From the IMG/VR virus record IMGVR_UViG_3300049457_000013, positions 1 to 47,577 of that record: a stretch of 47,577 nucleotides of DNA, one strand, 5' to 3'. The notes under the pieces were generated by a model. The model worked only from the letters and a program-made list of their open reading frames with translations. It had not been told where the DNA came from and searched no databases. Position 1 is the stretch's first letter. The number at the start of each line of letters is the position of its first letter. This DNA is from a virus. A program made the position numbers and the translations under genes. Below are positions 1-47,577 of this stretch, piece after piece.

Positions 1-104
1 TCCCTGTAGTGTGCGTCACTCACTGGAAACACCAGCGGAACTCCGATAGGTTTGGGGGTAAGAGTATAGAGGGCGCGGGGGCGGGTCAAGCGGCCAGTGT
101 ACAT
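1..104 (-). CDS. 5' part of the 86-residue late protein (rest at 47297-47453)
   Basis: This is the beginning of the gene listed in full at 47297-47557, cut by the contig edge. The start is the ATG read leftward from 104, preceded on that strand by an AAAGGG ribosome site. The only difference from the right-hand copy is a silent Leu codon change (CTG here, CTT there). It is therefore not a second gene but the same one seen twice. Confidence 0.85.
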   Translation of the reverse strand, partial: MYTGRLTRPRALYTLTPKPIGVPLVFPVSDAHYR

Positions 105-124
105 TACACCCTTTACGGAGACCT
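1..124. repeat. Terminal direct repeat, left copy (assembly junction)
   Basis: These 124 bases recur at 47454-47577. The copies differ at one base: c at 33 versus a at 47486. An end-to-end repeat of about a read or k-mer length is the usual sign that an assembler closed a circular or terminally redundant genome. A real short terminal repeat is possible but less likely, because the repeat lies inside a coding gene. Circular coordinates are obtained by deleting one copy. Confidence 0.93.
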
Positions 125-256
125 ACAGCCGAAGACCGTATTGTAAATCCACCGAAGGTGGATTTAGGTACGGATAATCCTTCATTTTCCGCGCACCGCC
201 CGTCGGCATTAAGAAAAACGACCGAGGCCGGGCACCTGGGGGACGTATGGGGGCGG
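105..256. other. Intergenic segment with a perfect hairpin
   Basis: This 152-base gap lies between two leftward genes. It holds a 10-bp perfect stem at 144-153/157-166 (TAAATCCACC, loop GAA). Read leftward, the loop closes as a C-UUCG-G type turn. There is no U run after it, so it is not a canonical intrinsic terminator; it could be an RNA processing or stability element within the late transcript. I see no small ORF with a ribosome site here. Confidence 0.6.
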
Positions 257-484
257 CTACTGCCGATCAAGCGCCCAATAGAACATACAGTCGACGCATT
301 GGACTGCCCGTACTTCAAGCTCTACAAGAGGCATAGCCCGACCGCGCAACGGCGCGTTGCCGAGTGGGTTGACGTTGGTTGCCATCCACAGATCTTGCAA
401 ATCCTTACTCTTACCCGGCCACCTGTTGCCAATACGGGCGAGGTAGCGCTCGCGCAGAATCTTGTGGGTGATTGTGTTCGGCAT
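257..484 (-). CDS. Hypothetical 75-residue late protein
   Basis: I chose the ATG at 484 because AAGGAG lies nine bases upstream; a longer reading to 544 has no such site. The protein is basic at its N-terminus (KILRERYLARIGNRW) and carries a CVDC pair near its C-terminus, too little for a zinc site by itself. I do not recognise the family. It lies between the 198-residue protein and the contig-junction gene in the leftward unit, close to the small-terminase-like gene, so it is probably late-expressed. Confidence 0.65.
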   Translation of the reverse strand: MPNTITHKILRERYLARIGNRWPGKSKDLQDLWMATNVNPLGNAPLRGRAMPLVELEVRAVQCVDCMFYWALDRQ

Positions 485-513
485 GGGGGTGGGCTCCTTG
501 CTGCCAATGTGCA

Positions 514-542
514 GTGGGCGGAGACTACCAGCCCCCGCCCAC
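514..542. other. Hairpin between late genes
   Basis: An 8-bp perfect stem (GTGGGCGG at 514-521 with CCGCCCAC at 535-542) with a 13-base loop sits between the stop at 565 and the next start at 484. No T run follows on either strand, so it is a weak terminator candidate. A TTGACT at 544-549 on the minus strand could be a -35 box, but I see no convincing -10 at the right spacing. Confidence 0.4.
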
Positions 543-564
543 AAGTCAAATCACATTCGCGTGA

Positions 565-1161
565 TTACAACGCAGCGAGCACCGCAGTCGGATCGGCCGG
601 CTTGCCAACGCGGGCGAGGTACTTGGCATTGACCTCCGCGATCGTGCGGACCTGCTTGATCAAGGCCGGGTTGTCGGTAAGCTTCTCCAGCACCGCTACC
701 GGATCCTTCTCTTGGCCTTGCTCGTGTGCCCATTCAACGTATGCGGCCACGAGAGCGTCCTTGTCCACGCGGGCGCCGACGCCCGCCGTCGTGCGGTCGA
801 TCCATTGGCCAGAGTTGAGCAATGCGATGCGCTCGGCAATGGCCAACTCCGGGTACTGCGCCCGTTCGCCCTTCTCGCCCATCCAGGTATTGGTGAGGTT
901 GCCCATGAGCGTTAGGGCGCCAAAGCCGCACAGCATATACGTGGCTTCAGTGGACAGATCGCCGAATTTGACCGTGTACGCCTCGCCACTCGCCGCATCC
1001 GTCTTGCCGTCCTTGGTGCGGCCGAGGAACTTGTAGCGAACGCCAGTCGCTTTCTCTTCGTCAACGATCGCGCCGGCGTCGTCGATCCAATCACGCTCAG
1101 CGATCTTCGTGCGGCTCGGCTCACTTACCGGCCCAGCGCCGGCCTCGTCTATGTTGGTCAT
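565..1161 (-). CDS. Hypothetical 198-residue protein, first gene behind a strong promoter
   Basis: The ATG at 1161 is preferred over one 13 codons upstream because GGAG lies eight bases before it (GGAGACCCCACA then ATG). The protein is soluble and acidic to neutral, with an Ala-rich helical C-terminal half ending in DPTAVLAAL. No catalytic motif is visible, and I do not recognise the family. A consensus-like sigma70 promoter at 1207-1235 lies just upstream, so this may be the first gene of the long leftward transcript. High expression would fit a virion protein or an abundant accessory protein. The C-terminal end loosely resembles the LxPxDLLxxL tails of three early proteins. Confidence 0.75.
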   Translation of the reverse strand: MTNIDEAGAGPVSEPSRTKIAERDWIDDAGAIVDEEKATGVRYKFLGRTKDGKTDAASGEAYTVKFGDLSTEATYMLCGFGALTLMGNLTNTWMGEKGERAQYPELAIAERIALLNSGQWIDRTTAGVGARVDKDALVAAYVEWAHEQGQEKDPVAVLEKLTDNPALIKQVRTIAEVNAKYLARVGKPADPTAVLAAL

Positions 1162-1206
1162 TGTGGGGTCTCCGTTGTTTGCCAGCGGCATTGCCGGCAC
1201 ACGCCA

Positions 1207-1235
1207 TATATACTACGACCGAGGCCGCTTGTCAA
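1207..1235 (-). promoter_or_regulatory. Sigma70-like promoter for the leftward unit
   Basis: Read leftward, TTGACA (1235-1230) is followed by a 17-base spacer and TATATA (1212-1207). The -35 is perfect, the spacing is ideal and the -10 is close to consensus. Transcription would start near 1200, about 39 bases before the ATG at 1161. It is the best promoter I can see in the window. With no phage RNA polymerase recognised, the host enzyme probably uses it. Confidence 0.75.
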
Positions 1236-1268
1236 ATGCTTATCGCGCGTGTGGGTGATCACAAATTG

Positions 1269-1565
1269 TTACAGCTGGTTAAGTAGCCGCTCGGCTTTAG
1301 CCTGCCCATGGTAATGATTGCGGCAATCGACTCCACAAAACCGTTGCCACCGACGATGGCGAATAAACGTCATCCCACAAAAAGCACAAAAGTCACGGAC
1401 TCCAATTGGCGACTCAAGCGCCCGCAATACCCGCAACACAAGCGCCGAGTCGGTCGGCAGACCTTGCTCAAAGCATAGCCGTTCCAGCTTGCGGCGAAGA
1501 GCGGTAGCGACCACCATCTCGACGGCGGGGATCGCTGGCAACGGGCGGCGCGGATCTGAGTCCAT
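1269..1565 (-). CDS. Small zinc-finger protein (CxxC...CxxxxC)
   Basis: This 98-residue protein has a helical N-terminal half and a Cys/His-rich C-terminal half: CAFCG near residue 61, then FCGVDCRNHYH near residue 78. That CxxC-CxxxC layout resembles treble-clef or FCS-type zinc knuckles and suggests nucleic-acid or protein binding. The upstream ATG (1565) gives full length; an internal ATG at 1517 is an alternative, since neither has a strong SD. The candidate promoter at 1572-1600 would give a nearly leaderless message for the first start. It is the gene nearest the repeat arrays on the left and could be a regulator of the region, but that is inference from position only. Confidence 0.65.
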   Translation of the reverse strand: MDSDPRRPLPAIPAVEMVVATALRRKLERLCFEQGLPTDSALVLRVLRALESPIGVRDFCAFCGMTFIRHRRWQRFCGVDCRNHYHGQAKAERLLNQL

Positions 1566-1571
1566 GGTTTC

Positions 1572-1600
1572 AGCGTAGCATGGGCTAGGGGTTAAGTCAA
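1572..1600 (-). promoter_or_regulatory. Candidate leftward promoter
   Basis: Read leftward, TTGACT (1600-1595), a 17-base spacer and TACGCT (1577-1572). The -35 is good and the -10 is weak. Its counterpart at 2119-2147 has the same spacing and a similar TACGAT -10, so the two form a symmetric divergent pair around the repeat arrays. Confidence 0.4.
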
Positions 1601-1692
1601 TGCGTTGCCATGCATTTATTTTTCATCTGCTTAAAACCAAGAGTCCCTGTCCCAACGGCCCCCATCGGCCGCCGCCGTGCCCGCGCCCCTGT

Positions 1693-1769
1693 CCACTCTG
1701 ACCCCCCATACAGACCCCCCATACAGACCCCCGAAGCTCACTCTGCAATCTCACCCCGCAACCTATGGT
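1693..1769 (-). repeat. Left 13-bp repeat array (inverted arm)
   Basis: Read on the minus strand from 1769, a 12-base lead (ACCATAGGTTGC) is followed by five 13-bp units: GGGGTGAGATTGC, AGAGTGAGCTTCG, GGGGTCTGTATGG, the same again, and GGGGTCAGAGTGG. Unit borders on the plus strand are 1745-1757, 1732-1744, 1719-1731, 1706-1718 and 1693-1705. The arm matches the right array (1993-2069) in inverted orientation at 61 of 77 positions by hand count. Confidence 0.85.
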
Positions 1770-2009
1770 TCACAATCCGGCCGAAACCCCCCGCTACCCC
1801 GCCGCCAAGGCCCCGACGTCCCGCCCCCGTGAGGTCCCCCCGTGGAGTATACCCCCTAGAGGTGTATCTCTCTCAGAGCTCTAGCTGTACAGATTCACGA
1901 CGTCGGTACTACTACTCCAGGACCCGACCTCCGCCACGCCCCCGAGTTCCGGCCTCAGTACGGGGTAGGGGGGCCTTCAGCCCAAAACCTGCACCATAGG
2001 TTGCGGGGT
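1753..2009. repeat. 17-bp perfect inverted repeat at the inner edges of the arrays
   Basis: ACCCCGCAACCTATGGT at 1753-1769 is the exact reverse complement of 1993-2009. The arms are 223 bp apart and each overlaps the first GGGGT of its array. Perfect conservation here, against drifting array units, suggests that this is the most constrained site of the region. Confidence 0.85.
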
Positions 2010-2069
2010 CTGCTTACAGAGTCAGCTTCAGGGGTCTGCTTACGGGGTCTGCTTAGCGGGTCAGGATGG
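1993..2069 (+). repeat. Right 13-bp repeat array (inverted arm)
   Basis: After the lead ACCATAGGTTGC (1993-2004) come five 13-bp units: GGGGTCTGCTTAC (2005-2017), AGAGTCAGCTTCA (2018-2030), GGGGTCTGCTTAC (2031-2043), GGGGTCTGCTTAG (2044-2056) and CGGGTCAGGATGG (2057-2069). The consensus is GGGGTCWGNNTNN. The variant second unit (AGAGT) and the variant last unit (GGGTCAG) occupy the same positions as in the left array. The array therefore evolved as a mirror-image block rather than by random repeat expansion. Confidence 0.85.
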
Positions 2070-2082
2070 GCAGGGGTTTCCT

Positions 2083-2109
2083 ATGCAATTTTGCATACCT
2101 ACCATGCAA
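2083..2109. promoter_or_regulatory. ATGCAA palindrome plus a third half-site
   Basis: ATGCAA (2083-2088) and TTGCAT (2091-2096) form a perfect 6-bp palindrome with a TT centre, and a third ATGCAA lies at 2104-2109. They sit just upstream of the candidate rightward promoter. The layout fits an operator for a dimeric repressor or activator, or an easily melted element next to the repeats. Confidence 0.45.
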
Positions 2110-2118
2110 TCAAACCTA

Positions 2119-2147
2119 TTGCCATCCTACCCCCATCCTGCTACGAT
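2119..2147 (+). promoter_or_regulatory. Candidate rightward early promoter
   Basis: TTGCCA (2119-2124), a 17-base spacer and TACGAT (2142-2147). Transcription would begin near 2154, giving a leader of about 36 bases before the ATG at 2190. It is the most plausible start for the early rightward unit and lies 50 bases beyond the right repeat array. Confidence 0.5.
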
Positions 2148-2189
2148 CCCCCAAGTTACCAGATTTCCCCGCAACCACGAGATCCCCCA

Positions 2190-2420
2190 ATGCCCACCAA
2201 CCCCACCGAACAGGCAGACCTCGCCGTAATGAAGGCAAAACAGATCGAAATTAAGATGAATGCCTTCACCCTAGCTCGTGCATACGCCCGCATGACCCCC
2301 GACGAGGTACGCAACTGCGGCCACAAGACCAAAGAGAGCGCAGTCTTTTCCACCATCCAACGGGCACTCAAAGATTGCGACGAAGAGGCCAGGAAATTCC
2401 TCAAGAAATGGCCAGACTAG
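2190..2420 (+). CDS. Hypothetical 76-residue early protein
   Basis: This is the first gene of the rightward unit. The ATG at 2190 is the first after the candidate promoter; a GAG seven to eight bases upstream is a modest SD. Longer readings would run back through the repeat array and are rejected. The product is a highly charged, largely helical protein (KAKQIEIKMNAFTLARAYAR, then DEEARKFLKKW at the end). No known family is recognised. Position alone suggests an immediate-early function such as host takeover or regulation. Confidence 0.65.
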   Translation: MPTNPTEQADLAVMKAKQIEIKMNAFTLARAYARMTPDEVRNCGHKTKESAVFSTIQRALKDCDEEARKFLKKWPD

Positions 2421-2432
2421 ACGTAGTAAGTA

Positions 2433-2456
2433 CCCTTAACCCTCCATTAACCGCCC
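2433..2456. repeat. Intergenic TTAAC...ATTAACCGCCC element (degenerate)
   Basis: CCCTTAAC (2433-2440), spacer CCTCC and ATTAACCGCCC (2446-2456). The right half matches the perfect hairpin at 5685-5711 in 10 of 11 bases and the 5-base spacer is nearly the same, but the left arm has decayed so only TTAA can pair. It is one of a family of five such intergenic elements. Confidence 0.55.
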
Positions 2457-2499
2457 TTGCTTACACCCTTCAGGCGCTGCGCAAAAAAGGACGCCCCCC

Positions 2500-2751
2500 A
2501 TGACCGCCTACAACCCAACTCGCCTAGTCCCAGAGGCCATCCAATGTGCGCGCGGAAACCCAATCACCAGCCGCACATACGACAGCGAGCTACGCTTTAA
2601 CGGCACACATTTCGTCATCGGAACCGGCTTCAAGAGCGGCAACGATGCTAGGGCCGCCGCCCAGGTCCACGTCGACACTCTTGAGGCGCACTTCATCGAG
2701 TTTGCGAACAAATACATCGCCGATCACCGTTGGCCGGAGGCAAAGCCATGA
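2500..2751 (+). CDS. Hypothetical 83-residue early protein
   Basis: The start at 2500 has AAAGGAC about eight bases upstream. The protein looks like a compact alpha/beta domain: a strand pair (TYDSELRFNGTHFVIG) followed by a helix (NDARAAAQVHVDTLEAHFIEF). This resembles a dsRBD-like or small regulator fold only superficially. No motif allows a functional call. Its TGA overlaps the next ATG as ATGA, so the two are translationally coupled. Confidence 0.7.
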   Translation: MTAYNPTRLVPEAIQCARGNPITSRTYDSELRFNGTHFVIGTGFKSGNDARAAAQVHVDTLEAHFIEFANKYIADHRWPEAKP

Positions 2752-3173
2752 ACCAAGCAGTCACAACATTGCCCCTCCTGCTAGCGCCGCAGCGCGACGT
2801 TATTCCCCACGCCTACGTTCTGCACCACCGAACACAGATATGCCGCGCCTGCGGCTCTTTGCACGAGTGGACAGAACAATACGTCAAGACTCACCTTCGC
2901 TCACGAAGCGGCCAAAAGATCGTCACCAACCTCCGCCCACTTGAGTACCTCGAATTTAACCTCCCCGTCGAGGTTCTCCATTGCGAACCAAAGCGCGTCC
3001 ACTTTTGCCACGAATGCCTTTCACAAACGAGTGTATCCCACCTCCCTTCACCCCCAATACCAACGGGTGCCATTCTATCCATCGGCCCCGACAGCGCCGC
3101 CGCAGCCGGCAAGAAGCCGGCTGTGCCGGCGGCACGAACACTTTCCCCCTCCGACCTTTTAGCGCTACTTTAA
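2748..3173 (+). CDS. Zinc-ribbon-like early protein with LSPSDLLALL tail
   Basis: A 141-residue protein starting at the ATGA overlap with the previous gene (an in-frame ATG 18 bases upstream is less likely). It has CRACG near residue 32 and CHEC near residue 88, a plausible four-Cys zinc site with a long insertion. After residue 100 it becomes a low-complexity Pro/Ala linker, then ends in TLSPSDLLALL. That final motif is shared with the proteins at 6656-6949 and 9684-10025. Two small perfect hairpins (3103-3123, 3123-3135) lie in the linker-coding DNA. A DNA- or protein-binding adaptor is likely; the exact role is unknown. Confidence 0.7.
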   Translation: MNQAVTTLPLLLAPQRDVIPHAYVLHHRTQICRACGSLHEWTEQYVKTHLRSRSGQKIVTNLRPLEYLEFNLPVEVLHCEPKRVHFCHECLSQTSVSHLPSPPIPTGAILSIGPDSAAAAGKKPAVPAARTLSPSDLLALL

Positions 3174-3183
3174 CGAGCAACCG

Positions 3184-3363
3184 ATGACCGACCTCTCCTT
3201 CTACCTCACCTCTCACTACCTCGCCCTCGCCGCCGCGCGCCGCCGAATGGCCGCCCTTGGCGGCGGCGCGGATCGCTTCCGGCCTTCGGCCGAAGACCGC
3301 GCCCTCCAACTCGACATCGACGAGGAACGCGCCTTCGGCTGGTGCTATACGCTTCGCGACTAA
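3184..3363 (+). CDS. Hypothetical 59-residue protein
   Basis: A short gene begins ten bases after the previous stop, with ACGAG upstream as a weak ribosome site, and ends at the TAA of 3361-3363. The product is mainly helical, with an Ala/Arg-rich first half (ALAAARRRMAAL) and an acidic second half (QLDIDEERAFGW). The codon pattern and tight packing support a real gene. A small imperfect hairpin (around 3274-3294) lies in the linker-coding part. No family is recognised. Confidence 0.6.
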   Translation: MTDLSFYLTSHYLALAAARRRMAALGGGADRFRPSAEDRALQLDIDEERAFGWCYTLRD

Positions 3364-3416
3364 AGGAGCAAACTGTGTCAAACTAGCGCCCCGGCGCAAA
3401 TAAAGGAGCCACCCAC

Positions 3417-3728
3417 ATGACCACCGCCTCAATCTCCCACATCAATTCGCTCAGAGACCGCCTTTCCATAGCCATCTTCTTCGGTTCCAACTACCGCCGT
3501 TTCGAGCAACCTTACTGGACTTGCGACATTACCTATCACGAAAACGACACAAAGGTTAAACTGAAGGCCGGGGGAGACAGCCCAAACGAGGTCGTCCTCA
3601 CCGCCTACAACAAATTACACGCGATAATCGCCGACGGCCTCGGCCCACAAGCCCTTCTCCCCTCAATGGACCACACCGTCGCCGCCATAGCGGCTCTGCG
3701 GGAGCCGGACGACGAAATTCCCTTCTAA
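3417..3728 (+). CDS. Small protein with SSB-like acidic C-terminal tip
   Basis: The 103-residue protein starts at 3417 with AAAGGAG eight bases upstream. The body is alpha/beta: a helix, then strands around YWTCDITYHENDTKVKLKAG, then a helix. It ends in REPDDEIPF. The last residues closely match the DDDIPF tip by which bacterial SSB docks its partners (RecQ, PriA, ExoI, RecO and others). The body lacks an obvious OB-fold signature, so it is either a diverged SSB or an unrelated protein that copies the docking tip. It lies among replication-module genes, ahead of the nucleotide kinase. Confidence 0.75.
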   Translation: MTTASISHINSLRDRLSIAIFFGSNYRRFEQPYWTCDITYHENDTKVKLKAGGDSPNEVVLTAYNKLHAIIADGLGPQALLPSMDHTVAAIAALREPDDEIPF

Positions 3729-3788
3729 CCTCACTACCACAACGCAACCAGAGGAGTCTACCACCTTTCAAAGTTGTGAGGCTGCGAA

Positions 3789-4382
3789 ATGAAGCTCATC
3801 CTCCTAAACGGCCCCTCGCGAAGCGGCAAAGACACCGCCGCCGCCGCCATCGCGGCCCACCTCCTTTCCAACACCGACGCCGCCTTTGTGCTTGAACGCT
3901 TTTCCCTGCCAATAAAACAGGCATTCGCGGGCATGATGGACATCGGCGGCATTCTCGACAACGGAATTGTTCCTGATTGGGAGAAACGGAAAGACGAGGT
4001 AGACGCCCTACTCGGCAACACCTACCGAAACTGGCAGATCGCTTTCAGCGAACACTTCATGAAGCCAAAGTTCGGAACGAACATCTTCGGCCGACTTATG
4101 CTCCATCGCCTTCATCAACTCCCTGACAGTACAATAGTCATTATTCCTGATTGCGGCTTCGAGATCGAAATTACCACAGTCGCCGAAGCCTTCGCGCCCC
4201 GCGATGTTTGCCTCTTCAACATATATCGACACAACTGTACCTTCGCCGGCGACAACCGAAGGTACGTACAACTGCCCCGAGGCTACCCACACCACGAACC
4301 CCTAACGAACGGCACCGACAAATCCTATTTCGAATCGAAAGCCGTTGCCGCCGCGCGGCGCTTCCTGGAGAAAACCAAATGA
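3789..4382 (+). CDS. P-loop deoxynucleotide/nucleoside monophosphate kinase-like protein
   Basis: The 197-residue protein begins with a strand and Walker A motif (LILLNGPSRSGKDT; P-loop at residues 8-16). The GKDT variant is typical of phage deoxynucleoside monophosphate kinases and the adenylate-kinase-like superfamily. A later strand, TIVIIPDCGFEIE, may carry the second acidic site, and an Arg-rich lid region lies around NRRYVQLPRG. It would phosphorylate dNMPs to feed phage DNA synthesis in the cytosol. The length fits the family. ATGA overlap couples it to the next small gene. Substrate specificity cannot be read from sequence. Confidence 0.75.
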   Translation: MKLILLNGPSRSGKDTAAAAIAAHLLSNTDAAFVLERFSLPIKQAFAGMMDIGGILDNGIVPDWEKRKDEVDALLGNTYRNWQIAFSEHFMKPKFGTNIFGRLMLHRLHQLPDSTIVIIPDCGFEIEITTVAEAFAPRDVCLFNIYRHNCTFAGDNRRYVQLPRGYPHHEPLTNGTDKSYFESKAVAAARRFLEKTK

Positions 4383-4546
4383 CATTTCGCTACGTTCGAC
4401 ACGACTGCGTAGTCGACTATATGCGCCTCGGCTGGGCTTGGGCCGCCGATCTCGGCGACTACATGAGCGAATTCGCCTGTCTCATGGTCTGGCCCTGTTC
4501 GTGCCCCGTTGTCGAGCCCCTTCAACATCGAAAGGAAAAGCGATGA
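4379..4546 (+). CDS. Hypothetical 55-residue aromatic protein
   Basis: It starts at the ATGA overlap with the kinase stop and ends at an ATGA overlap with the HIRAN-like gene, so it is held in a coupled trio. The product is rich in Trp, Cys and Met (GWAWAADLGDY, then CLMVWPCSCPV), with a basic end (QHRKEKR). A Cys cluster near the C-terminus might bind metal. No transmembrane segment is long enough to be certain. Function unknown. Confidence 0.6.
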   Translation: MTFRYVRHDCVVDYMRLGWAWAADLGDYMSEFACLMVWPCSCPVVEPLQHRKEKR

Positions 4547-4842
4547 AAACCCTCCTACCCCTCGTCGGAATGAAGTATCGCGAACCCGCCACTAAGGTTA
4601 TCGCAATGTTGCCGCAATCGGCAAAACTCCTCTGCGTTCTCGAACCATCAAACCCCTACGACCCAAACGCGATCCTCGTCTGTCTCCCCCTCGGCTACAT
4701 CGCCCGCGGCGAGGCCGCAAAATTCCACGAGGAAAACGTGCATCTATTGCCAGCCTATTTCCCCGCCCTCCTCGTCCCATTCGCCGGCGGCCCTTCGGTC
4801 GAGGTCGACGTGGAGCCCGCCAAGCCCGTTGAGGCAAAGTAA
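4543..4842 (+). CDS. HIRAN-domain-like protein
   Basis: A 99-residue single-domain protein, with SD AAAGGAAAAG before the ATG. The core EPSNPYDPNAI (residues 34-44), followed by a strand and GYIARGEAAKF, matches the HIRAN pattern (ExxNpyDpnAi...vGyl). HIRAN domains of HLTF/Rad5-type proteins bind DNA ends, and small phage or bacterial stand-alone copies exist. The last 15 residues are a Pro/Val/Glu tail. Its place among replication genes suggests DNA-end or damaged-DNA recognition. The fold call is good; the function is inferred. Confidence 0.75.
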   Translation: MKTLLPLVGMKYREPATKVIAMLPQSAKLLCVLEPSNPYDPNAILVCLPLGYIARGEAAKFHEENVHLLPAYFPALLVPFAGGPSVEVDVEPAKPVEAK

Positions 4843-5315
4843 TGGTAAAGGAACGCACAAAATACCCAATCGAATCCTTCGGCCCCGAGATCATGGCAGC
4901 CCTTCTCCGTGGCTCCCGCGAGCGCGTCGACATACCGCTAGAAACGTACCGCAAGGGCGCCGGCCTCCAACGCCGCATCCACCACTTGCGTAAGCTAATG
5001 CGCGACCAAAACCACCCCCAAGCAAACATCGTCTCGCGAACACGAACGTCCCTTCTTTGGGGCCGCCGCGCGGGCTACGAGGACGTCGAGGAGAAAATCA
5101 ACTCGAATGGCGTCCACTACCCTACCGACCGCTCATGCCCCGTAATCCTCCGTCTCGCCCCATTCGACTCCGAGTTCACCGATGCGCTGACGAAAGCTGG
5201 CATCTCGTTGCCCGAGATTGGCGAACCCCCCACCGCGCCGCCGGCGCAAGAAGAGGTGGACGATTACCTCGAAGACATCCTACGCAACACGCCTCCAACT
5301 CGGGAAAACATGTGA
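4842..5315 (+). CDS. Hypothetical 157-residue basic protein
   Basis: The start at 4842 overlaps the HIRAN-like gene stop by one base (TAATG). The first 80 residues are strongly basic and helical (LQRRIHHLRKLMRDQNH, RTRTSLLWGRRAGYEDVEEK), compatible with nucleic-acid binding. The end is an acidic, Pro-containing tail (PPAQEEVDDYLEDILRNTPP). I do not recognise the family. Linkage to the HIRAN-like gene suggests that the two act together. Confidence 0.65.
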   Translation: MVKERTKYPIESFGPEIMAALLRGSRERVDIPLETYRKGAGLQRRIHHLRKLMRDQNHPQANIVSRTRTSLLWGRRAGYEDVEEKINSNGVHYPTDRSCPVILRLAPFDSEFTDALTKAGISLPEIGEPPTAPPAQEEVDDYLEDILRNTPPTRENM

Positions 5316-5332
5316 GAGGTCGAAAAAAAGGG

Positions 5333-5361
5333 TTGCAAAACGGCGCCCTTTATGCTATCCT
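5333..5361 (+). promoter_or_regulatory. Candidate internal early promoter
   Basis: TTGCAA (5333-5338), a 17-base spacer and TATCCT (5356-5361) lie in the gap between genes ending at 5315 and starting at 5394. It would transcribe from about 5368 and give a 26-base leader with AGGAG before the ATG. Match to consensus is four of six at each box. Confidence 0.5.
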
Positions 5362-5393
5362 ACCCGCTTAGTCCTCACAATAGGAGCACTTCC

Positions 5394-5672
5394 ATGCCAT
5401 ACAAAATCGGCGATAGAGTCTTCGATCTTATCTCTGGCCAACTCGCCACAATCACCGCCGTTCATTCATTGTATAGCAATAGCATGGTAGCTCTAGAGGA
5501 GCTGGATGCTATGAGTGACGATCAAAAAACCAGCTACAGCCTCGATAACTCAATTCCACTTAATCCGACAAAGGATGGCGCCTTCCCTACTAGGGGTCGC
5601 CTTCATTTTGAGCTAGACCTTCCAGCAAATCGGAGCCAGTACACCGGCCAAGCTCCTTATTGCGACTATTGA
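5394..5672 (+). CDS. Small beta-rich protein (KOW/SH3-like start)
   Basis: The 92-residue product starts at 5394 behind AGGAG. It opens with YKIGDRVFDLISGQLATITAVH, split here as YKIGDRVFDLISGQ and LATITAVH, a pattern seen in small SH3-like beta-barrels where a G-D-x-V turn precedes a G-x-x-(A/G)-T-I/V strand. The rest looks beta-rich and ends in QAPYCDY. Such barrels often bind nucleic acid or protein partners. It has its own candidate promoter just upstream. The fold is a guess and the function unknown. Confidence 0.65.
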   Translation: MPYKIGDRVFDLISGQLATITAVHSLYSNSMVALEELDAMSDDQKTSYSLDNSIPLNPTKDGAFPTRGRLHFELDLPANRSQYTGQAPYCDY

Positions 5673-5684
5673 CCTCGTAATCAA

Positions 5685-5711
5685 GGGCGGTTAACCCACC
5701 GTTAACCGCCC
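5685..5711. repeat. Perfect GTTAAC hairpin element
   Basis: GGGCGGTTAAC (5685-5695), loop CCACC, GTTAACCGCCC (5701-5711): an 11-bp perfect stem in the gap between two early genes. No U run follows, so it is a poor intrinsic terminator. Related elements lie at 2433-2456, 11460-11469, 16004-16025 and 37275-37305, always between genes. Confidence 0.8.
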
Positions 5712-5732
5712 CCACAACCCAGGAGACCTCAA

Positions 5733-6467
5733 ATGCTCGCCTTCCACTCCAACCCAACATTGAAGGCTTTCGTACTAGCGCAACTTGCCGAACATCGCGA
5801 GGCCGACAAGCTCATTAAGGGCAAATACTGGGAAAACGGTAAGGGCTGCGCCGTCGGCTGCACCCTTGAGGCCGTCCGACTGTACAACGGCAAATTCAAG
5901 ACTGGTATCGACTACGCATCACACGCACTCTATGAGAGTGAACTTGGCATCCCCAGAATCCTTGCGAGGTTGGAGGACAGGATTTTCGAGAAACTTCCGA
6001 ATGGCGACAGTCAGGCATGGCCTGAACGGTTCACAAACGCGATACGCCCTGGCGCGGACCTCACGATGGTTTGGCCCCAACTCGCTTACTGGCTGCTAAC
6101 TGATGAAGTCCCACCACACACAAAGAATTCTCGCTCACTCGCATCGCTAGCTGAGGTCGGAGCACTCTATCGCGAATGGATTGATGGCACGAAGCCCACC
6201 AAGGAGCGTTGGCTGAATGCTAGGGACGCCGCCTCCGCCGCCTCCGCCGACGCCGACGCCGACTCCGCCGACGCCGCCGCCGACGCCGCCGCCGACGCCT
6301 CCGCCGCCGCCGCCGCCGCCGCCGCCGCCTCCGCCGCCTCCGCCGACGCCGACGCCGCCGCCGACGCCTCCGCCTCCGCCTCCGCCTCCGCCGACGCCGC
6401 CTCCGCCTCCGCCGACGCCTATCGTCGTCAATCCGACAAACTCATCGAATTACTGGAAGCCGCCTGA
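5733..6467 (+). CDS. Phage protein with conserved N-terminal domain and long Ala/Asp/Ser tract
   Basis: A 244-residue protein with AGGAGAC before the ATG. The first 160 residues carry GKYWENGKGCAVGCTLE and LGIPRILARLEDRIFEKLPN, hallmarks (from memory) of a family widespread in tailed-phage genomes with no known biochemical role. Residues about 165-230 are a pure Ala/Asp/Ser tract coded by GCC repeats with GAC or TCC interspersed (6226-6420). A short charged helix (RRQSDKLIELLEAA) ends it. The tract is predicted helical or disordered and the DNA is prone to slippage. Homologues commonly have Ala/Asp-rich tails too, so the tract is part of the family design. Confidence 0.8.
   Translation: MLAFHSNPTLKAFVLAQLAEHREADKLIKGKYWENGKGCAVGCTLEAVRLYNGKFKTGIDYASHALYESELGIPRILARLEDRIFEKLPNGDSQAWPERFTNAIRPGADLTMVWPQLAYWLLTDEVPPHTKNSRSLASLAEVGALYREWIDGTKPTKERWLNARDAASAASADADADSADAAADAAADASAAAAAAAAASAASADADAAADASASASASADAASASADAYRRQSDKLIELLEAA
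6226..6420 (+). repeat. GCC/GAC/TCC trinucleotide repeat tract
   Basis: About 195 bases are built almost only from the codons GCC, GAC and TCC, in the frame of the upstream protein. Runs of pure GCC reach about eight codons. Such tracts slip during replication, so length can vary between phage isolates, and short-read assembly may be wrong here. All three reading frames on both strands stay open, which creates artefactual Pro- and Gly-rich frames. Confidence 0.85.
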
Positions 6468-6471
6468 CCCC

Positions 6472-6669
6472 ATGCCACGCCCCTGCAACCCCGACCTCAT
6501 CGCCCGCTGGAACGTTTCGCTGCCGGCCACCTTAGCCGGCGCCATCGAGTTCCACCTCTACGACCCCATCCACAACAAACCACTGTATGGGGCAAAGAGC
6601 AAACTGATCGAGACCCTATTGCAAGAATGGCTCGACAAACAGCAGAGACCTTCCCATGCCAATGGTTAG
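6472..6669 (+). CDS. Ribbon-helix-helix-like small protein
   Basis: The 65-residue protein starts four bases after the previous stop. It has a strand-like RWNVSLPATLAGAIEFHL and then a helix ending KSKLIETLLQEWLDKQ. This strand-helix-helix order and the (S/K)-LI-x-x-LL-x-x-WL pattern fit the ribbon-helix-helix (CopG/Arc) fold, whose dimers bind operators. It is thus the best small-repressor candidate in the early region, together with the 17501-17659 product. Target unknown; the hexameric ATGCAA sites at 2083-2109 are one possibility. Confidence 0.6.
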   Translation: MPRPCNPDLIARWNVSLPATLAGAIEFHLYDPIHNKPLYGAKSKLIETLLQEWLDKQQRPSHANG

Positions 6670-6949
6670 CGAAGCTCTTGATCTGTCCAGTTGGACGCCG
6701 ATCGAACTCGAAAACCGCCGCCGCGCCATCTGCGAGCTGGCGGTCGCCCGTTTCGGCGCAATGACCGAGGAGTCGCGCCGCGACTACAAAGGCTCCTACG
6801 ACACCCTCTCGACAACCGAATTACATGAGTTGTGCGCCATCACGCAGAGATTGCGCCAGAAAACGGCCGGACCGCCGAAGGCGGGCAAAGCCCGCGGCAC
6901 GGCCAAGTCGCCCAAACTCACCCCCGAGGACCTCTTGTCACAACTATAG
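6656..6949 (+). CDS. Hypothetical protein with LTPEDLLSQL tail
   Basis: A 97-residue protein whose start overlaps the preceding gene by 14 bases; an ATG six bases later (6662) is equally possible. The first 70 residues are helical and charged. A Lys/Gly/Ala-rich linker follows and the protein ends in LTPEDLLSQL, the motif shared with the products of 2748-3173 and 9684-10025. A 6-bp perfect hairpin with AAA loop (6881-6895) lies in the linker-coding DNA. The tail probably docks a common partner; which one cannot be told. Confidence 0.65.
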   Translation: MPMVSEALDLSSWTPIELENRRRAICELAVARFGAMTEESRRDYKGSYDTLSTTELHELCAITQRLRQKTAGPPKAGKARGTAKSPKLTPEDLLSQL

Positions 6950-6961
6950 GAGTTACCAACC

Positions 6962-7519
6962 ATGAACGCCCCCACCGTTCCGTTACCGCTACCGCAATTC
7001 ACCTTCCTCCTCGCCGCCGCCGGCAACGGCCAAGACGACCTCGCCGCCGCCATCGCCGCCCTCGACGACGAACTGCTTGTTGAGGACCTCGAAAAGCCAT
7101 TGCGTTTGGCGACCGAAGCGCTTTTCTTCGGCTCCATCTACGACGTCGAATGGACCGGCGACACCAATCTTAGCCCTTTTGACGTTGCGGCCGCCGACTG
7201 GCTTCGCAACTTCGAACACTTCTTGAAGTTGCAGGCCAACTTTGGCCCCTCCGTCCTCGCAAACCTTGCCATCCACGAATACCAACAAGAGTCCCGCGCT
7301 GACTTCTTCCACCGCACCCTATACCGCGATGCCCGAATGGCTTGTGAGGTCGAGGCGTTCGCCAACATCTTCGAACCGAATGCGTGTTTAACAATTCACG
7401 TTGGCCCCATTACCGCCCAACTGTCACCGATTGGCCGCAACATCTGGCTTCCAAACGGAACAACAGACGTCGACGAACGCATCGCCTTCCTCTCCCACGA
7501 ACTAACCCTTGTCCGATGA
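6962..7519 (+). CDS. Hypothetical 185-residue protein
   Basis: Begins with TAGGAG upstream of the ATG at 6962. It is an acidic, helical protein with FFGSIYDVEWTGD and a C-terminal beta-rich part (CLTIHVGPITAQLSPIGR). No catalytic or binding motif is recognisable. It overlaps the next gene as ATGA. It is probably an early accessory protein. Confidence 0.65.
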   Translation: MNAPTVPLPLPQFTFLLAAAGNGQDDLAAAIAALDDELLVEDLEKPLRLATEALFFGSIYDVEWTGDTNLSPFDVAAADWLRNFEHFLKLQANFGPSVLANLAIHEYQQESRADFFHRTLYRDARMACEVEAFANIFEPNACLTIHVGPITAQLSPIGRNIWLPNGTTDVDERIAFLSHELTLVR

Positions 7520-7725
7520 CCGCCCCAATCCGCCTATCCTTTTCCTGGTCCACCCGGCGTGAGGGGAACGACGGCTACGTCCTCGAACAATGCCCTACCG
7601 ACGGCTATCGTAAGGAGTTCGGCCCTATCCCCGCCCATACAGTACCGGCATTCGTCATCGGCCGACGCCGCATCATAGCGATGCTCATGAAACGGCGCGG
7701 CGCCTCTTACGTCTTGGAGAACTAA
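7516..7725 (+). CDS. Hypothetical 69-residue protein
   Basis: Starts at the ATGA overlap with the previous gene. The product looks like a beta-hairpin followed by a basic helix (RRRIIAMLMKRRGASYVLEN). Charge and size would suit a small nucleic-acid-binding protein, but no family is recognised. The next gene begins three bases after its stop. Confidence 0.6.
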   Translation: MTAPIRLSFSWSTRREGNDGYVLEQCPTDGYRKEFGPIPAHTVPAFVIGRRRIIAMLMKRRGASYVLEN

Positions 7726-7728
7726 CCC

Positions 7729-8301
7729 ATGACAGACACAAAGATGGCCGCCGCCATCCACGCTTCCGTAAGCGACAGGCCACACGAGACGCCCAAATTC
7801 AAATGCACGAATTGGCCTGATTGCGGTTGCGATTCCTACTGTGAACTTCAACATGGTCGTCCCTCCCACCTACACGCCTACGGGATTGATGAAATCCAAG
7901 CGGCTGTCACAGCAGGCAACCAAAGATATTGTGATGACGCCAGAAAACAATCGAATGCCTTCAAAGAATGGAAGGCCGCAGGTTTTCCAAGAGACTGCCC
8001 ACAAATCTTAAGTGGCAACATCATAGACTACATCACACGATCAATACTCACCCTCCACAACCCCCCAATACATCGAGGAAGCGCCGAGGCGGAGACCCTT
8101 AAACGTACCAAACTCCAAGACATACTCAGCTGCGTAATTGCAAACCCGCAGAACGTTAAAGAGGTTGCGGAAGAAATCGCGCTCGACTGGTTTCCAATGG
8201 TTTCCGTCAATTCGAAAGGCAAAATGGAGATCATTGTTGGAGCAGGAAGGATCCGCGCTGCGCTCACCGCCGCCCCAGAACCTGACGGAGGGAAGACATG
8301 A
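7729..8301 (+). CDS. Cys/His-rich hypothetical protein
   Basis: The 190-residue product has an N-terminal cluster CTNWPDCGCDSYCELQHG (five Cys and a His in under 20 residues), likely a zinc-binding knuckle, then a helical middle and a beta-hairpin end (VSVNSKGKMEIIVGAGRIRA). It is one of several zinc-type small proteins in the early module. Overlaps the next gene as ATGA. Function unknown. Confidence 0.65.
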   Translation: MTDTKMAAAIHASVSDRPHETPKFKCTNWPDCGCDSYCELQHGRPSHLHAYGIDEIQAAVTAGNQRYCDDARKQSNAFKEWKAAGFPRDCPQILSGNIIDYITRSILTLHNPPIHRGSAEAETLKRTKLQDILSCVIANPQNVKEVAEEIALDWFPMVSVNSKGKMEIIVGAGRIRAALTAAPEPDGGKT

Positions 8302-8444
8302 TCAACTGGTGGTGGCTTTCAATGAATATACTTATTTTCCTTTGTGCGATTCCTAAAGTTTCAGGATGGCCTAAAATTATGGATTTGCTTTTTGCGGCCA
8401 TTGCTGGCGCAGGGATAGCTACAAGTTTTGGAGGCTCGCCATGA
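8298..8444 (+). CDS. 48-residue two-helix membrane protein
   Basis: A short gene fixed between two ATGA overlaps. Residues 3-20 (NWWWLSMNILIFLCAI) and 28-42 (MDLLFAAIAGAGIA) are hydrophobic, with a basic turn between them, so it should be a small inner-membrane hairpin protein. The DNA is visibly richer in A+T than its neighbours. It could be a membrane anchor, a superinfection-exclusion peptide or a cryptic holin. Its early position argues against lysis timing. Confidence 0.65.
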   Translation: MINWWWLSMNILIFLCAIPKVSGWPKIMDLLFAAIAGAGIATSFGGSP

Positions 8445-8737
8445 CCGACCAACCAACCCTGAAAGAACGGCTACGCCTTCCGACTCACAAAATCGCTCTA
8501 TGGAAAATGTTGCCATGGATGATTGAAGCGGCAGACGCCCTCGACGCTCGTGACGTTCTACTGGTAGAGGCGGAGAAGGCACTGGAGCCGTTTGTCGAAC
8601 TCCTCGCTACCGAAGATAAGAAGATACCTCTGCCGGGCGTAGTGACATTGTTGAAACAATCCATCCCGGAAGAGTGGATGACATACGCCAGCTCCATCCT
8701 CACCAAGATCAAAGTCTCTAGGAGCCCCACACCATGA
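8441..8737 (+). CDS. Hypothetical 98-residue protein
   Basis: Begins at an ATGA overlap and ends at another, so it is translationally coupled on both sides. GGAGG stands nine bases before the start. The protein is largely helical (MLPWMIEAADALDARDVLLVEAEKA..., in two helices) with a short loop KKIPLPGV. The arrangement may form a coiled hairpin. Family not recognised. It directly precedes the PD-(D/E)XK nuclease, so it might be a partner. Confidence 0.6.
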   Translation: MTDQPTLKERLRLPTHKIALWKMLPWMIEAADALDARDVLLVEAEKALEPFVELLATEDKKIPLPGVVTLLKQSIPEEWMTYASSILTKIKVSRSPTP

Positions 8738-9687
8738 CGCCTCAGACCCCACAACTGCCGCTGCACATCGATTCGACGATGATCACCTGCGCTCGTTCTT
8801 GTCTTCAGAAGTTTCTCTTGGAGTTTGTCCACGGCTACCGCCCAAGGGCTATCTCGGTGGACTTGCACGCGGGAGCCTGCTTCGCAACAGGCTTAGAGAC
8901 AGTATACCGAGGCATTTGGGAGCAAAACCTCTCCCTCCCATCAGCCCTCGAACGCGCCCACGCCGCCTTCCACATCGCTTGGGGCGACTTTGAGATACCT
9001 GCGTTCAAGAAAACCGCCAAAACCGCCGACAGGATATGGGAAGCGATCGAGTCGTATTTCGAACAATACCCCCCACGTACCGATCACGTACAGCCTTACT
9101 TCGGCTCCGACGGCAAACCAACCTTCGAGTACACCTTTGCCATTCCATTGGAACCAGCCAATAATTTTGAGGGGGAAAATTTCCCACTGCACCCATCCGG
9201 CGCCCCCTTCATCTACTCCGGCCGCTTCGACATGCTCGGGGCAATTTCGGGGCGACCATGTGTGAGGGATGAAAAGACGACTGGAGGCTCAATATCGACG
9301 AACTGGAGCGACCAATGGAACTTGAGGTCGCAATTCCTCGGCTACGTTTGGGCCTGTCAGCAAGCCGGCATTAACCTCGATACCGTCGTCGTCCGCGGCA
9401 TCGCAATACAGAAGACACAGATTGTCCACGCCGAGGATATTAAGAACTATAGCGCCCATTTGGTTGCAAAGTGGCACGAACAGCTACGCCGTGATCTCTG
9501 GCGCATCCGCCGGGCTTGGGACGAGGGCTACTTCGACTTCAATCTCGGCGACGCCTGTACCTCGTATGGCAATTGTGTGTTTCAGAGCGCCTGCGCCTCA
9601 ACGACGCCCGAGGCGTGGCTATCCGACTTCGTTGTGAAACACTGGAACCCTCTGGACAAAAACCCAGCCAAGGAGCCAACGACGTGA
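8734..9687 (+). CDS. PD-(D/E)XK nuclease of the RecB/Cas4 type
   Basis: The 317-residue protein shows the full catalytic pattern: SGRFDML with D166, then DEK at 179-181, and QFLGY (Q200, Y204) as the QxxxY motif. Cys residues at the N-terminus (CARSC, 19 and 23) and C-terminus (CTSYGNCVFQSAC) resemble the iron-sulphur cluster of Cas4/AddB nucleases. It would be a 5'-3' or end-processing DNA exonuclease. Placed two genes upstream of the Sak4-like ATPase, it fits a phage recombination module that resects ends for strand annealing or exchange. Catalysis is well supported; direction and polarity are not. Confidence 0.85.
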   Translation: MTPQTPQLPLHIDSTMITCARSCLQKFLLEFVHGYRPRAISVDLHAGACFATGLETVYRGIWEQNLSLPSALERAHAAFHIAWGDFEIPAFKKTAKTADRIWEAIESYFEQYPPRTDHVQPYFGSDGKPTFEYTFAIPLEPANNFEGENFPLHPSGAPFIYSGRFDMLGAISGRPCVRDEKTTGGSISTNWSDQWNLRSQFLGYVWACQQAGINLDTVVVRGIAIQKTQIVHAEDIKNYSAHLVAKWHEQLRRDLWRIRRAWDEGYFDFNLGDACTSYGNCVFQSACASTTPEAWLSDFVVKHWNPLDKNPAKEPTT

Positions 9688-10025
9688 CCAACGATGAACA
9701 AGAAGCCGAACCCCACCTAATCCTCCACAAAGTGCGGGGAAAGGCAGCCTTCGACATCGCCATTAAGATGCAAATCGGGGGGGAGGACGGCTGGCTCATC
9801 CCTACCAGCGGCCATCGAGCCTACCCAATGGCCAAGTGGCAGCTAGAGGACCTTGCCGACATCAGCGACTATCCGCACGAACGCCCACTACACGTTCGCG
9901 TTACGGCAAACTTAGATACTTGGCCAGACCACTATTCGTGCAACAACCAACACGCCCATCCACCCTCCCCACACCGTACGGCCACCGCCCACCTCACTCC
10001 CGAGCAAATTCTAGGAGCCCTTTAA
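9684..10025 (+). CDS. Hypothetical protein with LTPEQILGAL tail (GTG start)
   Basis: A GTG at 9684 overlaps the nuclease stop as GTGA and has AAGGAG eight bases upstream; no ATG fits better. The 113-residue product has a beta-rich first part (GEDGWLIPTSGHRAYPMAKW), a helix, a His/Pro-rich linker and the tail LTPEQILGAL, the same C-terminal motif as at 2748-3173 and 6656-6949. Its stop shares one base with the start of the Sak4-like gene. Being sandwiched between nuclease and ATPase, it is probably part of the recombination module. Confidence 0.65.
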   Translation: MTNDEQEAEPHLILHKVRGKAAFDIAIKMQIGGEDGWLIPTSGHRAYPMAKWQLEDLADISDYPHERPLHVRVTANLDTWPDHYSCNNQHAHPPSPHRTATAHLTPEQILGAL

Positions 10026-10957
10026 TGAACCTCCAACCCCCCGCTGTCCTCCTCCAAGGCGCCCCTGGCGCCGGCAAGACGGATAGCCTCGCCACACTGC
10101 TCGCAGCGGGCCTCGAAGTGTTCGTCATAATGACGGAGCCCGGCGGCGTCGAGTCCCTTCTTGACTCGTGCGCGCGGCGGAAGATTTCAGTCGATAAACT
10201 ACATTGGACGTCCGTACTCCCCGCCGCGGCCGGTTGGTCTGCCATCGACGACATGATCCGCACCGTCGCGACTTCGTCCTTCGAACAAATCCAACTGATT
10301 AAGTCGGGGGTTGGGAAGGACCTGACCCGCAAGCCGGCAATGGCGCTCTTGGAGGCGCTAAAAGATTTCCCTTGCGAACGAACCGGGCAAAAGTTCGGCG
10401 ACGTAGCCTCTTGGGATCCTGAGCGCGCCCTTTGCGTCGACTCCCTCTCTGGTCTATCCCTAATGTCGATGGCGCTGGCTATCGGCTACAAACCTGCAGC
10501 CCATCAAGGCGAATGGGGCGTCGCGATGAACTTTCTTGAGCAGCTATTGTTAAAGCTAACATCCGATCGGAAGTGTTTCTTTGTCCTCACAGCGCACGTC
10601 GAAAAAGAGGCGAATGAAATAACTGGAGTGGCACAGATTATGGCGTCAACGCTTGGACGCAAACTCGCTCCAAAGATACCTCGCTTCTTCTCCGAGGTTG
10701 TGTACGCAAAACGAACCCTTACGAATGGAAAAGCCTCCTTCCTCTGGTCCACCATCGACGAAAAAGCGGACCTAAAGAACCGAGCACTCCCCGTTTCCGC
10801 CGCGATAGAGCCCAACTTTGAACCCATTGTCGCGGCGTACCGTCGCCGCGTCGAGATGGCTGCTTCGGCCCCGTTGCCACCGACAGCCGTGCCTTCGGCA
10901 CGACCATCTGCGCCCTTTGTGGCTCAGACCGCTCCGATGGCTCCAAAGGCAACCTAA
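10025..10957 (+). CDS. Sak4-like RecA-family ATPase (AAA_24 type)
   Basis: The 310-residue product has Walker A GAPGAGKT at residues 12-19, a Walker B strand ALCVDSL with D139, and a downstream FVLTAHVEKE segment. That order and length fit the phage AAA_24/Sak4 single-domain recombinases. These form ATP-dependent filaments and work with an SSB-type partner in single-strand annealing or exchange. A Pro/Ala-rich tail (residues about 280-310) may contact the partner; its DNA has a 6-bp hairpin at 10888-10902. The ATG shares a base with the previous stop (TAATG). Confidence 0.8.
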   Translation: MNLQPPAVLLQGAPGAGKTDSLATLLAAGLEVFVIMTEPGGVESLLDSCARRKISVDKLHWTSVLPAAAGWSAIDDMIRTVATSSFEQIQLIKSGVGKDLTRKPAMALLEALKDFPCERTGQKFGDVASWDPERALCVDSLSGLSLMSMALAIGYKPAAHQGEWGVAMNFLEQLLLKLTSDRKCFFVLTAHVEKEANEITGVAQIMASTLGRKLAPKIPRFFSEVVYAKRTLTNGKASFLWSTIDEKADLKNRALPVSAAIEPNFEPIVAAYRRRVEMAASAPLPPTAVPSARPSAPFVAQTAPMAPKAT

Positions 10958-10970
10958 GGAGTACCTTACT

Positions 10971-11459
10971 ATGGACAGCCAAACGTTTGATCCCGACACT
11001 TTCATGCAGCAAACCGTCGACGAGCCGATGGCGACTGAGTTTCGCATCTGCCCACAAGGCGAATATCAGGCCATGATCGACGACTTCGACTCAAAGGCGT
11101 TCACGCACGTGGAGTGGCAGGACAAGCAGACTGGGGAGCAAAAGTCGGCTCCGCAGTTCTCCTGCCCCTTCGTCATCCAGGACGAAAAAGTGAAGGCCGA
11201 ACTCGGCCGCGAGAAGCTCGTCGTGCCGGCCAAGATGTTCCTCGACATAAACGCCGCCGGCGGCCTCGACTTCGGCCCGGACCGCAACGTCCGCCTCGGC
11301 CAAATCCGCGAAGCAACAGGGCAGAACGTAAAAGGACCCTGGAGTATAATGAACCTCCGGGGCGCCGGCCCGGTTATGGTGAAGGTGACGCACCGCCAGG
11401 ACAAAAGGAACCCGGAGCGTAAGTTCGCCGAGGTGACCCGCGTCGTCGCCATTCGCTAA
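10971..11459 (+). CDS. Probable ssDNA-binding partner of the Sak4-like ATPase
   Basis: The 162-residue product starts at 10971 behind AAGGAG. It opens with an acidic stretch, then a beta-rich domain: GEYQAMIDDFD, SAPQFSCPFVI, EKLVVPAKMFLDI and a final strand PVMVKVTHRQDKRNPERKF. The repeating strand pattern suggests an OB fold. In many phages the gene after sak4 encodes an SSB-like protein needed for its activity, so that is the working call. No SSB-like acidic tip is present; the tip seems to be carried by the protein at 3417-3728. Confidence 0.5.
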   Translation: MDSQTFDPDTFMQQTVDEPMATEFRICPQGEYQAMIDDFDSKAFTHVEWQDKQTGEQKSAPQFSCPFVIQDEKVKAELGREKLVVPAKMFLDINAAGGLDFGPDRNVRLGQIREATGQNVKGPWSIMNLRGAGPVMVKVTHRQDKRNPERKFAEVTRVVAIR

Positions 11460-11469
11460 CCGTTAACGG
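11460..11469. repeat. CCGTTAACGG palindrome
   Basis: A perfect 10-bp palindrome right after a gene stop, centred on GTTAAC, the core of the intergenic elements at 2433, 5685, 16004 and 37275. Here there is no second arm and no loop, so it would act as double-stranded DNA site rather than hairpin. Confidence 0.55.
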
Positions 11470-11503
11470 CTTCCATTCCCGTCACATCACATGGAAGCTG
11501 TGG

Positions 11504-11541
11504 GGAGAGAGGGAAAGGTTATGCGTTCCCTCTCTCCTTTT
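11504..11541 (+). terminator. Intrinsic terminator
   Basis: GGAGAGAGGGAA (11504-11515), a 10-base loop and TTCCCTCTCTCC (11526-11537) pair perfectly over 12 bp and are followed by TTTT (11538-11541). A further 8-bp stem (11469-11476 with 11491-11498) lies just upstream. It separates the recombination genes from the methyltransferase/polymerase block, so the latter would need read-through or its own promoter, which I could not find. Confidence 0.8.
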
Positions 11542-11564
11542 ACCTCCACCGAGGACAGAAATAG

Positions 11565-12908
11565 ATGAAAATCATCCCACTCACCGCCATCGAGGTCCGT
11601 ACTCGCCAGCGCAAGTCTATTGCGCCCGGTCCCCTCCGTGAGCTAACCGAGTCAATCCTCGGGCGAGGGCTATTACAACCGCCCGTCTGTTGGTTCGACG
11701 AGACCACCCACACCGAAGTCCTTACCGTCGGCGAGCGCCGCCTTCGAGCGATACAGGCCATTGCAGCCTCTGGCCGCACATTTAGCTGCAATGGCCAGAC
11801 TATCCAAGCCGGCTTCATCCCAATCCTCACCCTCGCCGAATTCCTCGACACCGCCGGCCGCTTCGAGGCCGAGCTCGACGAAAACATCCACCGCGAGGAC
11901 CTTCCCTGGCCCGACCGGGCGCGGGCTCTTGCCGACCTCCATGCGATGCGAAGCACGTCGAACCCGAAGCAAACCCTCTTAGACACCGGGAAGGAATTGG
12001 TAACCCGTGGCGCCTTCGTTCACCCCGTGGCGGCGTCGCAACACGTCCGACAGGCCGAGATCGTTGCGAAGCATTTCGACAACCCAAAGATACTCAATGC
12101 CAGGAACGTCGGCGAGGCGTATGGGCTCGTGCTGAAGCTGGAGGAAGAGAAAATAAGAGCGGCGATGGCGCGGAAGGACATCGCTTCCGGTCGTGGGCTG
12201 GCCGACCTCGAGGTCCGTCTCGCCGACCTGGTGCTCGAGTTGCCAAAGCTCGACGCAAATACATTCGACCTAATCCTTGCCGACCCCCCATACGGGATCG
12301 ACGCCGCGAGCGCTGGCTTCCGTTCCCGTACCGTCCACCATCACAACTACACCGACGACGTGCAGACGGCCCGCCACCTCGCCCAGACGATTATATCCGA
12401 AGGCTTTCGCGTCTGCAAGCCGCGAGCCAACCTGTTTCTATTCACCGATATAAAGCATTGGGAGTGGCTACAACAACACTCCGCTGCCGCCGGCTGGACT
12501 CCCTTCCGCCGGCCCCTCATTTGGGGCAAGAGCGACACTGAGGGCTTCGCCCCGTGGGGCTCCCAAGGCCCTCGCATTACCACAGAGTTTATCTTCTTCG
12601 CCACGAAGGGCCAAAAGGGCCTCATCGCCTCGCCGACAGACTACCTCCGCGTCAACCGGGTATCGCGAAGCGAACGCCTCCACGCCGCCGAGAAGCCAGT
12701 TGAGTTGCTGCGAAAGCTAATTGAATGCTCAACACAACCGAATGACTTCATCCTCGACCCCTGTTGCGGCAGCGGAAGTACGCTTGTCGCCGCAAAGGAG
12801 AGTCGCCGTCGCGCCCTCGGCATCGAACGCGACCACGACTACCACACCACGGCCCTGGCAAACTTGTACAATACCACCAAGGATGAACAAGTCGAGTTAC
12901 CAATATGA
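11565..12908 (+). CDS. ParB-like domain fused to a beta-class DNA methyltransferase
   Basis: The 447-residue protein has an N-terminal ParB/Srx-type domain (residues about 1-130; KIIPLTAIEVRTRQR and a TVGERRLRAIQ box) and a C-terminal methyltransferase. DPPY lies at 240-243 and DPCCGSGST, the SAM site, at 398-406. Catalytic before SAM motif is the beta-class order, so it is an N6-adenine or N4-cytosine enzyme. The fusion is known in phages and mobile elements. It probably modifies phage DNA against host restriction or marks replication sites. No cognate restriction gene is nearby. SD is GAGGAC. Confidence 0.88.
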   Translation: MKIIPLTAIEVRTRQRKSIAPGPLRELTESILGRGLLQPPVCWFDETTHTEVLTVGERRLRAIQAIAASGRTFSCNGQTIQAGFIPILTLAEFLDTAGRFEAELDENIHREDLPWPDRARALADLHAMRSTSNPKQTLLDTGKELVTRGAFVHPVAASQHVRQAEIVAKHFDNPKILNARNVGEAYGLVLKLEEEKIRAAMARKDIASGRGLADLEVRLADLVLELPKLDANTFDLILADPPYGIDAASAGFRSRTVHHHNYTDDVQTARHLAQTIISEGFRVCKPRANLFLFTDIKHWEWLQQHSAAAGWTPFRRPLIWGKSDTEGFAPWGSQGPRITTEFIFFATKGQKGLIASPTDYLRVNRVSRSERLHAAEKPVELLRKLIECSTQPNDFILDPCCGSGSTLVAAKESRRRALGIERDHDYHTTALANLYNTTKDEQVELPI

Positions 12909-13183
12909 CAACCAAACACTCACCGTTAGGGGCACTCAAAGTCCAAGCGGCCAAGATCGCCACGACACTTAAGGCAGCAGAACGTGGAGATAGAATTGAT
13001 GTCCGCTTCGCCGAAAGGATCGCCGAGGCGAGAACGAAGTCTGGCATCAAAATCGGCGTCGTTATGGACGATAAAGTCATTACATTCGAAATACCATGGG
13101 CGACAATCCGGGCGTCGAGTGAGACCGCTATAGCCGAATACATCGTCAAGTATATGCAAGAGAAGCATAATGCCCCCAACTGA
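12905..13183 (+). CDS. Hypothetical 92-residue protein
   Basis: Starts at an ATGA overlap with the methyltransferase and overlaps the polymerase gene by 14 bases. The sequence is a helix-strand-helix arrangement (AERIAEARTKSG, KIGVVMDDKVITFEIPW, AIAEYIVKYMQEKH) without motifs I can name. The tight overlaps suggest co-expression with the DNA polymerase, perhaps as a small accessory factor. Confidence 0.65.
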   Translation: MTTKHSPLGALKVQAAKIATTLKAAERGDRIDVRFAERIAEARTKSGIKIGVVMDDKVITFEIPWATIRASSETAIAEYIVKYMQEKHNAPN

Positions 13184-14972
13184 CCTTTGGTTCGGCACCT
13201 CCGGGCCGCGAGACGCCCCGATCGTCCTAGTCGGCGAAGCCTTTGGCGCCGAGGAGGCTGCCTGCTCCCGTCCCTTCGTCGGAAGCTCTGGTGTCGAACT
13301 AAGTCGCATCCTAGCCGAAGCAGGAGTGAAACGCGATGAAATTCTTCTCACCAACGTTGTGGCTGCTCGGCCACAAAACAACGAAATGTGGCGCCTCTTT
13401 GAACCTAAGGGACGAGTTGATAAAGCACAACAAAAAGTGGGTGGACTTTATCCAGCACAATTCGTACAAGATGAAGTCCGGCGATTGTATTCTCATATCG
13501 CAGCGCACCCCCGACGGCTTATTATCTGTGCAGGAAATTACCCACTTTGGGCCCTCACTAATCATTCTGGGGCTGAAGTTATCCGCTCAAGCAATAACAG
13601 ACCAGTGCCGCCGGACCTTCAAACGTATGTGCCGACCGGCATCATGTCGTGGCGAGGGAGTATGACATATGGACTTCGAGACCGTTTTCACTCTGGCGAT
13701 AGTGGGCTACATAATGGTAGTCGCAGCGATGACGTACCTGTATTACCGATTATTCATCCGGCAGCAATAATGCGCCAGTGGTCGCTGCGGGCGGTGATCG
13801 TCCACGACCTAAAGGCCCGCGTTCGAATGGCCCTCGCCGGCGACTGGCGACCAGACCCGCCGCCCGTTTTTTGGGCGCCACCGACCTTTCTGCAATGCAC
13901 GGCACAATTAGCGGTGTGGCTAGCTCGTGCCGATGCTGGCGAGCAAATACGAATTGCCGAAGACATTGAAACGGCAAGGGGCCTCATCACCTGCCTCGGC
14001 CTTTCTGACTCCCCCCAATTTGCTATGAGCATACCCTTCGTCCGCAAAACCGACAGCGGCACGTTCGACTCTTGGTGGTCGCAGGATGAGGAAGGTATGT
14101 TAATGGTTCTCCTCCGCCGCCTCAACACCCACCAGAACATTTTGATTGAGGGTCAAAACTTCATCTACGACACGCAGTATATCCAACACTGGCTCGCCGT
14201 TACGCCGCGCCTCGACTTCGACACAATGCTGGCGCAAAACGTCCTCTTCCCCGGCACGCCAAAGAGCCTCGACTATCTATCCTCGCTGTTCTGTAAGTAC
14301 CATTGGTATTGGAAGGAGGATCATAAGGAATGGGATATGTCGGGGACAATCGAGCAGCTCTTACTATACAATTGCATGGACTGTGTTCGTACCTATGAGT
14401 GTGCCACGACACTTAGGGCACTAATCGTGCAACTAAAACAGACCGAACAGTGGAAGCTCAAGATGCAAATCAACGACCTCTGTCTCCGAATGATGAACCG
14501 AGGGGTGTTGATCGACACAAAGGGGCGCGCCGCTCTATCTATGCAGCTCGCCGAAACGATCTCCCAACTCGAACACGACCTTCACACAATTGTGCCGCAA
14601 GATGTTGTGGCGCCAGACGCGAAGCGCCCATGGTTTAGCTCGCCACAGCAAACCGCATACTTGTTCTACGATCGCCTCGGCTTCCGGGTCGAAACGCAAC
14701 GGAAGACGAAGCGCCCCACCGTCGGCAAGGACGCCAGAGTTGCGCTCGCAACTCGCTACCCCGAGTTCACCGGCCTTTTCGAACGCCTCCGCCTCCACGG
14801 CTCTTGCGAAAACACCCACAACGTCATCAATGCCGGCCTCGACCCCGACGATAGGATGCGGTGTTCGTTCAACCCCGGCGGCGCCGAGACGCACCGGCTC
14901 TCGTCGTCGAAGAACGCCTTCGGCCGCGGCACAAATCTGCAAAACCTTACGAAAGGGGAGGAGGACGAATAA
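13170..14972 (+). CDS. DNA polymerase A, N-terminal part: UDG-like, 3'-5' exonuclease and thumb
   Basis: Residues 1-220 are a uracil-DNA-glycosylase-superfamily domain: LVGEAFGAEE (19-29), RPFVGSSG (34-41), LLTNVVAARPQ and IIHPAA (H196). Residues about 255-420 are a 3'-5' exonuclease with Exo I DIE (265-267), Exo II D334 (QNFIYD) and Exo III D404 (YNCMD). The thumb and the start of the polymerase follow, ending at RLSSSKNAFGRGTNLQN and a short acidic tail before TAA. Motifs A, B and C are missing and are encoded at 15252-15995 in the same frame. A fused UDG is known in phage SPO1 polymerase. Together the halves make a full replicative PolA. Confidence 0.88.
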   Translation: MPPTDLWFGTSGPRDAPIVLVGEAFGAEEAACSRPFVGSSGVELSRILAEAGVKRDEILLTNVVAARPQNNEMWRLFEPKGRVDKAQQKVGGLYPAQFVQDEVRRLYSHIAAHPRRLIICAGNYPLWALTNHSGAEVIRSSNNRPVPPDLQTYVPTGIMSWRGSMTYGLRDRFHSGDSGLHNGSRSDDVPVLPIIHPAAIMRQWSLRAVIVHDLKARVRMALAGDWRPDPPPVFWAPPTFLQCTAQLAVWLARADAGEQIRIAEDIETARGLITCLGLSDSPQFAMSIPFVRKTDSGTFDSWWSQDEEGMLMVLLRRLNTHQNILIEGQNFIYDTQYIQHWLAVTPRLDFDTMLAQNVLFPGTPKSLDYLSSLFCKYHWYWKEDHKEWDMSGTIEQLLLYNCMDCVRTYECATTLRALIVQLKQTEQWKLKMQINDLCLRMMNRGVLIDTKGRAALSMQLAETISQLEHDLHTIVPQDVVAPDAKRPWFSSPQQTAYLFYDRLGFRVETQRKTKRPTVGKDARVALATRYPEFTGLFERLRLHGSCENTHNVINAGLDPDDRMRCSFNPGGAETHRLSSSKNAFGRGTNLQNLTKGEEDE

Positions 14973-15298
14973 TGGGATATCCTTGGGTGAAACTTTGTCC
15001 CTGTTGTGGTCAAGATATTGTAGTGTCAAACGAGATAACAAGTCTTCGAATCAGGCCGGGGCCACTACAAGTCTTAATGCGTCTTGTCCGAGCTAAGTCA
15101 TGTACTTTAACCTATGAGCAACTTGGGCATAACAGACCAACACTCCACGTCTATATATCACAGCTACGTGCCGCTTTACATGAAACCGGCTCCCCCTGGA
15201 GTATTAAAACGGACTACAGTATAGGCTATTATGCAGTAAGGACAAAAGAACATGACAGCGATAACCCTCCCGAACGTCAGGAAGCTCTTCATTCCTGA
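14972..15298 (+). CDS. Zinc-knuckle winged-helix protein lodged inside polA
   Basis: The 108-residue product starts on the last base of the polymerase stop (TAATG). It opens with LCPCCGQDI, a Cys knuckle, and continues with an OmpR/PhoB-type winged helix: LTYEQLGHNRPTLHVYISQL, then RAALHETGSPWSIKT and GYYAV. Small proteins of this design occur in other phages as free-standing DNA binders. Here it fills a 285-base insert between polymerase halves, and its 3' end overlaps the second half by 47 bases. The DNA is clearly richer in A+T than the flanks, suggesting recent acquisition. It may be a regulator or a remnant of a mobile cassette. Confidence 0.8.
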   Translation: MGYPWVKLCPCCGQDIVVSNEITSLRIRPGPLQVLMRLVRAKSCTLTYEQLGHNRPTLHVYISQLRAALHETGSPWSIKTDYSIGYYAVRTKEHDSDNPPERQEALHS

Positions 15299-15995
15299 CC
15301 CCGGCTACACGATGTTCGACGCCGACCTCAAGGGTGCCGACGCCCAAGTCGTCGCTTGGGAGGCAGAGGACGAGGACCTAAAGGCCGCCTTCCGCGCCGG
15401 CGTCGACGTGCATTCGAAGAATGCCGAGGACATGCTCGGCGCGACGTTCACACAACTCTCTGGCCATGCCCGCGACGCAAAGCGCCAAGAGACGAAGAAG
15501 GGCGTCCACGCAACGAACTACGGCGGCGCCGCCCGCACCCTCGCCATTACCCTCGGATGGACTGTTCACGACGCCGACCGCTTTCAGCGACGTTGGTTCG
15601 CCCTCCATCCAGGGATTAAGAACAATTTCCATAACCGCATACAAGCCGATCTCCACCGCAACAGGACCATCACAAATGCCTTCGGTTTTCGACGCGTTTA
15701 CTTCGACCGCCCCGACGCCTGCTTTACGGAAGCATTGGCGTGGAAGCCACAGAGTGTCGTGGCCCTCAACAGTTTCATCGGGGCGCTTCAACTGGAAGAA
15801 AAGTTCCCCTCCGTCCAAATACTGCTCCAAGACCACGACTCCCTCGTGTTTCAATTCCCGACGTCGCAGATACCGCCGGCGGCAATGATACTGTCGGCGC
15901 TCACCGCAGTCACGCCATACCCCGATCCTCTCCGCATCCCGTGGGAGCTAAAGTCGTCGACGAAGAGTTGGGGGGATTGTAGGAAGGTTGGATAG
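15252..15995 (+). CDS. DNA polymerase A, C-terminal part with motifs A, B and C
   Basis: The 247-residue piece starts with LPNVRKLFIPDPGY, the natural continuation of the first half. Motif A is FDADLKGADAQ with D25. Motif B is RQETKKGVHATNYGG (residues 78-92), with K82 and Y90 in the places of Klenow K758 and Y766. Motif C is QDHDSLVF (D194-H195-D196). The Phe762 position appears to be H86, which is unusual. The two halves are in the same frame, and the junction loses no residues. The product must assemble with the first half to make an active enzyme. A weak SD (AAAAGAA) precedes the ATG. Confidence 0.88.
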   Translation: MTAITLPNVRKLFIPDPGYTMFDADLKGADAQVVAWEAEDEDLKAAFRAGVDVHSKNAEDMLGATFTQLSGHARDAKRQETKKGVHATNYGGAARTLAITLGWTVHDADRFQRRWFALHPGIKNNFHNRIQADLHRNRTITNAFGFRRVYFDRPDACFTEALAWKPQSVVALNSFIGALQLEEKFPSVQILLQDHDSLVFQFPTSQIPPAAMILSALTAVTPYPDPLRIPWELKSSTKSWGDCRKVG

Positions 15996-16003
15996 ACTGT
16001 GCA

Positions 16004-16025
16004 GTTAATGTCCCGTTAACCGCCC
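16004..16025. repeat. Intergenic GTTAAT...GTTAACCGCCCC element
   Basis: GTTAAT (16004-16009), spacer GTCCC and GTTAACCGCCC (16015-16025) lie in the gap after the polymerase. The right half is identical to the right arm at 5701-5711; the left arm is partly decayed, so little pairing remains. Confidence 0.6.
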
Positions 16026-16041
16026 CTAAACGGAGAACACC

Positions 16042-16278
16042 GTGAACCCTCAAATACCAATAACCGTCTACACCCTCTACGCCAACGTTGCTAGGGTGGA
16101 GCGTAAGACTGAGGTCACCAGTGGGCACAAAGCGCCCAACGGCGAAGCCGTTCTAACCACTCGTGAGCTAGGTTGGTTTGTTCAATTTGTCGACTCCCGC
16201 GAATCCCTTTACTTCGGACAGGAGGAACCGCAATTAAAGGTCGGAGATCGAGTTAAGATTACATTCGAGAAACAATAG
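16042..16278 (+). CDS. Hypothetical 78-residue beta-rich protein (GTG start)
   Basis: A GTG start at 16042 has CGGAGA eight to nine bases upstream. The product is a run of strands (ITVYTLYANVARVERKTEV, GWFVQFVDSRESLYFG, KVGDRVKITFEK) and looks like a small barrel. The final KVGDRVKITF is a common SH3/OB edge. Its stop overlaps the helicase-like gene start (TAGTG), so the two are coupled. Function unknown, maybe a helicase accessory. Confidence 0.65.
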   Translation: MNPQIPITVYTLYANVARVERKTEVTSGHKAPNGEAVLTTRELGWFVQFVDSRESLYFGQEEPQLKVGDRVKITFEKQ

Positions 16279-17501
16279 TGGCCCGACACTATCCGCACTG
16301 GTTGAAGGCATACTTGGAATATACCCGCGCCAGCGAGTCTCCGACGGTGTTCCATTTCTGGACGGGGGTCTCGGTACTCGCGGGCGCATTGCGACGTAGG
16401 GTTTGGCGCGACGAACTGAACTTTAAGTGGCGCCCGAACTTCTACATCATCATGGTCGCGCCAGCGGGGATCGTGAGCAAGTCGACCACCATGAACCTCG
16501 GGATGGATTTGCTTGCAAAGGTCGAGGGTATCCGTTTCGGCCCCGACAGCGGCTCTTGGCAAGGCCTCGGCGACGCAATGGCCGAGGCGACGGAATACTT
16601 CAAATACACAAACGGAACCGGCGAAGAGCAAATGATCCCCATGTCGCCGGTGACGGTTGCGGCGAGCGAACTCGGCACATTCCTTCGTCCCGATGACGAA
16701 GGGGCGGTGTCGTTTATAACCGACGTGTGGGATGGGCGGGAGCGTCCCTACTCACACAAAACGAAACACTCCGGTAAGATCGAGATACTCGGTCCTTTCT
16801 TGAACCTAATTGGCGCAACAACCCCCTCGTGGCTCAAGCGTAACTTCCCGGAGAACTTGATCGGCGAAGGACTAACATCGCGCATTGTATTCGTTTACGG
16901 TGACCGCAAGCGTCATCTTGTGTCCCTTCCATCTCGGCAAATCCATAAACGTGATTTCTACGAAATGCAAACAAAGCTCACCGAAGACCTTCAGCAGATC
17001 GCCCAAATGGTTGGGGCCTACGAATTCACCGATGAAGTGTATCGAGAGGGCGGCTGGATGGACACTTGGTACGACACACTGTCGAAGATACGTCCCATCC
17101 ACATGGCTTCGGAACGTTACAGCGGCTACCTCTCACGTAAGCAGGGGCATTTAGTTAAACTGGCAATTGTTCTCGCCGCGTCGAAACGCGAAGAGTTATC
17201 CATCACCCGCGAGGACCTCGAGGAAGCCGATGCCATCCTCCTTGATTCCGAAAAGGCGATGCTTCAGGTATTCGAATCCATCGGCATCGTCGATGAGGCA
17301 AAACACGTTGGCACTCTCGTGACGTATGTGCGCGCCTACAACTGGCTAACCCGCGCCGAGCTGTATAAGTTGTGTTGGAATATAATGTCCGAGCGTGACT
17401 TTTTGCAAGCAATTCGTCTCGCCGTCGACGGGGGCCTGCTGCAAGTCGTGAAGAAGGATGGCGCCCTCGGGCTCGGCCCAACCATAAGGACAACCCACTA
17501 A
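16278..17501 (+). CDS. DUF3987-type helicase/primase-like P-loop protein
   Basis: The 407-residue protein starts with GTG on the last base of the previous stop. WLKAYLEYT and FHFWTGVSVLAGAL are typical of the N-terminal part of DUF3987 proteins. APAGIVSKSTT (61-71) is a variant Walker A, with Val-Ser in place of the usual Gly before Lys. Downstream GLTSRIVFVYGDRKR and a C-terminal winged-helix-like end follow. Members of this family accompany phage primases and are thought to be DNA helicases. With no other replicative helicase visible, this is the best candidate. The catalytic strength of the odd P-loop is uncertain. Confidence 0.7.
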   Translation: MARHYPHWLKAYLEYTRASESPTVFHFWTGVSVLAGALRRRVWRDELNFKWRPNFYIIMVAPAGIVSKSTTMNLGMDLLAKVEGIRFGPDSGSWQGLGDAMAEATEYFKYTNGTGEEQMIPMSPVTVAASELGTFLRPDDEGAVSFITDVWDGRERPYSHKTKHSGKIEILGPFLNLIGATTPSWLKRNFPENLIGEGLTSRIVFVYGDRKRHLVSLPSRQIHKRDFYEMQTKLTEDLQQIAQMVGAYEFTDEVYREGGWMDTWYDTLSKIRPIHMASERYSGYLSRKQGHLVKLAIVLAASKREELSITREDLEEADAILLDSEKAMLQVFESIGIVDEAKHVGTLVTYVRAYNWLTRAELYKLCWNIMSERDFLQAIRLAVDGGLLQVVKKDGALGLGPTIRTTH

Positions 17502-17659
17502 TGCCAGAGATAACCCTCACCCTCACGTTTGCGCAGCGGCATCTCGAAGTGTTGATGAAGGAGGCCGCCTTCCGCGACATCTCGCTGACGGAACTGTTAA
17601 ATCGTATCTTCCAACAAACCGTCGAGGATAATCTTTTCGTCGCAATTCTCGACGACTAG
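17501..17659 (+). CDS. 52-residue ribbon-helix-helix-like protein, last early gene
   Basis: Starts on the last base of the helicase-like gene stop (TAATG) and ends with TAG at 17657-17659. The sequence begins with a strand (EITLTLTF), then two helices (RHLEVLMKEAAFRD and LTELLNRIFQQTVED). That layout fits a ribbon-helix-helix DNA binder, though it is short. The stop overlaps the stop of the giant late gene on the other strand through CTAG. It may control the switch at the convergence point, but this is speculation. Confidence 0.6.
   Translation: MPEITLTLTFAQRHLEVLMKEAAFRDISLTELLNRIFQQTVEDNLFVAILDD
17656..17659. other. Convergent stop codons sharing CTAG
   Basis: The rightward gene ends TAG at 17657-17659 and the leftward 1977-residue gene ends TAG (cta on the plus strand) at 17656-17658. 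The two transcription units therefore meet with zero spacing, and no terminator can fit between them. Confidence 0.9.
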
Positions 17660-20600
17660 CGGACGCGACGCGCATCAACTGGCTGCGCCTCCGGGAACAA
17701 CCCTTGGATATGTCGAGCGAGTGGCACGTTGCTCCGCTGGATGGGTACACCGGCCTCCTTCGCCACCACATCACGCTGCCGCGCTTGGAGTGACTGCCGC
17801 AGTGAGTCCGAAGTTATCGCCTTACCCCTTGCCTCCGTCGGGAGCGTTTGATTATAGTGGACAATGGCATCTCGTACCCGACCAATCTCCTCTTTATTCC
17901 CGCCAACAATCGCCTCGAACATCTGGTTTCGCAACCCTTTACCCTGTAGGTCGTAGTATGCCTCCCTCTCCGCCAGCGCCATAATGCTGTCCCACTTCGC
18001 CGCTGTCCTGAGGTTATTATACCCACCAAGCAACCCAAGTATCTCCATCATCTGCTCAGTGTCGCGAGTGTCATACGGCACCACCGTTGCTGCTGACTGC
18101 TGGCCTCCACGCGTCCGCTCCCTTCCCTCGCTAAACGCACGGTAAGCTTTCGACGCATCCCCAAGCGCCCGCGGGATCGCCCTCTCCCAGCGCTTCGGAT
18201 CACCAAGGCTTAGCTTGTCATCGCGGAGGAATTTGTATAGGTTGAAGCCAAGGCCAAAGACGGCGCCACTCGCCTTCTGCGTCTCGTCGGCAAGGAGCTT
18301 ATCCTCATCCTTCACCTCCGGTCCGAGCATTTTACCTATATCGACCGGCAGTATGTTGCCCATCGAGAGCGCCCTGCTTCGATCGAACACAGGCGCCGGA
18401 ATGTTCTGCGCCGGCCCAGGTTGGAGCCCTCGACCAGGGAACTGCTGTCCCGGCAGCGCCCCACCGAGCATGTCGACGAGCGCTGGGAGCCCGAACCCAC
18501 GCCGCGCGAGCCCTTGGAGGATGATGTCCGACGGAACTTTACCATTCGTGAAGTCCTTAATCCATTCCCGCGCTGCCAACTTAACATCAAAGTCCTTCCC
18601 AAACAAATGATGTGCGAGTGCCTTAATGATGCCCACTAAGTCCTCCGCCCCCGGCACTCCCATCATCCCGCCCATGAGCATCGCGATGAACAAGTATCGT
18701 GGCAGCACATCGGCCTTGTTGGTTCCGAGCAGTGTTAGGACGCTTTGCATATACTTCTTAAAGACGAAGATTGTGCCGGCGAGTGGACTTCGCATAAACC
18801 GCGGGCGCGCATAGCGGGCGTAGACGAACTGCGTCTGATCGACCGTATACGCGGCGGTGACAATTGCCCTCGCTTGCGCCTCAGTGTGCGTGGAGAGTAA
18901 TTTCGTATACTCATCATTGTATTTCGATACAGCCTCCTGGACAACCTTCGCCTGCGGTTGCCTCTGTGCAAGGTCGAGCGCAGCACGATATGCAACTCGC
19001 CGGTTAAACTGTTCGGCAAGTTCGAACATCTTCGCGCCCGCCTCAACAAACCGCAAGACGCCCCGCTGTACCTTCGTCCCACCAAGGCCAACGATGAGGT
19101 TATTTCCCTGTGTCATTCCGGCTAACTCTGACGCCTGCGCCTCCGTTATCCGGCCGGTCTTAATCCCGTAGTCAAGTGCCTGCATCTCGAATTGCGGCAA
19201 TGCCTCATACTTTCCCTTCTTATAGAAATTTGTAACATCCGTCATTGCCTTCGCCAACGCCTTGCTAGCACTGAAGTCGCCAAACTTACCGGCGAGAAAT
19301 GGCAGCGTTATCATCGGCGTCTGTGTGAGGTTGAGTGTCGCCGCCGCCGGCACATACGCCATCGCCCAAAAGAAGATCGCCCCCTTAAGTATCCCATAGT
19401 CTCCCCGCGCATTAAGTATCGTATTGTCGAGATGATCTTGCATGAAGTTGGCAATCTCACCCGCCTTATTACCGCCGACCGCACGCGCCGCTGCAATTTC
19501 AGCCCTCGCCCCCCACAGATACTTCTGCCGAGCATAGTATCGTCCTCCGTGAAAGAAATAGCTTGCAAACGCCCGCTGGAAGTCCATCGAATACCCAGGC
19601 GTATAGTTCTTATGTTGGAAACGGTGGCGAAAGCTCTGTGCCGGGGATAGCTTGAATAACAGTTGGTCGACAGCATCTCGTTGCTCGTCAGTGAGTCCAA
19701 GTTTCTCCTTCATAGCCTCCAACAACAACGGCGGGAGTCCAACGAACTGTTCCGCCGTCTCCGGCAACACTCCGACATCTTTTACCGGGTCAATACTCTC
19801 CCCAGGTTGCAATTTACTTTCCAATTCCTTCCGCAATATCTCCTGCATTCGTGCCGCCGAGCGTAGACCTCGACGCTCTGTTGTGTGGAATTGAGTAACG
19901 TTCCCAGCCGCGTCGCGGACCGTAACGAAATGTCGACCGAAACGCATGAAGGGAAAATAGGGGCGGGCGCGGAGCGCATTCACTTGCTCTGTAATATCGA
20001 CAATACGATTTGCGAGCAATTGTGGGTTCGTAATCGTTCGCCTCGCGTCCTCGACTGCATTTTGCGCCGTCTTCGTCAAAAAGGCGTCGAACATCTTCCT
20101 AACCGAATCGAACACTTTTATGCTTGGCTGTGTAACCTTGTGCTTCGCGACAAGCGCTGCAAACTCTTGCTGTGTGGGATATCTTGCAACACCATTCGCC
20201 ACTTCCTCGTCCGTTCGATAGACCATATTCGCAACGTCGTCAATTAGCGCAGTCACGTTTTCCGCCTGATTACCAAGACGCCGCCAAGCCTTCCCCACTC
20301 CTAACGCGGCATCGAATATCCGTGCCTCCTCAAGGTGTATCTCCCGCATCCGTTCGACATAACGCAATAGAGGTGTGAACGAAGGATTAAGGTTTGCAAG
20401 TTGCGTGAGGTCCAGCATATACTTGTGAAACCTCGACATCGAATCGGCATGTGCCGCCATTTCCCGCAGTTGCGGCGGCGTCTCAACGTTGTCAAATAGC
20501 GAGGCGAGCATCTGTCTTGCGTCGGCCGTTTCGCCTTGCTGGGGGACAGCCTTTAGCCCCGCATCGACTGGTGTAAGCGCCCGTTGATTCTCCCGTTGCG

Positions 20601-23589
20601 TCCGAATGGCCACCGCTTCATTTATGTCGAAGCCCATCTTCGGCGCATTCTGGATAAACGAATTAAGCCACTCCTGCATCACCGGTTCGGCCCGAAACGT
20701 CATGCCGAATTTCTTCGCCATAAACTCGTGCATGAGGCGGAGCACTTTCCCGAGGTTCGCAAGTGCCCTCTCGGCGATCCCAAGGGGCTTCTCTCCAGTC
20801 GTGGCCCATCGGGCGACCTGCTCAGCGAACCACTCATCAAACCCAGTCCAGTAGTCGAGCGTCTCAGGTGACAACGACTGAAGTGCCGCGGTGCCGACTC
20901 CACGACGGCCAGAGTAGAGTATTGCCGCGTTGTCGCGTCGGTTCCACAGGCTTGTCAGCGTATCGCGAAGGGACGTACCAGAACGGAAGTTATTATAAGC
21001 TGTCAATATCTCCTGCTGCTGCGTCAGAGGGAGCCTCGCAAATTTCTCCCACATTACCGTATGACCGAACTCATGCACCATCGTTGCAAAGAGTTGCGAA
21101 GGGTCCTTGTGCATTCCAAGGTCGACTTGGATGAGGTATGTACCGTCGGTTAGACGTTCGGCGAAGCCGGCAACTATACGTGTGCCCTGTGGCCCCTCCA
21201 TCGCCTTCATCAACATCGCTTTGTTGACGAGTTGGATGCGAACCTTCGACTCGAATTTGAACTGCTTTATGTACTCCTGGATCGCACCCGCAACCTTTAC
21301 TGCATTCGCATAGAGTGGCTCATTCGCCACGAGGCCGGCGGCCCCCTTCGTGTCGAGGCTAACTGAACTCTCCCCTGACGCAAGCTGTGAGAATAATGGC
21401 AACCCCTGCTGAACCCGCGAACGCCCCCTTTCTGGTATTTCGACATACGGAACCTCCTCCGTTACTTGTCCATATTGATAATCTATCGCAGGATCGAGTG
21501 GCATAGTAACGAGATCAGTCTTACCAAAGGTGCCCCCAAGGTTCTTTGCCCACTTCTTCGCAATACTCGGCAACCTCACATCATACAACGTGCGAAGGAA
21601 TTGCATTGTCTTCGGATCACTGACCTGCATGGCGCGAATGGCCTGATCGCCGGTAATAAGTCCGACACGTGAAACGCCGGCATCGGCAGCCCACCGAAGG
21701 ACGCGCTTGAAGCCGAGTTCGAGCCACGTCGTCTTAAACGGCGCATCCGGGACTAATGCAGGATTTTCCGACAATCTAGTCGCATAGGCTTGTGCCGTCT
21801 CACGAGTATCTTCTGTCCCTACTAACTGTTTTGTGGATTGATTGAAAATACCAAATCGGCCATCCTGTTCTTTCACAATATATTGTATTTGTGGTTGACG
21901 ACCTCTATACCCAACATCGGCCCCCCTTTGGTGCCAATCACTCTGAATTCCCTCAACAAACACCATCTTATTGCCGGCATCATCAACTCGAACGTTGGTG
22001 ATTGCATGGACGAGGGGATTAACGATATCGGACCAGTGGGCAGTCTTAAATACCTCAGCGGCTGCGGCAGCAGAAGGCGCATCTCTACGTCCTGGATACA
22101 TCCACGCCGGCGGCGGCAGCGTGAGTATTAAATTCCTCGGTTCCGTATAAGGGCCAGGAACATTATACTCAGTATAACGAGCAGCGGTTGGATCAAGGCC
22201 TTCAATTTCTAGCCCCGGTGCCCCTCGAACAACTTCGGTAACTTTAATCTGCGACTCGGCGAGGTGATCCATCACGTCTTGTTTCGACACACGGCCCTCT
22301 TGCCCGGCGATGAACGTTGTGAGGCCAGTTGCTGCCAGTTCTTCCTCCTTAACCCCCGACGCATTGCGGATCGTTGCAAGCATCTGTTCGGGGCTTCCAC
22401 TTTCCGGAAGTTTCTCCTGCACGACCCGCTGAAGGTTTGAATAAAACACCGGACTAACCACTAGCGCCGCGGGCTCTGGAGGGGTTAAGAGTGACGGGGC
22501 AGAGACTGGCATTGGGCCAACAGTGAAGTCGGGCAATATCGTCAACGTCGGCGAAACAGGAGACAGCGGTGCCTCAACCGGCATGAACCCCTCGGGTGCA
22601 GTCGGCGCGGCGGCGGCAATCTGCTCCAGCGGCGGAAGCGGACCATTGCCACGAGGCCGTACAACACCGCCGGCCCCGCCAATTGTCCCGCCTCCGAGTC
22701 CACCAATCAGGGCATTGTCGGCAACTTTAATTACCTTCTCCTTCATCTCCGTCTGCGAACCGAGGTAGTGTTGCGCCCATTGCGAAATAACCTCCTGCAT
22801 CCCCTCCGTCGTACCTTCGACGAGGCTTCCCTTCGCCATTCCACTTACCACACGGCGAACTAAGTCCTTCTTCGCCTCCGCGAACACAGTTGAACCGAGA
22901 ACCTTGCCAAGACCGAAAACGTCAAGCGCAGCCATCGGAACCGCAGCGACGGCAGATGCCTGAGCAAGGGCGGCCGGCGTTGTCTCACCTCGTTGAACGC
23001 GCGCCTGGATGTCTTTATCGTCCCGAACGTTTCCATACAGGTCACCATAGTTCTGCACATATGAAGGACCGGCCGCCCCCGCCACGATGCCCGCGATCGG
23101 ATTTGTCGTCATCGCCCCGACACCGAGGCCCGCCACCGCACTCGGCGCACTACTGGCGAGGGCCGACCCGACTCCATACCCGGCATACGACAGCACGTCG
23201 TCGAATGATTTAATGTTCGTAAAGCTCGGCACCTTCGCCTCAAAACCGGCAGAGCGCTGTTTCCCCCATTCTTGCAAGTTCTTACCAACATCCAACAGGC
23301 CGGGATGATCGAGCATAACGCCGAAGCCCTCAGCGGCGTTGCCGAGATTCGTCGCATTACCCCCAATGAGGGTTCCTTGAAAGCCCTTTCTAAACTCACT
23401 CATCCCCGACGTGTCGGTTGACGTCGGCGCAGTCGTTGCGACTGGAATATCGAAGCCTTCTGGAGGCGGTGGCGCAGCCTCGGCTATCGCAACGACTGGA
23501 ATGTCAAAGCCGGCTGGCGGAGGGGGCGCAACCGGCTCAACAGGAACGTTGAAACCCTCCGGCGGCGCCGGCGCTACTTGATTGTCCAT
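17656..23589 (-). CDS. Giant polyvalent virion protein with zincin motif
   Basis: A 1977-residue protein. Residues 6-50 hold three copies of APPPPxGFDIPV. A Gly/Ala-rich region follows (about 130-310). Around residue 543, FVEGIQSDWHQRG and then PDAPFKTTW match a domain common in phage large polyvalent proteins. HEFGH at 839-843 is a zinc-metallopeptidase HExxH motif, with a later Glu-rich helix (FDEWFAEQVARW). The C-terminal part has RRVAYRAALDLA and a hydrophobic GGMMGVPGAED. Such proteins are carried in the head and ejected with DNA. It probably cleaves host wall or host proteins at entry. No peptidoglycan hydrolase motif was seen. Confidence 0.8.
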   Translation of the reverse strand: MDNQVAPAPPEGFNVPVEPVAPPPPAGFDIPVVAIAEAAPPPPEGFDIPVATTAPTSTDTSGMSEFRKGFQGTLIGGNATNLGNAAEGFGVMLDHPGLLDVGKNLQEWGKQRSAGFEAKVPSFTNIKSFDDVLSYAGYGVGSALASSAPSAVAGLGVGAMTTNPIAGIVAGAAGPSYVQNYGDLYGNVRDDKDIQARVQRGETTPAALAQASAVAAVPMAALDVFGLGKVLGSTVFAEAKKDLVRRVVSGMAKGSLVEGTTEGMQEVISQWAQHYLGSQTEMKEKVIKVADNALIGGLGGGTIGGAGGVVRPRGNGPLPPLEQIAAAAPTAPEGFMPVEAPLSPVSPTLTILPDFTVGPMPVSAPSLLTPPEPAALVVSPVFYSNLQRVVQEKLPESGSPEQMLATIRNASGVKEEELAATGLTTFIAGQEGRVSKQDVMDHLAESQIKVTEVVRGAPGLEIEGLDPTAARYTEYNVPGPYTEPRNLILTLPPPAWMYPGRRDAPSAAAAAEVFKTAHWSDIVNPLVHAITNVRVDDAGNKMVFVEGIQSDWHQRGADVGYRGRQPQIQYIVKEQDGRFGIFNQSTKQLVGTEDTRETAQAYATRLSENPALVPDAPFKTTWLELGFKRVLRWAADAGVSRVGLITGDQAIRAMQVSDPKTMQFLRTLYDVRLPSIAKKWAKNLGGTFGKTDLVTMPLDPAIDYQYGQVTEEVPYVEIPERGRSRVQQGLPLFSQLASGESSVSLDTKGAAGLVANEPLYANAVKVAGAIQEYIKQFKFESKVRIQLVNKAMLMKAMEGPQGTRIVAGFAERLTDGTYLIQVDLGMHKDPSQLFATMVHEFGHTVMWEKFARLPLTQQQEILTAYNNFRSGTSLRDTLTSLWNRRDNAAILYSGRRGVGTAALQSLSPETLDYWTGFDEWFAEQVARWATTGEKPLGIAERALANLGKVLRLMHEFMAKKFGMTFRAEPVMQEWLNSFIQNAPKMGFDINEAVAIRTQRENQRALTPVDAGLKAVPQQGETADARQMLASLFDNVETPPQLREMAAHADSMSRFHKYMLDLTQLANLNPSFTPLLRYVERMREIHLEEARIFDAALGVGKAWRRLGNQAENVTALIDDVANMVYRTDEEVANGVARYPTQQEFAALVAKHKVTQPSIKVFDSVRKMFDAFLTKTAQNAVEDARRTITNPQLLANRIVDITEQVNALRARPYFPFMRFGRHFVTVRDAAGNVTQFHTTERRGLRSAARMQEILRKELESKLQPGESIDPVKDVGVLPETAEQFVGLPPLLLEAMKEKLGLTDEQRDAVDQLLFKLSPAQSFRHRFQHKNYTPGYSMDFQRAFASYFFHGGRYYARQKYLWGARAEIAAARAVGGNKAGEIANFMQDHLDNTILNARGDYGILKGAIFFWAMAYVPAAATLNLTQTPMITLPFLAGKFGDFSASKALAKAMTDVTNFYKKGKYEALPQFEMQALDYGIKTGRITEAQASELAGMTQGNNLIVGLGGTKVQRGVLRFVEAGAKMFELAEQFNRRVAYRAALDLAQRQPQAKVVQEAVSKYNDEYTKLLSTHTEAQARAIVTAAYTVDQTQFVYARYARPRFMRSPLAGTIFVFKKYMQSVLTLLGTNKADVLPRYLFIAMLMGGMMGVPGAEDLVGIIKALAHHLFGKDFDVKLAAREWIKDFTNGKVPSDIILQGLARRGFGLPALVDMLGGALPGQQFPGRGLQPGPAQNIPAPVFDRSRALSMGNILPVDIGKMLGPEVKDEDKLLADETQKASGAVFGLGFNLYKFLRDDKLSLGDPKRWERAIPRALGDASKAYRAFSEGRERTRGGQQSAATVVPYDTRDTEQMMEILGLLGGYNNLRTAAKWDSIMALAEREAYYDLQGKGLRNQMFEAIVGGNKEEIGRVRDAIVHYNQTLPTEARGKAITSDSLRQSLQARQRDVVAKEAGVPIQRSNVPLARHIQGLFPEAQPVDARRVR

Positions 23590-24326
23590 TGAAGCTTACC
23601 ATCCACTCGCGTCAGTGTTGCAGTTCGCCCATCGGCACTCTTCTGAACATCGCCCTCTTTATACGTCTTAGTGGTCGCGGAGACTGGCGGCGGTTGGAGG
23701 GTTACATCCCCCTCAGTTGGATTTCCCTCTAGTCCGTGTAGGCCAAGTTGATACCCTCTAGCCCATTCGGGGAACGGCGGTAGCACCTCATCTGGGGTTC
23801 CTGGAAGCCTTACAATATCTGCGTTGCGCTTCTTTGCCCCTTCTTGCGCCTTTATATATGCACTATACAATCCCGCCTTCGTGCGTTCTCCCGCGAGCTC
23901 CTTCTTGAGGTCTAATCCCTGAGCGGTCAGTCCGAGCTTCTCCCTCGCCAATTCGAGTCGCGAAGCCTCACCGCCAGCACGAGCCCCGGCCGTCTCCGCC
24001 CGCGCCCCGGCGAGGTTCGCCTGCGCCTCACGAAGCCCTGCTTTCGAGTCCAGTTCCTGCTTCTTGAGATCGCCAGCCTCGATCGTCCGCAGTGCGCTCC
24101 CGGCTTCGCCGACGCTGGACGCAAAGTGGCCGGCGGGTGTTTGGCCGAAGTTCATCGGCTGCATCAGCGACAACCCAAACGACATCAGCGCGGCGCGACC
24201 ATTCGGGTCTGCCAACACCCCCTCCCATTGCTTTCGTAAGTCGCCCGTCGCATCAACTTGCGGCGTCGGGTTCGTCGCAGCATCCGGCGTGCCGCGCGGA
24301 TCGAGGAGTTCGCCAAGTCCTGCCAT
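23574..24326 (-). CDS. Coiled-coil virion protein, likely ejected
   Basis: A 250-residue protein overlapping the giant gene by 16 bases. An Ala/Glu/Arg-rich region at about residues 90-160 (AGDLKKQELDSKAGLREAQ, then LAREKLGLTAQGLDLKKEL) predicts a long coiled coil. The N-terminus has GRAALMSFGLSLMQP, an amphipathic or membrane-active stretch often seen in podovirus ejection proteins. The C-terminus is beta-rich. Its place between tail and polyvalent genes supports an internal virion role, by analogy with P22 gp7/gp20/gp16 or T7 gp14-16. Confidence 0.6.
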   Translation of the reverse strand: MAGLGELLDPRGTPDAATNPTPQVDATGDLRKQWEGVLADPNGRAALMSFGLSLMQPMNFGQTPAGHFASSVGEAGSALRTIEAGDLKKQELDSKAGLREAQANLAGARAETAGARAGGEASRLELAREKLGLTAQGLDLKKELAGERTKAGLYSAYIKAQEGAKKRNADIVRLPGTPDEVLPPFPEWARGYQLGLHGLEGNPTEGDVTLQPPPVSATTKTYKEGDVQKSADGRTATLTRVDGKLQWTIK

Positions 24327-24327
24327 C

Positions 24328-24975
24328 TTATCGTCCTCCGAGTGCCGCTCCGAGCGTCGGTGGGAGGCGGAGACCGCCAGCCGTCCCCGTTGCGCCTAAC
24401 GCCTCCAGCAACGCGAGTATCTGCCCTGTCTTGACATTCGCCGTTGGCCGCGGCGCAGCCGGCGTCGCCACCTTCTGCGGCTCCGGTGGCTTGAGCGTTT
24501 GGACGCCCTTCAGCGACTCAAGGATGCCGGCGCCAGGTTTTGGCCCCGACGTTGCGCTTGCTGGTGTGGGTGCCAACGGCTGGAGGTTTGGGTTCGTTGC
24601 AGGCGAACCACCGAAGGGACCGCCTGCCGTTCGTGGTCGAAGTGAATCCCCAAGGGCCGGAATTTGCGGCGTCGGCGGCGTCAGTCCTGGCGACGTTGAT
24701 GTAACTGTCGCCCCTTGTTCCGTCACTGGCAACTGAGGGAGGACATCCTGCGGCCCCTTCCCCGCTGCCGCTAAGGTCGCTGCAAGAGCCTCTGGGCTTG
24801 GCCCTGTCGGAGTTGGCGTCGCGGCGGCTCCACCCCCCGTAAACATATTGCGAAGCATAAGCCCTGGACGGAAGCGATCGAGCCCTAACGGTCCACCTTG
24901 GGGTGGAATGGCCCCCGAGGTATCGGCCGGGGCGAGCAACGAACCAAGGTCTAACGCACCATACGTATCTGACAT
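24328..24975 (-). CDS. Pro/Ala/Gly-rich virion-associated protein
   Basis: The 215-residue product is mostly low complexity with Pro-Thr-Pro runs, ending in a helical GQILALLEALGATG and a Gly-rich tail. No catalytic motif is visible. It lies one base upstream of the coiled-coil protein gene, inside the presumed ejection cluster, so it is likely a disordered internal or tail-associated protein. A small perfect hairpin, TCCACC-TTGG-GGTGGA, is at 24892-24907 in the coding DNA. Confidence 0.55.
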   Translation of the reverse strand: MSDTYGALDLGSLLAPADTSGAIPPQGGPLGLDRFRPGLMLRNMFTGGGAAATPTPTGPSPEALAATLAAAGKGPQDVLPQLPVTEQGATVTSTSPGLTPPTPQIPALGDSLRPRTAGGPFGGSPATNPNLQPLAPTPASATSGPKPGAGILESLKGVQTLKPPEPQKVATPAAPRPTANVKTGQILALLEALGATGTAGGLRLPPTLGAALGGR

Positions 24976-24984
24976 GGTATTCTC

Positions 24985-25917
24985 CTATCGTCCAGTAAGG
25001 TAGGCTAAAAGGCCACCGCCAACCCCACCAACTCCAGCTCCAACCGGCCCACCTATTGCCGCCCCGAGGCCAGCCCCCGTCGCGGCGCCGCCGAGCGTCG
25101 TAGTCCATGGATTTGCAGGATTGAGGTTGCCGACCGCCTTCGTTCCACCGCCAGGGATTGCACCAGTGAGGCCAACAAGCTCCTGTGCCTGGAGGAACGG
25201 AGCAAGCTGGTCATAATTAAACTGTGAGACGCCTTCGCCGAGTTGCGCTTGCGACATCGCCTGACGAACGTCGCCCACCCCACTCGTCGTGGTCGCGGGC
25301 GCAAGTTGTGCTGCCTCTGTCGCCGGCAGGAGGCCGAGAGCCTGTAGGCGTGCGGCTGTATCAGCCTTCTGCGTGTCGATATTCTGCCCGCGCGCTTGGA
25401 GGTTCGCGCCGACATCGGTGCTGTACACTGAGCCAGCAAGCTTCGCCGCTGTATCGCCAATGGCCGTTGAGGCACGGCCGCTTGCCAAGCCCTCGGCTAT
25501 ACCCTGTCGCGAGGAGCCAAAATTGCCCGTATTCGACGCCTCGCCGCGGATGGACGGAAGTGCCTCCTCAGTCAACGAACGTCCGATCGGCCGTGTCGCA
25601 GCATCGATGTAACTAGACAGATTGAGGTTTGTCTTCGGGTCCCACGGATTCGCTGTGACGTTGCCGCCGCCCATTACATCCTGCGACGTTTGAGCGCCCG
25701 TACCAGCCAGTCCACTCTGCGCCCCAACCACACCGAGGGCGAGATTTTGCCCCTCGACCTGCGACGGATCGAACCCCGCCACCGTAGATCCAGGATACCT
25801 CTGTGGAACGTTCGCCGCAAACTGCTTTATCCCCGGCATAGCGAGCCCGAGGATTTGATCCTGCTGCGGTGAGAGTTGCGTCGTGGTCGTCTGCGTTGGT
25901 TCTGCGCCCTTTGCCAT
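24985..25917 (-). CDS. Probable ejection or tail-associated protein with Gly-zipper end
   Basis: The ATG at 25917 shares a base with the upstream stop (TAATG); a longer reading to 25947 is less likely. The 310-residue protein is Gln/Ala/Gly-rich with NFGSSRQGIAEGLASGRAS in its middle, a segment I recall from podovirus virion proteins, and ends in GLGAAIGGPVGAGVGGVGG, a glycine zipper that could insert in membranes. It forms, with the next three genes, a likely genome-ejection set. No enzyme motif. Confidence 0.65.
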   Translation of the reverse strand: MAKGAEPTQTTTTQLSPQQDQILGLAMPGIKQFAANVPQRYPGSTVAGFDPSQVEGQNLALGVVGAQSGLAGTGAQTSQDVMGGGNVTANPWDPKTNLNLSSYIDAATRPIGRSLTEEALPSIRGEASNTGNFGSSRQGIAEGLASGRASTAIGDTAAKLAGSVYSTDVGANLQARGQNIDTQKADTAARLQALGLLPATEAAQLAPATTTSGVGDVRQAMSQAQLGEGVSQFNYDQLAPFLQAQELVGLTGAIPGGGTKAVGNLNPANPWTTTLGGAATGAGLGAAIGGPVGAGVGGVGGGLLAYLTGR

Positions 25918-26396
25918 TAGTTTAACCTCTGCTTTTGGACGGGGCACTCCAATACAACCCCGCGCTGAACGAATCCCTCAGATGCCAACTTCTTCTTCCA
26001 CCCTTTACGTCCAGTCACCTCGCACGCAGCGCAATCTTGAAGTTCGGCAAACCTCTTTAACGTCGCGGCCAGGACCGGCAACCCCTCATCCAACCCATTG
26101 CCAAGGATGAACAACGATTGAAGTATCCTAGCCGCCGGGTATATCGCAATTTGCGTAAATATAATAAGCTGTATCCGTTCTTGTGGTCCCACCGCCCAAC
26201 ACTGCACGCGCCCGACAAGGACGGCTTCGAACAGATACTCCTTTGTCCACCACGGCGCCCAGATGTGTGGCACAAGGTCCATTTCGCGAGCTATATTCGG
26301 CCAATGGTGGGTGAAGTGGGCGTCATGGAGTGCGCAAACCTCCATTGCCTCAGCGGCCGACAGTTGCCTCTTGTGTTGGTGGATGTCTCGTCTCAT
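25917..26396 (-). CDS. GNAT-like phage protein
   Basis: The start at 26396 gives an ATGA overlap with the upstream gene and is preferred over one four codons earlier. The 159-residue product has the pattern of small phage GNAT-fold proteins: a strand (QLIIFTQIAIYP), a long helix (LPVLAATLKRFAELQ), then CEVTGRKGWKKKLASEGF, where GRxGW followed by GF is the usual end of the fold. A canonical acetyl-CoA loop (QxxGxG/A) is not evident, so it may be structural rather than catalytic. Similar genes sit among tail genes in other podoviruses. Confidence 0.55.
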   Translation of the reverse strand: MRRDIHQHKRQLSAAEAMEVCALHDAHFTHHWPNIAREMDLVPHIWAPWWTKEYLFEAVLVGRVQCWAVGPQERIQLIIFTQIAIYPAARILQSLFILGNGLDEGLPVLAATLKRFAELQDCAACEVTGRKGWKKKLASEGFVQRGVVLECPVQKQRLN

Positions 26397-26641
26397 AGCT
26401 TCACCCAAGCACCAGCATTATACTCATACGCTCCCTTGCCCGCACCGGGGTTCCACCGTGTTCCGTCGGCGAACACAATCATCCCCTCTCGCGGCCGCAG
26501 CGGCTCAACGAAAACCGGACGAAGGTCGAGAGCCGTCGTCTCCTGGAAGGCTGCCTGTATCGCCGCAAGCTCGAGGGTTAGAAAGTCCCGCAATTCGGTA
26601 AAGTCCCGAAACTCCGGCGCAACCGAGGGATTGTATGCCAT
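26393..26641 (-). CDS. Conserved small tail-module protein
   Basis: An 82-residue protein with an N-terminal helix (FRDFTELRDFLTLELAAIQA) and a beta-rich end, RPREGMIVFADGTRWNPG and YNAGAWVKL. The RPxEGMxxxADGTxWxPG box is, from memory, frequent in small proteins beside podovirus tail genes and may form a needle-tip or fibre-attachment domain. Starts on the stop of the upstream nozzle-like gene (TAATG). Confidence 0.65.
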   Translation of the reverse strand: MAYNPSVAPEFRDFTELRDFLTLELAAIQAAFQETTALDLRPVFVEPLRPREGMIVFADGTRWNPGAGKGAYEYNAGAWVKL

Positions 26642-28224
26642 TAGAACTCACCCTCTTTTTCAATCTCATACTTGTAGCCGTCAAGACGCCAATGAGTCGA
26701 AGCGGTTGTTTGATATTCAATCGCAAGGGCGCGCCCACTAAGCGGCCCAAAGTCCTTTACAACGGTCGTCGTCGGGTCGAAGGCTTGCGCCGTCGTCCAC
26801 GTAACCGTCCCGTTGACGGTCGATTGGATGCCGAGGCGAATGTTAACCGGACCACCTTGCAGCTTCGGCCAAAGCCTTGACGCCATCTTTACTTGTTGGT
26901 GGTCCTCGATCCATTCGCCAGACCTCTTGCGGCCAATAAGTGCCAACCCACTCCGTTGCAACGTGGCAGTATAGGCCGCGCCGTCGCGGGTAAGGCCGTC
27001 GTCGAGGAACATCAACTTCGTTGAGTCCGTGCCGGCCAAAAGTACCCGCCGGCGCTGGAACGCCGCCCACGGAAGTTCGTCCCCCTCCCACGTAACCTCG
27101 TCGTCCTCCCAAAGGTCCTCTGGCCCGGCCTCAACATTGCCAATGGCGGCATGGCGGAACGTTATACCGTCGGCCTCATAAACGCCGGCGTTGCCATTCT
27201 TTGAGTTCCAAATCACCGCCCGATTCGGGTACGTCGCGCCGCCGGAGGGGTAGCAGAACCAAACCTCTGAATACCGGGGGTTAGTAAAGACGAACGAATT
27301 GACGAAGTTAACCGGGTCGATGTCATCCTGCACCGCCCGTCGTACCTTCTTATCGAGGATCGACTGGATGGTGTTGCCGTTGTGCCACACAAGGTCCGCG
27401 TCCTGCGTCGCAAAGACGTGGCGCAGCCCATCGCTCGTCAACGTGACGCATCGGGGCGCAAGAATCCCCGTCGTCTCCAACATCGTCTTGAAGTCGAAAA
27501 CGAACCGCCCGCCGATGAAGGACTGGCGCCAAACAGACCCCTCTTTATACAGATACAAGGACGACTGGAGCGGCAGGGCGTCAACAAGAACGCCCGCGTT
27601 CACATCACCGAGATCGTTCCTCCCTGCATCGTGTGTGGGGTCAGTAATGTCCCACGTTACCGGCACACTTCCGGGATCCGCCGGATGTGACCACTGGACG
27701 GCGTGGGGGAAGCTATTCCCCGCCTCGATCAAGTTGAGCGCAACGAGATGAGGGCCAAGCGCCCTTACCACTTTCGCCCGTAGATTCGCTGGCCAATTCG
27801 TCAATCCCACGAGTTTCGTGCCGGGCGTCGTCGGCGACCACATCTGCGGCACATCGACGCCGTTGTTCAGTATTGGGACGCCGCCAAGGAGCACACTGTT
27901 CCAATCCGGTGTGTCGGAAGCGTTGTACCCAGGACCAAGACGTGTAATGTCGGTATGCGTTGCGCCGTCGTAGACGGCCACATTCGTAAGGTTTGCATAT
28001 ATCCAATACTGAACCGATGGCGTCCGTACGGGGAACACAAAATGTGGGGCAAAGAGCAACGTTCCAAATACCTGCGACCAACCGAACAACCGCTCAACCC
28101 CCTCATCGACCGCCCGCACGTTGAGCCCAACCGACCACGCCTCCGGCGGGAGTTGATACGGAGGCTGGTCGACAATGACCCCTTGCGACGCCATATCGTT
28201 TATGTCAATGCTCGCCACTTGCAC
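26641..28224 (-). CDS. Tail nozzle/packaged-DNA stabilisation-like protein
   Basis: The 527-residue protein is beta-rich throughout with repeating blades (LYLYKEGSVWRQSFIGG, RCVTLTSDGLRHVFATQDAD, VWFCYPSGG, RAVIWNSKNGNAGVYEADG). This is the pattern of the beta-propeller hub proteins P22 gp10 and T7 gp12, which plug and extend the short tail. It sits immediately beside the collar-domain fibre and two genes from the adaptor, as in those phages. No direct motif identifies the family, so the call rests on fold pattern and context. Confidence 0.65.
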   Translation of the reverse strand: MQVASIDINDMASQGVIVDQPPYQLPPEAWSVGLNVRAVDEGVERLFGWSQVFGTLLFAPHFVFPVRTPSVQYWIYANLTNVAVYDGATHTDITRLGPGYNASDTPDWNSVLLGGVPILNNGVDVPQMWSPTTPGTKLVGLTNWPANLRAKVVRALGPHLVALNLIEAGNSFPHAVQWSHPADPGSVPVTWDITDPTHDAGRNDLGDVNAGVLVDALPLQSSLYLYKEGSVWRQSFIGGRFVFDFKTMLETTGILAPRCVTLTSDGLRHVFATQDADLVWHNGNTIQSILDKKVRRAVQDDIDPVNFVNSFVFTNPRYSEVWFCYPSGGATYPNRAVIWNSKNGNAGVYEADGITFRHAAIGNVEAGPEDLWEDDEVTWEGDELPWAAFQRRRVLLAGTDSTKLMFLDDGLTRDGAAYTATLQRSGLALIGRKRSGEWIEDHQQVKMASRLWPKLQGGPVNIRLGIQSTVNGTVTWTTAQAFDPTTTVVKDFGPLSGRALAIEYQTTASTHWRLDGYKYEIEKEGEF

Positions 28225-28226
28225 AC

Positions 28227-29249
28227 CTAACAGAGCCGGAACATCTTATTGACAACCAACGTCGGCTGAACGTTGTTGTGCGCCCCGCCGTCGCCAGTAT
28301 TCGCATTTGTAGTGCCGACCGTCACTCCCGACGAGGCGGCGTTAACAGTAACACCAGTCACGCTCGACCCCGTGTTCACGTTGACGTTGGTATCGAAGGG
28401 CGCTTGCCCCGCAGCAATTGCCGATTGATTACTCGATGATCCCTGTCTCTCAACGTGCACGTGGCCAGGGTCTGTCACCCCATGCGCGTGCGTGGGGTCG
28501 GTGACGACACTCGTGGCCGTGTGCGTGTGTGCTGGCATTTCAGCCGACGAGAGTAGATGCGTCTGCTCCCCAAGGACGGCTGCAAGTGTTCCGCCGGTTA
28601 ATAATCCCGCTCCACTATCTAGCGCAGCGGTAGTCTTTCCTCGAAGGTCGGGGGCGGTGAAGTGCGTGCCGTCGGCAGCCCCATACGTTGTGCCCCACGC
28701 CACAAACAGTTCTGGGCAATCAGCACGTATGAGCGACTGTCCTACCGCTGCTTCATACCCAACCGGCACTGTTGCACCTGGAAAGTCGATCAGCGTCCCC
28801 GCCTCTTGTTCTCCGGAACTCTTCTTGCGCACAAACGTCGTTCCGGTCCAAACAACACGGTACTCCATAAATGGAACGTTAAGGCGGAGCTTCGCAAACC
28901 CATTTATCGTTCCCGCCGGCGGCACAATATACACAGGGTTAACGTCAGAGGTGGACTTTACAACAGTTAAGTTCCAGGCCATGTAGGACGGGACGGGGAG
29001 GGTAAGGGTGACGGCTCCACCTGACGTGTCGACGAACAGCGTCGCCCCGTCGAGGGTATCGCCAACCGTTGTGTCGCTTGCAACGCTCGTCGTTGTGGGG
29101 AGATACAGCGGGCGCGTGTAGGAGGGAAAGGTCGCCTTAAGTACCGACTTGAGTAGTCGAAGATGGTCGTCCCCCTGCTTCCTCTTATCCGTCGCCGGCG
29201 GATTGACGACTACAAGGTCATTAACGTATGTTGCAGCTTCGAGGGCCAT
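28227..29249 (-). CDS. Tail fibre with phage tail-collar domain
   Basis: The 340-residue protein has a beta-rich shaft region, then from about residue 150 the collar signature: a GTLIDFPGATVPVGY start, LFVAWGTTYG, GTHFTAPDLRGKT, then AEMPAHTHTATS, and NNVQPTLVVNKMFRLC at the end. The His-rich loop (HTHTA, HAHGV, HVHVE) is typical of trimeric collar fibres that bind metal ions along the axis. It likely binds receptors or anchors the tailspike. The gene is packed one or two bases from its neighbours. Confidence 0.88.
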   Translation of the reverse strand: MALEAATYVNDLVVVNPPATDKRKQGDDHLRLLKSVLKATFPSYTRPLYLPTTTSVASDTTVGDTLDGATLFVDTSGGAVTLTLPVPSYMAWNLTVVKSTSDVNPVYIVPPAGTINGFAKLRLNVPFMEYRVVWTGTTFVRKKSSGEQEAGTLIDFPGATVPVGYEAAVGQSLIRADCPELFVAWGTTYGAADGTHFTAPDLRGKTTAALDSGAGLLTGGTLAAVLGEQTHLLSSAEMPAHTHTATSVVTDPTHAHGVTDPGHVHVERQGSSSNQSAIAAGQAPFDTNVNVNTGSSVTGVTVNAASSGVTVGTTNANTGDGGAHNNVQPTLVVNKMFRLC

Positions 29250-29250
29250 C

Positions 29251-29907
29251 TTACAATCCCTCGCCCATTGCTATCGGCCCACCGGCTTCTTCACTCACAA
29301 TCTGTTCGCCGAAAAATGCTGCCCTCGCCCGATTCCGCTTTGTATCGAACAGTTGGATGGCCGACTGATTACGAAGGGCCATTGCAAGCCGCCATCCCGC
29401 TTCGTTCAGAAGCCAATCCGGCGCATTCGTCAACCACCCATTCGTGCCGTTTACCGACGTGGAGATAACCGTGTCGTTCTTATAATAACTCCATGATAAG
29501 TTGTATGTTCGGTCGGCAACGGTTACGAAATTGATGGTCGCCTTACGAATAACATATATTGAGGGCGCCCGAGCCTCCCCACTCCCACTTACAATCGCAT
29601 TCCCCAGCAATGCCTCCTTAAATCTCTTCCTCTGAAGGAACACTAAGTCCGTTGGAGGATTGCCGGTGGCGGAGTAACGTAGCCCATCATCATCCACTTC
29701 ACGAATAAAGCCAGTGGGTAAATTCACAGAGAACGCCCCCGAGGCGAGGACCAGCGCGGCATCCTCTTGGATTAGGAACTTCGGTAACGTCTTCCCTAGT
29801 TCGAGTTCCCGTTGCGCCTCTTGAAGGGCAAGGTAGATGTTGGTATTCTGATCGGTGCGGAAGCCGAGCCCAGTTGCAACAATCGCCGTTGCTTCATCAC
29901 GTGTCAT
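29251..29907 (-). CDS. Head-tail adaptor or tail tubular protein A-like
   Basis: The 218-residue product starts with ATAIVATGLGFRTD, continues with a helical ALQEAQRELELGKTLPKFL and has a middle beta-hairpin (FSVNLPTGFIREVDDDGLRY), then a C-terminal helical WLLNEAGWRLAMALRNQ. This organisation is shared by the small tail adaptor family that includes T7 gp11 and P22 gp4-like proteins and connects portal to nozzle. Position beside the nozzle-like gene supports it. ATGA overlap with the upstream 79-residue gene. Confidence 0.7.
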   Translation of the reverse strand: MTRDEATAIVATGLGFRTDQNTNIYLALQEAQRELELGKTLPKFLIQEDAALVLASGAFSVNLPTGFIREVDDDGLRYSATGNPPTDLVFLQRKRFKEALLGNAIVSGSGEARAPSIYVIRKATINFVTVADRTYNLSWSYYKNDTVISTSVNGTNGWLTNAPDWLLNEAGWRLAMALRNQSAIQLFDTKRNRARAAFFGEQIVSEEAGGPIAMGEGL

Positions 29908-30143
29908 GGCTTCCGTCCATAAACCGCCGCCCCTTGAGCGACGTCTAACACAACGGCCTGATCGCTTGCCCCTTCGACAATCAACCGCTCATTGTCGTCG
30001 AGAAGGAGCTTCCGCTCCCCCCTTATCCCGTTCCACCTTTCGACGTCTTTCCAATCGCTACCCACTCGTTGCTGAAGGATGACGTTTGCCGCCACTACGT
30101 CGCCATCCTTCGCCGGCCCAACTTTAATCGTAACCAACTTCAT
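29904..30143 (-). CDS. Hypothetical 79-residue tail-module protein
   Basis: A small beta-rich protein (KLVTIKVGPAKDGDVVAANVI, split after GDV; LLLDDNERLIVEGASDQAVVL) starting ten bases after the esterase fibre stop and overlapping the adaptor start. No known motif. It may be a head-completion, adaptor-chaperone or fibre-attachment protein. The codon pattern and overlaps support a real gene. Confidence 0.65.
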   Translation of the reverse strand: MKLVTIKVGPAKDGDVVAANVILQQRVGSDWKDVERWNGIRGERKLLLDDNERLIVEGASDQAVVLDVAQGAAVYGRKP

Positions 30144-30154
30144 GTCCCGACTCC

Positions 30155-32284
30155 CTACAGTCGCGCAACAAAGTCCATAGTCGCGGCGGCGTTATTCGCG
30201 TACAGGGCAGTGCCGGCCCCTAAATCTAAGTTCGCAGCAGTTACACCGAGGATTTCTGCCGACTCCGGCGTCGCATTGGTCAGCGTAAGGGACGTTATGG
30301 CCGCTTGAAGCGCATTGCTGTTGTTGCGGAAGGCAAAGTGCCCAACAGATGAAACTATAAGGGCCGGCGTCGTTATCATAGGGTCCGGGAAATCTACAAA
30401 AACCCGCGGCCCTTGCGCGACTCCATTAAACCCCGAAGCGATAAACTTCCCAACCGTTGCGGTATTCGGGACGCGATAGAACTGACGTCGTACCTTAGCA
30501 ATCTCCACCTCTCCCGGCCGCATGAGGTTGCGAACTTCTTCGGGCTTCGGGGCATAACTTAGCGGAATGGCAAAGAAGCCGGTGATGTCAAAGGTTGCAC
30601 CATTCGTTCCGGAGAAGTTAGTCTGCTCCGAAGTCGTAAGGAGATACGCAGCCCCCCAAGTGTTGATCGTGCCTTGGAAGGTTGAGCCGGCCGACAGTGT
30701 AATGGAGACGATAGCCCCAACGGTCTCATTAACTGGCCACGTCCCTACTGCTACATCCGGCGGCACAAAGATTGTCTTGTACTCCCACGTATTTGCAAGA
30801 TTGATTGAGAACGTGGTCATCCAATTGCTAGCCAGGGCGCCGTTGGTAATAGAGAAGCCATAAGTACCGGGGACCGAACTTCGGACAAAGAAGCCGAACG
30901 TTGCGGGGTAGGCGCCGGCGGCACCCCATCCAAGACGTCCCCAATCCAACCCCTCAATTCGAGTGTCGAGAAGGAGACAATCCCCAGCGGCTATCGCCAC
31001 GTCTGGCGTCGTCACGGTTAGCCTATGGGCGTAGGCAAATCCAGGAAGCCCAGATGCGATTATTCGCTGCCCCGTCGTCCGCACCGCTCCCGATGGCAAC
31101 GTCTTCCAATGGTCCGTGACGTAAGTTGCCCCTGCGATACCTGTGACGGCGTTGCTTCCATTAACTTGCGAGCAAATATGATCCCCATTGACCGCCAACG
31201 ACTCACACGCCGCCATCTCAACTCGCGGCGCCCGCCCTCCACCATGCTCTGCTATCCTCGCCGCTGCGGCACCAGCGAGGAAATATCCCTCCGCCGTCAT
31301 ATGGAAGTTGTCCGACCAATACGCAATTGGGAAGGCGCCTGGATACAACAACTGCCGATTGTCGGGATCGTCAGCTACTACCGCCTCCACAGCCCCATTA
31401 AAGGTATCGTTTGTCGTCAGTCCAGTAACTGCGTTGGAGCCAAGGGCGGAGAGCATAATTGGCGTTGAACGGAGAAACCACGTCTCACCGAACAGGCGGT
31501 CGATTAGTGTACGAACTCCATCGAGCCAAAGGGCAGCATTGTTCGCATTCGACTCCCCCTGCCAAAATACAAACCTATCAATCTTCGTTAATCCAAGTGA
31601 AGCCAGCGCCGCCTCCACAATCGCCTTCATATTCGCATACACGTCAGGGGCGGAGGCGCCGGGAAGCCAATGATCTATTGTCCTTCCCCCAAACGAAACA
31701 TTTACAACATAGGTGCGCCGGTTTGGGTTATTGCGAGCAACCTCAGAGGCCATTCGATTAGTAAAGTCGACAGTGGTGGAGGGGAGGGGGATAAATGTCG
31801 TCCCAACATCGCCATCCACCGCACTATTCGCAATGTATGCGTTATTCCACACAAAGGCATTTGACTCCGGGGTCCAGACAAATGGCTGGGCGTCACGAGT
31901 ATTGGATTGCCCTGTAGCGAGGATAACGTATGGAACGCCATGAACGGCAAGGGCGTCAGTGAGGATGAAGAACCAGGCAACGTTGTTGGAGAAGAATAGA
32001 GCGGACTCCCCCGGCTCCATATCTCGTACCGTTACCCCATTCGAATCCACAATATTTAATTGGAAGCCACTCCCCGTATGCACAATAGTGTAGTATTGGC
32101 CACCGGCAGACGTGTAGGCAGGGAGGCGGACAATCCGACTCGCCCCATTTGGGTTGAGGAAGTATGAAGTTGGGCCATCATTCGGGATTATGAAGGCACC
32201 AGTCAAGGTTGCCCTCATTGTGGCCCAAGATCCCGACGACTGACGAAGGCGGCGGGCGTTTATATCTTCGACGTTATTACGCAT
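30155..32284 (-). CDS. Tail fibre/spike with SGNH (sialate O-acetylesterase-like) hydrolase
   Basis: The 709-residue product has an N-terminal beta domain (1-115), then an SGNH hydrolase: GQSN at 125-128 (nucleophile S127), FGG around 198-200, WQGESNA at 241-247, and SDNFH with D325 and H328. This is the order of the SASA/CE6 acetylxylan and sialate esterases. The C-terminal half is beta-rich (jelly-roll-like, residues about 350-600) and may bind carbohydrate. In phages such enzymes deacetylate capsular or O-antigen sugars during adsorption. It is the main host-range candidate of this phage. Confidence 0.88.
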   Translation of the reverse strand: MRNNVEDINARRLRQSSGSWATMRATLTGAFIIPNDGPTSYFLNPNGASRIVRLPAYTSAGGQYYTIVHTGSGFQLNIVDSNGVTVRDMEPGESALFFSNNVAWFFILTDALAVHGVPYVILATGQSNTRDAQPFVWTPESNAFVWNNAYIANSAVDGDVGTTFIPLPSTTVDFTNRMASEVARNNPNRRTYVVNVSFGGRTIDHWLPGASAPDVYANMKAIVEAALASLGLTKIDRFVFWQGESNANNAALWLDGVRTLIDRLFGETWFLRSTPIMLSALGSNAVTGLTTNDTFNGAVEAVVADDPDNRQLLYPGAFPIAYWSDNFHMTAEGYFLAGAAAARIAEHGGGRAPRVEMAACESLAVNGDHICSQVNGSNAVTGIAGATYVTDHWKTLPSGAVRTTGQRIIASGLPGFAYAHRLTVTTPDVAIAAGDCLLLDTRIEGLDWGRLGWGAAGAYPATFGFFVRSSVPGTYGFSITNGALASNWMTTFSINLANTWEYKTIFVPPDVAVGTWPVNETVGAIVSITLSAGSTFQGTINTWGAAYLLTTSEQTNFSGTNGATFDITGFFAIPLSYAPKPEEVRNLMRPGEVEIAKVRRQFYRVPNTATVGKFIASGFNGVAQGPRVFVDFPDPMITTPALIVSSVGHFAFRNNSNALQAAITSLTLTNATPESAEILGVTAANLDLGAGTALYANNAAATMDFVARL

Positions 32285-32319
32285 CTTTGCCGTCCCTCAA
32301 CGCACACACCGCAACATCT

Positions 32320-32373
32320 TCACATCATCACCAGAAGTGTGAGAGCGTAGAGCAAGCTGATGAAGTTGTTCAT
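32320..32373 (-). CDS. Possible 17-residue hydrophobic microprotein
   Basis: An ATG overlapping the stop of the LamG-like gene as ATGA opens a 17-codon frame with the product MNNFISLLYALTLLVMM. It continues the run of ATGA-coupled, membrane-targeted genes just upstream, which is the only reason to list it. The small size makes chance likely. If real, it would be a short membrane peptide. Confidence 0.25.
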   Translation of the reverse strand: MNNFISLLYALTLLVMM

Positions 32374-33242
32374 GCTGTCGCCGGGAGCCACATCGGGCTG
32401 TTGTCGTTGTCGTGGTGAAGGTCGCGCTTGAGCAGCCAGTTGGTCGGGAAGGGCGCAGTCGGCACAGCGCAGCCACTATCGTTAGCGCACCGCGCAACGC
32501 CCTTAGTGATGCGTAAGGCTTGTAGGTTTCCGATTAGTGAGTTGGCCACAGCGCCGCTGTCGCTACCAATGTTCAGCGTCCTGCCAGAATTGAAAATGGT
32601 CACAAGGGAGGTCGAGCTAGCTACCATGGTAGATGTCGAATCGCTGGCTAGGGCCACGTACTCGCGATACTTTGTGCCGTCGAAATCAACCATCACGTAA
32701 TACCAAACACCGTTGGATGGACCCCAGGCCCCTCCACTGGAAAACAAATTTCCCTGATCTGTCCCGGTCGTGCTGTAACCGAAGTACAATTTCCCATCTG
32801 AAAACTTTTGCCACACCCATCCGAGGTCAAGCCCGGAGCTTCCCCACTGTGTAAGAAAATGTTGCTGGCCAGTGACATCAGAAAACCTGATAAACGTTTC
32901 GATTGTAAACAGGCCAGCGGCCAAATTCCAATCTGCGCTATCGAGGAACGAGCACCCGGAACTTGCGCCGATGGCCAACGAGGAAGGAGAAAACTGAAAA
33001 GTGCTCGTATCAATTTGCGCCGACCCGGCACAGGTCGCATTCCCATGCACCGCAGGGCTGAAGTCTGGGACGACGGTCGAGCCGTTCGTACCAGAGGCTG
33101 GAATGAGCAGCACCACGTTAGAAAAAAACGGGTCTGGCGCTTGTGGGGTAGAAGCGCCGCTATAGGGCAACGTCCCAAGCTGCGCGTGTGGCGCTGAGAT
33201 CAGCGCGAGTAGGAGCGCAAGAGCTATGCGGAAGCGGGTCAT
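32370..33242 (-). CDS. Secreted LamG/concanavalin-like lectin protein with C-terminal tag
   Basis: The 290-residue product opens with a Sec signal peptide (TRFRIALALLLALISAPHA, cleavage near residue 20). The body is a LamG/concanavalin-type jelly roll: FSPSSLAIGASSGCSFLDS, AAGLFTIETFIRFSD, WYYVMVDFDGTKYREYVA and LIGNLQALRITKGVARC, the last being a very typical end strand. It ends in LLKRDLHHDNDNSPMWLPAT, a tag shared with the protein at 34082-35323. It probably binds carbohydrate outside the inner membrane. Coupled by ATGA overlap to the 48-residue gene upstream. Confidence 0.8.
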   Translation of the reverse strand: MTRFRIALALLLALISAPHAQLGTLPYSGASTPQAPDPFFSNVVLLIPASGTNGSTVVPDFSPAVHGNATCAGSAQIDTSTFQFSPSSLAIGASSGCSFLDSADWNLAAGLFTIETFIRFSDVTGQQHFLTQWGSSGLDLGWVWQKFSDGKLYFGYSTTGTDQGNLFSSGGAWGPSNGVWYYVMVDFDGTKYREYVALASDSTSTMVASSTSLVTIFNSGRTLNIGSDSGAVANSLIGNLQALRITKGVARCANDSGCAVPTAPFPTNWLLKRDLHHDNDNSPMWLPATA

Positions 33243-33385
33243 TGTGCAGTCAACCTCTCACCAGTGTTGGTCAATAAATAGCCACTTTCATCGTCCAGTA
33301 GAAAATTACCTCCTGTACTTCCATGCGTCCAAGCAGATGCAATAGCTATAATAAATATCATCGTTACAATTCTCACCAACAACAT
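33239..33385 (-). CDS. 48-residue secreted or anchored protein
   Basis: Starts at 33385 behind AAGAGG. The N-terminus is hydrophobic (LLVRIVTMIFIIAIASAW) and the remainder is polar (GGNFLLDDESGYLLTNTGER). It could be a Sec-exported peptide or a single-pass membrane protein. It ends at an ATGA overlap with the LamG-like gene. The DNA here (about 33260-33400) is noticeably richer in A+T than the rest of the late region, which hints at recent acquisition. No homologue comes to mind. Confidence 0.6.
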   Translation of the reverse strand: MLLVRIVTMIFIIAIASAWTHGSTGGNFLLDDESGYLLTNTGERLTAQ

Positions 33386-33397
33386 AATAACCTCTTA

Positions 33398-33601
33398 CTA
33401 TTGCGCCACCAAATAATTCGTAGTTCCTCCACTACCACCCCCCACAACATAGATTGTGTACTGCGTGCAACTGAACGGCTTCCCACCAGCTATAACTCCT
33501 GCCAATCGCTTGCACTCTTCTTGCGTTGGCAAAGCCGGCACGGTGAACTTGCTTGTGTTTGAAAGTGAGACCAAAAGAAGCCATGCTGACACGATTAACA
33601 T
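33398..33601 (-). CDS. 67-residue small secreted two-Cys protein
   Basis: The start at 33601 shares a base with the upstream stop (TAATG); a longer start at 33616 is possible. A signal-like LIVSAWLLLVSLSNTS is followed by a mature part with QEECKRLAGVIAGG and KPFSCTQYTIYV, where the two Cys could form a disulphide in the periplasm. The layout resembles that of the 58-residue product at 45083-45259. A Gly-rich tail (GGGSGGTTNYLVAQ) ends it. Function unknown; a periplasmic role is likely. Confidence 0.6.
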   Translation of the reverse strand: MLIVSAWLLLVSLSNTSKFTVPALPTQEECKRLAGVIAGGKPFSCTQYTIYVVGGGSGGTTNYLVAQ

Positions 33602-33828
33602 TACACAATCCTCCAAACTCGAATGACAGAACGAGAGATTTGTCTCATCGTGAACTTAAAACCAGTTCGTTTTGCGGCCCTACGCACCATGACATTTATT
33701 GAGTTGTAATCTCTGTCGTAAATGGTCAGACATTCCGTAACTTTCATTTCATGCCACTGATAGACCTGCCTCGTCTCATAAGGGTGCGGAATTGGGATAT
33801 TTTGTTCTTTAACAACTGCGTACATCAT
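33601..33828 (-). CDS. 75-residue basic protein in the secreted cassette
   Basis: I place the start at 33828, where ATG overlaps the upstream stop as ATGA. Unlike its neighbours it has no signal peptide. It is basic in its C-terminal half (VRRAAKRTGFKFTMRQISRS, then VIRVWRIV), which could bind nucleic acid or membranes. As a cytoplasmic member between exported proteins it may help express or fold them, but nothing in the sequence proves that. Confidence 0.55.
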   Translation of the reverse strand: MMYAVVKEQNIPIPHPYETRQVYQWHEMKVTECLTIYDRDYNSINVMVRRAAKRTGFKFTMRQISRSVIRVWRIV

Positions 33829-34085
33829 CCCACCACCCACACCGTTCCATTGCAGTGCACGAGCACCGTAACAGCACCGCCACCGACAACAAGAATATTC
33901 AACGCCGGACCTAGTGCATCGGTCACAGTGTAGATCAGTCCGGTTAACGCCGCCGTGCAGTTCGGGAGTGCGGCTACCGTACTACTCGTCTGACCGAATG
34001 ACGGGATGCCGTAGGCGAAAATGCCATCGGCGCGAGCTACAACAGCAAGCAGCATGATCAGAACAAGGATGGCAACCCTCGTCAT
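33825..34085 (-). CDS. 86-residue secreted protein
   Basis: Start chosen at 34085 (ATGA overlap with the upstream gene). The signal peptide TRVAILVLIMLLAVVARADG is clear, with an ARA-D cleavage site. The mature part is beta-rich and has two Cys (LPNCTAALTGLIYTV, VHCNGTVWVVG). The CxAxLxG...YTVTDALGP pattern looks like a small fibre-head domain. Exported, therefore, and probably disulphide-linked. Confidence 0.65.
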   Translation of the reverse strand: MTRVAILVLIMLLAVVARADGIFAYGIPSFGQTSSTVAALPNCTAALTGLIYTVTDALGPALNILVVGGGAVTVLVHCNGTVWVVG

Positions 34086-35323
34086 GCCGCCACATCCAAC
34101 CATAGCGGAGTGTTGTCGTTCGCGTGACCGAGATCACGCCTGAGCACGTACCCACCAATGATGAGGCCGCCGCTACCACCACTTGGACCATTACAGGTTA
34201 TCGACGTAAGCCCACCTACATTTATGCAGTTGCTTGCAACGATACTTCCGCCGCCGGTAAAAGTGAGGCTTCCAAGCACAACCCAACTTGGCGTAGATGC
34301 CGCTGCGGACGAAATCGTTGTGACGGACGTACCACCGACAACAGAAATTACACTCGAAGATGCAGTCCCAGCCCAAGTTATTGCATTTGTTACCGTAAAC
34401 GTCGTTGTGGAAGTCGGAAGTTTTACCACTATCGGAGCAGTCAAGTTCCACGTTGCGATCGTTGGTGTAGTTGCTGTTAAAGAAAGTTCGTATGAATTAC
34501 TGCCGGTGTTGGCAAACGTAACTGTATTATAAGACCTGGATGTTCCAAGATTAACAACTCGTGATGCGGCTGCTGCTGATGAAATCAGCAGCGTACCAGG
34601 CATTGCCGTGACAGTTATGTTTGTACCACTGAAGTCCCACGGGGTTCCGCTAGTTCCTGAAATAGTCCATGTGTTTGTGCCGCCATTAAACACACGGGTT
34701 CCTGCGCCCGAAGCCGAAAAAACTCCAGCTGTCACCGCAACATTGTTGGTTCCGGCATCAAGTGTACCCTGCGTATGCGTCAGTGTGCCACCAGCAAGAA
34801 CGCTTAAGGCATCCGCGAGCACAACTGACACCCCAGCCGTCACATTGATTGTGACCGCCCCGAATGTCTTACCGCCAGAGGTCAATGTGATAGGGCCAGA
34901 GGCCCCTGTAAACGATACTAAGCGACTACTCGACGCGGCTGTATAAGAAATAGACCCTGCAAATTTGAAAGTGGTGCCCGTGACGGTCAATGTAACAGCG
35001 TTGTGCGTCAACGTCAGTGCGGACGATCCAGTGGCGTCGAAATTGCGGATGGAAATAGCGCTGTTGATCGTGCTGCCATTCGTGCCGCTATTGGCAGTAA
35101 AAAATATGTCGTCGCCAGTTGAAGGCGTACAGGTACACGATACACCACCATCTGTCAGCGACCAATTTGTTGTCGCACTCCAATTTGCGGCACCTGCACC
35201 GGGTATCCAAAAGCAACTATTGCCACCAAGGCCATCGCCGCAAACGGCGGCAATTGCCGGTGCTGGCAACCATGCAGCGATCGTCAACCACAAAACTAGA
35301 AGACTGAATAGAAAGCGCCTCAT
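34082..35323 (-). CDS. Secreted beta-helix-like protein with C-terminal tag
   Basis: The 413-residue product has a strong signal peptide (FLFSLLVLWLTIAAWLP, cleavage near AIA-A at 24-26). The mature chain is a long run of Ser/Thr/Gly/Val strands (LTLTHNAVTLTVTGTTF, ISYTAASSSRLVSFTG, GTLLISSAAAASRVVNLG) typical of beta-solenoid or adhesin shafts. It ends in GGYVLRRDLGHANDNTPLWL and four more residues, the same tag as in the LamG-like protein. It would be exported and is probably surface-bound or periplasmic. An alternative is a virion fibre whose signal-like N-terminus is a head-binding anchor. Confidence 0.75.
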   Translation of the reverse strand: MRRFLFSLLVLWLTIAAWLPAPAIAAVCGDGLGGNSCFWIPGAGAANWSATTNWSLTDGGVSCTCTPSTGDDIFFTANSGTNGSTINSAISIRNFDATGSSALTLTHNAVTLTVTGTTFKFAGSISYTAASSSRLVSFTGASGPITLTSGGKTFGAVTINVTAGVSVVLADALSVLAGGTLTHTQGTLDAGTNNVAVTAGVFSASGAGTRVFNGGTNTWTISGTSGTPWDFSGTNITVTAMPGTLLISSAAAASRVVNLGTSRSYNTVTFANTGSNSYELSLTATTPTIATWNLTAPIVVKLPTSTTTFTVTNAITWAGTASSSVISVVGGTSVTTISSAAASTPSWVVLGSLTFTGGGSIVASNCINVGGLTSITCNGPSGGSGGLIIGGYVLRRDLGHANDNTPLWLDVAA

Positions 35324-35324
35324 G

Positions 35325-37244
35325 TCACTTGTATCCGATGTTCACGCTCATGGCGCTTGCGGTGGCGTTGGTCGTGTCGTTCGTAGCATAGCCTGAGGTC
35401 ACACAGATGCTAATCCCCGTCGCAAAAGCTATACCGCTGTCCCAGCTATCGCTGATGCCACCAACACTCGTACTCGCGGGGATCGCAACTTGATAGACTA
35501 GGTTCGTCGCGCTATTGCAGCCGTTGAAGCCGGTCGTGGCGTTGTACAGGCGAAGATAATTCACCGTCGCAGAATTGTTGGTCGCGCTGACTTTGTAGAC
35601 CTGCCCCGCACCCGCCTTGATAACGACATGGTTGTCGCTCGCGGTGGGCTGTACAAAATACACACTGAGGCCGCCGCTCGTAACGGGCGTCGGTTGAGAT
35701 TGAACCGCAAATGTCCCGGCGTTAGTTGCGGCAATAGTCTGTGCCGCCGCGACATTAACCGTCCCGATGACCTTTGTCGTTTCAGCGGACAACGTTGAGT
35801 TGACTGAAAACGCCGTGTTGTCCGATGCGATGGTGACCCGTGGGGTTCCAGTTCCTGCAACACCATTCCCAGACGCCACCGCAACCGTTCCGACAAACAT
35901 CGAGGCGTTCGCGCTACCCGCCACGACTGCGCCCGGCGTCGTACCGAAGTTGGCCGGGGCACCGAGGGCCGTGCCGGCCCACGAAGCCACGTCACTACGA
36001 AGGCCGCCGGCGGTTGTGAGGCTCGCGTATGCCGTCTGCGCCGTCGTGTAGCTTGGTGCGGCCGTCGTGACCGCGCCCATAATCATTGATCCAGTCTGTC
36101 CGGAGGTCGTTGAACCTTGCGCAAGGCCGGTCGCAGTGACAACGTTGACGCGGAGGTTGCCAGTTGTGTCACACGATAACGGATCAGTCTGAGCAGTAGT
36201 GTAAGTCGGCGCAGCCGTCGTCACGGCACACTGTGAAAGACTGCCGGTCTGGCCTGCCGTGGTTGAGCCCTGCGCAACGCCCCCAGCGGTCACTGTACCG
36301 GAAACAACCCAAGGCGAAGTGCCCTGGTTGACCGTACCGATGACTTTTGTCGTCTCGGCGGCGAGTGTGGCCTGCGTGGCAAACGTGCCTGTCCCAACAA
36401 CAGTGGCATTCAAATTCGCTGCTGTGGCCTGCGCCGCTTGCACGGCAAATGTCCCGGCATTCGTGACAGCAAGCGTCGTGTTGGTAAAGGCTACAGCGTT
36501 CGTTGTGCCTGGAGTTGTTTGATCAATACCGACCTTCCCAATGATGGCCGTGCCGGCGGGAATGGCGCTACCGACCGCCGTCAGAATGCTCTGCCCCGTT
36601 GCGTCGAGCATGAGGGCGGATGTGTTAAGATTTGTCCCGGCATTGGCGATGAATGCAGTGTTCCCGATGGATCCGCCAGCCTGAAACGGGGAGCCGAGTG
36701 TCGTGTTGATCGTGGACTGTAATACTGAGGTCGCGGCTCCAGTCGGCAAGACGCTTGTCTTAACGTTGACGAAGGCACCGTTGGTTGAATCACCATAGAG
36801 GCGATCCCAAGCGGCGCCATCCCAAACATAGCTCCACGCCGCAGCCTGCCCATTTGTAGCTGACGTCGCTACGTTGTCGGCGTTGTTATTAAAGGTTCCG
36901 CCGCCACCAAGACCGGCAAGGATGGACGTCAAACGTTGATTTGCCCGCTTAAGGAGCGCAATCTCAGTGCACGTTCCGTTGTCGGTAGCGCACGCGGCGT
37001 CGGCTGTGGTGCCTTGTGCGACGTCAGCGCCATCCGCAATTGTGGCAGCGCCACCCCCACCTCCTCCACCTCCACTATCTACAATAACGTGGGGGGTGTG
37101 AACGCCGGCAGTGTCGGTCGTCTTTAGGACGACCCTCCCTCCCCCGGCGGTATTGATTGCGTAGTTGTCAGCGGCCCATGCTACACCGAGCATAGTGGCC
37201 ACAACCGTCGCCGTTATCCAGAAGCGGGAAGTGGAGAGTTTCAT
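35325..37244 (-). CDS. Secreted, repeat-containing fibre-like protein
   Basis: The 639-residue product has a Sec signal (STSRFWITATVVATMLGVAWA). It contains a Gly run near residue 57-66 and internal repeats: ETTKVIGTVN occurs twice, NAGTFAVQ twice, and QGSTTxGQTGS twice. A beta-rich C-terminal domain (GQVYKVSATNNSATVNYLRLY, split around NN) ends it. ETTKVIGTVN-type repeats occur in phage fibre and baseplate-like proteins I recall. It starts 67 bases after the upstream gene, with AGGAG a few bases upstream, and is followed by one base and the beta-helix gene. Confidence 0.7.
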   Translation of the reverse strand: MKLSTSRFWITATVVATMLGVAWAADNYAINTAGGGRVVLKTTDTAGVHTPHVIVDSGGGGGGGGAATIADGADVAQGTTADAACATDNGTCTEIALLKRANQRLTSILAGLGGGGTFNNNADNVATSATNGQAAAWSYVWDGAAWDRLYGDSTNGAFVNVKTSVLPTGAATSVLQSTINTTLGSPFQAGGSIGNTAFIANAGTNLNTSALMLDATGQSILTAVGSAIPAGTAIIGKVGIDQTTPGTTNAVAFTNTTLAVTNAGTFAVQAAQATAANLNATVVGTGTFATQATLAAETTKVIGTVNQGTSPWVVSGTVTAGGVAQGSTTAGQTGSLSQCAVTTAAPTYTTAQTDPLSCDTTGNLRVNVVTATGLAQGSTTSGQTGSMIMGAVTTAAPSYTTAQTAYASLTTAGGLRSDVASWAGTALGAPANFGTTPGAVVAGSANASMFVGTVAVASGNGVAGTGTPRVTIASDNTAFSVNSTLSAETTKVIGTVNVAAAQTIAATNAGTFAVQSQPTPVTSGGLSVYFVQPTASDNHVVIKAGAGQVYKVSATNNSATVNYLRLYNATTGFNGCNSATNLVYQVAIPASTSVGGISDSWDSGIAFATGISICVTSGYATNDTTNATASAMSVNIGYK

Positions 37245-37274
37245 AGAATTGGACTCCTAGAAGAGGGGGTGGTG

Positions 37275-37305
37275 GGTACGGTTAACGGTCTATTAACCGT
37301 ACCCA
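37275..37305. repeat. Perfect GGTTAA hairpin in the late module
   Basis: GGGTACGGTTAA (37275-37286), loop CGGTCTA, TTAACCGTACCC (37294-37305): a 12-bp perfect stem between two leftward genes. It belongs to the same GTTAAC-centred family as the early elements, so the family crosses both transcription units. No U run follows on either strand. Confidence 0.8.
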
Positions 37306-37310
37306 ATACC

Positions 37311-37955
37311 CTAGTAAAGACTCGCAACCGGCCCAAGCGCCGTCGTGAACGTTATCGGCGGTGTGATTGTCGTGAAGCCGGTAGCGTACACCTGCCCTGT
37401 CTGCTTCGCCGCTCCAAAGTTGCCAATCGTGTGTGCATTGATCTTCGACGTACCACCGCCAGTATCGCCGATGGCGAGGACGTAGTACGTAGCCGGTCCC
37501 TTCGCTGCATACGCCGCAGTAAAGGGGATACGTTGGAAGGCGTCCGTTCCTGCTTGCGCCGTCGAGGCCGACGTAGCCACGACCGTGCCAAGGGTGTTCG
37601 CAAGGCCAACCTTAACATTCCCCGCAACCGCCGAGCCGTTCAGAAGGGCAACACCAGTGATCGTTGTGTTTGCCGGTACAAACACCTCAGCGATAATCAC
37701 CTCCGTTGCCACGACGGTGTAGTCGGAGAAGTCAGTCGAAACCGTCGGCGCATTTCCGCCGGTGTGCCAACAACGAGGAACGACACCGAAACCCGTGCCT
37801 CCCGCCGCCCCTTGCCCCCCCGTTGCGGTCACGGAACCCGTAACCGTTAGGTTGCGAAGCCCACTCAGGTCCTTGTTGCCATCCGGAATGAGGGCTTTGA
37901 GGGCCCTCACCACACCGGGAGTAATGCCGCCAGTAAAGTATGCTCCGAGTCTCAT
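37311..37955 (-). CDS. Probable virion surface protein
   Basis: A 214-residue protein with Gly-rich linkers near residues 45-60 and a long beta-rich C-terminal half (VVATEVIIAEVFVPANTTITG, split at V; NVKVGLANTLGTVVATSAST; ATYYVLAIGDTGGGTSKIN). The pattern looks like a decoration or head-fibre domain. The gene lies between two capsid-side genes and the secreted cassette and is separated from the latter by the hairpin at 37275-37305. The N-terminus has no signal peptide. Confidence 0.6.
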   Translation of the reverse strand: MRLGAYFTGGITPGVVRALKALIPDGNKDLSGLRNLTVTGSVTATGGQGAAGGTGFGVVPRCWHTGGNAPTVSTDFSDYTVVATEVIIAEVFVPANTTITGVALLNGSAVAGNVKVGLANTLGTVVATSASTAQAGTDAFQRIPFTAAYAAKGPATYYVLAIGDTGGGTSKINAHTIGNFGAAKQTGQVYATGFTTITPPITFTTALGPVASLY

Positions 37956-37969
37956 GACTTAGCCCTCCC

Positions 37970-38338
37970 TTACGATGAGAGGGCGGTCGCGAGGGCTCGC
38001 CATCCAAGCGCTTGTGTTGCGTGGCCGGTGCAGAATAGGATCGTTCCCTCCAACGTTGCAAGGGCAATCGCCGTTGTGAACGCGGCATCCCCATCGGTCT
38101 TGAAGGTGATCGTGCTCGCGCTGACATTGAACACGACAAACGTCAAGCCGGCGTTCGCGGCATTCGACGTCGGGAGCAGGATATCGACGGCCCCCGCTGG
38201 GTTCATAAGCAACAGCGGTGGACTGTCGACATCGAGCACCTCGTTATCCGCCGGCGCCCAAAGCATCGACGAGAGCTTCAACCCCTGCTTAATAATGGGA
38301 TAATAGCACTCTGCATTCTGTTCAATTCCACGACCCAT
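37970..38338 (-). CDS. Small beta-rich head decoration-like protein
   Basis: The 122-residue product consists mainly of strands (PPLLLMNPAGAVDILLPT, LTFVVFNVSASTITFKTDG, GTILFCTGHATQALGWRAL). This sequence texture resembles head-fibre or decoration proteins that trimerise on phage capsids. It follows the major capsid gene by 27 bases, the expected place for a decoration gene. No diagnostic motif is available. Confidence 0.55.
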   Translation of the reverse strand: MGRGIEQNAECYYPIIKQGLKLSSMLWAPADNEVLDVDSPPLLLMNPAGAVDILLPTSNAANAGLTFVVFNVSASTITFKTDGDAAFTTAIALATLEGTILFCTGHATQALGWRALATALSS

Positions 38339-38365
38339 TTCGGTCTCCTTTGAGTTGTCGCCGCA

Positions 38366-39598
38366 CTAGGTTGAGCTGATGTTGCCGAGGTAGGCGCACG
38401 TCAGCCCACCATAGTCGACCATGAGGGAACAATCGGTTTGGATGAAGCCGCGACGAACGTCTTCCTCTTCCGTCTGCACATCGTCTTTCACCTTCGCGTC
38501 GGGGCGCCCCTCTTGCGTCACATACTTGATTGCGTCGAAGTCCAGCACAAAGGCGGACTTCTTATACAACGTATGTCGCGACATAAGGGGGTGCGATTTC
38601 ATTAACAAGCGGCCGTTCGGGAGGAGAAACTCCCGGAAGTCCATCCCATACACCTTGACGGTGTCGTTGACATGGAACTCGACTTCGTTGGCGAATATCT
38701 TCGACAACTCGATCAGTGCCGCGTTGCCGGCAAAGACCATCCGCGTATCGCCAGCACCAGTATCGAAGTCATACACGGGGGAGACGGAGTCGAGGAGAGA
38801 CGCTGGAGTCACGGGCGTTGAGAAGATCGTCACATTCGCCGAAGGAAGGAAGTTCCTAACTCCCTTCATAAAGCGCTTGGGCTTCCCATTATCCCCCGTC
38901 GTCTCGGCGGCTCGGCCAAAGAGCATCGACCACTCGATGTCCGAGCTGTGTTTGAACATCTTCCGCTTCTTGTCTTCGCTATAGTTGTTATTGGTGCGAG
39001 TCTTCGTCTTGTCGGCCGTCCCAGCCAACTCGAACGTATCTTTGAAGATTTGGATGTAGTTGCTGAACTTGATCGGGTTGCGCGACACAGCACGGGGCGC
39101 GCCTGTACCTTCCGCATACGACGATCCTATGACGGTTAGCCAGATGTCGTTCGCGATGCTTGCCGCCGTCGTACCGCCAGCCCCACGCCGAACGGTGAAC
39201 TGTGTGTCGCTGACCACATCATCAACCTCAAGAAGCTCGTGGTCGAACGTTGCATTGTCGGTCGCCGGCTCGACAAGGAGGATGTCGCCGGGCTTTAAGT
39301 TCGTCGCAGTACCAAGGTTGGCGGCGAGTGTTGTCGCCGTCGGGTCGGCCGTGTCGACAACGACGAGCGTGTCTGTCGATCCAAGCGCCCCGTTGACTTG
39401 AAGGCGGATAAGGACATTCCCCTCACACCACCAAGCGAACTCTGGATCGTTGACGGTCTTCTTCCCCGCCTTCGACGTGAGGGCGAAGATCGGCGCCGTT
39501 CCATTTGGGTTGAAGCGGAGGATACCTTCACGGAAGTTCTTGGGGCGCTCGTCGGTGCCCCAATCTCCCGTACCTCGTAAGCCTGCAATTCCACTCAT
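38366..39598 (-). CDS. Major capsid protein, SU10/HK97-fold type
   Basis: The 410-residue protein fits the SU10-like (DUF5309) capsid family: an N-terminal RPKNFREGILRFNPNG and APIFALTSKAG, a central TFELAGTADKTK, KRKMFKHSSDIEWSMLFG, and a C-terminal CSLMVDYGGLTCAYLGN. EFAWWCEG is an apparent family-like box early on. The order small terminase, large terminase, portal, scaffold-like, capsid supports it. It should self-assemble around the scaffold-like protein encoded just upstream (4-base overlap). Confidence 0.85.
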   Translation of the reverse strand: MSGIAGLRGTGDWGTDERPKNFREGILRFNPNGTAPIFALTSKAGKKTVNDPEFAWWCEGNVLIRLQVNGALGSTDTLVVVDTADPTATTLAANLGTATNLKPGDILLVEPATDNATFDHELLEVDDVVSDTQFTVRRGAGGTTAASIANDIWLTVIGSSYAEGTGAPRAVSRNPIKFSNYIQIFKDTFELAGTADKTKTRTNNNYSEDKKRKMFKHSSDIEWSMLFGRAAETTGDNGKPKRFMKGVRNFLPSANVTIFSTPVTPASLLDSVSPVYDFDTGAGDTRMVFAGNAALIELSKIFANEVEFHVNDTVKVYGMDFREFLLPNGRLLMKSHPLMSRHTLYKKSAFVLDFDAIKYVTQEGRPDAKVKDDVQTEEEDVRRGFIQTDCSLMVDYGGLTCAYLGNISST

Positions 39599-40617
39599 TG
39601 CTGTTCACCTGCATCTGGGGCGAGGATATCCCACGGATTACCCTCGACCTGTTGGACAATTGCCGCGGTGCCGGCGAGAGCCGGCACAAAGGGCGGCGCT
39701 GAAGGTGGACGAACGCCATTCGTTACAGGGGCGCCAGGAGCCTTCGGCACAACCTTTGCCGTCAGCATTGCAAGGGGGCCGAGTTCCTCAATCATCTGTG
39801 CCGTCGGGACGGAAGGATTGAGTTCTCTATACGTCGCTGCAAGACGATTGATGAGGTTCCCATGTACGTCTGGCTTAAGGTCTGGCCAGCGTGAATAGAA
39901 ACCCGTTTCACTTGTCGTCCGCCGCTTCGTATCCTCCATATGCCGTTGGACCATCAAAGGAACCGTCTTCGACAGTTGCGCAAACATATTCTGGTTCGCC
40001 TTAACAAACACCTTTGCCAACAGTTTCGGCACGGTGTCCACAACGCTCGTCTCAAGTGCCTCGATGTCCTCAGGGGAAAGGGCGAATACTGTTTTCGCAA
40101 GATGATCGACGATTGCGGGTTCATTGTCCGCCATCGCCGCCGCGATCGTACTCGGTTCCGCCGGATTGAGGAGAGGTCTTTGCTCCTGCGGCCCCGAGGG
40201 GGGTGCCGGAACCAGCGCCTGGGGTTGCGGTTCCGCTGCGGCCGGCTTCAGAGGCTCAGCACCTACTGGAGGCTTTAGCTGTTCCACAACTTTCGGCGTC
40301 GGCTCAACTGACACCGCCGGGGTCTCTGCCGGCTCGATACCGGAGAGAATTGAGTTGAAGTCGAAAGGATCGGAAGATGGTTCGACGACTACGTCTGGTG
40401 GAGCGCCAGTTGACGCTGGCGCGGGGGGCTTCGCAGCCGGCTCCGTAGTCGTCGAAGCTAAGGATGCCCCGGAAGGTTCGCTCGACGAGCCCGCCCCCAC
40501 AGACGGGCTCGGAGTAGATGATGGCGCAGCGGGAGTGGAGGAGGAAGGCGTAACTCCCGTCGATCCGCTTCCTTCCGGGGCAAACGCTACATTCGACCAA
40601 AGGCTATGCTTGTTCAT
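39595..40617 (-). CDS. Scaffold-like capsid assembly protein
   Basis: The ATG at 40617 is preceded by GAGGAA; a reading ten codons longer is rejected. The 340-residue product is disordered and Pro/Ser/Ala-rich to about residue 150, helical and acidic in the middle (AIVDHLAKTVFALSPEDIEA), and ends in VEGNPWDILAPDAGEQQ. A disordered N-terminus with helical core directly upstream of the capsid gene is typical of scaffold/assembly proteins. FALSPEDIEAL contains an SPEDI segment like the early tail motif, but internally, so it is probably chance. A hairpin (39668-39687) lies in the Pro/Ala linker. Confidence 0.6.
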   Translation of the reverse strand: MNKHSLWSNVAFAPEGSGSTGVTPSSSTPAAPSSTPSPSVGAGSSSEPSGASLASTTTEPAAKPPAPASTGAPPDVVVEPSSDPFDFNSILSGIEPAETPAVSVEPTPKVVEQLKPPVGAEPLKPAAAEPQPQALVPAPPSGPQEQRPLLNPAEPSTIAAAMADNEPAIVDHLAKTVFALSPEDIEALETSVVDTVPKLLAKVFVKANQNMFAQLSKTVPLMVQRHMEDTKRRTTSETGFYSRWPDLKPDVHGNLINRLAATYRELNPSVPTAQMIEELGPLAMLTAKVVPKAPGAPVTNGVRPPSAPPFVPALAGTAAIVQQVEGNPWDILAPDAGEQQ

Positions 40618-40933
40618 TATCTTCCTCGTGCGTGCTGGAGGCCGCACCGATTGCGGCTATAGTAATTGATGGTATGTCGCGAGCCAAGATTAAGCCATTC
40701 ATTACACCTTTTACAAACTCCTGACGATACACCCCCACCTCCGTCTCAATCGGGGCGAGGAGTTGTTGAGCGCGATCCTCAATGAGGCGGTTCAGAAGGA
40801 CGATGAAGTTCTGCCAACCTTCGGTCTTTACCAACGCCTCGAAGGTGTCGGCGCGCGCCTTATCCTCACGGTCCAGCTTGAGGCCGCTTTGCAGTAGTTC
40901 GGCAATCGTCGGCGTAACCTCAGGCTGCTCCAT
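40604..40933 (-). CDS. Hypothetical 109-residue head-module protein
   Basis: A small acidic protein with a helical core (DKARADTFEALVKTEGWQNF, NRLIEDRAQQLLAPIETEVG) and a short Ala-rich end. It overlaps the portal gene and the scaffold gene by 14 bases each. Helical small proteins at this position are often portal-capsid assembly factors, but no family is recognised. Confidence 0.6.
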   Translation of the reverse strand: MEQPEVTPTIAELLQSGLKLDREDKARADTFEALVKTEGWQNFIVLLNRLIEDRAQQLLAPIETEVGVYRQEFVKGVMNGLILARDIPSITIAAIGAASSTHEEDNEQA

Positions 40934-42899
40934 ATCCGTCCCCTTCTGGGGTCATCGCGTCGAGGCCGGCGGCGGTCGACGCCGAGTTGCCAGGCTGCAC
41001 CGGCGAACCTCCGTCAGGTGGCAACCTCGACGGCATCGGTATAACATTCCCTGCCTGTTGTTGCTGCTGGAGTTGCTGGTCTGGCACCACTTGGACGCGA
41101 AAGTTGTTGATATTCTTGAGCCCGGCAAGCGTCGCCACCCAACCGAAGATACGGACAAGGTCGTAACTTGCGGCGATCTGCGGCGGCATCATTCGGAGAG
41201 AGCCAAGTATCTCCTTCCAAAGGTTCGCCTGCGCCATTCGATCGACGGGGAGCGTGCCATCGACTGGGATGAAGTCGAAAAAGCCCGCAATGGTTTCTGG
41301 AGATACGTCGATGAACTCCTTACCGGCGTCTTGAACGAGTGAACCAACGCGGCGTATCTTCGCCGAAGCGTCGTAGTATTGTTGCGACGATTGAACCATC
41401 TTTTGCGAATGTGGGGAGAAGCCTGTCGCGGACATATACTCAGTAGTTGTTTTGAGGCGGTTGACGCCGAAACCAGTCGACGTTCGTACTTCAGTTGCCG
41501 TTCGCCTTCCGCCAGTCGCAAGGGCGCCCATAATTTGATCATTGATGCCGAGGGTCCGCTCCCCAATCCCAAGCATAGTTTGGAAGTCAGCGATGTTCCC
41601 CCGCGTAACGTCTTGGACTGGCACCTGTTTGAACATTTTGTCGAGATCAGTTCCGTATGCTTCTGGTCGCAATCGCCACAGGAAGCCAGGGCCGGCTTCT
41701 TTTGCGTCCTTTATCACAATCTTTGACGGGTCGATAAGGAACTGATTGTTCAACGAGGCGCGGACGTTGAAAAAGTGGGTGTTGATGAGCCAATCGACGG
41801 TTTGCTGGATCGGTTGTAATATCTCGGGAATTCCACGACAGTAAAGGCCATAACCTTCCACCTCAGACTCAAGAATGTCGAATGGGAACTTACAGTGCAT
41901 ATACCCGAGGGGCGAAGCGCCCACAACCAAGGTGAGGTCCTCGGTGATTGTGAAGCACCATTTCGTTGGGAATTTTGTGGAGCCTACCCCCCATTCATCA
42001 GGGACTAGCTCAACATAGACTTCCCAAAATGTTGCCCCGGCGGGGTGCTTCGTCGATTCCTCCTTATCGTCGAGGATAAGGTTGTTGAATTGAGGGCGAG
42101 CGAGTTGACTGGAGCCTAACGACGCTCCTCGATCAGTAAGATGTTCCTTGAGCTGCTTAATGTTGTCATTGAAGTAGCCCTGATCTTGCCGCCGCAATAT
42201 CTGACTCCACCCCATCCTCTTTCTAGCACAACAGAACTCACCCTCTTGGAGCCGCGAGAGGGGCACGCGCGGGTCGTGCATGAAGTCATATGGCGAGACG
42301 TTATAGACGCGATTGCCCTTGTAGCCGGGGATTTCCTGCGTAACTTGCATCATGACCATTAAACCAGAACCGGGCTTCGACGGGTCCTCCATCTCGACAA
42401 TCTGGCCATAGTGGAGCTTCTCTTCGTCCCAATAAGAACCGAGGATGCCGCAACCATACTTCCCGGCATCGTACAGCCAGATGTAGTACGGGCCGAGGAA
42501 ACTACCGACCTCAACTTGGTAGCCAATAAGGGCCTCAAGCGCCTGAACTTGCATCTCCCCTTCGCCGTGCCGGCCCGCATACTGATGGACGGGGGAGCGG
42601 GCAAAGAACACACTCGTCCAATATGTGTGGGCGGACATCAGCATTGCATACGAGTACGGTATCTGAATTGTTGTATATTTCGGCTCTCCCTTCCGCCGCC
42701 GGTCGGCGCGCGCCGCGTCGACGTCCGTCTCCGGCACGAAGGCAAGGGTCAGTTCCTCCGCCTTCCTCCACATATCCCATCGCGACGTGGCGCCACTATT
42801 CGGCCCCCTTTCAGCCAATCTAACGCGCGTCGAAAGCCGCGCCACAAGTTTCTCGTGCAGCGGACTTCCCTTCGGAACCGACAGGGTTCGCTTCGCCAT
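40920..42899 (-). CDS. Portal (head-tail connector) protein
   Basis: The 659-residue product starts at 42899, where ATG shares a base with the terminase stop. The early DMWRKAEELTLAFVPE, the central PFDILESEVEGYGLYCRGIP and LQPIQQTVDWLINTHFFNVR, then NNQFLIDPSKIVIKD and the helical end are typical of long podovirus portals, which have a helical stem and crown. A Gln run (QQLQQQQQ) and Pro-rich tail sit at the C-terminus. Length and gene order agree. It forms a dodecamer through which DNA is packaged and ejected. Confidence 0.85.
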   Translation of the reverse strand: MAKRTLSVPKGSPLHEKLVARLSTRVRLAERGPNSGATSRWDMWRKAEELTLAFVPETDVDAARADRRRKGEPKYTTIQIPYSYAMLMSAHTYWTSVFFARSPVHQYAGRHGEGEMQVQALEALIGYQVEVGSFLGPYYIWLYDAGKYGCGILGSYWDEEKLHYGQIVEMEDPSKPGSGLMVMMQVTQEIPGYKGNRVYNVSPYDFMHDPRVPLSRLQEGEFCCARKRMGWSQILRRQDQGYFNDNIKQLKEHLTDRGASLGSSQLARPQFNNLILDDKEESTKHPAGATFWEVYVELVPDEWGVGSTKFPTKWCFTITEDLTLVVGASPLGYMHCKFPFDILESEVEGYGLYCRGIPEILQPIQQTVDWLINTHFFNVRASLNNQFLIDPSKIVIKDAKEAGPGFLWRLRPEAYGTDLDKMFKQVPVQDVTRGNIADFQTMLGIGERTLGINDQIMGALATGGRRTATEVRTSTGFGVNRLKTTTEYMSATGFSPHSQKMVQSSQQYYDASAKIRRVGSLVQDAGKEFIDVSPETIAGFFDFIPVDGTLPVDRMAQANLWKEILGSLRMMPPQIAASYDLVRIFGWVATLAGLKNINNFRVQVVPDQQLQQQQQAGNVIPMPSRLPPDGGSPVQPGNSASTAAGLDAMTPEGDGYGAA

Positions 42900-44404
42900 T
42901 AAGGGCAACCCCTTACATATTCGAGTTCTAACACATTCCCGTCGTCGTAGCCGGCGGTGCCCGGTTCGAGGAACGGATTTGCGATATCCTGGAGCGCCAA
43001 GGCGCTCGCGTCAAGGTCGTCGTCGAACTCAACATTCGGGTACGCTTCGAACTGTTCGGCGAAGATCGTGTGCTCGGGGCCGATCCAGAGTTTGCCCGCC
43101 GACGCCAACCCAGACAAAACGCCCGTGATGCGGGCAAACTTCTGCATTCCGTCGGAAATCGGCACGACGCTATAGTAAATGCCACGCCGCTTCATTTCCT
43201 GCTCTAGGAGCCACTTTAGGGTCTTCTGGTAGGCGACGGCATCGACGATTATGCGGGCCACCCGCCACTTTCGGGCCAGTGTAAATGCTGTTGTGACGGA
43301 CCACGAAGGTTCGTGCCCACGATTGCGTTCGTAGTCGAGTAGATGATACTCGCCGTCGTGCCGGCCCCAAACGTATTGGGCTTCCCAATTCTTCCCGACA
43401 AGACCTTTAGCCAGCTCGCGCTCGCTCGGCGGCGGCACGGGGTCGATCGCCAACACCGCGAAGCAGCCGCGTGGCGGCGCGCTGTCGCGAATATTCAGCC
43501 ATTGCGGCCGGAACTGCGACGTTTCGGGCGAAATAAGCCGGCATTCCATTTCCCTCGTGAAGATAGACAGCTTGTTGCGACGAAGGGCGGCCTCTTTGTC
43601 CGCTCTAAGTTTCGCTGTCGGGAACCGATCCTCCCACGAAGATTGCTGTTGGCCGACAGGAAGGTCGAGCGTCCCCTTCGTCCAACAGGGGAACACCCGC
43701 GAGGTCCATTGAGTGTCCGCGAGAGCCTGTTGCGAAACGTCGGCTGAATGCTGCGGCGTAATTGCCATCGCGAGCTTCGCGTTCGGCTCCTCCGACTCCG
43801 GGGCGAGCGAATTCTTCACAGCACCGAGTATTAAATCGGCAACCTTTTCCCTCTGCTCCTTCGTGGCCGCAGTCTCATCAGTCTGAGGGTCGTCGACAAT
43901 AATGAGATCAGGACGATAGTCGTCAAAATTAATACCACGAAGAGAACCAGTGATACCAGCAGCAAGAACCCAAACGGTATGGCCAAAAGTTCCATGTTCA
44001 ATCTCAATTTGTGTTTCTTCCCACTTCCTACCGGCACGGAGGTTGAAGGTGTCGGCCCACTGCTTGTTGCGGTCGACTTGTGTCCGAAGCCATTGCACAC
44101 TACGGATGGCATCGCGTTCTGAAGCTCCCACATATAGTATGGTACGTGATATCCCATAGGCGATCCTCTTGCTCGCGAATGTTCGGAGGCGGGTTGTCTT
44201 ACTCGCGCCGCGGAAGCACAGGAGGTTAACGAGGCGCGCATTTGGATTCTCCAGCGGTTCCCACAAGTCGCGGGCGAAGGGAGGCGACACTTGTCGGTAC
44301 GTTTTCGGGAAGAATGTATGCGCATACAGCTCACTGTCGATCGCGCAGAGTTTAAGTAGTTCCTGTTGTGGGACGTCGACGGTCCGCGGGGCGCCTTCCG
44401 TCAT
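42899..44404 (-). CDS. Terminase large subunit
   Basis: The 501-residue protein has a Walker A variant CFRGASKTT at 63-71, Walker B DLIIVDDPQTDE (D171, D172) and a C-terminal nuclease-type region with AVLAIDP and a later RIIVDAVAYQK; the final acidic FDDDLDASALALQDI fits the last nuclease Asp cluster. The GASKTT form of the P-loop is typical of phage terminases. It packages phage DNA using ATP and cuts it. Overlaps the holin-like gene by four bases (ATGA). Confidence 0.88.
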   Translation of the reverse strand: MTEGAPRTVDVPQQELLKLCAIDSELYAHTFFPKTYRQVSPPFARDLWEPLENPNARLVNLLCFRGASKTTRLRTFASKRIAYGISRTILYVGASERDAIRSVQWLRTQVDRNKQWADTFNLRAGRKWEETQIEIEHGTFGHTVWVLAAGITGSLRGINFDDYRPDLIIVDDPQTDETAATKEQREKVADLILGAVKNSLAPESEEPNAKLAMAITPQHSADVSQQALADTQWTSRVFPCWTKGTLDLPVGQQQSSWEDRFPTAKLRADKEAALRRNKLSIFTREMECRLISPETSQFRPQWLNIRDSAPPRGCFAVLAIDPVPPPSERELAKGLVGKNWEAQYVWGRHDGEYHLLDYERNRGHEPSWSVTTAFTLARKWRVARIIVDAVAYQKTLKWLLEQEMKRRGIYYSVVPISDGMQKFARITGVLSGLASAGKLWIGPEHTIFAEQFEAYPNVEFDDDLDASALALQDIANPFLEPGTAGYDDGNVLELEYVRGCP

Positions 44405-44895
44405 GGCAGTGTGCCTTTGACCTTGTCTCTCGCTACGTCAACCGCAGTCTCAAGCACGATCGCTGCTTTTTGGGCTGCATTGTCTTTAATACTGGCGGCG
44501 GCACGTTCCCCTTCGGCATGAACCTCTGCCCGACCTTGTGCAACGCCACTAGTAGCGGCCTCCCGTCTAGTCAATTCAAGCAGTTGATCCATCCGGCTGT
44601 TGGTCGAGACGTGGAGCTCCTGAACCCTATCTGCGATCTTACGGCGAGAGATCGCTCCCCACGCCACCCCTATAGCAGATATAATGGCGGCGAGCCCAGC
44701 GAAGACAGTCGCCATGATAGCGTTGATTTCAACAGCAGTGATGCTGTCGGCCGCCCATGCCGGCAAGACGAACAGAATTGCAATTACTGAGACGAGAAAC
44801 ACGACGGCAGCGACCCGCTCAATGACGGTTAGGATTGCCCACCACTCACACCAGAAGACGATGGGATTCCACGTCGTCACGGGACTCTCGGCCAA
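44401..44895 (-). CDS. Two-TM membrane protein with coiled-coil tail, holin candidate
   Basis: The 164-residue product has TM segments at about 28-48 (VAAVVFLVSVIAILFVLPAW) and 58-80 (NAIMATVFAGLAAIISAIGV), then a basic charged coiled-coil C-terminus (SRRKIADRVQELHVS). The two TMs and charged tail fit a class II holin or pinholin, but equally a tail-length regulator or an Rz-like anchor. No lysozyme gene lies beside it. ATGA overlap with the terminase. Confidence 0.55.
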   Translation of the reverse strand: MAESPVTTWNPIVFWCEWWAILTVIERVAAVVFLVSVIAILFVLPAWAADSITAVEINAIMATVFAGLAAIISAIGVAWGAISRRKIADRVQELHVSTNSRMDQLLELTRREAATSGVAQGRAEVHAEGERAAASIKDNAAQKAAIVLETAVDVARDKVKGTLP

Positions 44896-45083
44896 TTTAC
44901 GATGTTGTCAAGCCGGCCAGATAGCGCCGCAATAGCCATCATGAGGCCGATGATGACGAATACAACCGTGAGGATATGTAGTGGGATATGAATGCCCAAT
45001 AGGCCGAGCACCCAAATCGTAATATAGTAAAGCAGGACCACAAAGGCAATGGCGAGTAGGATAGACAGAACCCGGATAACCAT
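44877..45083 (-). CDS. 68-residue membrane protein, lysis candidate
   Basis: Start chosen at 45083, sharing a base with the upstream stop (TAATG), with AGGAGG seven bases before it. Residues about 6-28 (LSILLAIAFVVLLYYITIWVL) and 36-55 (IPLHILTVVFVIIGLMMAIA) are two TM helices. Small two-TM proteins next to a coiled-coil membrane gene often form a holin/antiholin pair. It overlaps the next gene by 19 bases. Confidence 0.6.
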   Translation of the reverse strand: MVIRVLSILLAIAFVVLLYYITIWVLGLLGIHIPLHILTVVFVIIGLMMAIAALSGRLDNIVNWPRVP

Positions 45084-45259
45084 TATGTCCTCCTTACACA
45101 CTTAAAGCTTACGTCTTGCTCCGCCCGCGGCCTGTCTCGTTTTGCGTGAAAGAGCAAATAGCGTTCACACGCCGGGAGAGAACGAAAGGAGCCGCTACAC
45201 CCTTGCGGCACGCTGTCGGTGCCGAACGTTAGGGATACTAGAAGGCAGAAGGTTGGCAT
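45083..45259 (-). CDS. 58-residue Cys-containing small protein
   Basis: The TAA overlaps the next ATG as TAATG, which anchors this short gene. The product has a short hydrophobic start (MPTFCLLVSLTFG) that may be a weak signal, then SVPQGCSGSFRSLPACERYL, a basic stretch and a final FKCVRRT. Four Cys (5, 21, 31, 54) are compatible with disulphides in the periplasm. Rz1-like spanin lipoproteins are short and start similarly, but a lipobox is not clear. It resembles the 67-residue product at 33398-33601 in layout. Confidence 0.55.
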   Translation of the reverse strand: MPTFCLLVSLTFGTDSVPQGCSGSFRSLPACERYLLFHAKRDRPRAEQDVSFKCVRRT

Positions 45260-45274
45260 AGCGGCCCTTACTGT

Positions 45275-45643
45275 TTATGGTTGCGGAGGGGCTGGAGGCC
45301 CCGGATTCTGCGCGACCGCCGCCTTGAGGTCGGCCTCTTCTGCCAACGTCTCGTCTTTGATGAGCTTAAGGTCTGTGCGGAGGGCGTCGAGGTCGGTAGC
45401 CGTCGCGGCGGCGGTGTCGACTTTGCCGAGAACCTCCTTAAGTAGCGCGATGGCCGAATTGGCTGCGCCGCGCGTATCGGCGACGATCTGCTTAATCTCG
45501 GCGATATCCGCCTGAACTTCCTGCTTTGTGGCCATGTCTTCTTTCCTATGGTGAGAAATGAGGTCGCGAAGCTTCCGCAACTCGGCCTTGACCTCACTGA
45601 AGCCGATTTGGAGGGAATTGAAGTGTGGTTCCCACGGAGGCAT
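45275..45643 (-). CDS. Coiled-coil protein of 122 residues
   Basis: Two starts are possible: 45643, immediately after the previous stop, or an internal ATG at 45535 with AGGAAAGAAG upstream, which would give an 86-residue product. Both share a long heptad-rich helix (KQEVQADIAEIKQIVADTRG and on) and a Pro-rich end (GPPAPPQP). Such small coiled-coil proteins in a lysis/packaging interval are common and of unknown function. Dual starts might give two products. Confidence 0.6.
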   Translation of the reverse strand: MPPWEPHFNSLQIGFSEVKAELRKLRDLISHHRKEDMATKQEVQADIAEIKQIVADTRGAANSAIALLKEVLGKVDTAAATATDLDALRTDLKLIKDETLAEEADLKAAVAQNPGPPAPPQP

Positions 45644-45644
45644 A

Positions 45645-45917
45645 TCAGGTCACGGCGGCGATCTTGTCGGCCGCCTTAACCACCGACTCATCCACTTTCG
45701 CCTCGACCTCAGTGTTCTTCACCATTGCGCCGAGGACGGCGGGGGCGTTCTGCTTGAGGTTGTCGGCGATGATCTTCAGCGCCGCCGGGTCATCCTTCTT
45801 CGCAAGGACGGCGGCGCCGATCGCTTGGATGGCAGAGAGGGCGGATTGCTGGAAGCTTGCGTTCGTGACGAGGCCGCGGAGAAGGTTGCCGAGGCCGGAG
45901 CCAGAGATCCATGACAT
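45645..45917 (-). CDS. Hypothetical 90-residue Ala-rich helical protein
   Basis: Starts on the last base of the previous stop (TAATG), with AAGGAAACCAAGTA upstream. The sequence is helical and Ala-rich (SFQQSALSAIQAIGAAVLA, KIIADNLKQNAPAVLGAM) without clear TM helices. Proteins of this kind occur near phage lysis genes, but no function is known. It may be a structural or chaperone-like helper. Confidence 0.6.
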   Translation of the reverse strand: MSWISGSGLGNLLRGLVTNASFQQSALSAIQAIGAAVLAKKDDPAALKIIADNLKQNAPAVLGAMVKNTEVEAKVDESVVKAADKIAAVT

Positions 45918-46192
45918 TACTTGGTTTCCTTGTGCTGGGGTTGAGGGGGAGAGGGAGGTCGTTGAGGCGTTGCCACCGGCGTCGAGAGGCGACTAGAGGG
46001 CACCACGGGCGGCGGAGGGGCGGCGAGGGGCTTTGGCTCCTTTTGCCCCATCTCAACTGACTCCCTTTCGGGTAGCCTGTCGAGTAAGAGATCGAGCCGA
46101 TAGGCCAACTCGATAATCCACGGCTCGGCGAAACCCCAAGGGTCGTTGTTGCCGTGGAAATGGGAGGCGCGGACACGGGTGTATTTTGGCAC
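45917..46192 (-). CDS. Hypothetical 91-residue protein with Pro-rich tail
   Basis: The 91-residue product has a folded N-terminal part with DPWGFAEPWIIELAYRLDLL and then a Pro-rich disordered tail (about residues 55-91). Its stop shares a base with the next start. Aromatic clustering (HGNNDPWGFAEPW) suggests protein interaction. It sits between a nuclease gene and small helical proteins. Family unknown. Confidence 0.6.
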   Translation of the reverse strand: MPKYTRVRASHFHGNNDPWGFAEPWIIELAYRLDLLLDRLPERESVEMGQKEPKPLAAPPPPVVPSSRLSTPVATPQRPPSPPQPQHKETK

Positions 46193-46201
46193 GAGAAGCT
46201 C

Positions 46202-46744
46202 CTAGAGTTTGAGGGGGAGTACGCGGAATGCGACGCTGCGTTCGTTGAGTTCGACGGGGGAGTGGATCAACTCAACGGCCTCAGGGAACGGTACGGCGGG
46301 ATCAAAGGTTCGACAAACCTCACAGACCTCGACTCGGCAGTTAGGGTACAGGTTCTTAACAACGGGCTGATATAGACGCCGCAACTGCCACCACGCCTCA
46401 GGCATGTGTTGGTACTTAATCTCCACGATGACGACGCGGCCGAGGGCGGCAACTAGCCCATCGGGAATAACGCAACGAGATACGCCGGCGGCGAAGAAAT
46501 GGATGGTGGGGGAGACGATGTACATTGGGCCTAGGACTGCCGTGAGGGCCGCTTGCACCTTATCTTCGTAGCGAAGTCCGTTCTTTTGTGCCGCCGTGAT
46601 GCCGCCGGGAAGTTGCGCACACATACGTACAATGCTGGCGCTGTGGACTGGCCCGGCAAGAGGGCGAAAGCCGCGTGGCATTGGCACTTCGACAGCCACC
46701 GGGGCGCTGTTTTGGCTACTCAGCGGCGAGAGGGAGGGTAGCAT
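46202..46744 (-). CDS. PD-(D/E)XK nuclease-like protein
   Basis: Start at 46744 with AGGAGG four to nine bases upstream; a reading six codons longer is rejected. The 180-residue product has SRCVIPDGL followed by a strand VVIVEIKYQH: the P-D...E-x-K core of PD-(D/E)XK enzymes. WWQLRRLYQP follows, like the QxxxY helix. It lies next to the terminase small-subunit-like gene, so it may process packaging ends or degrade host DNA late. Small single-domain nucleases of this type also occur as VRR-NUC proteins. Not verified by structure. Confidence 0.65.
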   Translation of the reverse strand: MLPSLSPLSSQNSAPVAVEVPMPRGFRPLAGPVHSASIVRMCAQLPGGITAAQKNGLRYEDKVQAALTAVLGPMYIVSPTIHFFAAGVSRCVIPDGLVAALGRVVIVEIKYQHMPEAWWQLRRLYQPVVKNLYPNCRVEVCEVCRTFDPAVPFPEAVELIHSPVELNERSVAFRVLPLKL

Positions 46745-47300
46745 TTGCCTCCTCCTTTCCAACGGCGGGCGGCTGGTGTTCGGCGCTTGGCGACTCTAGG
46801 CGCCGCTGCTCGACCATTCGGATAGCAGCTCTTGCTTCCTCAAGGACTGCAACGGGCGCGGCCAGCGGAGTATTGTTGTTGTTAACCTGCACATTGACGG
46901 CTGGCGCTGGATGCGCCGAAGGCGCATAGCCGAGCCGATCGAGGGCGTCCATGACGCCGCCGGTCACGAGTTGGAATGGAACGGCGGTTCGCTTCGTCGT
47001 GAGGTGCTCCAGCATAATGTCGAGGCCAGCTTCGGCGACCGCAGTTACTTTGCTGCGGATGGTGAAGTCGTGGGTGCGCTCCCACTCCTTCTTCCGATCC
47101 TCGAGGTAATCGCGAAAGAGATCGGTATTCACAATCATGGAGATCGTGTTAGCGCCGCGGCCAAGCTCGGCGGCGCAATCTTGCAACTTGCCGCCGGGGT
47201 TACGGATCATCCAGTCGGCAATGGCAGAGTACCACCACCCCCACCTCCGTTTATACGGATTGGAAGGGGCCTCTTGGCGGCGGGGCGCTGCGAAAGTCAT
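46716..47300 (-). CDS. Terminase small subunit-like protein
   Basis: The 194-residue product has an N-terminal helix-turn-helix region (WWYSAIADWMIRNPGGKLQD, CAAELGRGANTISMIVNTDL) and a charged helix (FRDYLEDRKKEWERTHDF), then a coiled region and a His/Ala/Pro-rich disordered tail. This arrangement, a DNA-binding HTH plus oligomerisation helix, fits small terminase subunits, and the large terminase lies downstream in the same unit. It would recognise the packaging site. A perfect 7-bp hairpin (46911-46927) lies in the linker-coding DNA. ATGA overlap with the upstream gene. Confidence 0.65.
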   Translation of the reverse strand: MTFAAPRRQEAPSNPYKRRWGWWYSAIADWMIRNPGGKLQDCAAELGRGANTISMIVNTDLFRDYLEDRKKEWERTHDFTIRSKVTAVAEAGLDIMLEHLTTKRTAVPFQLVTGGVMDALDRLGYAPSAHPAPAVNVQVNNNNTPLAAPVAVLEEARAAIRMVEQRRLESPSAEHQPPAVGKEEANATLPLAAE

Positions 47301-47557
47301 TCAAGGTACTCAATGTCTTCGATAAATGGTTCTGCGCAAGCACAAACTGCCCCTTCCATCGGAAACTCTGCCTGTAGTGTGTCTGGAACATAAGGTCGAA
47401 TTGGAAAGCCCTCAGCGGCAAACGGATCTTCCCCAAAATTTTGGGGATACATTTCCCTGTAGTGTGCGTCACTCACTGGAAACACAAGCGGAACTCCGAT
47501 AGGTTTGGGGGTAAGAGTATAGAGGGCGCGGGGGCGGGTCAAGCGGCCAGTGTACAT
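47297..47557 (-). CDS. Hypothetical 86-residue late protein (full copy across the junction)
   Basis: The complete version of the gene whose 5' part is repeated at 1-104. The product is Pro/Arg/Phe-rich at the start (TGRLTRPRALYTLTPKPIGV) and acidic at the end (CACAEPFIEDIEYLE). It has CAC near residue 73 but no clear fold signature. It overlaps the small-terminase-like gene by four bases (ATGA), which supports expression with packaging genes. Function unknown. Confidence 0.7.
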   Translation of the reverse strand: MYTGRLTRPRALYTLTPKPIGVPLVFPVSDAHYREMYPQNFGEDPFAAEGFPIRPYVPDTLQAEFPMEGAVCACAEPFIEDIEYLE

Positions 47558-47577
47558 TACACCCTTTACGGAGACCT
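47454..47577. repeat. Terminal direct repeat, right copy (assembly junction)
   Basis: The same 124 bases as 1-124, with an a instead of c at 47486 (equivalent of 33). Removing either copy and joining the ends gives one continuous late gene at the junction. The single silent difference is either sequencing noise or strain variation in the sampled population. Confidence 0.93.

Follow-up and report, generated by a model that had tools for sequence, protein, structure and literature searches.

The DNA polymerase A (PolA) of the virus record IMGVR_UViG_3300049457_000013, the 47,577 nucleotides of which are referred to here as the window, is encoded by two ORFs in the same frame, polN and polC, that jointly cover one family A polymerase and enclose a small gene, the slot gene (Table 1). 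By Pfam and PHROGs, polN contains the UDG and exonuclease domains plus the beginning of DNA_pol_A (profile positions 8-131) and polC the rest of it (positions 140-357), with PF00476 spanning both ORFs. Family A membership is indicated by the presence of motifs A, B and C with the catalytic Asp, Lys, Tyr and HD. A previous examination of these letters without database searches (the sequence-only reading) had described an in-frame split ahead of motif A with halves that join without loss. Both points held, as no conserved stretch is missing and most relatives with an uninterrupted polymerase have a short variable linker at this site. The insert size of 285 nt (95 codons) has to be corrected, as the stretch that starts with the stop codon and ends ahead of the polC ATG measures 282 nt (94 codons). 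The slot gene itself is longer, with the polC start falling inside its 3' end and its final 47 nt overlapping polC.

Table 1. Features of the split polymerase gene in the window.
Feature	Position	Strand	Description
polN	13170..14972	+	600 aa; TAA at 14970-14972; UDG, aa 12-206; 3'-5' exonuclease, aa 242-416; start of PolA up to NLQNLTKGEEDE
Shine-Dalgarno-like AGGAGG	14959..14964	+	within the KGEEDE codons; 7 nt 5' of the slot gene ATG
TAATG	14970..14974	+	overlap of polN stop and slot gene start
Slot gene	14972..15298	+	108-aa protein, putative OmpR/PhoB-type winged helix by profile and model
Shine-Dalgarno-like TAAGGA	15237..15242	+	9 nt 5' of the polC ATG
polC	15252..15995	+	remainder of PolA; motifs A, B and C intact; ATG at 15252

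The sequence-only reading had also considered that an intact homologue might exist elsewhere in the phage; no second PolA was found in the 47.6-kb record, the completeness of which is not established. The different composition of the insert was confirmed, with a GC content of 44.8% compared with 55.7% and 59.4% in the flanks, a GC3 of 36.7% compared with 62% and 73%, and only 0.6% of the 279-nt windows in the record being as A+T-rich as the slot. Upstream of the polymerase there is a ParB-N/N6_N4 methyltransferase fusion (11565-12908) and downstream a DUF3987 gene (a primase by PHROG; 16278-17501), and Microcystis phage Mel-JY34 has neighbors similar to both. A minus-strand ORF of 1977 aa (17656-23589) adjoins these replication genes.

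The slot gene product matched PF00486 (Trans_reg_C) with an E-value of 3e-5 and 24.4 bits, just under the gathering cut-off of 26.2. Its structural model (pLDDT 73) had its best Foldseek matches (E 5.5e-3, prob 1.0) among the DNA-binding domains of SaeR, GlnR, OmpR and PhoB. The weak profile match and the model together support a predicted OmpR/PhoB-type winged helix, as had been proposed, but the zinc knuckle that was part of the same proposal was not supported, since the protein has one CPCC cluster and lacks another conserved pair of Cys. The description as an A+T-rich gene of DNA-binding type and not a homing nuclease agrees with our searches, Pfam and PHROGs revealing no nuclease domain in this gene. 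Direct relatives of the protein were absent from phages, and the viral contigs gave one weak match. It groups with the winged-helix proteins found in other slots by profile, fold and place only, not by BLAST. The product is probably a DNA-binding regulator, at a guess of the replication operon.

Relatives were gathered with polC as query from viral contigs, species genomes and phage records, giving 129 distinct loci. The polymerase was split at one and the same point in 63 of them and open across the site in 65, and one lacked the N half. The shared cut point consists of NLQNIPKG(D/E)E followed by the stop, with polC opening just before LPNxRK, and nearly all polN C-terminal ends lie within a few residues of this motif, two (L039 and L042) extending slightly beyond. 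The search for other phages with the same split that the sequence-only reading had proposed yielded 62 further loci. The cultured Vibrio phage VS-ABTNL-3 shows this split. The gap between the halves ranged from 2 nt to 2.9 kb and held 0-6 ORFs. At L070 and L071 (about 5998-6003) the halves are separated by a single in-frame TAA followed by ATG, a minimal stop-restart. The related polymerase of Caulobacter phage Kuura (L011, 4971-8375) is interrupted at another position, within the exonuclease domain, and has ORFs of 98 and 102 aa between its parts.

In a phylogeny of 127 enzymes, 13 changes of the split state were required, at least eight of them forced by well-supported branches, compared with about 42 for shuffled labels. 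When all split enzymes were held as a single clade the tree was rejected (AU test, p 1.6e-7), which rules out a single origin of the split; either splitting, or splitting together with refusion, must therefore have recurred. Gain and refusion are not distinguishable on this tree. One open locus nested in a split clade (L023) may be a case of refusion.

A way to understand what the gap represents is to look at the genes that it contains. The slot ORFs are mechanical gene-chain predictions, many of them short and with no known domain, and were clustered by BLAST; there were 108, of which 107 lie on the polymerase strand, and they fell into 71 clusters. Twelve of the 63 split loci are empty (bare splits) and 11 hold at least four ORFs. 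An insertion into an intact gene as a one-off event, as the sequence-only reading had pictured it, does not agree with these bare splits or with the number of clusters. The commonest tenant is a dUTPase, present at 21 loci; within 6 kb, only one of the 65 open loci has a dUTPase. RNR appears in four slots and reads as class II from its single-gene form. HNH-type nuclease genes are found in five slots (L029, L045, L059, L100 and L191), the protein of L100 carrying an HTH as well. Winged-helix proteins occur in the window and at L015, L024, L026, L033, L035 and L082 (L026 being without a Pfam match and L033 outside the Pfam scan). Further cargo includes ThyX, SNase, an RNase T exonuclease, methyltransferases, a Lon-like protein, DUF3310 and DUF7768. 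Pfam was the basis for recognizing dUTPase, RNR, ThyX, HNH, SNase, methyltransferase and winged helix. Since many relatives are broken at the same spot with differing small genes, the break would be a reusable slot inside an essential gene. Within the window's own clade of seven, the dUTPase is whole in three loci (L015, L019 and L021), short or not recognized by Pfam in three others (L017, L018 and L014) and absent from the window slot; none was found elsewhere in the window. The slot of L015 holds a dUTPase and then a winged helix. The window slot gene may be what was left after the loss of a dUTPase, an order of events that we infer.

Two pairs of loci offer a glimpse of the junction in its empty and occupied states. 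The polymerases of L090 and L191 are nearly identical; in L090 the halves meet in a bare ATGA overlap, and in L191 that ATGA is the start of a 441-nt HNH/AP2-like ORF, which extends into the polC start shared by both loci (MSLGS...). This ORF has no Pfam match of its own and is linked by BLAST to HNH_3 proteins. The divergence between the two loci is somewhat higher within about 120 nt of the junction, which weakly suggests co-conversion. L079 and L149 form a second such pair, with a 192-nt Cys-rich ORF.

Both halves appear to have been kept functional, as far as the sequences tell. The Asp of motif A, the equivalent of K758 and the HD of motif C are retained in 63 of 63 split enzymes and the Tyr of motif B in 62, the remaining one having Phe. 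The dN/dS of the pair L090/L191 was 0.04 for the polN end and 0.07 for polC, and other unsaturated pairs gave 0.04-0.15; these values come from pairs of relatives, among which the window has no close one, and they show that both halves are under purifying selection in the relatives. An AlphaFold (AF2) model of the intact relative L049 (pLDDT 93) places the site in a 30-residue coil (residues 511-540) that follows a strand and precedes the helix and strand leading to motif A. The fold of this intact relative matches that of Bst Pol I (E about 1e-29). A cut in this long coil, which lies between the NLQN segment and motif A, would leave every strand, helix and catalytic residue whole. The position equivalent to Phe762 of Escherichia coli Pol I is His in all 127 aligned enzymes, including the window (15252-15995); a survey of PolA in virioplankton refers to Phe, Tyr and Leu762 types (PMC6302109).

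Within the 27 nt that follow NLQ, 97% of split loci and 82% of open ones contain a Shine-Dalgarno match of 4 nt or more, compared with 39% of other gene windows, and for matches of at least 5 nt the figures were 48%, 28% and 12%. We found no selection for the Shine-Dalgarno through synonymous choice, the observed frequency being that expected from synonymous reshuffling, and the signal at the motif is therefore due to the encoded KG(D/E)E residues. The first start is ATGA or TAATG at 38 of the 63 split loci. A Shine-Dalgarno of at least 4 nt precedes 81% of polC starts against a background of 20%, the former being an upper figure, inflated because the polC start was picked as the best among several candidates. 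That a single site has been reused is possibly due to the ready ribosome-binding site that a stop and an ATG would find there.

Taking these observations together, we consider it highly probable that the replicative PolA of the phage is a permanently split, two-polypeptide enzyme and that its split point is used recurrently as a slot for genes. The codons for KG(D/E)E upstream of the cut, for example AAAGGAGA, would act as a Shine-Dalgarno, so that a stop and an ATG arising at the motif (as ATGA or TAATG) would leave two translationally coupled ORFs. The junction could then take codirectional genes between stop and start with nothing else being broken, the accepted genes being those of nucleotide metabolism (dUTPase above all, RNR and ThyX), small ORFs with no known function and occasional HNH nucleases. 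polN and polC would be translated separately, probably off one operon mRNA, and by analogy with split enzymes of other phages would assemble into one UDG-exonuclease-polymerase; post-translational assembly, one of the two outcomes offered by the sequence-only reading, is on this precedent the likely one. A bolder version, in which the junction is selected and not just tolerated, appears rather improbable. In it, the motif doubles as ribosome-binding site, the slot lets the phage match the amount of dUTPase, RNR, ThyX or a regulator to each polymerase half, and slot proteins, the winged helix included, act on or within a two-part replisome.

Selfish homing is the most serious competitor, although we regard it as fairly unlikely. 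An HNH-type endonuclease gene would have invaded a conserved site, split the gene and later decayed or been replaced, the winged helix of the window being a late tenant or a remnant. Homing genes are known in split phage enzymes (PMC2988022), five slots hold HNH-type genes, one of them with an HTH in the same protein, and the pair L090/L191, with its slightly raised divergence beside the junction, resembles a recent HNH gain or loss. To this extent the mobile-element idea of the sequence-only reading finds support among the relatives, but not in the window, whose slot gene has no nuclease domain. Moreover, the remaining 58 of the 63 slots lack such genes, dUTPase is the usual tenant, and the 12 bare splits have tight ATGA or TAATG overlaps. 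Homing accounts for entry into some slots better than for the single fixed position or the present content.

That the intervening stretch is removed or skipped, by an intron, a split intein or ribosomal bypass, to give one full-length polymerase is very improbable. The window halves do share a frame, removal was the other outcome offered by the sequence-only reading, and the authors describing phage MEP401 suspected an intron in its polymerase (PMC10580990). However, Rfam, run permissively at the site and also on 11 split loci, showed no group I or II intron. The polN end (KGEEDE) and the polC beginning (MTAITLPNVRK) leave no room for intein parts, and none are found there, which also eliminates a fractured gene. 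The gaps, up to 2.9 kb, can hold several genes, and polC is equipped with a start and a Shine-Dalgarno of its own. Still less probable are pseudogene decay of polN or polC and an error of sequencing or assembly as the source of the split. The record is metagenomic and known here without reads, but 63 loci share the cut with catalytic residues retained and low dN/dS, and a cultured Vibrio phage is split in the same way. Since the identical split recurs in 62 other loci, some of them present in two metagenome records, the assembly error envisaged by the sequence-only reading can be set aside.

Split phage enzymes are usually viewed as rare accidents of homing endonucleases, and here about half of the sampled relatives are split at one point, a state reached or reversed several times, with a gap that houses genes, most frequently a dUTPase. 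Such junctions supply natural cut points at which a polymerase could be made in two parts, as well as a test of gene entry into essential operons. It also calls for caution in annotation, the polymerase halves of such phages being listed as separate genes. Split phage enzymes with cooperating parts and a PolA split around one ORF of no known function are known already; in the literature searched, largely outside the subscription journals, we found no PolA split point described as recurring and as housing exchangeable genes.

Among known systems, the OM43 phages MEP401 and MEP402 resemble the window in having PolA in two ORFs around one small ORF of no known function (PMC10580990). The site is a different one, MEP401 being cut further downstream (...LFLSRYGE / MILNADAKALEW, just before motif A), which rules out that both splits are the same. 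They also differ in that the polymerase is distant, the only domains described for the N half are exonuclease and PolA, and no variable cargo was reported by the authors (PMC10580990). In the split gene 43 (43A/43B) of the T4-like Aeromonas phages 25 and 44RR and in nrdA of Aeh1, an essential enzyme is likewise made as two polypeptides around a junction; gp43A and gp43B of phage 25 co-purify and are active, and so is the split NrdA (PMC2988022). These are a family B polymerase and an RNR, in few phages, and their cargo is a homing endonuclease or an untranslated spacer instead of exchangeable metabolic genes (PMC2988022). As in 43A/43B, two ORFs cover one polymerase in the window. The halves of fractured genes with split inteins carry intein parts and are spliced. 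Such genes (Dassa et al. 2009, cited in PMC6892783) share with the window a gene cut in two with another gene in between and differ in the intein, for which the window has no room. Finally, Vibrio phage VS-ABTNL-3 is a cultured relative with the same split site and a TAATG, its slot holding a 184-aa ORF of no known function and its polymerase halves being annotated as separate genes.

Follow-up and report, generated by a model that had tools for sequence, protein, structure and literature searches.

The cytoplasm is the assumed folding site of phage fibres. In the locus described here, a tailed phage has a run of genes for fibre-type proteins headed by signal peptides (SPs) between its capsid and tail genes. 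The window, that is, the whole stretch of DNA that was analysed, spans the 47,577 bases of an IMG/VR virus record. A first-pass annotation had assigned clear or probable SPs to six products of this locus. We combined SP scoring, structure models, cysteine counts, and comparisons with related viral loci, all of them from uncultured viruses.

Gene order and cassette layout

The minus-strand right half of the window is a tailed-phage morphogenesis block, in which the tail and ejection genes come after the capsid gene (Table 1). The capsid protein shares 40% identity with the capsids of Microcystis phage Mel-JY34 and Vibrio phage VS-ABTNL-3. A cassette of seven minus-strand genes (32370-37244), six of which encode a Sec-type SP, one of them weak, stands between the tail genes and the major capsid gene. 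The open reading frames were recovered at the coordinates originally given. The genes had been described as nearly all joined by ATGA or TAATG overlaps, and this holds for most junctions: ATGA overlaps join p34082 to p33825 and p33239 to the LamG gene, ATGATG joins p33825 to p33601, and TAATG joins p33601 to p33398. It does not hold for p35325 and p34082, which are separated by 1 nt, or for p33398 and p33239, which are separated by 12 nt. The small genes are A+T-rich, as first noticed, with GC contents of 0.395, 0.417, and 0.49 versus 0.569.

The hairpin just upstream of the cassette is very stable, with a predicted RNA fold of -35.6 kcal/mol (z -5.1), and is a possible processing or attenuation site. 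At the other end, the micro-ORF MNNFISLLYALTLLVMM agrees with the low limit (32320) of the range first annotated and is possibly a signal-peptide remnant.

Table 1. Features of the cassette and its surroundings (., no strand)
Feature	Position	Strand	Description
Terminase	42899-44404	-	Morphogenesis block
Portal-like head-tail adaptor	40920-42908	-	Morphogenesis block
Major capsid protein	38366-39598	-	phrog_1328; head-side marker of cassette
p37311/p37970	p37970, 37970-38338	-	Capsid-side neighbours of cassette
Hairpin	37267-37311	.	19-nt arms, 89% complementary, no T run
p35325, 639 aa	35325-37244	-	SP (predicted cleavage between AWA and ADNY), N-terminal domain, IGKVGIDQTTPGTTNAV-type repeats, C-terminal beta-sandwich with Cys pair
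p34082, 413 aa	34082-35323	-	SP, beta-helix related in fold to tailspikes, 6 Cys, C-terminal tag
Tag of p34082	34085-34153	-	GYVLRRDLGHANDNTPLWLDVAA
p33825, 86 aa	33825-34085	-	SP, phage fibre C-terminal domain (LPxC...VTDA...GGG...HCNGxxW), Cys pair
p33601, about 75 aa	33601-33828	-	No SP, A+T-rich
p33398, 67 aa	33398-33601	-	Probable (weak) SP, 2 Cys in mature part
p33239, 48 aa	33239-33385	-	SP followed by AWTHG..., no Cys
LamG-like lectin, 290 aa	32370-33242	-	SP, LGTLPYSGAS linker, LamG-like domain, 4 Cys, C-terminal tag
Tag of LamG protein	32373-32441	-	NWLLKRDLHHDNDNSPMWLPATA
Micro-ORF, 17 codons	32320-32373	-	Overlaps LamG stop codon (ATGA); read from sequence, putative coding
SGNH/SASA esterase fibre	30155-32284	-	No SP; tail-side neighbour; N-terminal region recurs in relatives

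Outside the morphogenesis block, the DNA polymerase gene (13170-15995, plus strand) is split; its first part ends after GTNLQNL and its second starts at LPNVRKLFIPDPGYTMFDADL. The small ORF between them (MGYPWVKLCPCCGQDIV..., winged-helix-like by eye) starts through a TAATG overlap and runs into the beginning of the second part. Rfam gave no match in the window. Also on the plus strand, the protein encoded by 5733-6467 has an extended low-complexity region of Ala, Asp, and Ser towards its C-terminal end, and a proline-rich ORF (6217-6669) overlaps its gene in a different frame.

Signal peptides and individual products

SPs were scored with a home-made heuristic that combines von Heijne-type weights with the hydrophobic core and the n-region charge. 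The E. coli secreted proteins OmpA, PhoA, MalE, Bla, OmpF, and LamB, which served as positive controls, scored 12-21, versus 4.2 for LacY and -7.6 for LacI. The six products scored 9.5 (p35325), 12.0 (p34082), 11.4 (p33825), 11.3 (p33239), 10.3 (LamG), and 7.1 (p33398), in line with the original SP calls. An n-region charge, a hydrophobic core, and an AxA-type cleavage site are present in five of them, whereas p33398 is weak because its n-region is without charge. On the same scorer, p33601 has no SP and none of the window's virion genes scores above 4; the next-best scores belong to membrane-type ORFs at 44401 (6.1) and 44877 (5.3). Read from their sequences, the six SPs show neither a lipobox with Cys at +1 nor another outer-membrane anchor.

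The repeat-rich character first seen in p35325 is evident, and the protein is a member of a large family of repeat-rich proteins, found in viral contigs, that includes SP-bearing (SP+) as well as SP-free (SP-) members. Its C-terminal domain was modelled as a beta-sandwich with a core pLDDT of about 90; the domain occurs in many viral proteins, its fold matches are confined to these, and a Foldseek search of the PDB gave nothing at E 0.001 or better. The mature N-termini of SP+ members align weakly with the start of SP- members, and an N-terminal domain appears to be common to both.

For p34082, earlier called a beta-helix protein, the model is a beta-rich solenoid of moderate confidence (mean pLDDT 58); its best PDB matches are the polysaccharide lyase RbmB (Z 15.5) and phage tailspikes (Z 13-14), which support that description. 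Peptide patterns retrieved no close relative in viral contigs, and blastp found one, an SP+ homologue with 39% identity in locus L148. The LamG assignment is plausible, although Laminin_G_3 reached 26.8 bits (E 6.6e-6), just below the Pfam cut-off of 27.6; the protein also matches phrog_38322. Its LGTLPYSGAS linker is shared with a tagged protein of L141, a locus whose SP+ and tagged cassette also holds a homologue of p33825.

The product p33239 is possibly a remnant of a longer protein in which WTHG follows the SP, an arrangement that recurs in L055, L078, L099, L126, and L156. With L127 included, W[TI]HG often stands at the mature N-terminus of otherwise unrelated proteins and is a second shared element, this one N-terminal.

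Cysteine parity and export

Disulfides form in the periplasm, and exported proteins are therefore expected to have paired cysteines. The mature parts of the six products contain 4 (LamG), 0 (p33239), 2 (p33398), 2 (p33825), 6 (p34082), and 6 (p35325) cysteines. Among proteins of at least 150 aa in related loci, for which genes were called mechanically, even and odd counts stand at 63:7 with an SP (53:7 for SP+ proteins plus 10:0 for those with a later hydrophobic stretch) versus 304:360 for the rest. Similarly, a second set, retrieved on another criterion, gave 33:2 for SP+ proteins versus 80:82.

The same relationship is seen within families. Cysteine density in the p35325 family is 1.23 per 100 aa for SP+ members (27 even, 2 odd, 2 zero) versus 0.345 for SP- members (8 even, 15 odd, 14 zero), and in the alignment of the C-terminal domain the Cys pair is found in 10/10 SP+ copies and 0/3 SP- copies. 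The p33825-type fibre domain was sampled blind to the SP. Proteins with its Cys pair have an SP in 12 of 14 cases at a relaxed cut-off (9 of 14 at the strictest), versus none of the 26 without the pair (p = 1.6e-8 to 7e-6; these p-values and the one for clustering below ignore relatedness among proteins and are indicative only). The association in this domain is near complete, with one clear exception in L204. Furthermore, four cysteines are conserved between p34082 and its L148 homologue, while the other two, the third pair, are replaced together.

Collectively, the direction and consistency of the association between SP and paired cysteines are strong across independent samples. Export is thus supported beyond SP prediction by cysteine parity, by Cys pairs that track the SP, and by the clustering of SP+ genes, so that export and disulfide formation of the cassette products appear well supported; even, paired cysteines serve as a proxy that supports an oxidised periplasmic fold. 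It is conceivable that the SPs are a meaningless inheritance from captured bacterial secreted genes, or uncleaved anchors, and that the proteins act as cytoplasmic virion proteins, as the recent gain of a partly A+T-rich cassette might suggest. However, SP-linked Cys pairing is kept across many unrelated proteins and so are the cleavage-site features, which relics would lose by decay, and we regard this explanation as highly improbable. The cysteine-pair test is also a cheap way to separate working SPs from chance ones in viral genomes.

A viral C-terminal tag

The LamG protein and p34082 end in related 23-residue tails (RDL-x3/4-NDN-x-P...). A pattern scan located this tag, with the consensus [YFW]LL[KN]RDLDPASNDN[ST]Pxx[LM]xxAA, in 40 uncultured viral contigs on otherwise diverse proteins, where it stops seven or eight residues short of the C-terminus. 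Patterns containing DP or a three-residue spacer both gave matches, the latter being the form of both window tags and of L167-L169; the strict motif RDLxHxNDNxPxWL gave nothing in viral contigs. Its DNA exists in 29 distinct versions with synonymous change at nearly every codon, and selection therefore acts on the peptide. Nearly every intact tagged protein is SP+ (16 distinct proteins); among tagged proteins without an SP, 13 are truncated at the end of a contig or locus and four are short or have a frameshifted-looking start.

A pattern search found no tag in isolated phages, and the exact pattern gave a single match in 257 Gb of bacterial and archaeal sequence (84,980 genomes). Since bacteria almost lack the tag, its partner is probably phage-encoded. 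The sole match, L165, lies in the Terriglobia metagenome-assembled genome JAIQFO010000051.1; it is possibly a phage stretch, in which case some tagged phages might have an acidobacterial host. Moreover, the L148 homologue of p34082 has no tag while the next L148 gene carries one, and the tag is, from this comparison, mobile between genes.

Recurrence in other phages

The LamG, p33239, p33398, p33601, p33825, and p34082 genes have no homologue in 43 loci that share the capsid gene. Four lineages nevertheless carry unrelated SP+ fibre-type genes in this region: four in tandem directly after the capsid gene in L035, one in L010, and two in L001 and L016. These observations support the modular gain that had been proposed from base composition.

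Around SP+ members of the p35325 family, 42 of the 97 neighbours within two genes are themselves SP+, versus 5 of 117 around SP- members; per locus, an SP+ neighbour is present in 23/29 and 4/35 cases, respectively (Fisher p = 3e-8, likewise indicative). Because SP+ members sit among SP+ neighbours, the unit is the cassette, and sets predicted to be exported in a comparable manner are present in many other uncultured phages. Isolated phages gave no cassette match in searches where the low-complexity filter of BLAST limits repeat-rich queries; two longer family queries gave one weak partial match each.

The pooled SP+ proteins match tail-fibre and virion PHROGs, an endosialidase chaperone, and BNR/sortilin propellers, and the non-SP genes beside them encode, among others, terminase, portal, major head, and tail proteins. 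A motif search of single SP+ proteins for the S74 chaperone was negative, whereas two members were identified with Pfam. These domains allow for secreted glycan-active enzymes and lectins that would loosen the extracellular polysaccharide around infected cells and aid progeny dispersal. The tailspike- and lyase-like beta-helix of p34082, the propellers, the LamG protein, and SGNH-like SP+ proteins in L140 and L157 (read by eye) would suit such a role. However, the commonest SP+ family, the p35325 type, is without an enzyme signature, and the viral-only tag and the SP-free twins are left unexplained, which makes this account quite unlikely.

Two further sequence families were observed. Exported cassettes of different phages (L049, L059, L099, L111) share an SP+ family whose members are about 190 aa long, have conserved cysteines, and end in WYRVQ or similar; a relationship between this family and p37970 was not supported (probability 6%). 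The N-terminus of the esterase fibre resembles p37970 (hhalign 74%, suggestive only), and both match the same gene in L013 and L034; they possibly represent a common virion-anchor domain of non-exported fibres.

Proposed route and its standing

We propose that the cassette encodes late-expressed fibre, spike, and lectin proteins that are routed through Sec, disulfide-bonded, freed at lysis, and then joined to particles, a tentative reading to which we assign a probability of about 0.45. Synthesised together with the proteins of capsid and tail, the products would pass through the inner membrane via Sec and lose their SPs. Disulfides would form in the periplasm, where trimerisation could also take place, and cell lysis would release the products. 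Less certainly, the freed products would dock on progeny particles, either directly or by way of another exported phage protein there, through the C-terminal tag or the N-terminal domain apparently common to SP+ and SP- members. The outcome would be particles bearing adhesins stabilised by disulfides, which cytoplasmic synthesis could not provide.

Of the tasks first suggested for the exported products, namely coating of the infected cell, blocking of superinfection, and attachment after lysis, the last, at or after lysis, is favoured because of the late-block position, the fibre ancestry, the SP-free twins, and the viral-only tag; together, ancestry, late-operon position, and tag lean away from an early exclusion function. 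On the other side, fibres that join outside the cell would be unusual, and the tag is missing from four of the window's six SP+ products. The phage also has another candidate receptor-binding protein, the esterase fibre without an SP, which would equally suit soluble exported adhesins that never sit on particles. Such adhesins, released at or before lysis, would cover receptors or glycans of the dying cell and of its debris; progeny would thereby escape loss by re-adsorption, and superinfection would be blocked. The lectin- and fibre-like nature of the SP+ products would agree with this. Nevertheless, the SP+ genes lie in the late structural block, the near absence of the tag from bacteria suggests a phage partner, the set is complex, with up to six genes, and the six SPs show no lipobox or other outer-membrane anchor; we consider soluble adhesins a possible but less likely alternative. 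Particle attachment could also be extended to a general phage display system, in which fibre- and enzyme-type proteins are Sec-exported for disulfides and docked after lysis by the viral-only peptide, with freely swappable modules; this extension is speculative and, in our judgement, unlikely to hold as a whole.

If fibre cassettes are indeed exported and disulfide-bonded, phages would have a second route to build and deploy receptor-binding and glycan-cutting proteins. This would have consequences for host range, for the reading of SP-bearing 'auxiliary' CAZymes in environmental phages, and for the search for robust, disulfide-stabilised binders.

Comparison with known systems

No description of exported fibre cassettes was found in the literature searched, subscription papers lying outside the search. 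SAR endolysins, spanins, and the T4 antiholin RI use Sec signal or signal-anchor sequences (PMC3765740, PMC8385771). In contrast to these secreted lysis proteins, the cassette consists of several consecutive fibre-type genes, and no lysis domain was found in it. The pIII and pVIII proteins of filamentous phages are virion proteins made through Sec, pIII being disulfide-bonded, with assembly in the membrane; the phage of the window differs in having tailed-phage terminase, portal, and capsid genes. Bacterial C-terminal sorting signals (LPXTG, PEP-CTERM, and the T9SS CTD) are short or defined C-terminal signals on SP-bearing proteins. Unlike them, the tag is without a transmembrane segment or a basic tail, and its exact pattern is nearly absent from bacterial genomes.

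The superinfection-exclusion lipoprotein Llp of T5 is exported. Similar to proteins of this type, the cassette products are phage-encoded, predicted to be exported, and possibly receptor-directed, and soluble adhesins would be comparable to Llp in purpose; in contrast, the cassette products are without a lipobox, large, fibre-like, partly tagged, and encoded in the late structural block. Finally, the tailspikes and fibres of tailed phages acquire their fold in the cytoplasm, and an N-terminal anchor attaches them to the virion. The predicted beta-helix of p34082 has the same architecture as the spikes of DpK2, Acinetobacter phage P1, and Kp7 (PDB 7lzj, 6e1r, 7xyc), and the SP+ pool resembles this class in its fibre-type domains and PHROG tail-fibre matches, whereas the cassette proteins are headed by a signal peptide and have paired cysteines. 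Sec export is a route that is rarely considered for fibre-type proteins.
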